This document shows positions 1 to 20,258 of a stretch of 20,258 nucleotides of DNA, piece after piece (positions within the stretch are counted from its first letter, which is position 1; every line of letters begins with the position of its first letter). Source of the stretch: a virus; IMG/VR virus record IMGVR_UViG_3300028548_005277, positions 1 through 20,258 of that record; one strand, given 5' to 3'. The notes under the pieces are model-generated. The model was not told the origin of the DNA, ran no database searches, and worked only from the letters and a program-made list of their open reading frames with translations. A program made the translations under genes and the position numbers.

Positions 1-315
1 TCCACCGATAGTTCTAGCAGTTTCTAGTATGGTTGCTTCTGCAGCAAGTCCTACCGCAATATTAGCAGTCCCATCAAAACTTGTTCCACCAATAGTTCTA
101 GCAGTCGCAAGTGCTGTTGCAGTTGCAGCAAGTCCAGAAGTTGATTGGTTACCAGATGCATTTACACCGGGCAGATTTATATTAGCACTACCGTCAAACG
201 AAACACCGCCAATAGTTCTAGCAGTTGCAAGAGTTGTGGCAGTTGTAGCAAGTCCTACAGCAATGTTAGCACTACCATCAAATGAGGTTCCACCAATATT
301 TCTCGCAGTCGCAAG
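1..315 (-). repeat. Fibre repeat array in copy B
   Basis: The array encodes consecutive LATAR(T/N)IGG-(T/V)SFDG-units in the order short (28 aa), long (40 aa, containing LPGVNxxGNQSTSGL), short, then the beginning of a fourth unit (LETARTIGG). The units are in register with the protein frame. It continues past the left edge of the window. Confidence 0.85.
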
Positions 316-699
316 TGCTGTTGCGGTATCTGCGTTACCTGTAACATTACCACTAATATTTCCTGTTGTTGTTAGATTATCATTACCGAAATTAATGGTT
401 CCAGAACTATCTGTAATAGAACCAGCAGCTAATGCAAGAGTTCCAGCATTAAACGTAGTTCCTGTTAAAGTTGTAATAGTAGCAGATGTTTGCGTTCCAG
501 CAACTACACCTGTAATTGTTGGCGCAGTTAAAGTTACTGATGTCGCAGTTGCACTAATACCACTCGTCAAAGACGATTCATCTCCAATTAGAGTATAAAT
601 CTCTAAGAAGTTGTCATTAATTTTATCGAAAGATACTCTTAAAGTATCTCCAGTTCCATCGTCTGCTGCGTTGCCTATTCCAACTAATTTATTTGCCAT
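1..699 (-). CDS. Repeat-rich tail-fibre-like structural protein, copy B (3' end outside window)
   Basis: The start codon is the ATG at 699-697. It is preceded by AGGAG, which overlaps the TAG stop of the upstream paralogue (10-nt gap). The frame is open for 233 codons to the left edge, so the C-terminus is missing. The N-terminus (GIGNAADDGTGDTLR, then FDKINDNFLEIYTLIGD) is the attachment-type leader common in T4-like marine phage fibre or structural proteins. It is nearly identical to the neighbour at 710-2833. Residues 129-233 hold about 3.3 units of a LATARTIGGTSFDG-type repeat (28- and 40-residue forms), a low-complexity Thr/Ala/Gly/Asn fibre sequence. The probable role is a virion-surface fibre or appendage used in host contact; that role is inferred from composition and neighbours. 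Family assignment is good. Full length and receptor function are unknown. It is clearly a tandem duplicate of the preceding gene. Confidence 0.85.
   Translation of the reverse strand, partial: MANKLVGIGNAADDGTGDTLRVSFDKINDNFLEIYTLIGDESSLTSGISATATSVTLTAPTITGVVAGTQTSATITTLTGTTFNAGTLALAAGSITDSSGTINFGNDNLTTTGNISGNVTGNADTATALATARNIGGTSFDGSANIAVGLATTATTLATARTIGGVSFDGSANINLPGVNASGNQSTSGLAATATALATARTIGGTSFDGTANIAVGLAAEATILETARTIGG
401..453. repeat. Direct repeat copy 1 (53 bp) shared by the two fibre genes
   Basis: These 53 bases are identical to 2535-2587 by direct comparison. Both lie at the same place in the N-terminal region of the paired fibre genes (encoding LTTLTG...FNAGTLALAAGSITDSS and its surroundings). 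This shows that the two genes arose by duplication or are kept alike by recombination. Confidence 0.85.
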
Positions 700-709
700 T
701 TAAATTCTC

Positions 710-2833
710 CTATACTATTCTATAATTCAAAATCATAGTAGAGTCGTCTGCTAATGTAGCACCAGATTTATTAGTAATACGAACTTTAAATGACCCAGCT
801 ACTACTGTATGAACATCTACATGAACATCTATACTTGCATTTGCTAACACAACAGATGTAGCTAATACTTTATCACTTGTAATTACAACATCTGCATGTT
901 CTGCATCATCAGCTAATGTAGCAGCTAACGTAAGAGTGTGTTTAATTTTAAAATTGTTTGATGTGACTGCACCTGCGCTTGATGCAACATCAGAAGCAAC
1001 AGCAGTATTACCAGCACTTGCATCTAAAATATTAAGTTCAACAGCAGTTGCTGTAACGTCTGTTAAGTCTGTTGAAGCAAGAGTAATATTTGCAGTACCG
1101 TTAAAACTTACACCAGCAATAGTTCTTGCTGTAGCTAATGCGGTTGCTGTTGCAGCAAGACCAACTGCGATATTAGCTGTACCATCAAATGATGTTCCAC
1201 CAATTGTTCTTGCTGTAGCTAATGCGGTTGCCGTCGCCGCTAGTCCTACAGCAATATTTGCCGAACCATTGAATGATGTACCACCAATAGTCCTTGCTGT
1301 TGCAAGTGTAGTTGCTGTATCAGCATTACCTGTAACATCACCAGTTATATCACCAACAAAAGCCGTTGATGTAATACTTGTTGCACCAGTAACTACACCA
1401 GCATCAATGATAATAGCACCATCAAGAACAATCTGTTGTCCAGAAAGTGGTGTAATTAACAAGTCAGTACCAGCAGTTGAACTTAATGTATTACCATTTA
1501 TATTAAGATTATCTACTTGTAATGCAGTAAGAGTTCCTACTGAAGTAATATTTGTTTGAGCTGCTCCAGTAACCGTAGCAGCAGTTCCAGATGCGTTACC
1601 AGTTACGTTACCTGTTAACGCACCAGCAAATAGTGTTGCAGTCAATAAACCACTACTAGCATTAAAAGTTAGATTAGAACCACTCTTCGGGGGCAAATCA
1701 CCTGTTGCAGCAGTTGCAAATAATGGAAAACAAGTTGTATCACTTGATTCATCTGCTACTGTAACAGCAGTACCAACAGATGCCAAAGCAACTGCAATGT
1801 TTCCAGTGCCATCAAAACTAGTTCCACCAATAGTTCTTGCAGTCGCAAGAGCTGTAGCAGTTGCAGCAAGTCCTACAGCAATATTTGCTGTACCATCAAA
1901 TGAGGTTCCACCAATAGTTCTAGCAGTTGCTAATGCTGTTGCTGTTGCAGCAAGACCAGAAGTTGATTGGTTACCAGCAGCATTTACACCGGGCAAATTG
2001 ATATTAGCACTACCATCAAATGATACACCACCAATTGTTCTAGCAGTTGCTAATGCTGTTGCAGTTGCAGCAAGTCCTACAGCAATATTTGATGTACCAT
2101 CAAATGAGGTTCCACCAATAGTTCTAGCAGTAGCAAGTGCTGTTGCGGTTGCGGCAAGTCCGACAGCAATGTTAGCACTACCATCAAATGAGGTTCCACC
2201 AATTGTTCTAGCAGTCTCAAGTATTGTTGCTGTTGCAGCAAGACCAGAAGTTGATTGGTTACCAGCAGAATTTACGCCAGGTAAGTTAATATTAGCAGAA
2301 CCATTAAATGATACGCCACCAATAGTTCTTGCAGTTGCTAATATAGTTGAAGTTGCCGATAAACCTACCGCAATATTAGCACTACCATCAAATGAGGTTC
2401 CACCAATTGTTCTGGCCGTCGCGAGTGTAGTTGCGGTATCTGCGTTACCTGTAACATCACCTGTAACATCGCCTGTAACATCACCAGTAATTGTCCCTGT
2501 TGTTGTTAGATTCTCATTACCAAAAGAAATTGCACCAGAACTATCTGTAATAGAACCAGCAGCTAATGCAAGAGTTCCAGCATTAAAAGTAGTTCCTGTT
2601 AGAGTTGTAATTGTTGCTGATGTTTGCGTTCCAGCAACTACACCTGTAATTGTTGGCGCAGTTAAAGTCACGACTGTCGCAGTTGCACTAATACCACTCG
2701 TCAAAGACGATGCATCTCCAATTAGAGTATAAATCTCTAAGAAGTTGTCATTAATTTTATCAGCAGCTATACGTAGATTATCGCCAGTTCCATCGTCTGC
2801 TGCGCCGCCTATTCCAAGTGATTGATTTGCCAT
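710..2833 (-). CDS. Repeat-rich tail-fibre-like structural protein, copy A (707 aa)
   Basis: The gene starts at the ATG at 2833, with AGGAG about 8 nt upstream. The N-terminus (residues 1-40; ADDGTGDNLR, KINDNFLEIYTLIGD) is the usual leader of marine T4-like phage fibre proteins. Residues 137-356 are seven LATARTIGG repeats, alternating 28- and 40-residue forms. A non-repeated middle (357-509) contains an ADESSDTTCFPLF stretch often seen in marine phage fibres. Residues 510-585 carry three further repeats. The C-terminal part (about 586-707) begins with a TAVELNILD motif and ends in a beta-rich segment that may be the tip or trimerisation domain. No enzymatic motif or cleavage site was seen. 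The gene lies directly after the two gp14 genes and before its own paralogue. The likely role is a trimeric fibre or decoration on the virion; this is inference from sequence character and location. Confidence 0.85.
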   Translation of the reverse strand: MANQSLGIGGAADDGTGDNLRIAADKINDNFLEIYTLIGDASSLTSGISATATVVTLTAPTITGVVAGTQTSATITTLTGTTFNAGTLALAAGSITDSSGAISFGNENLTTTGTITGDVTGDVTGDVTGNADTATTLATARTIGGTSFDGSANIAVGLSATSTILATARTIGGVSFNGSANINLPGVNSAGNQSTSGLAATATILETARTIGGTSFDGSANIAVGLAATATALATARTIGGTSFDGTSNIAVGLAATATALATARTIGGVSFDGSANINLPGVNAAGNQSTSGLAATATALATARTIGGTSFDGTANIAVGLAATATALATARTIGGTSFDGTGNIAVALASVGTAVTVADESSDTTCFPLFATAATGDLPPKSGSNLTFNASSGLLTATLFAGALTGNVTGNASGTAATVTGAAQTNITSVGTLTALQVDNLNINGNTLSSTAGTDLLITPLSGQQIVLDGAIIIDAGVVTGATSITSTAFVGDITGDVTGNADTATTLATARTIGGTSFNGSANIAVGLAATATALATARTIGGTSFDGTANIAVGLAATATALATARTIAGVSFNGTANITLASTDLTDVTATAVELNILDASAGNTAVASDVASSAGAVTSNNFKIKHTLTLAATLADDAEHADVVITSDKVLATSVVLANASIDVHVDVHTVVAGSFKVRITNKSGATLADDSTMILNYRIV
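1079..1306 (-). repeat. Second fibre repeat block in copy A (3 units)
   Basis: It encodes residues 510-585: two 28-residue LATARTIGG units and a terminal variant with IAGVSFNG. It is separated from the larger block by about 150 residues of non-repeated sequence. Confidence 0.85.
1766..2425 (-). repeat. Main fibre repeat block in copy A (7 units)
   Basis: It encodes residues 137-356 in the order short, long, short, short, long, short, short (28 or 40 residues, i.e. 84 or 120 bp). Units share LATARTIGG, SFDGSANI and, in the long form, LPGVN...GNQSTSGL. DNA similarity between units is high, so the block is prone to recombination or copy-number change. Confidence 0.88.
2447..2482 (-). repeat. 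12-bp tandem repeat, three copies
   Basis: Three head-to-tail 12-base units (plus-strand form acctgtaacatc, third copy with one changed base) encode consecutive VTGD units just before the main repeat block. The paralogue at 1-699 has a single VTGN unit at the same place, so copy number differs between the two genes. Confidence 0.85.
2535..2587. repeat. Direct repeat copy 2 (53 bp) shared by the two fibre genes
   Basis: It is identical to 401-453 at an offset of 2134 bp, in the homologous part of the neighbouring fibre gene. Confidence 0.85.
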
Positions 2834-2850
2834 CTATATTCTCCTATAGT

Positions 2851-2858
2851 TATTTATT
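2851..2858 (-). promoter_or_regulatory. Possible late promoter box upstream of the fibre gene
   Basis: The minus strand reads AATAAATA here, one base away from the T4 late box TATAAATA. It lies 17 nt before the ATG at 2833, inside a 44-bp A+T-rich gap, the longest gap in the window. The spacing resembles that of the perfect box before gp13 (20 nt). In such A+T-rich DNA a 7/8 match can occur by chance, so this is tentative. Confidence 0.4.
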
Positions 2859-2877
2859 ATAATAATATTGTTATTAA

Positions 2878-3825
2878 TCATGTAGGATCACCAAATGGAT
2901 TAGATTCTGCGAAGTCCAAGACTGCATCATCTAATTTATCAAACAATTCATTTTGTGCAGTTTTGTCATTCACATAATCACCAATATAATATTCTTCCTG
3001 TAATAAATAATCGTTAGTTCCTGTTTCAAGAATAATACTTTCACCGACAGAAGTACTATCATTTTCACCTATGATATTATCACTATCTGTTTCGTCTAAT
3101 AATAAACCTCTAGTTGTTGCAGTATCATGAATTCTGATAGATTCGTTTACTGCACTTGATTGTTCTAAAGTGAATTGATATATAAGAGCATTTGTTGAAA
3201 GCGCATCTTCTATATCATCAATCGCAGAAATGCCCGTATCCAACATTTCAGAACTATAATCAAATGTACGACATTGTAATTTATATGTAGGGTTATTATC
3301 TAATTGATTAAAAGATGCATCATGATCAACAAAATTAACAATAAACAATTTTTCCAAAATGGGGTGATAAATTAAGTCGCCTTCTAATGGTCTATCTGAA
3401 TCTGTTGCATCAGTTTCATTTAGAATGTAATATGTTTCACCTTGTAATGTAGATATTGATATTGTTCCAGATTCTAAAAGTATAGCACCACCTGTTGTAT
3501 CCGTACCACTTTCAATTGTAATTTGTTTTGTTAATTCTTGAAATCTATTTTTTGATACAACGAAGGTTATATCACTCAGATTTTGCAATCCAAATTTATT
3601 CATCAATTCAAGTTCGCCGGAATAACCACCTTCAGCATTCTCAACGTACATTTCAATTTTAGCAGAAGAGCTGAATTTTGAAAGTGTATCTTCTCCAAGA
3701 ACATTATCTTCTGCTACAATAGTTCTATCAATATAATGAACATCATGGCCATGAATTTGAATTGCTTCTGCAACCAAGTTGGCATATAGTGATTGTTCAG
3801 CTGTAATTATTTGACCTGTAGTCAT
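2878..3825 (-). CDS. Neck protein gp14-like, second copy (315 aa)
   Basis: This is a homologue of T4 gp14, a head-completion/neck protein that acts with gp13 at the portal to prepare the DNA-filled head for tail joining. Family features are the N-terminal helix with SLYANLVAEAI, the DRTIVAEDNVLGED segment, IEMYVEN, the FGLQNLSDITFVVS strand, the RPLEGDLIYHP motif and FVDHD...F. The C-terminus (EEYYIGDYVNDKTAQNELFDKLDD) is nearly identical to that of the upstream copy. It lacks the MAVNKHF N-terminal extension of the first copy and differs strongly between residues about 210 and 265. The start overlaps the upstream stop by one base (TAATG), with AGGGAG before it. A second gp14 is not part of the T4 gene set. 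Whether both copies enter virions is unknown. Confidence 0.85.
   Translation of the reverse strand: MTTGQIITAEQSLYANLVAEAIQIHGHDVHYIDRTIVAEDNVLGEDTLSKFSSSAKIEMYVENAEGGYSGELELMNKFGLQNLSDITFVVSKNRFQELTKQITIESGTDTTGGAILLESGTISISTLQGETYYILNETDATDSDRPLEGDLIYHPILEKLFIVNFVDHDASFNQLDNNPTYKLQCRTFDYSSEMLDTGISAIDDIEDALSTNALIYQFTLEQSSAVNESIRIHDTATTRGLLLDETDSDNIIGENDSTSVGESIILETGTNDYLLQEEYYIGDYVNDKTAQNELFDKLDDAVLDFAESNPFGDPT
2918..2997. repeat. 80-bp perfect direct repeat, copy 1 (3' end of second gp14)
   Basis: Base-by-base comparison shows identity with 3874-3953 over 80 bp at a 956-bp offset. It encodes the conserved C-terminal segment of both gp14 copies (EEYYIGDYVNDK ... LDDAVL). Confidence 0.9.
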
Positions 3826-4838
3826 TAGTTTAAACTCCCTACATCACCAAATGGATTAGATTCTGAAAAATCTAAGACTGCATCATCTAATTTATCAAAC
3901 AATTCATTTTGTGCAGTTTTGTCATTCACATAATCACCAATATAATATTCTTCAGTTATAATATATTGATTACTACCAGTTTCAAGTAGTATACTACCAC
4001 TAATTACATTCAAAGACTCTATGTCAGCTATTGTTGCATCTGCTGTGACATTAGTTGTATCTGATGTAAGAGATATATTATCTGATGTTATAACTGTTAC
4101 TGTAAATTCACTTTCAAGACGAATCTGGTATTCAGAACTTGAAGTCGAAAGCGCATCTTCAATTGCATCAATTTCACTAATACCTGTATCCAACACTTCA
4201 GAACTATAATCAAATGTACGACAACGCATTTTGTATACTGGATTGCTGTCTAATTGATGAAAAGGATCGTCGTGGTCAACAAAATTAATCTCAAACAATT
4301 TCTTTAAAGTTGGATGATAAATTACATCACCCTCTAATGGCCTATCCAAATCTGTTGCATCAGTTTCATTTGAAATATAAAATACTTCACTACTAGAAAT
4401 TGCAATTGTACCAGATTCTAATTGGATAGAACCAGACGATGTTAAGTCTGTTGCCGTTTCTATTTCTATTTGTTTTGTTTTTTCTTGAAACTTTTTCTTA
4501 CTTACAACGAAGGTTGCTTCACTAAGGTTCTGCAAACCAAATTTATTCATCAATTCAAGTTCGCCAGAATAACCACCAGAAGAATCTTCCATATACATTT
4601 CAATGGAAGCTTGCTTATTAAATTTGGATAGTGCATCTTCGCCAAAAACATTGTCTTCTGCAACTAATGTACGATCAAGATAAAATACAGAATGTCCTCT
4701 ATGATGAATAGCTTCTGCAACTAAATCAGCATATAAAGATTTCTCCACTTGCAAGTGCGAACGCCATTGCCAAGCACGAGGTTGGTCAGCTGTGGCAGCA
4801 GCAAGTCCAGGCGAATGAAAATGTTTATTAACCGCCAT
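3825..4838 (-). CDS. 14: Neck protein gp14-like, first copy (337 aa)
   Basis: The protein has the gp14 pattern of marine T4-like phages. It starts MAVNKHF, and then has SLYADLVAEAI, DRTLVAEDNVFGED, IEMYMED, FGLQNLSEATFVVS, RPLEGDVIYHP, FVDHDDPFHQL, CRTFDYSSE and the EEYYIGDYVND C-terminus. T4 gp14 is about 256 residues; the extra length here lies in the short SGxIxLExGT-type segments around 140 and in the variable region near 230-285. It follows gp13 by 3 nt, with AGGG overlapping the gp13 stop, the usual 13-14 order. The product should sit in the neck between portal and tail. Because it has the family N-terminus and lies next to gp13, it is the better candidate for the canonical gp14 of the pair. 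Confidence 0.9.
   Translation of the reverse strand: MAVNKHFHSPGLAAATADQPRAWQWRSHLQVEKSLYADLVAEAIHHRGHSVFYLDRTLVAEDNVFGEDALSKFNKQASIEMYMEDSSGGYSGELELMNKFGLQNLSEATFVVSKKKFQEKTKQIEIETATDLTSSGSIQLESGTIAISSSEVFYISNETDATDLDRPLEGDVIYHPTLKKLFEINFVDHDDPFHQLDSNPVYKMRCRTFDYSSEVLDTGISEIDAIEDALSTSSSEYQIRLESEFTVTVITSDNISLTSDTTNVTADATIADIESLNVISGSILLETGSNQYIITEEYYIGDYVNDKTAQNELFDKLDDAVLDFSESNPFGDVGSLN
3874..3953. repeat. 80-bp perfect direct repeat, copy 2 (3' end of first gp14)
   Basis: It is identical to 2918-2997. The flanking parts of the two genes are much more diverged, so this block looks recently homogenised or under strong constraint. Confidence 0.9.
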
Positions 4839-4841
4839 AAA

Positions 4842-5663
4842 TTACCCTATCATATAATTAACTGGCAATTCAAACGTAAGTTGAATTTGTTCTTCCAACT
4901 TATTAATCTCTTCCTGTGCTTGTGAATAAATACTTTCACCATTCATAGTAACACCACCAAGCATAGCAATACCACTGAACTTGGATAAGTTTGCACCCCA
5001 CTGTTGCTTAATAAGAGCAGTTGCATATCTTTTTAGGAAAATATCATCAAAAATATCTGTGAATGTTGCTGGGTCTATTTTGCGATAACATTCTGCAATG
5101 ATATAATCTTCACCAGCAACAAAATCATTTGACCAATCTCCGTCAATGTAAAGACGATTTTGATGTTGGTTAAATCGAATTGGTTTTTCACCAACAAGAA
5201 TATGTTCTAAAAGGTCTAGATTACCCATTGCCATCTGATACTCAACAATAGAAGTAGAGGATAGGTCATATAAGTCATTAAGGCGCAACTGGTAACGAAC
5301 ATCAAACATGCTAGAACCACCACCTATACCTGAGAACGGCCAAACCTGTATCACTGACACAACAGCAGAAGGCATTGGAATAAAATTACTACCTTCTAGA
5401 AATGTATCAGTAATAGTACTATCTACTGAATCAGTTCCAATTGTGGATACATTTGTTTTTCCTCGGGCAATATCTGCTTCAGTAATTAGATGTTTGAGAT
5501 ACATTTTCTCAATGCCATCATAATGATATTGAGCAAAATACTGAAGAGCTTCATCAATGCGATCATCTGCCTGATCATCTGATACGTTAATATCGATGAC
5601 ACCAGAACCCAATGCTCTCAGGCAATACGATTTAAATGTTGATTTGCTTGTGGGTATGGCCAT
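4842..5663 (-). CDS. 13: Neck protein gp13 (273 aa)
   Basis: This is a homologue of T4 gp13 (309 aa), the head-completion protein that binds the portal after DNA packaging and, with gp14, forms the neck to which the tail attaches. The N-terminal signature of marine T4-like gp13 is clear: AIPTSKSTFKSYCLRALG, then INVSDDQADDRIDEALQYF and YHYDGIEKMYLKH (residues 2-60). Further on are VVSVIQVWPF (about 104-113), the RLNDLYDL region, the strand around RLYIDGDW and the helical C-terminus IYSQAQEEINKLEEQIQ. The start is ATG at 5663 with AAAGGA upstream. A perfect late-promoter box lies 20 nt before the start, so gp13 probably opens a late transcript that also carries both gp14 genes and the fibres. 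Confidence 0.92.
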   Translation of the reverse strand: MAIPTSKSTFKSYCLRALGSGVIDINVSDDQADDRIDEALQYFAQYHYDGIEKMYLKHLITEADIARGKTNVSTIGTDSVDSTITDTFLEGSNFIPMPSAVVSVIQVWPFSGIGGGSSMFDVRYQLRLNDLYDLSSTSIVEYQMAMGNLDLLEHILVGEKPIRFNQHQNRLYIDGDWSNDFVAGEDYIIAECYRKIDPATFTDIFDDIFLKRYATALIKQQWGANLSKFSGIAMLGGVTMNGESIYSQAQEEINKLEEQIQLTFELPVNYMIG

Positions 5664-5683
5664 ATAAGTATCCTTTTTTTATA

Positions 5684-5691
5684 TATTTATA
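5684..5691 (-). promoter_or_regulatory. T4-type late promoter box (TATAAATA)
   Basis: The minus strand carries an exact TATAAATA, the T4 late-promoter element recognised by RNA polymerase with gp55/gp33 and the sliding clamp. It ends 20 nt before the gp13 ATG, leaving room for a start point and the AAAGGA ribosome site. It overlaps the TAA stop of the acetyltransferase gene. It is the only perfect copy I found just upstream of a gene in this window. Confidence 0.75.
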
Positions 5692-6166
5692 AGATTTGTT
5701 TTATTGCAATACAATTTGGACCATATTCTAAATCATTTTTCCATTTAGACCATTGTTTTAATCCTACATTTTCATATGCAGGCAATGCAGTTTTTCTAGG
5801 AACCGTCCATATCCAAGTTCCATTATTTTCCTTTGCATACTTTATAGTTTCGAGTAATATTAAAGAAGCATATCCCTTTCTACGACATTCTGGGTCTGTC
5901 CATAAACCTCTTGATCTAAAATATATAGAATCTTCCCAAACATTACTCATATAACAACTGTTGACTGATACAAGTTTATCATCTTCATATATTCCAAAGA
6001 AAACAGGAGATACATTCATATCATAGTTTGAACCAAAAGATCTACCCGGATATTTCCATGTCCATTTATTAAATGGTTTAACTCCAGATTTTTTATTTGG
6101 CCACAAATATTTTTCCCATATAAATTTAATTTCTTCCCATGTTATATTCTCTACAGAATTATGCAT
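5687..6166 (-). CDS. GNAT-family N-acetyltransferase (159 aa)
   Basis: The GNAT acetyl-CoA-binding motif A is visible at about residues 83-104: RGLWTDPECRRKGYASLIL, with the R-R-K-G-Y-A pyrophosphate loop. It is followed by the motif-B-like ALPAYENVGLK (127-137). Such enzymes move an acetyl group from acetyl-CoA to an amine (amino sugar, amino acid or protein N-terminus/Lys); the acceptor cannot be told from the sequence. The chosen start is the ATG at 6166, which overlaps the end of the upstream glycosyltransferase by 8 nt and has GGGAAG before it. An upstream ATG at 6190 lacks a ribosome site, and the frame from 6223 would lie deep inside the glycosyltransferase gene. It is the last gene of the enzyme cassette, so acetylation of a sugar or of the modified product is a reasonable guess. 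Confidence 0.85.
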   Translation of the reverse strand: MHNSVENITWEEIKFIWEKYLWPNKKSGVKPFNKWTWKYPGRSFGSNYDMNVSPVFFGIYEDDKLVSVNSCYMSNVWEDSIYFRSRGLWTDPECRRKGYASLILLETIKYAKENNGTWIWTVPRKTALPAYENVGLKQWSKWKNDLEYGPNCIAIKQIL

Positions 6167-6860
6167 GATTTTTATAATCTTCCCATTCATGTGGCTTGTT
6201 GTTTCTGTGTGTAAAATGAACAAATTTTATATCAGGATGAAATTCACCACCCAAATAAATATAATCATTTCCTGTTATTTTTCTATATTTATTTGTTATT
6301 TGAATCTGCCATTTAGTCATATCCTTACCATAATTAATATCTTCATTTACAACCCATCGTGTAAACCAACTTTCTGGTAACGTAATAAGTTCTAATCTTT
6401 CTTTAACAGAATCTTCAACAAAATATTGTTCTCCATTTACTGGACCGGCAGTGGTTTTATTGTCTATATAATATCTCTGCCAACCATGTATATTTGACAT
6501 AAATTTATCAAAGATATAACGACAATCTTTTGGATAGTATTTAAAAAATCCACCATTAATAACATAGTTATTTTTAATTGTATCTCTCCACCAACCTGGC
6601 ATTGCAATAAATTGGCCAGGATTTACAGGATACTCAAATATTTTTTCATAGTCATTCATCAACAAAATATCAATGTCTATCATACAAATTGGTTCGTCAA
6701 TATCCAGTTGCATTCCCCACATCTTGTTCCATTGTAAAGTTACTTTTTGGTTATAGGGTTCTCTTATCCATACAATTTCATACTTGGATAATTTATTTTC
6801 CAAATATTTTTCATATTCTGGACCATACTTATCACCTATTCTAACTGCAAATATTTTCAT
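6159..6860 (-). CDS. GT-A-type glycosyltransferase 2 (233 aa)
   Basis: The protein begins KIFAVRIGDKYG and has a D-I-D metal/nucleotide-sugar-binding motif in CMIDIDILL (residues 62-64). It then has a conserved YVINGGFFKYY segment (about 118-128) and an HFTHRNNKPHEW C-terminal motif resembling the HFxGxxKPW motif of GT8-like enzymes. It should transfer a sugar from a nucleotide sugar to an unknown acceptor in the cytoplasm; no signal peptide or membrane segment is seen. The start is set at the ATG at 6860, which overlaps the TGA of the upstream oxygenase (ATGA). The open frame extends back to 6920, but those 20 residues are unlike the family and lie inside the neighbour. Its first 13 residues resemble those of the other glycosyltransferase in the cassette (IxxxxWGDKYG-like), which suggests related enzymes. 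Confidence 0.83.
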   Translation of the reverse strand: MKIFAVRIGDKYGPEYEKYLENKLSKYEIVWIREPYNQKVTLQWNKMWGMQLDIDEPICMIDIDILLMNDYEKIFEYPVNPGQFIAMPGWWRDTIKNNYVINGGFFKYYPKDCRYIFDKFMSNIHGWQRYYIDNKTTAGPVNGEQYFVEDSVKERLELITLPESWFTRWVVNEDINYGKDMTKWQIQITNKYRKITGNDYIYLGGEFHPDIKFVHFTHRNNKPHEWEDYKNHA

Positions 6861-7687
6861 GGTGCATAAGGAAAAATCATCTTTGATTTTATCATGTCTA
6901 TAGGTTGAACACCAAACCACTTATTTTTTTTCCATTCCCCTCCTTTTTTTTCAAACCAAGTCATGAATCCAGCAACAATATGAAGTCTTGGTTTTGTTGC
7001 ATTACCTGTATCTCTAACTCTATGTTGTATTTTAGTGTTCCAAAAATATACTTTACCAACTTCCAAATGTTTTGTTAATGTCAAAGAATTGCCCCAATCA
7101 TCTGTACCATCAATTTCTAAAACATATGATGGTTCTGTAATTAAAGGAATATTAAATCTAATTGCAGACCACATAATTTCATCTAAATGCCAATTTTGTT
7201 CATATCCTGGATGTGCCCACATAACTCTTGACCTTGTGGGTTGTAAATCAAAACAATCTAGAAATTCTTTGTAATGTTTTTGAACAACAGGATGAACCGT
7301 ATTAAATCCATATGTATCATAATAAGTGTCTTTGTCAGTTTCCCAAGGAGGATTTGGATTATTGTTTCGCGAATAAGCCCAGTTCAATTCTGGATGACCA
7401 AGACTTGCATATGGACTTTGAAGATGTTCATCTCCATCTGGATTTATACAAATACTAAACCCTTTGTATTTTTCTGATTCTTTATTGTTTTTTTGCCATC
7501 CCTTTATGCCTCCAATCTCATCGGATATTTTTAGAGTCTGTTTATATAACCACTCAGCTGATGGCAAACCCAATTCTTCTAGAGTAAATTCAAAAAAGTT
7601 TTTTTCAAGTTTTGGTTCATATATACTGGATGCATTATATTTTTTATCCAACTCATTAGATACCGGAATTTTATTTTCTATTATCAT
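6857..7687 (-). CDS. Aspartyl/asparaginyl beta-hydroxylase-like 2OG-Fe(II) oxygenase 2 (276 aa)
   Basis: The double-stranded beta-helix oxygenase residues are in place: the H-x-D iron ligands in QNWHLDE (H167, D169), the distal histidine in KIQHRVRD (H222) and the 2-oxoglutarate-binding arginine in KPRLHIVAG (R234). The segments between, RFNIPLI and LEVGKVYFWNT, fit the same fold. Such enzymes hydroxylate Asp/Asn side chains or small molecules using O2 and 2-oxoglutarate. The N-terminal 130 residues are specific to this type and contain GFSICINPDGDEH and SLGHPELNWAYSR. The start is ATG at 7687, 6 nt after the upstream stop; the end overlaps the glycosyltransferase start. It shares only the fold and metal residues with the oxygenase at 9043-9732, so the two are unlikely to be recent duplicates. 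The substrate is unknown. Confidence 0.85.
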   Translation of the reverse strand: MIIENKIPVSNELDKKYNASSIYEPKLEKNFFEFTLEELGLPSAEWLYKQTLKISDEIGGIKGWQKNNKESEKYKGFSICINPDGDEHLQSPYASLGHPELNWAYSRNNNPNPPWETDKDTYYDTYGFNTVHPVVQKHYKEFLDCFDLQPTRSRVMWAHPGYEQNWHLDEIMWSAIRFNIPLITEPSYVLEIDGTDDWGNSLTLTKHLEVGKVYFWNTKIQHRVRDTGNATKPRLHIVAGFMTWFEKKGGEWKKNKWFGVQPIDMIKSKMIFPYAP

Positions 7688-7693
7688 TAGATG

Positions 7694-9043
7694 TTATCTC
7701 TTACTGAAATATTGTAGATGTTGTTTAGTTGGTCTAGTTCCCATGAACAGATAATATTCTGAATAGCTAAGTGTCTTGTGTAGTATATTAAAAGACCTAA
7801 CTAATGCATCTAAAGTATAAACTGAATGTGAAATATGATAACTAAAAATATTACTAGTATTAAATAAAACTTTTTTACCCTCAATTTTGTTTTTAAGTTT
7901 TTTATAATCAGGTTTTATTAAATCCATTATCCAATATTCTATATCATATGTGTCTCTCATTTTTTTCTGAAGAGTTCTAAGATACTCAAAGTCACCGTAT
8001 GTTTTTGCTCTGTTATGCAAAATATTAGCTTGCGAACTTTGAGATATATTTTTTGTAAAATTAAACGATTGATTTATATATCCAGAATATTTTTTTATTT
8101 CTTCCATAGACATATTCATTTCAACAATGTTCTCTTTAATTGTAACATTGTTTTGAGTATAATCATAAAATACAATCTCTCCATTAAAATTTAATTTTTC
8201 AATTAAAACTTCTGTCACATAACCAGCTGTTGGTGAAAAAATAATATCAAATTTTTCATCAGGTAAATTCTCAGAAATTGATCCTAAACTCATAGTGTTT
8301 TCAACATAGAATGTACTTTTTAATCTATCACAGGTTGTTTTAAAATAATTATCATCATCTAATTCATCATAATATCCTTTTTTTCTGTTCTTGAGAATTT
8401 TCCAATTTCTATTTTGAATTTTTGTTCTATTTTGTATATTATTATATGAGAATGATTTAACTCTTCTATCGTTATCATCAAAATTAAAAACAGTTGGTAT
8501 GTTCTCTGGTGTTATCCAATGTGGAGTATAATCATCGTGATAATTTTTATCTGATTTTTCATAATTTTTCCATTTCTCAAAAATAAATGGTTTTTTTAAT
8601 TCTCTCCACACATCAAGATTTATTTCTACATGCTGATGATGTAAATATGCTGGTTTATCAGGTTTTGCAATTATATGTCCTTTACACCATTTTGTTGTTT
8701 CCTTTGCAAAATCATAAAAACTTTCAATTGAAGTTTTAAATGCAGTCATAGAAAAAGTCATACCAACAGTTACAATCATAGCATGAGTGTATTCGTCACA
8801 ATCATTAAGAATATTAAATATTTCACTTGTATAACAAAGTATTTGATTGTGGCCGGTTCCTGCTCCAGTAAGGCCACCAGAAGTTTGCAAACATGTAGTT
8901 TGTGTTTGTTTCTCTACACCAAAATCCCATTCTACATTATCAGGATACATTATAATGAAAACAAGATTTTTTGTATTTTTTTTTATTTTTATATCGGAAG
9001 ATTCTTTTATCCAAAGACTTTTGAAATCTTCAAAGTTTTTCAT
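7694..9043 (-). CDS. Unrecognised two-part protein of the enzyme cassette (449 aa)
   Basis: I do not recognise a named family. Residues 26-150 look like an alpha/beta domain: a hydrophobic strand NLVFIIMYP, a glycine-rich SGGLTGAGTGHNQ loop (55-66), DCDEYTHAMIVTVGM, then GHIIAKP...YLHHQHVEINLDVW (122-146). That last segment is reminiscent of acceptor-side regions of some glycosyltransferases. Residues about 155-235 are charged and A+T-rich. From about 264 a Rossmann-like segment follows: FDIIFSPTAGYVTEVL, then NGEIVFYDYTQNNV, suggestive of a methyltransferase or nucleotide-sugar fold. Near the C-terminus are VLFNTSNIFSYHISHSV and YYLFMGTRPTKQHLQYF. No DXD motif and no transmembrane segment were seen. 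The start overlaps the preceding stop (TAATG). Its central place between two oxygenases suggests a role in the same modification pathway. Function is not assigned. Confidence 0.75.
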   Translation of the reverse strand: MKNFEDFKSLWIKESSDIKIKKNTKNLVFIIMYPDNVEWDFGVEKQTQTTCLQTSGGLTGAGTGHNQILCYTSEIFNILNDCDEYTHAMIVTVGMTFSMTAFKTSIESFYDFAKETTKWCKGHIIAKPDKPAYLHHQHVEINLDVWRELKKPFIFEKWKNYEKSDKNYHDDYTPHWITPENIPTVFNFDDNDRRVKSFSYNNIQNRTKIQNRNWKILKNRKKGYYDELDDDNYFKTTCDRLKSTFYVENTMSLGSISENLPDEKFDIIFSPTAGYVTEVLIEKLNFNGEIVFYDYTQNNVTIKENIVEMNMSMEEIKKYSGYINQSFNFTKNISQSSQANILHNRAKTYGDFEYLRTLQKKMRDTYDIEYWIMDLIKPDYKKLKNKIEGKKVLFNTSNIFSYHISHSVYTLDALVRSFNILHKTLSYSEYYLFMGTRPTKQHLQYFSKR

Positions 9044-9732
9044 TAATCCAATTCCCTTAATACGTCCTTACCAAACTGTTTGACCATAGACCGTTTCATC
9101 AATTCAATTCTTTCCTTATTTGATCCACCATGAACAATAAAATGAAAACGATTTTCAGATGAACTATTTAGTGCTTCATGAGTGACTCCATTATCAAACC
9201 AAAATCCAGTGCAGTTATCAAAGGGCAATTCTTCCTTTGTATCTACTCTTCTCAGATAACAATTTTCTGGTTGATAGATTGCTAAATTAATAGCAGCAGA
9301 TATATTTCTTTGTCTACCTTCGTTTATTCTTTTATCACTAGCATCATGATGAGCATTAATACTTCCACCGGGCTTTATTAACATGAACCGACAACGCCTG
9401 TAATGTTTATGTGGAAAATCTTCCAACCACCTCTTCATCTCTGGCGCAACTTCAGCAACTTCAGTCCATCCCCACTTCACTGTATCTTCGGTATAATCAT
9501 GACCAGTTGGATTCATAGTATTGCGCCAACCCAAAGACGTATCAATTTCATTCTCATGAACAAATCCATGTATTGAAGAAGAAAACCATTCACCACCATC
9601 TTGTAGTCTATGCTCTACAAAAAATCCTTCATCATATACTGTTTGGGCTTCTTTAATGATTACCTCTGGTATTTCTAAATCTATTTTTAGATACCAAATA
9701 TCATTTTTCCTACACCATTCTATTGGATTCAT
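9043..9732 (-). CDS. Aspartyl/asparaginyl beta-hydroxylase-like 2OG-Fe(II) oxygenase 1 (229 aa)
   Basis: Iron ligands appear as H-x-D in SINAHHDAS (H128, D130) and the distal histidine in NGVTHEALN (H185). The arginine in SSENRFHFIVHG (R195) is in the place that binds 2-oxoglutarate. Flanking features typical of the family are CRFMLIKPGG before the H-x-D and AAINLAIY and FWFDNG between the ligands. The expected reaction is hydroxylation of an Asp/Asn side chain or a small molecule with O2 and 2-oxoglutarate. Related oxygenases are common among marine T4-like phages, but their substrates are mostly unknown. The start ATG at 9732 overlaps the methyltransferase stop by four bases (ATGA), and its own stop shares a base with the next start. 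It is cytoplasmic, with no signal peptide. Confidence 0.87.
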   Translation of the reverse strand: MNPIEWCRKNDIWYLKIDLEIPEVIIKEAQTVYDEGFFVEHRLQDGGEWFSSSIHGFVHENEIDTSLGWRNTMNPTGHDYTEDTVKWGWTEVAEVAPEMKRWLEDFPHKHYRRCRFMLIKPGGSINAHHDASDKRINEGRQRNISAAINLAIYQPENCYLRRVDTKEELPFDNCTGFWFDNGVTHEALNSSSENRFHFIVHGGSNKERIELMKRSMVKQFGKDVLRELD

Positions 9733-10361
9733 CTTCCAATAACCATGTATCTTGTCATACCATTAGATAATTGTTTTTCGCCGCTATACATTACATCAAC
9801 CATATTGGCTTGATCAGTTAATTCATCAACACTATCCACACAATTAATATGATCATCATATTGTCTGTCATTGGATGATTGTAATATATATAGAGGATTT
9901 TTTAAAATCGATTCATTTATTTTTCTAAATTTCCACATTGGATACATATGCTCACATGAACAATTGATTATCGTATCTTCACCGTATTGTATTTTATGTA
10001 TTTTATCAAACATAACATTTCTAATTCGTATTTTATATTTTTCTTCTTCTTTATATCTTTTATTAAATTTATAACTTAGTTGTTTAACATTCTGATCAAT
10101 TTCAAAGTTTTCTACCCACTCTACAGATTCAAAATTATCATACAAAAGAGGAACGATATATTGTGCAAACCACCCAGCAAGTATTGCAACTCTTTTTGGT
10201 TTAATTTCTAACTTAATTAATTCTTGGATTATCCACAACTTACTTTCTAATTGAGATTGATTCATAGAATCCATTGCTCGTTTGAACAAATATGATTCTG
10301 AATTTGATAATGCGTTTTTCCAATCGTTAGCTAACTCAGGTGTATATTTTAAATATTCCAT
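9729..10361 (-). CDS. Class I SAM-dependent methyltransferase-like protein (210 aa)
   Basis: A Rossmann-type motif I is seen as RVAILAGWFAQYIVPLL (residues 57-73). It is followed by an acidic strand end ENFEIDQNVKQL (84-95) and a DTIINCSCEHM strand and loop (129-139). Near the end come LYILQSSNDRQYDDHINCVDS and VMYSGE...MTRYMVIGR. This combination (INxSCEHM, QSxN, HINCV, YSGE, IG at the end) is a pattern I know from phage proteins annotated as SAM methyltransferases in marine T4-like genomes. The glycine-rich loop is poorer in glycine than in canonical enzymes (AGWFA), so activity should be checked. The acceptor is unknown. The gene overlaps the upstream glycosyltransferase by 13 nt and the downstream oxygenase by 4 nt, indicating coupled translation. 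Confidence 0.75.
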   Translation of the reverse strand: MEYLKYTPELANDWKNALSNSESYLFKRAMDSMNQSQLESKLWIIQELIKLEIKPKRVAILAGWFAQYIVPLLYDNFESVEWVENFEIDQNVKQLSYKFNKRYKEEEKYKIRIRNVMFDKIHKIQYGEDTIINCSCEHMYPMWKFRKINESILKNPLYILQSSNDRQYDDHINCVDSVDELTDQANMVDVMYSGEKQLSNGMTRYMVIGR

Positions 10362-11056
10362 AAAGATTTTAACTCTTCAACATCATTAGTTTCTCCACTA
10401 TTATTAAACAGACAAACTTTGCATTCTTTACGTAATTTTTTAGATTCAATATCGTCAGGAAATACGTTTCCTTTATACCAAGAATAAATATCTCCAATAG
10501 GAAAAACATTAAAGAAAGATTTATCTCCATACATATCATAGAAGAAATGGTTTAGATAATTATCTATAGTTGGATATGTGAAAAATATAGTGTCTATATT
10601 TTTTTCAATATGATTATATACTTCTATTAATTGATTACTATTCCACCGAATGATGGATGAGTTTATTGGTGTAGATTTAAACCTTGCGAAGTTTTTTTTA
10701 CATACTTCAATATCATTCCACCACCCATGAACAATCCAAGGATTATCCATAGGTAATTCAAAGAAATATTTTAAGTCTTGGTGAATAATTACATCAAGGT
10801 CAAGGTATAAAAAGTTTTTACCTGTGATGCCGAGTTGGCTTTCATTAAACATATAAAATTTTCTATATGCCCAAAACTTTCCATTTTCATAGGAGTCCCA
10901 AGTTGTGGGAAGTTGCCGGTCATAATCTTCTGTCGGTTTATCTGTTAAACAATAAAAATTAAAAGGAACTGAACAGTTCTTTTCGCATTGTTGTTTCAGT
11001 TTCTCAACGTATTTTTTACCATACTTATCGCCCCAATTAACACATAATATATTCAT
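10349..11056 (-). CDS. GT-A-type glycosyltransferase 1 (235 aa)
   Basis: The N-terminus MNILCVNWGDKYG and the strand FNFYCLTDKP (residues 33-41) are followed by WAYRKFYMF and the metal-binding D-L-D of FLYLDLDVIIH (86-88). This is the usual order of a nucleotide-diphospho-sugar transferase of the GT8-like/GT-A group. Downstream, a PINSSIIRWN segment (about 130-139) corresponds to the conserved region after the DXD, and the C-terminus carries CKVCLFNNSGETND where relatives have a His-containing substrate loop. It should add a sugar to an unidentified acceptor in the cytoplasm. The start at 11056 has AGAGGA upstream in a 15-nt gap. It is the first gene of the enzyme cassette and resembles the glycosyltransferase at 6159-6860 in its opening residues. 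Confidence 0.82.
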   Translation of the reverse strand: MNILCVNWGDKYGKKYVEKLKQQCEKNCSVPFNFYCLTDKPTEDYDRQLPTTWDSYENGKFWAYRKFYMFNESQLGITGKNFLYLDLDVIIHQDLKYFFELPMDNPWIVHGWWNDIEVCKKNFARFKSTPINSSIIRWNSNQLIEVYNHIEKNIDTIFFTYPTIDNYLNHFFYDMYGDKSFFNVFPIGDIYSWYKGNVFPDDIESKKLRKECKVCLFNNSGETNDVEELKSLWNI

Positions 11057-11071
11057 AATATAAATCCTCTT

Positions 11072-11551
11072 TTAGAAAAATGATGCGTATGCTTTAATAG
11101 CCTCCAGTGGAGTTTCTGCTTTACGAATATCAGTTTTTGATGTTCTTTTTTTGCTTTTCTTCACAACTTCTTGTTCAAACATTTTTAATTTTAATTTAAA
11201 AAGAGTATCTTTATGATCATTATTTTCTGAATTAAATTCAAAAATAATATTCAAACTATCATTTTGATTTACGCCATGATCAGATTCAATATTATTTCTT
11301 TGAGCATAATCATTAAAAGCTTCCCTAAATTCCTCACGAAACTCTTCATGACGAACCTGAGTACGTTTATCTATATCCTCATAAGAAACTTCTTTTGCAA
11401 AATCTCTCCACTGCTCATCTGCTTCATCTACCAAAATGTAATGTTCTCTAACAAGACCATCATCTGGGTTCGTCCACAAAACTGCAACAGTATCCAGTTC
11501 TGGATTGCTGTAATAATAATCTGTAATTTTATCTGACCATGAATATGACAT
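11072..11551 (-). CDS. Conserved hypothetical phage protein (159 aa)
   Basis: The protein is acidic in the first 115 residues (SWSDKITDYYYSNPELDTVAVLW, then a long EEFREEFREAFNDYAQ helix at about 68-85). It ends with a basic patch VVKKSKKRTSKTD (133-145) and a TPLEAIKAYASFF C-terminal helix. Similar short proteins with a KxxIRKAxTPxExxKAY ending occur in T4-like marine phages, from memory, without assigned function. No catalytic motif, signal peptide or membrane segment is seen. It lies between the last tail/fibre gene and the enzyme cassette, with a GGGAG ribosome site and a 27-nt upstream gap. It could belong to either module; a structural accessory or chaperone role is only a guess. Confidence 0.75.
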   Translation of the reverse strand: MSYSWSDKITDYYYSNPELDTVAVLWTNPDDGLVREHYILVDEADEQWRDFAKEVSYEDIDKRTQVRHEEFREEFREAFNDYAQRNNIESDHGVNQNDSLNIIFEFNSENNDHKDTLFKLKLKMFEQEVVKKSKKRTSKTDIRKAETPLEAIKAYASFF

Positions 11552-11578
11552 TAATATCTCCCACTCTCTATATACATA

Positions 11579-12523
11579 TTAACCACCTTTAGCAATTCTA
11601 AGATTATAGGTTGTTATTGTTGCTGCTGAACCATCTGGAAATTCCTGTGAACGATAATCATCACCAACTTGTCTCCTTGTATAATTACCATTACCATTAA
11701 GACGAGTATCAACTATAGCAGTTCCTCTTGTGGCACCACCAGACGTTGCCATTGTGTATACAATTTTTTGGCCACTAGTATTAGCAGTATCAAAACGTAT
11801 CCAATTTCCTATGAGACTTTTCATAGTGGCAGTGGCACCTTCTATCAGGTTGGCGTCACCATCGATAAGTAAAAGGTTTCTTGATGGAGTGCTATCTGCA
11901 CCATCCCTTCTGTGAAGAAAGTAATTCGTTATTGTTGTTGGTTGATCAAGTGTCTCTGGAATACCAGCAGAACTATACGCACCCACGTCTGCGCGTGTAT
12001 CAGTGAATATTGCGGTAGTAGATACATTAGTATATCCTGATGCTGCTGATGAAGATGTAGTAACAGTATAAGTTCCACCCGTATTGTTTGATTCTGAGCT
12101 TGCTATCATTAGATCAATCGCAGGTTCAACAAAAGTATCTTTAAAATCTGCAAGATTCATTGCAACAATCGACCCACTACCATCATAATAAACTGGCATA
12201 GTTATTCCATTATCAGCAGTTTGGCCAACCCCACTTGTAGTATACGTATTATCAACCCTGTCATATGAAACTGTTACTGTTCCCGGTTCAGCAGTAGAAC
12301 TTTCAGCAACATAAGCATCATTGGCTTGTGATGTGGCACCAGCTTTCTTTCTCGTATCAGACATAGCAGCAAGATCACCCGCCGAACTACTACTAACTGT
12401 AAGTACAGCAGTTGGTCCACTGGCGTAAACAAAAATTGCTGCAGCTTGCCATTCAACAATTTCGCCAGCAGTCATCTCTTGAAGATTTCCACTATTAAAC
12501 CATAGAGGTGATCTAGCAGTCAT
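11579..12523 (-). CDS. Virion structural protein of the tail/fibre region (314 aa)
   Basis: The opening MTARSPLWFNSGNLQEMT, then SDTRKKAG, then AEPGTVTVSYDRV (about residues 78-90) match a protein type I know from T4-like marine phages in the fibre region. It is usually labelled a structural or hypothetical protein. The remainder is Ser/Thr/Gly-rich and beta-like (YTVTTSSSAASGYTNVSTT, FTDTRADVGAYSS, TNYFLHRRDG, RNLLLIDGD, GNWIRFDT). It ends in an NLRIAKGG tail. No enzymatic residues are evident. The start at 12523 follows the preceding stop by 9 nt and lacks a good Shine-Dalgarno sequence, so it may be translated by coupling. The exact place in the virion is unknown; a fibre-associated or hinge role is inferred from neighbours. 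Confidence 0.75.
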   Translation of the reverse strand: MTARSPLWFNSGNLQEMTAGEIVEWQAAAIFVYASGPTAVLTVSSSSAGDLAAMSDTRKKAGATSQANDAYVAESSTAEPGTVTVSYDRVDNTYTTSGVGQTADNGITMPVYYDGSGSIVAMNLADFKDTFVEPAIDLMIASSESNNTGGTYTVTTSSSAASGYTNVSTTAIFTDTRADVGAYSSAGIPETLDQPTTITNYFLHRRDGADSTPSRNLLLIDGDANLIEGATATMKSLIGNWIRFDTANTSGQKIVYTMATSGGATRGTAIVDTRLNGNGNYTRRQVGDDYRSQEFPDGSAATITTYNLRIAKGG

Positions 12524-12532
12524 TGTATTTAT

Positions 12533-12856
12533 TTACCATGGAACCGCAGCGCTTGTAGGTGATACGGGAGGTGTGATCATAGAATTAATTTGTCCTTCCA
12601 CACATGATTGTGCACTAGTTATTCCGTTTGTACCGAGTTCAACATTAACCCATCCTAAAACAGCAGATTGTGTTAAACTAGCGTAAGCTACAAAAGTAGC
12701 GCTACTTACTTCGGTAAATTTAACAAATCCATCTATCTCAGCAGTGCGGGTGCCGTCGGTGCCGCTGCACAACCAATGTGCGCTTACAACAAAGTTTTCG
12801 GATGGTGACTGTAAAACGGACATGTCTTTAACAGTCCAAGTGTATGTAATTGCCAT
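12533..12856 (-). CDS. DUF7936-like phage protein (107 aa)
   Basis: This small protein begins MAITYTWTVKDM. It then has VVSAHWLCSGTDG, FTEV, FVAYASLTQSAVLGWVNVELG (residues about 56-76), VEGQINSMI and a proline-rich tail PPVSPTSAAVPW. This is the usual layout of a small family (DUF7936) found beside tail-fibre genes in many marine phages. The alternating hydrophobic strands plus one amphipathic helix suggest a compact virion-associated domain; no catalytic residues are seen. The start at 12856 is supported by AGAAGGATAG, which overlaps the stop of the S74 fibre gene. Function is unknown. Its position suggests a fibre-associated or structural role. Confidence 0.75.
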   Translation of the reverse strand: MAITYTWTVKDMSVLQSPSENFVVSAHWLCSGTDGTRTAEIDGFVKFTEVSSATFVAYASLTQSAVLGWVNVELGTNGITSAQSCVEGQINSMITPPVSPTSAAVPW

Positions 12857-12862
12857 GAGTGT

Positions 12863-13783
12863 CTATCCTTCTAAGATTATAATTCTTGCAGTTAATGCTT
12901 CAATTAAAATGTTTTGTTCTTGTATTGCTTTCACTAGCATTGGCACTAATGCCCCCGGTGCTACCTGTTGAGTTCCATCGGGGTCTTCGTGCCAGACATT
13001 GTGACCATTAACAACATCTGAATGAGAGTCAATAACTGTTTTAACTTCTTGGGCTATAAATCCATGATGAGTATTACCCTCTCCATATATAGGTTCTGAA
13101 GAATCCGCATCATATTGAGGCAGGTTGCTTTCAACAGCATTTTTAAGTTGCCATTTAAATGTAACAGGGCGTAAATCTTTAATAAACTCTAAACCTGCTG
13201 TAGATGTTGCAACATCTTTTTTAAGTCTTGCATCAGAATCAGCAGCCCATGAGGAATCAGAGCCATCAAGTCCCAGAGTGGCATGCCCGCCAGCTGTTCC
13301 AATTCTTATTGTGTTTGTACCGCCTCCTGTGGTGCTTGACCCTATTACTATTTCAGAGTCCACGCCAACAGCACTAGGTGCTAGGTTATAACCCAAGGCG
13401 GTGTTGAGGTCGCCAGTGGTTAAGTTGTCATGGCATATATTACCAATTAGAGTGTTTTCGTGACCAGTGGTGACGGCAGTTCCAGCGCCTTTACCTACAG
13501 CTGTGTTGTTGCTAGCGGTGGTGTTAGCGTCTAGCGCAGCATGGCCAATGGCGACATTGTCGTCTCCGGTAGTAATCGATGAACCTGCTTCATCTCCAAC
13601 CAAAACATTACGAAGTGATCCACTTTGTAATGCTGCGCCTGCATTTAGACCTGCTATGAAGTTTGAAGTTCCATCTGTGATTGTAGAATTACTACTAATA
13701 TCTGAATGCAAAGTGTTAAATTCTTGCCTAAACCTTTCTAAACTATCTGATGCACCAACTAAAGCTGCGTTTATTGTAACCAT
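12863..13783 (-). CDS. Fibre protein with head-type repeats and S74 self-cleaving chaperone domain (306 aa)
   Basis: Residues 1-40 form a short, probably helical N-terminus (LERFRQEFNTLHSD). Residues about 45-140 contain degenerate 14-residue-type units (NVAIGHAALDANT, NTAVGKGAGTAVTTG, NTLIGN, NTALGYNLA) like the YadA/Hep_Hag head repeats, which fold as trimeric left-handed rolls. From 183 an intramolecular chaperone domain of the peptidase S74/endosialidase type begins: SDARLKKDV, then LRPVTFKWQ, HHGFIAQEV and a C-terminal coiled helix PMLVKAIQEQNILIEALTARI. Ser183 and Lys188 have the Ser-x4-Lys spacing of the autocleavage dyad in endosialidases, so the 124-residue chaperone is probably released after trimer folding. 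The gene starts one base after the preceding stop (TAA-A-ATG). It lies where T4 has fibre genes 12/wac. Confidence 0.88.
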   Translation of the reverse strand: MVTINAALVGASDSLERFRQEFNTLHSDISSNSTITDGTSNFIAGLNAGAALQSGSLRNVLVGDEAGSSITTGDDNVAIGHAALDANTTASNNTAVGKGAGTAVTTGHENTLIGNICHDNLTTGDLNTALGYNLAPSAVGVDSEIVIGSSTTGGGTNTIRIGTAGGHATLGLDGSDSSWAADSDARLKKDVATSTAGLEFIKDLRPVTFKWQLKNAVESNLPQYDADSSEPIYGEGNTHHGFIAQEVKTVIDSHSDVVNGHNVWHEDPDGTQQVAPGALVPMLVKAIQEQNILIEALTARIIILEG

Positions 13784-13784
13784 T

Positions 13785-14015
13785 TTATTTGTTTACCAAT
13801 TGTTGTAAGAGAATTTTTATTTCTCTCATCTCATCTTGGAGATTATTAATTTCTTTTGTTGCATTTTTTAATTCATCTCTTTGCACTTTTGCTGCTTTTG
13901 AGCGAACAATTGCTTTTTCATAAGCAGATCTGTTTGTATTCACAATACCACCAGAATACACATCTCTTGAAAGATCTTTATTTTCTTCTACTTTTATAAA
14001 TTCTTTATTTTGCAT
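13785..14015 (-). CDS. Small coiled-coil phage protein (76 aa)
   Basis: This 76-residue protein has a charged N-terminus (EFIKVEENKDLSRDVYSGG) and a conserved-looking IVNTNRSAYEKA segment (25-36). It ends in a heptad-like helix rich in Lys/Glu (LKNATKEINNLQDEMREIKILLQQLV, about residues 49-74). Small proteins of this type, with R-D-x-Y and N-T-N-(R/K)-S-A motifs ahead of a C-terminal coiled coil, sit near the baseplate/fibre genes in marine T4-like phages, from memory, and are unassigned. The start lies one base after the stop of the 811-aa gene, with no clear Shine-Dalgarno, so translation is probably coupled. An oligomerising adaptor or a small virion component is possible; this is inference. 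Confidence 0.8.
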   Translation of the reverse strand: MQNKEFIKVEENKDLSRDVYSGGIVNTNRSAYEKAIVRSKAAKVQRDELKNATKEINNLQDEMREIKILLQQLVNK

Positions 14016-14016
14016 A

Positions 14017-16452
14017 TTATGTTGCCAATGCTATTGCCCTAAAATTTTTGATTCTAGGAGGTGATGCTGAATTAGTTGTTTGCATAACAATTTTAATTGA
14101 GAATGCAATAAACGGATCCAACTCTTGACCAAGACCATCATCAGTAACACCAGCAGTATATAGATGTTCACGAAAATCATTTATGCTTCTTGATGCACCT
14201 ACAGCTAAATCAGGACTGCCATCAGTGTTAAAATATCTCCAACCCAATTCTTTAAAATTAGAATCATCATCTTCTCTCAATATTTTGTAAAGAAGTTTAA
14301 TTTCTCCATTTGAATCTTTATTTCCATCAAAAAATACTTTCAGTGCAGTTGCTCTTTGTGCAAGATTAACTTGTTTTATTATATATACTGCTTCGTTATT
14401 ATCACCAAAAGATTCTGTAGAATCATTATATTCGCTTGTTGGATATACATCAGATGATGAATCAATGTTATTAACTCTGTTTCCAACAGCAATCATTGAC
14501 ATTCTTTCACTATCAATGAAAGGAGATATATTTGATGATTGTGATGTTAATGTTAAATCTAATGCTAAAGATTTTTCAGAAGACATTTCATTATCTTGGT
14601 TAATATCAGAAGCTACCAAATATGGAACATCATAATAAACATTTTCATTTAATGGTATATTGAGAGAATTTGAAACCGTAGTCTTTGTAAACGAAGTCTG
14701 TGCACCACTTGGACTTGTTGCTGTTGATGGTCTTTTCTTTGCAACAATAGTTGTGCCGGGAAGTTCAATCCCATTAATTTGAGATTTACCAAGTTCATAT
14801 AAAATATTTTCTGTGGCAGTTATAGAATTTCCACCATTTTGTGCATGAGTAGTTCCAGTGCTATCGATAACAGCACTACTTGTTACTGTGATAGTATAAC
14901 TATCAATTCCAATATTGCCGATTGATGTATGAGTTGTATTAATTTCTGTAAATGGAATTTTGTGTAACATATACAATTCAACCGTAGCACCTGCGGCATG
15001 AGATACAGCAGTAGTTGAGTTTGTACCTCTAGTTGCACCACTAATAGTATTTGTACTAATTGAAGTATAGGTTATGATTTCATCATCAATTTTTATATAA
15101 TATACGTTAGATGTATCTCTAGAGAATTTTCCTGAAGTATCATCAAAATTTGTACCAGAAGCCAAAACAATAGTAGTGTCATCCACATCTATTGCTGTCG
15201 ATAATGTTGTGCTTGCACCAGACTTTACACCATCAATAGTTACATTATTAGTTGTAACATACATTTGATGGTCGCGATGTCGCACTTGAATCACAGCACT
15301 ACCATCTAAGAAAATCAAAGGATGTTTTGACAAAGATTTAGTTGGGTTACTAGCATTCACCAAAGGAATTGTACCAGTCAATGGACTAAACTCTGCTCTA
15401 TACAAATTGAATTTCAAATCTTCAGTTAATGAAGGTGCCCAAGTTCTATTGTTATGTCCTTTAAACAAAACACCCATCGCTGGTTGTTTTGAAACTGTTC
15501 TTTCTGAAAACAAAACATTTGTTGCAGATGTAGAAGTGCCACCAGTTTGTGCTTGTGCTAATGTAGATTGGATTTCTGTTTCTCCCAACCTTGCAATCCA
15601 CACTTTGTATGTTGGAACATTAGCAATTACGACAATACAATATTCAAGGTTTGCTTGAAGATAAACTAGAGAATTAAATTTAAAATTTGTGGCTACTTGT
15701 GCAGTTACATCTATTGTAACATCAACAGGATCTTTAACCACTCTACTAAATGGCACAACTCGTGCTCCGGGAAATCCATTACTAACTTCTCTAATTTCTA
15801 CAGTAACAGGAAGAGTGTCATCTTTTGATTCAAAGAAAAGATCGCAACTTGTTAAAAATATTCCCCCAACTTTATCAATTAAGAAAGTTTGTGCTAATGG
15901 ATCGTCGCCGTCCGCATCACTGGGTGAGTCATCGAGGCCTTCACTGCTTAGAGAGCTGCTTTGTGAAACAGATGTTCTTCTTATTTCTGCGTTTCTAGTA
16001 GCAATAATAGTTTCTTGTTCAGTCCGAAGAACACCAACTGCTTGATAATTTGATTCTCCAGCAGTAATAGGATCAACAGAAGTTATATTTGTTGGGCTTG
16101 AAGTTAATCGAAAAGAAATTTCACCAGTTCTAAATTTAGGATTGCCTTTAATTTTAGGATCAGGTATACTAAAAACACCTTTGATTCTACCACTGGCACT
16201 AGTTACGAGAGCATCACCATTTATCAAACTTGCATCGTTTGCCGAAAATCCAGCTAAAGGTTTTGTATGTTCAGCAACCCCCGTTACATCAAAGAACGGA
16301 TAAACTTGTGTGTTAGGAAGAAAATCAAATCCTTCAAAATTGATATTACTTGCTCTAACAAAAGGAATCATTGCTGTTGACAATACTTTTGTTCCTATAG
16401 TTTCTGAATCAATTTTTTCAACGACACCTGTTATGATACGTGGACGTGCCAT
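14017..16452 (-). CDS. Structural (baseplate/tail) protein, C-terminal half of the DUF4815-type architecture (811 aa)
   Basis: The start at 16452 has AAAGGAG. The N-terminal stretch STAMIPFVRASNINFEGFDFLPNTQVYPFFD (residues 25-55) corresponds to the IPFxR...F...G..PNT.VY.FFD motif that in many marine phages lies inside one very long DUF4815 protein. A Ser/Asp-rich acidic linker (165-184) precedes DPLAQTFLID (184-193), the GIFLTSCDLFF strand and VTVEIREVSNGFPG, another hallmark of that family. Residues 411-496 form an inserted beta module with IKIDDEIITYTSIS, SGATRG and AVSHAAG, a unit often found in phage tail proteins. The C-terminal third (about 600-811) has VYPTSEYND and LKVFFDGNKDSNGEIKLLYKIL followed by a carbohydrate-module-like fold. 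It should be a baseplate or tail-periphery component, acting with the upstream protein. Exact T4 equivalence (gp10-like by gene order) is inferred. Confidence 0.8.
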   Translation of the reverse strand: MARPRIITGVVEKIDSETIGTKVLSTAMIPFVRASNINFEGFDFLPNTQVYPFFDVTGVAEHTKPLAGFSANDASLINGDALVTSASGRIKGVFSIPDPKIKGNPKFRTGEISFRLTSSPTNITSVDPITAGESNYQAVGVLRTEQETIIATRNAEIRRTSVSQSSSLSSEGLDDSPSDADGDDPLAQTFLIDKVGGIFLTSCDLFFESKDDTLPVTVEIREVSNGFPGARVVPFSRVVKDPVDVTIDVTAQVATNFKFNSLVYLQANLEYCIVVIANVPTYKVWIARLGETEIQSTLAQAQTGGTSTSATNVLFSERTVSKQPAMGVLFKGHNNRTWAPSLTEDLKFNLYRAEFSPLTGTIPLVNASNPTKSLSKHPLIFLDGSAVIQVRHRDHQMYVTTNNVTIDGVKSGASTTLSTAIDVDDTTIVLASGTNFDDTSGKFSRDTSNVYYIKIDDEIITYTSISTNTISGATRGTNSTTAVSHAAGATVELYMLHKIPFTEINTTHTSIGNIGIDSYTITVTSSAVIDSTGTTHAQNGGNSITATENILYELGKSQINGIELPGTTIVAKKRPSTATSPSGAQTSFTKTTVSNSLNIPLNENVYYDVPYLVASDINQDNEMSSEKSLALDLTLTSQSSNISPFIDSERMSMIAVGNRVNNIDSSSDVYPTSEYNDSTESFGDNNEAVYIIKQVNLAQRATALKVFFDGNKDSNGEIKLLYKILREDDDSNFKELGWRYFNTDGSPDLAVGASRSINDFREHLYTAGVTDDGLGQELDPFIAFSIKIVMQTTNSASPPRIKNFRAIALAT

Positions 16453-16483
16453 TTATATTCTCCTTTTATTAATTTTATACAAA

Positions 16484-19400
16484 CTATTCAAACTCGCCTT
16501 GGCCGGATCCTGCTGTGCCGGGCCCGAACGAGGCGCCGCCATCGTCCATGCCACCAGTCATACCATGGCTAGCGTTTTGGTCACCGTCCGAGATCACGTC
16601 ATGCTCATCACCTTCATCAATGAACATGGCAACACCACCACCAGAGAACGAGGTAATTCCTTCGTCTGCGTCAGTGCCGCCACTCCATTGGTCTTCCCAA
16701 GAATTCCAAATCGTTCCTATAGAATTTCTAACGCCTGCGGCAACTGTATTATAATTACCTTCCACATTAATAATCAGAGCAGGAGCAATTTCAGTTTCAA
16801 ACCAATCATCGCCAGAAGGTGTTAATTCAATTTGACCAGTCCAGTTTGAAAGCAAAACAGGCGTAACTCTTTCTGTTCTTGTAGCATATGGTTGTTGGTG
16901 TGATATAATTTCTGTATAAGGAAGTGTAAATACATCTCCTGTTTTTTGATAATTATTATTAGTTCTTGCAGAATCAGTTGCAGCAAATTCTTCTAACTTA
17001 ACATTTTTAAGTGCTGTAGAAGGTCTAAGCTCATTATTTCTTTGGTCAATAGATATGCTATAATCACGATGAGTAACATCACCAAGACGGTGGCCTTGAA
17101 AAGCATCAACCACAAAACCAGATTTAAATCTGTTAAGACCGTTTGAATCTTGAATTTCAAAACTTTCTGCATCACTTTCTAAAAGAGAAAGATGTGTATA
17201 ATATTCAAGATTACTAATACGATTTTTAAGTTTACCAATATCTTTCATAGTAAACCGCTGATTCTTTTCTCTGCGAATAGGCACACTGTTTGGAGTGTAT
17301 GTAAAAGCAGGAATAACCAAACTACCGAGTTTCATTGAATTTGCGGGTTGTTCTGGAAATTCAGGGATTTCATCAGACTGTCCTTCAATAACTTCTATCA
17401 CACCATCAGAACCCATTACAATGATTGCTTTTTTAGATAAATAATATTCTAAATCTGCTTGTGCTAAAGAATTCGGTTTAGGACAATGACTTGCAGATGA
17501 ACCAGCTCCATCATATTGACGATGGAAAAAATCAAAAGAAGAAGCAGTGATTTCATCCACAGTTGTATGGTCTGTTCCTGCACCAGCAATGTTTTCTACT
17601 GTAGGTCTAAAATCAAATCCATTAGATAAAGGAATGCCTCTATATCTAGAAACATCCACATAATCCATTCTACCTGCAATACCGCTATACGAATCCACTG
17701 TGAATACATCACCAGCACCATGCTCAAGATAATCATAAATTACAAGTAATCTTTTTGTTGGAGCTGGAGCACCGCGTTTTCTTTCTATTCTAGCAATGTC
17801 ATAAAAATTATCTCTTTGTCCATTATCAAAAAGAAAATTACCTGAAATTACTAGATCACCATCAGTGAAAGCACTTACTAATGCAGTTGCACCAGATGAT
17901 ACGCCTGTGATTGTATCAGAAGTTGTAAAAGATTTTGATAATTTTGTTGACACATAACTCATTGGTGTTGTGGTGTTAATAACTCTTCCAGTTGCACCAC
18001 TAGAGCTGCCTGTGATTTTTTCACCTCTTGTAAACGAACCATTCGGAGTTGACAAAGAAAGTGTTGGGGCAACAGCATCAGTCGAAGCAGCTGTTGCTTC
18101 ATAAACAGCAGATACAGCAAATACATCTGCACGACCCAATGATATTAATCTATCATCAGGTCTTGTTCCAAATGGATCTGTTGCACCAGTGTCTACTTTG
18201 AGTTGTTTCATCAACTTTGTTGTTTTGGTTTTTGGACTTACATCAGTTTTTAACAGAGTTGCCATAACCTTAAGCTTTACACTAGCGCCAAAACCAGTTA
18301 GGTTAGTAATTGTTACTGCGGCAGTTCCTCCACCAGAAAATCCAGTTGATGCACTAATAATATCACCCTGTTGAATTCCACTCAGAACAGAGATAGTGTA
18401 ATCTGATTCGCTATGTGCCAAGAATGTTTCACCACCACCACTAGCACCTAATGTTAATACACCGGCCGAGCTTGTGGTAACAACAAATTGTCTACGGAAA
18501 GTATATTGTGTATCAGATACACCATCATTTGATGCAGTCAATAAAGTTTTAACTGGAGTTTTTGGTAAAATATAAATGTTTGTATTTTTTTCTGGTTCTA
18601 AAAGTTTAGCAACACTTTTTATTGAACCAGTTCCAGCAGATGATCTGGGATGTAATGATAATCTTCCACCGTTTTCTAGCAGAACACTTTCATTTTCATT
18701 GCCGCCGCCAACTTGGACCAAAGAAGATGAAGAAGACGAAATTGAAACAAATTGAACATCAGCAGTAAAATCTTGTCCACTATCTGCACTAGTATCTTCT
18801 TGATGTACAGACCGAGTATTTTCAAAATTAAATGGTGTAATCTCAACAGCTGTGATATCATCATTACCAGAAGTTTCAATCAAATTTCCAGTTTCAGATG
18901 AATTTGACAATGCTAAAGTTTCACCAGACGAAAAAGTTCCTGTAACATTTGTAAGAAGCAAAGTAGTGCCAGATGTACCCGAACCAAACACAAAACCAGT
19001 TGCACCACTAGTACTACCCACTATTCGTTGACCGCCATTACTTGCAGCAGACAAAATAGTTGGACTGGGTGTACCACTTAATATAATTCGTGTAAACATA
19101 CGAATATCAAAAAGATACAATCTATATGTTGCAGCTTGTTCTCCGGCGGTTCCCGAATCATATTGGTATGTTCTTGCACGAGCAACACCCATATGTACTC
19201 CTACAGCTGTACCTCTTGTTGCTATATTTGTATCATACAAATCAAGTTGTTTATAAACAGTTGTTTCACCAGAAATACTTGAAACATCTGGTGTTCCATA
19301 TAGATTAGTAACTTTGATATAGTTGCCCAAATCAATTGGTGAAGCTGCTGAATTAAATGTTCTAAAATCTCTACTTTTGTTAACATCAATAATACTTGGT

Positions 19401-20258
19401 GCAATTTTATCTATTTCATATCCTTTGACATATGCTTTGCCAGGAGATACTTGAAGAGCCAATAAATCGTCAGATGCTTTATTACCACTTCTTGTTTTGA
19501 CACCAGAAGCATATACACCGTCAAAATCAGTTTCTCTTATACTAACATCAACAGATTCTTTCATTTCAAATGTAAAAGGTCTTACAGTATAATTGCCAGA
19601 TTCATCAAATGTTCTGCGAGCAAGAGTTTGTTCAAGAATCGAATATTCAGTTTCACGGGCATACTTTTGAACAATACCATCTTCTACTTTAATTAGTTCA
19701 ATGAAATCTTTATCATTTGTAGAATTTAATTCTTTAGATATCAAGGTAAGAGTTAATTGTAATCTATGTGCACCTTTGGCAGCAAAATTAGAAGTACCAG
19801 TTGCATTATCTAATAAACTTAAATCTGATTCTGGAGTAATAATAGTTTCATTAATCTGCAAACCTATTTTTGCATTTGCGTTATTATTATATTTTTCTAC
19901 AACAATAGTTTGATCTGCAACTTCAACAAAATGTCCTCGAATAAAATAAATTCCGTTTGATATTTTTACTAAAACAGATTTACCAGTAACAGGTGTGTTT
20001 ATTGAAGCATTTGCTGTGGTCGTTGTTCTTATAGTTTCTGTTGCCGCGGTTGTCAAAGAAGCAACATTTGCCGAATATGCTGTTGTGCCATGTTGCACTG
20101 AAATGTCTGCACTTAAATTTTCACCAATAACGAAACTGTCAAAACCTGCCGCATCCAATTTACTACGAGAAATCGTGGTTACATCTTCTGTAAAAGTTCC
20201 TGCCTCAGTTCCAGAAAGATTGCTAGATGTGTATACACCAAAAAGTGTAGCAGGGTCA
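16484..20258 (-). CDS. DUF4815-type baseplate/tail structural protein, 5' end outside window (at least 1257 aa)
   Basis: A TTG start at 20158 is possible, but the same frame is open to the right edge and encodes DPATLFGVYTSSNLSG...SRSKLD without a stop. The gene is therefore 5'-truncated by the window. Family landmarks are SPGKAYVKGYEI (near 19440) and LDNGQRDNFYDIARIERKRG with YDYLEHGAGD and FTVDSYSGI (17690-17840). Further on are DFRPTVEN (near 17600), MKDIGKLKNRISNLEYYTHLSLLE and NGLNRFKSGFVVD (17110-17255), TLPYTEIISHQQPYATRTERV and WTGQIELTP (16810-16935), and GTIWNSWEDQWSG (near 16690). Three SGAT modules (GSTSGATG, GSSSGATG, GVSSGATA) occur in the first two thirds. The C-terminal 50 residues are acidic and Gly/Met-rich, encoded by unusually G+C-rich DNA. 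The role is a large baseplate or tail structural protein, gp10-like by position. No enzyme motif was found. Confidence 0.85.
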   Translation of the reverse strand, partial: DPATLFGVYTSSNLSGTEAGTFTEDVTTISRSKLDAAGFDSFVIGENLSADISVQHGTTAYSANVASLTTAATETIRTTTTANASINTPVTGKSVLVKISNGIYFIRGHFVEVADQTIVVEKYNNNANAKIGLQINETIITPESDLSLLDNATGTSNFAAKGAHRLQLTLTLISKELNSTNDKDFIELIKVEDGIVQKYARETEYSILEQTLARRTFDESGNYTVRPFTFEMKESVDVSIRETDFDGVYASGVKTRSGNKASDDLLALQVSPGKAYVKGYEIDKIAPSIIDVNKSRDFRTFNSAASPIDLGNYIKVTNLYGTPDVSSISGETTVYKQLDLYDTNIATRGTAVGVHMGVARARTYQYDSGTAGEQAATYRLYLFDIRMFTRIILSGTPSPTILSAASNGGQRIVGSTSGATGFVFGSGTSGTTLLLTNVTGTFSSGETLALSNSSETGNLIETSGNDDITAVEITPFNFENTRSVHQEDTSADSGQDFTADVQFVSISSSSSSLVQVGGGNENESVLLENGGRLSLHPRSSAGTGSIKSVAKLLEPEKNTNIYILPKTPVKTLLTASNDGVSDTQYTFRRQFVVTTSSAGVLTLGASGGGETFLAHSESDYTISVLSGIQQGDIISASTGFSGGGTAAVTITNLTGFGASVKLKVMATLLKTDVSPKTKTTKLMKQLKVDTGATDPFGTRPDDRLISLGRADVFAVSAVYEATAASTDAVAPTLSLSTPNGSFTRGEKITGSSSGATGRVINTTTPMSYVSTKLSKSFTTSDTITGVSSGATALVSAFTDGDLVISGNFLFDNGQRDNFYDIARIERKRGAPAPTKRLLVIYDYLEHGAGDVFTVDSYSGIAGRMDYVDVSRYRGIPLSNGFDFRPTVENIAGAGTDHTTVDEITASSFDFFHRQYDGAGSSASHCPKPNSLAQADLEYYLSKKAIIVMGSDGVIEVIEGQSDEIPEFPEQPANSMKLGSLVIPAFTYTPNSVPIRREKNQRFTMKDIGKLKNRISNLEYYTHLSLLESDAESFEIQDSNGLNRFKSGFVVDAFQGHRLGDVTHRDYSISIDQRNNELRPSTALKNVKLEEFAATDSARTNNNYQKTGDVFTLPYTEIISHQQPYATRTERVTPVLLSNWTGQIELTPSGDDWFETEIAPALIINVEGNYNTVAAGVRNSIGTIWNSWEDQWSGGTDADEGITSFSGGGVAMFIDEGDEHDVISDGDQNASHGMTGGMDDGGASFGPGTAGSGQGEFE
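16494..16680. other. Local G+C-rich island at the 3' end of the DUF4815 gene
   Basis: Counting bases gives 43 of 60 G+C in 16501-16560, and 30/60 and 33/60 in the next two 60-base lines. Typical lines elsewhere are 20-40%. The stretch encodes the acidic, glycine-rich C-terminal tail and includes the palindromes CGGGCCCG and GGCGCC. It looks like an acquired or differently evolving linker segment. Confidence 0.8.

What the first reader, a model, noticed from the sequence alone, without database searches (positions are those of the whole stretch)
5687..11056. Seven-gene enzyme cassette inserted between fibre and neck genes
In transcription order: GT-A glycosyltransferase, methyltransferase-like, Asp/Asn-hydroxylase-like oxygenase, unknown 449-aa protein, second oxygenase, second glycosyltransferase, GNAT. 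Junctions overlap or nearly touch (13-nt, ATGA, TAATG, 6-nt gap, ATGA, 8-nt), so stoichiometric co-production is likely. Pairing two hydroxylases with two glycosyltransferases suggests hydroxylation creating acceptor sites for glycosylation, as on hydroxylysine in collagen. Candidate substrates are the neighbouring Asn/Asp/Thr-rich fibres; alternatives are a host surface glycan or a small molecule. Gene identities are seen in the sequence; the pathway is inference.
Basis: partly seen in the sequence, partly recalled or inferred. Interest (0 to 1): 0.85.

Follow-up and report, generated by a model that had tools for sequence, protein, structure and literature searches.

The report
Late glycan-tailoring module of ocean phages
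Viruses that probably infect the ocean's commonest bacteria (SAR11) carry, beside a fibre-like gene, a conserved set of sugar-transferring, methylating and oxygen-adding enzyme genes that looks like a late-made kit for decorating the virus particle or the cell surface; the target is not yet known.

Summary
In detail: seven tightly packed genes lie between fibre-like genes and the neck gene gp13 of a Pelagibacter-type T4-like myophage. Across 117 non-redundant groups of viral contigs the set is not one block. The core is G-F-E-D-B: GT-A glycosyltransferase, methyltransferase fold, PF05118 hydroxylase, unknown 449-aa protein, second glycosyltransferase (G-F 48/48 groups, E-D 43/45, D-B 51/55). 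The second oxygenase C sits in only 15/52 and is swapped for other oxygenases. GNAT A belongs to gp13 (32/35). The fibre-like pair I-H lies upstream. T4-type late-promoter motifs sit at I, H and gp13 but not at core module genes. Protein D is modelled as GT-A-like plus SAM-methyltransferase-like. Its homologue is fused to E, in both orders, in four Bdellovibrionota genomes, which links E and D functionally.

Most likely: a late, cytosolic tailoring module decorating a glycoconjugate, probably on the linked fibre protein I (0.4). The main rival is host-surface glycan change (0.35), already proposed for this 'host recognition cluster' (PMC7029224). Hydroxylation-then-glycosylation is possible but untested. 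The site and gene types are known; the conserved module, protein D and the E-D fusions appear new.

The parts
10349..11056 (-). G: GT-A glycosyltransferase (GT8-like), core gene 1
   Evidence: phrog_1962 4.6e-6, PF01501 E 0.01 below cut-off, invariant D86/D88 DxD in 15 relatives, followed by F in 48/48 groups
9729..10361 (-). F: class I SAM-methyltransferase fold, core gene 2
   Evidence: AlphaFold model pLDDT 82; best PDB matches NodS Z 14.4, NTMT1 Z 14.1
9043..9732 (-). E: Asp/Asn beta-hydroxylase-family 2OG-Fe(II) oxygenase, core gene 3
   Evidence: PF05118 7.9e-9; H128, D130, H185, R195 invariant in 20 relatives; followed by D in 43/45 groups
7694..9043 (-). D: new family; GT-A-like N-terminal domain plus SAM-methyltransferase-like C-terminal domain, core gene 4
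   Evidence: model pLDDT 89.7; LARGE1 Z 8.8 on residues 20-240, OvoA and NNMT methyltransferases Z about 10 on 217-449; fused to E homologues in bacteria
6857..7687 (-). C: second, accessory oxygenase (by motif only)
   Evidence: invariant H167, D169, H222, R234 in 12 relatives; no Pfam or PDB match; present after D in 15 of 52 groups, otherwise absent or replaced by x9 (PF05118) or x15
6159..6860 (-). B: second GT-A glycosyltransferase, core gene 5 (start ATG at 6860, not the GTG at 6920)
   Evidence: invariant D82/D84; profile match to G 91%; 51/55 groups after D
5687..6166 (-). A: GNAT acetyltransferase, linked to gp13 rather than to the module
   Evidence: PF00583 1.4e-7; immediately before gp13 in 32/35 groups, and present without B upstream in 11 of 34
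11579..12523 (-). I: 314-aa Ser/Thr-rich fibre-like protein, constant upstream neighbour and candidate substrate
   Evidence: H and I upstream of G in 64/66 loci; I-H adjacent in 53/54 groups; no family, PDB or PHROG match
11072..11551 (-). H: 159-aa protein of unknown function between I and the module
5684..5691 (-). TATAAATA, T4-type late promoter motif directly before gp13, marking the end of the module's transcription unit
   Evidence: TATAAATA before gp13 in 64/76 groups against 0 for G, F, E, D and B
12526..12533 (-). AATAAATA motif directly before I, a possible late promoter of I-H-module
   Evidence: NATAAATA before I in 21/58 and before H in 21/53 groups
4842..5663 (-). gp13 neck / head-tail adaptor, downstream border
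   Evidence: phrog_211 2.3e-41; 68% identity to Pelagibacter phage HTVC008M

Best explanation
A late-expressed, cytosolic tailoring module of SAR11-type myophages. The core enzymes G, F, E, D and B assemble and modify a small glycan or glycan-like group, and the variable neighbours (C, x9 or x15 oxygenases, carbamoyltransferase, radical-SAM enzymes, SGNH-like proteins) diversify it. E hydroxylates and D transfers to (sugar and/or methyl) one and the same substrate. The most likely carrier is the fibre-like protein I, made from the same late transcript, so the virion's host-contact fibre would be decorated and strains would differ in its chemistry. Shown here: real and constrained genes, conserved order, late-promoter layout, E-D fusion, folds. 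Inferred: catalytic activity of D, and the substrate.
For: Order G-F-E-D-B conserved in independent contigs with proteins down to about 45% identity. Fibre-like I and H upstream of G in 64/66 loci, and I-H travels with the module when it lies in another context (L051, L080, L131). Late-promoter motif at K 45/49, gp13 70/76, I 21/58 and H 21/53, but at chance level in the core genes G, F, E and D (0-3 of about 50; B 11/54, none TATAAATA), so the module is read from upstream late promoters with structural genes. E and D homologues are fused in both orders in four Bdellovibrionota proteins and adjacent in a fifth genome, and are deleted together in L048. No membrane segment in any of the seven. 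Purifying selection: E and B at dN/dS about 0.075, the same as gp13. Extra genes in relatives are carbamoyltransferase, radical SAM/SPASM, PF05118 and 2OG-FeII_Oxy_5 oxygenases, plus NAD-epimerase and DegT aminotransferase in a related lineage. Precedent: phage-encoded glycosyltransferases with covalent virion glycans in mycobacteriophages Che8 and Rita (reported in PMC11256854).
Against: I-H also occurs without the module (L154-L157: I-H-A-gp13; L176, L181, L186: I without H and without the module). In a related lineage and in cultured Mosig the glycan genes lie beside I-H but on the opposite strand, so co-transcription is not universal. No virion proteomics. D lacks a DxD at the usual place, so its transferase activity is uncertain. 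Published authors read the glycosyltransferases of this region as host-LPS enzymes (PMC7029224).
Confidence: 0.4

Rival explanations
1. The module remodels the host's surface glycan or lipid (LPS-type) late in infection, to block superinfection or re-adsorption of progeny to debris. G and B are LPS-type glycosyltransferases and E is an LpxO-like lipid or sugar hydroxylase.
For: Published proposal for glycosyltransferases of this very region, the host recognition cluster of pelagimyophages (PMC7029224). GT8-like G. LpxO belongs to the Asp/Asn beta-hydroxylase family (PMC5767591). NAD-epimerase and DegT aminotransferase in related islands make sugar nucleotides.
Against: Late rather than early promoter layout, shared with structural genes. 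No membrane-anchored or export component and no hydrophobic segment. Constant linkage to fibre-like I-H. The Bdellovibrionota E-D genes in L142 and L143 show no obvious surface-polysaccharide genes among their neighbours within about 17 kb.
Confidence: 0.35
2. The module makes a small molecule or modified peptide (natural-product-like): 2OG oxygenases, methyltransferases, glycosyltransferases, acetyl- and carbamoyltransferases and radical-SAM/SPASM enzymes are typical tailoring enzymes.
For: Enzyme inventory in relatives; E-D beside radical-SAM genes in Bdellovibrionota.
Against: No scaffold-forming enzyme and no conserved short precursor peptide was noticed in the module (not searched systematically). 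Position and timing fit structural genes better.
Confidence: 0.1
3. The genes are independently useful cargo in a hypervariable hotspot; their order is hitch-hiking on the fibre I-H.
For: The site is a known hypervariable island; C and A are indeed independent; D plus the second oxygenase is exchanged between phages that are otherwise about 97% identical; E alone occurs before gp13 in L033-L035.
Against: G-F, E-D and D-B linkage of 90-100% across deep divergence; E-D fusion in bacteria.
Confidence: 0.1
4. The enzymes modify nucleic acid (phage DNA or tRNA).
For: Some 2OG oxygenase plus glycosyltransferase pairs act on DNA (general knowledge).
Against: E and x9 are PF05118, not TET/JBP-type oxygenases; late promoter layout and linkage to a fibre-like gene.
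Confidence: 0.05

Closest known systems
Host recognition cluster (HRC) of pelagimyophages, between VrlC and gp14 (Zaragoza-Solas et al. 2020, PMC7029224)
   Same: Same place in the same kind of phage: hypervariable, with tail fibres, GT8-type glycosyltransferases and radical-SAM cassettes; an Asp/Asn beta-hydroxylase is named as core to all of them.
   Different: In the sections read, the paper describes the island in aggregate and as non-syntenic. The ordered G-F-E-D-B module, its tie to I-H, protein D, the promoter layout and the E-D fusion were not found there.
Pelagibacter phage Mosig EXVC030M island (MT647606, cultured on HTCC1062)
   Same: Homologues of I and H beside divergent F, B and G homologues, a carbamoyltransferase, radical SAM, an SGNH-like protein and Asp_Arg_Hydrox genes.
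   Different: Module on the opposite strand from I-H; D not found; epimerase and aminotransferase added.
Virion glycosylation in mycobacteriophages Che8 and Rita
   Same: Phage-encoded glycosyltransferases with covalent glycans on virion proteins (cited in PMC11256854).
   Different: No hydroxylase step reported there; other genes and hosts; a virion glycan is not shown here.
Collagen lysyl hydroxylase-glycosyltransferase LH3 and mimivirus L230
   Same: A 2OG hydroxylase joined to a GT-A transferase for sequential modification (PMC6082870, PMC9546862); LH3 appears weakly in D's fold search.
   Different: Different oxygenase family (E is PF05118); D also has a methyltransferase-like half; no collagen substrate; phage genes are separate.
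LpxO lipid A / ornithine-lipid hydroxylase
   Same: Same Asp/Asn beta-hydroxylase family (PMC5767591).
   Different: Acts on acyl chains in the membrane; E shows no hydrophobic segment.

Membership tests
PF05118 Asp/Asn beta-hydroxylase family (E) | significant match to the family profile | tested here: met
   E 7.9e-9, 36 bits against cut-off 22.6
PF05118 Asp/Asn beta-hydroxylase family (E) | 2OG-Fe(II) residues HxD...H...R | tested here: met
   H128, D130, H185, R195 invariant in 20 sequences
PF05118 Asp/Asn beta-hydroxylase family (E) | hydroxylates Asp/Asn in protein | not testable with these tools
   substrates in the family include lipids (PMC5767591)
2OG oxygenase of the Asp/Asn-hydroxylase kind (C) | sequence match to a known family | tested here: inconclusive
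   no Pfam, PDB or profile match for 12 members; HxD...H...R invariant
GT-A / GT8-like glycosyltransferase (G, B) | DxD motif and family match | tested here: inconclusive
   DxD invariant in both; G matches PF01501 only below cut-off and phrog_1962 at 4.6e-6; B only by profile to G
GNAT acetyltransferase (A) | Pfam GNAT profile above cut-off | tested here: met
   PF00583 32.3 bits against 20.7; PDB GNATs
class I SAM methyltransferase fold (F) | Rossmann methyltransferase fold | tested here: met
   723 PDB matches at E <= 0.001; top Z 14.4 over 166 residues
class I SAM methyltransferase fold (F) | binds SAM and methylates | not testable with these tools
   needs an assay
GT-A glycosyltransferase (D, N-terminal half) | GT-A fold | tested here: inconclusive
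   LARGE1 Z 8.8 over about 160-169 residues; Foldseek E about 1e-3, low TM
GT-A glycosyltransferase (D, N-terminal half) | DxD metal motif at the usual place | tested here: inconclusive
   no DxD in the alignment at the expected strand; invariant GHI, HxQ and HDDYTP instead
Pelagimyophage host recognition cluster | island between VrlC and neck gene gp14 of a HTVC008M-like phage | tested here: met
   the window's N ORF is homologous to Mosig VrlC (873 bits); gp13/gp14; definition
Lysyl hydroxylase-glycosyltransferase (LH3, L230) | hydroxylase of the collagen lysyl-hydroxylase family | tested here: not met
   E matches PF05118 only; likeness is of principle, not of family
Virion glycosylation system (Che8 type) | covalent glycan on virion proteins | not testable with these tools
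   needs mass spectrometry

The most novel reading that the evidence does not exclude
A bacteriophage pathway in which the hydroxylase E oxidises side chains of the fibre protein I, and D, G, B and F build a methylated glycan on the new hydroxyls: collagen-like hydroxylation-glycosylation of a phage adhesin, with strain-specific finishing enzymes. D would be a new bifunctional transferase family shared with bacterial E-D fusion enzymes.
Probability: 0.22. Interest if true: 0.85.

Novelty: new variant of a known kind. Interest (0 to 1): 0.56.

Why it matters
Myophages of SAR11 are widespread large viruses of the sea, and their host recognition island has been read only in aggregate as 'LPS genes plus fibres'. 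A conserved ordered module with a new protein family, fused to a hydroxylase in bacteria and tied to a fibre gene, turns that into a testable chemical pathway. If the fibre is the target, virion chemistry becomes part of phage-host recognition in the ocean. Cultured Mosig carries a related island and can be tested now.

Tried and rejected
Seven-gene unit: rejected, because C and A fail linkage. Cassette in cultured phages: tblastn of C, D, E and B in 50,697 phage records gave nothing; only I and F homologues were found, in Mosig. Sequence search of D, C, F, G, B and I against the PDB: nothing useful. Fold search of D: no full-length PDB match; the only full-length matches in BFVD are three unnamed phage proteins. 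Profile comparison of E with C: no significant match, so C is not filed with E. Strict rule 'I-H always with the module': rejected by L154-L157. Whole-genome context of the window: the record is only 20,258 bases. Virion glycosylation paper PMC10527164: not held.
Full report
What was checked. Names used here, in transcription order: G, F, E, D, C, B, A; upstream I (314 aa, fibre-like) and H (159 aa); downstream gp13.

Where it is. gp13 is closest to Pelagibacter phage HTVC008M (68%) and the methylophage Melnitz (64%). The ORF at 16484-20257 is homologous to VrlC of Mosig, so the genes lie in the 'host recognition cluster' defined between VrlC and gp14 in pelagimyophages (PMC7029224). At the same site HTVC008M and Mosig carry clusters of other 2OG-Fe(II) oxygenases, and Melnitz only fibres. 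The site is therefore a known hotspot; these genes were not found in isolated phages.

What the genes are. E is a bona fide PF05118 protein with all catalytic residues invariant. G and B are related GT-A enzymes with invariant DxD. A is a GNAT. F has a class I methyltransferase fold. C is an oxygenase by invariant HxD...H...R only. D matches nothing by sequence. Its model (pLDDT 89.7) has two domains: residues about 20-240 GT-A-like (LARGE1, Z 8.8) and about 217-449 SAM-methyltransferase-like (OvoA Z 10.6, NNMT about 9.8). D lacks the usual DxD; GHI, HxQ and HDDYTP are conserved between phage and bacterial members. These Z values are moderate, so the fold of D is a good lead, not proof of activity.

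Linkage. Scans of viral contigs with E, C, D, I and gp13 gave 277 viral loci, which fall into 117 groups when loci sharing 1.5 kb at 95% are merged. Order tests per group: G to F 48/48, F to E 44/60, E to D 43/45, D to B 51/55, but D to C 15/52 and B to A 25/57; A is followed by gp13 in 32/35 and stands without B upstream in 11 of 34. H and I lie upstream of G in 64/66 loci (loci there are not merged into groups). Most scans used module genes as queries, so frequencies among all phages are not estimated. In the gp13 scan many contigs have a structural gene directly before gp13 and no module.

Variation. Between D and B sit C, x9 (PF05118) or x15; between E and D radical-SAM genes x2, x7/x12 or oxygenase x8; between H and G a carbamoyltransferase x6 and SGNH-like x3. 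x17, PP-loop-like by inspection, replaces A in one branch. In phages about 97% identical elsewhere, most of D is swapped together with C for x9; in L048, 98% identical in the flank, E and D are removed together in frame. A related lineage and cultured Mosig carry, beside I-H, a divergent version on the opposite strand with epimerase and DegT aminotransferase, which are sugar-nucleotide enzymes.

Timing. The T4-type late motif NATAAATA occurs within -80 to +20 of K in 45/49 groups, gp13 70/76 (64 as TATAAATA), I 21/58 and H 21/53, but G 1/42, F 0/50, E 0/45, D 3/50; about 6% is expected by chance at this composition (my estimate). B shows it in 11/54, all at one position inside an upstream gene among those listed, and none as TATAAATA. 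The module is therefore probably read late, from promoters of the fibre-like genes. None of the seven proteins has a membrane-like segment. Selection is purifying, with E and B as constrained as gp13.

Bacterial relatives. In 129 genomes of the class of a Halobacteriovoraceae MAG, five have D. E and D are adjacent in one (L067) and fused in four: E-D in L142, L143 and L144, D-E in L068; carbamoyltransferase or radical-SAM genes are near in L067, L068 and L144. Fusion in both orders is strong evidence that E and D work on one substrate. It does not tell which.

Reading. Shown: a conserved five-gene core, its position, likely late transcription, the E-D coupling, the folds. Virion glycosylation by phage-encoded enzymes is known elsewhere (PMC11256854), and hydroxylase-glycosyltransferase coupling is known in LH3 and mimivirus (PMC6082870, PMC9546862). 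I therefore file this as a new variant of a known kind.

Noticed in passing
window 2878-3825 and 3825-4838 (-): The neck gene gp14 (head closure Hc2) is present twice in tandem; both copies match phrog_460 at about 2e-61.
   Followed up: no
window 14017-16452 and 16484-20257 (-): The VrlC-like protein (phrog_358, 2056 positions) appears split into two ORFs; in Mosig it is one gene of 2045 aa.
   Followed up: no
window 1-699 and 710-2833 (-): Two adjacent long fibre genes start with nearly the same sequence and are built of repeated ARTIGGxSFDGxANI units.
   Followed up: no
L093:17044-18972 (-), L134:12880-15816 (-) and similar: In other relatives three or four minus-strand genes sit before A and gp13: an APH-like kinase and weak sulfotransferase-like proteins.
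   Followed up: partly
L066 (Flavobacteriales MAG contig CAJWSQ010000087.1): A contig filed under a bacterial genome carries the whole phage module with gp13 and gp14; it looks like a mis-binned phage contig.
   Followed up: no
L144:7256-10474: The 1072-aa Bdellovibrionota protein has an extra N-terminal domain homologous to a protein encoded directly beside the E-D fusion in L143: a possible third partner.
   Followed up: partly
L048 near 3540: Joint in-frame loss of E and D in a close relative leaves a very short ORF; real strain variation or an assembly effect.
   Followed up: partly

Follow-up and report, generated by a model that had tools for sequence, protein, structure and literature searches.

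Gene content of the window

The analysed DNA (hereafter the window, that is, the whole 20.3-kb virus record) belongs to a T4-like marine phage. Among phage records, the gp14-like neck protein has its closest counterpart in Methylophilales phage Melnitz (39%), with further matches in marine cyanomyophages and in the Pelagibacter phage HTVC008M; gp13-like and tail genes lie around it. The position of the cassette under study (Table 1) fits the host recognition cluster of pelagimyophages, which the searched passages of PMC7029224 describe as a hypervariable island beside gp14 that carries glycosyltransferases as well as radical SAM cassettes; an aspartyl/asparaginyl beta-hydroxylase is listed there as core to all pelagimyophages studied. 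No radical SAM gene was recognised among the ORFs of the window. On either side of the cassette are long, repetitive ORFs of tail-fibre-like and baseplate-like character (1-2833 and 14017-20158, minus strand), whose products are possible acceptors of a modification.

The central gene of the cassette runs from 9043 to 7694, a direction that the initial annotation had not given. The other observations of that annotation on the locus were reproduced: the gene lies between two oxygenases (PF05118-type upstream, oxygenase-like downstream), it shares a TAATG overlap with the preceding ORF (9732..9043, minus strand), the last A of whose TAA stop is the A of the ATG, and it encodes all the motifs quoted earlier (a Gly-rich loop at residues 54-66, GHIIAKPDKPAYLHHQHVEINLDVW at 122-146, SPTAGYVTEVL at 270-280 and GEIVFYDY at 288-295), the Gly-rich loop being conserved only in the near subfamily and not superfamily-wide. 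The upstream oxygenase, an AspH-type hydroxylase, carries the HxD...H iron triad (H128-x-D130...H185), kept in 98-99% of 382 relatives. The downstream protein shows HLD and a distal H and has no match in Pfam; its family occurs mainly in near relatives of the central protein. Two further neighbours, the small glycosyltransferase-like and the methyltransferase-like gene, have no match in Pfam or NCBIfam (no direct match in the case of the former, which HMM iteration links to the upstream GT8-like family).

Table 1 Features of the window and of related loci (the third module belongs to Bdellovibrionota loci, with coordinates of each locus).
Feature	Position	Strand	Basis
gp14-like neck protein	3825-4838	minus	
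Cassette containing the central gene	5687-11056	minus	genes overlap or nearly abut
GNAT acetyltransferase of the cassette	5687..6223	minus	PF00583 E 1.1e-7
Glycosyltransferase-like gene, 233-253 aa, frequent downstream neighbour	6159..6920	minus	HMM iteration
Second 2OG-oxygenase-like protein, 276 aa	6857..7687	minus	oxygenase HMM 2e-17
Central protein, 449 aa, ATG start, HDDYTP family	7694..9043	minus	
Class I methyltransferase-like (Rossmann) domain, residues 241-449	7697..8323	minus	VIA, Foldseek
FYDY, residues 292-295, acid after second strand of the C half	8159..8170	minus	D294 129/130, Y295 120/130
SPTAG, residues 270-274, reduced motif I	8222..8236	minus	G274 129/130
GT-A-like domain, residues ~21-241	8321..8983	minus	model pLDDT mostly >90
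R193..K196...Y200	8444..8467	minus	R193 129/130, K196 130/130, Y200 130/130
HDDYTP signature motif, residues 169-174	8522..8539	minus	130-sequence alignment
Expected GT-A DXD position, residues 92-96 (T-V-G-M-T)	8756..8770	minus	alignment, model
Asp/Asn beta-hydroxylase-type 2OG oxygenase, 229 aa, overlaps start of central gene	9043..9732	minus	PF05118 E 7.9e-9
Methyltransferase-like protein, 210 aa, conserved neighbour	9729..10361	minus	assigned by reading sequence
GT8-like glycosyltransferase of the cassette	10349..11056	minus	phrog_1962 4.6e-6, PF01501 0.0097
Third module	L251:7500-8441		
Third module (residues 1-320)	L252:8256-11474		
Third module (residues 1-315)	L264:8770-11829		
Third module (residues 466-757)	L265:8259-10712		
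Third module	L269:11340-12293		

A large family absent from the searched libraries

The central protein had been described as belonging to no recognised family, and every search agreed: there was no significant match in Pfam, PHROGs, NCBIfam or PADLOC (the last giving no defence-system match for the relatives either), none among PDB sequences with profiles of 7, 43 or 130 sequences, and no relative in 50,697 phage records by tblastn with four queries from different subfamilies. Three matches were discarded (PF21317, 0.066; phrog_17182, 0.0025; TIGR02117, 0.065), with scores that were low and under the curated cut-offs where these are set, and which the other members scanned did not share. No sequence relation to the cassette's other transferases emerged from profile-profile comparison, which leaves a recent duplication from them unsupported.

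Iterated searches of IMG/VR gave 10, 13, 280, 315 and then at least 520 confirmed relatives. The ORF is intact in many viral contigs (23-100% identity) and its dN/dS of 0.12-0.34 indicates purifying selection; it is therefore a real gene and not a chance reading frame. We call the large family to which the protein belongs, and which none of the searched protein-family libraries contains, the HDDYTP family. One close homologue (L004:7998-9413, otherwise 84% identical) has an in-frame insertion of about 21 residues ahead of the conserved WC(K/R)GHI.

Predicted structure of the HDDYTP protein

The AlphaFold model built on an alignment of 130 sequences reached a pLDDT of 94.3 and a pTM of 0.91, and replaced a model from 7 sequences with a pLDDT of 33. 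The best full-length fold matches (TM about 0.7) were the BFVD entries A0A6J7WH01, A0A6J7WK42 and A0A6J5KYS8, all named 'Uncharacterized protein', from uncultured Caudovirales phages, known as predicted structures only and with no assigned function; they probably belong to the same family. The initial annotation had proposed two domains, an alpha/beta N-terminal one and a Rossmann-like C half, with a GT-A or SAM-methyltransferase match for either half as the test. At the level of the fold the confident model, Foldseek and VIA support this view, with a GT-A-like N half and a SAM-methyltransferase-like C half; the structure searches returned no match of the whole protein to one non-enzymatic fold. 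The fold matches of both halves are moderate (Z 9-10.6).

The N half adopts a GT-A fold in the predicted model. Its best Foldseek match is LARGE1 (E 6.4e-5), followed by LH3 (1.7e-4), with B3GalT5, POMGnT2 and GfsA also found; LARGE1 (7zvj, Z 9.0 over 162 residues, 3.7 A, model residues 21-241) is the one row for this half among the VIA matches listed. The position of the metal-binding DXD motif, taken from the loop that follows strand 87-92 in the model, reads T-V-G in the window, S/T-x-G in about 115 of the 130 members and D-A-D in 3; in this the family differs from LARGE1, to which sequence similarity is undetectable. The minority subfamily that still has the DXD-like D-A-D (L123 and related loci) is a useful test case for glycosyltransferase activity.

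The conservation counts come from one MAFFT alignment of 130 members, down to about 20% identity. The catalytic base of inverting GT-A enzymes is an xED motif. In the 130-sequence alignment, H169-D170-D171 is highly conserved and belongs to the signature HDDYTP (H169, D170, T173 and P174 in 129/130, Y172 in 127/130, D171 in 116/130), within a wider N-x-HDDYTP that is almost invariant in the family. HDDYTP itself, R193/K196/Y200, H123, H135, Q137, G274, D294 and Y402 are all nearly invariant among members of about 20% identity. Since the DXD is lost while N-x-HDDYTP and R..K...Y are nearly invariant, any glycosyltransferase in this family would have to work without a metal or have been repurposed; R193/K196/Y200 is a candidate basic site that could stand in for the metal. 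GT14 and bacterial GT6 are GT-A enzymes without a DXD that do not need a metal (PMC7185993, PMC3961637), so the loss of this motif is compatible with activity.

The C half shows a Rossmann-like methyltransferase fold in the predicted model (VIA, among the matches listed: 6ulo Z 10.6, OvoA Z 9.8, PNMT Z 9.6; NNMT Z 10.0 over 164 residues, 3.5 A; Foldseek, NNMT E about 2-5e-4). It shares with NNMT and PNMT the D-Y after strand 2 and the acid after strand 3 (D294; D374 in 115/130, with Asn in 14), and differs from them in its fusion to a GT-A-like domain and in motif I, whose acidic position is mostly T/S/I/V and of which the last Gly alone is retained. Two ORFs that flank a full-length homologue (L263:6006-7247 and 9840-11120) have a different N part and only the methyltransferase-like C module recognised, which suggests that this module is separable. 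Given the S/T-x-G at the DXD position and the absent motif-I acid, the 'bifunctional transferase' suggested in the initial annotation is at best putative; its alternative, a component that selects the substrate of the cassette, is hypothetical.

Pairing and fusion with the PF05118-type hydroxylase

The strongest clue to function, missed in the initial annotation, is the association and fusion of the HDDYTP protein with the hydroxylase. A member of the PF05118-type oxygenase set is located immediately upstream (-1) in 52 of 78 loci non-redundant at 70% identity, compared with 96 of 689 genes at least five positions away (Fisher p about 1e-22, with shared ancestry uncorrected); these counts derive from a simple ORF caller and an iteratively grown oxygenase HMM, and take shared ancestry into account through the 70% threshold only. 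Pfam finds PF05118 itself in 26 of 35 sampled upstream neighbours, and the upstream gene overlaps the start of the HDDYTP gene in 74 of the 82 non-redundant loci having one on the same strand. In the far phage group, however, oxygenases are frequent throughout the neighbourhood (95 of 563 background genes), which counts against a specific pairing. Two loci (L159:7326-9185 and L212) encode 619-aa proteins in which an N extension of about 220 aa, weakly 2OG oxygenase-like (17-24 bits), is fused to the homologue.

Outside viruses, relatives occur in the phylum Bdellovibrionota, that of a Halobacteriovoraceae MAG (G001), where 13 of 368 genomes have them. All 11 Bdellovibrionota loci examined, of which two come from the same genome and one is a short contig, and which represent part of the genomes with matches, contain a PF05118-type domain together with the homologue. 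The two are fused in six, with the hydroxylase domain N-terminal in five (L250, L251, L252, L264, L268) and C-terminal in one (L242), Pfam confirming PF05118 itself in the fusions L242, L252 and L264; the hydroxylase adjoins the homologue in four (L265, L266, L267, L269) and lies a few kilobases off in L263. Fusion in both orders is hard to account for without a functional relation between the two proteins. The bacterial loci gave no match to the GT8-like families of the cassette. Bdellovibrionota also have a third module, about 310 aa long and lacking a Pfam match, which is fused to, or lies beside, the hydroxylase and the homologue (Table 1); searched for in the phage loci, it was found only in two contigs (L158 and L201), and so is no standard component in phages.

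Radical SAM neighbours

Other genes near the relatives often encode twitch-domain radical SAM enzymes (NF033640), and at least two such genes accompany the AspH-type hydroxylase in L242, L263, L266 and L269. Twitch radical SAM proteins in connection with phages were looked for in the literature, with no result. In three loci (L263:2295-3400, L266:13575-14620, L012:67-955) a radical-SAM-like core gene runs into a short second ORF of 112-118 aa (overlap of 4 bp in L263 and L266, 38 bp in L012, where the second part carries SPASM-like cysteines); these pairs are possibly split radical SAM enzymes or frameshifts.

Interpretation

On balance, we favour the view that the HDDYTP protein is a two-domain tailoring protein that works specifically with the AspH-type 2OG hydroxylase whose gene precedes its own. 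What it tailors, as an enzyme, is probably a protein, a peptide or a surface sugar. From the pairing and fusion of the two proteins we infer a common substrate, on which the order of events suggested is sequential: the hydroxylase would place a hydroxyl on the acceptor, and the HDDYTP protein would then bind the hydroxylated acceptor and elaborate it, through a glycosyl transfer that needs no metal (N half), through methylation (C half), or through both. The N half would combine the GT-A fold with a polar site (H123, H135, Q137, N-x-HDDYTP, R193/K196/Y200) in place of the metal site, and the C half would use an NNMT/PNMT-like fold retaining several SAM-site positions. Likely acceptors in these phages would be virion proteins, such as those of the tail fibres, a small peptide, or a polysaccharide of the host surface.

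One precedent for the partnership is LH3 (PLOD3), which unites GT-A-like domains with a 2OG hydroxylase and both hydroxylates and glycosylates collagen lysine (PMC6082870). Foldseek ranks LH3 near the top of the PDB fold matches, and a GT fold and a 2OG hydroxylase likewise occur here in one polypeptide (the six bacterial fusions) or as neighbours (the 52 upstream pairs). The HDDYTP protein differs from LH3 in its methyltransferase-like second domain and in the lost DXD, and its partner is a hydroxylase of the PF05118 type, mostly encoded by a separate gene; the PDB sequence searches with profiles of 7, 43 or 130 sequences gave no match to LH3. A second precedent is the proteusin maturation of Ca. 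Eremiobacterota, in which a ribosomal peptide is oxygenated with the help of EreI (AspH family), which this step needs, and whose pathway also has a radical SAM epimerase (EreD) and a methyltransferase (EreM) (PMC9259500); unlike the HDDYTP protein, EreM is an FkbM-family enzyme. The LH3 and EreI precedents favour a role in protein or peptide tailoring, with modification of a host polysaccharide as a serious alternative.

That alternative is a possible, though not the favoured, reading: the HDDYTP protein would belong to a set for modifying the host surface (O-chain) that prevents coinfection, and its link to the hydroxylase would reflect shared glycan chemistry and not protein modification. 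The searched passages of PMC7029224 propose that the GT8 enzymes of pelagimyophages modify the host O-chain, and the likeness to their host recognition cluster extends from the gp14-adjacent position in a T4-like marine phage and the GT8-like genes flanking the HDDYTP gene to the radical SAM cassettes of the relatives and the core AspH-type hydroxylase; some relatives also have sugar-nucleotide genes nearby. The HDDYTP family is, however, undescribed in those passages; its steadiest neighbours, the AspH-type hydroxylase and the twitch radical SAM enzymes, are of kinds that act on peptides in the characterised precedent, and the bacterial loci maintain the association without GT8-like matches.

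The loss of the DXD in nearly all members and the reduced motif I mean that either half could be non-catalytic. Were both dead, the protein would be a substrate-binding or scaffold subunit of the hydroxylase, comparable to the GT-fold accessory domain of LH3, which is thought to be non-catalytic (PMC6082870). Gene overlap and fusion would suit an obligate subunit, but H169, D170, R193, K196, Y200 and D294 remain near-invariant at about 20% identity, more as in an active site than on a binding surface, and we regard this explanation as rather improbable. Least likely is a RiPP-like maturation in which the hydroxylase, the twitch radical SAM enzymes and the HDDYTP protein modify a small ribosomal peptide, as the four loci with several radical SAM genes and the Ere pathway might suggest, since in the window no radical SAM gene is seen, no precursor peptide is apparent in the cassette (as at the other loci seen, and short of a systematic small-ORF search), and genes that overlap or stand a few bases apart leave scant space for one. 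The host-surface and peptide readings assume the same protein anatomy and part ways over what is modified, so that the confidence in the favoured explanation overlaps with that in its rivals.

The link of the HDDYTP family to the PF05118-type hydroxylase, and its fusion with it, are new here, and the fusions provide a concrete handle on the function of a family carried by more than 500 viral loci and yet without a match in the family libraries searched or a detected relative in 50,697 phage records. Tentatively, these genes may form a widespread undescribed system of aquatic phages and Bdellovibrionota, in which an AspH-type hydroxylase and an HDDYTP protein with a DXD-less GT-A site, frequently joined by twitch radical SAM enzymes and in bacteria by the module of about 310 aa, would install a new hydroxylation-dependent glycosyl and/or methyl decoration on protein or peptide targets. 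If virions or host surfaces are indeed decorated in a way linked to the hydroxylase, this would have a direct bearing on the control of host recognition by abundant marine phages.
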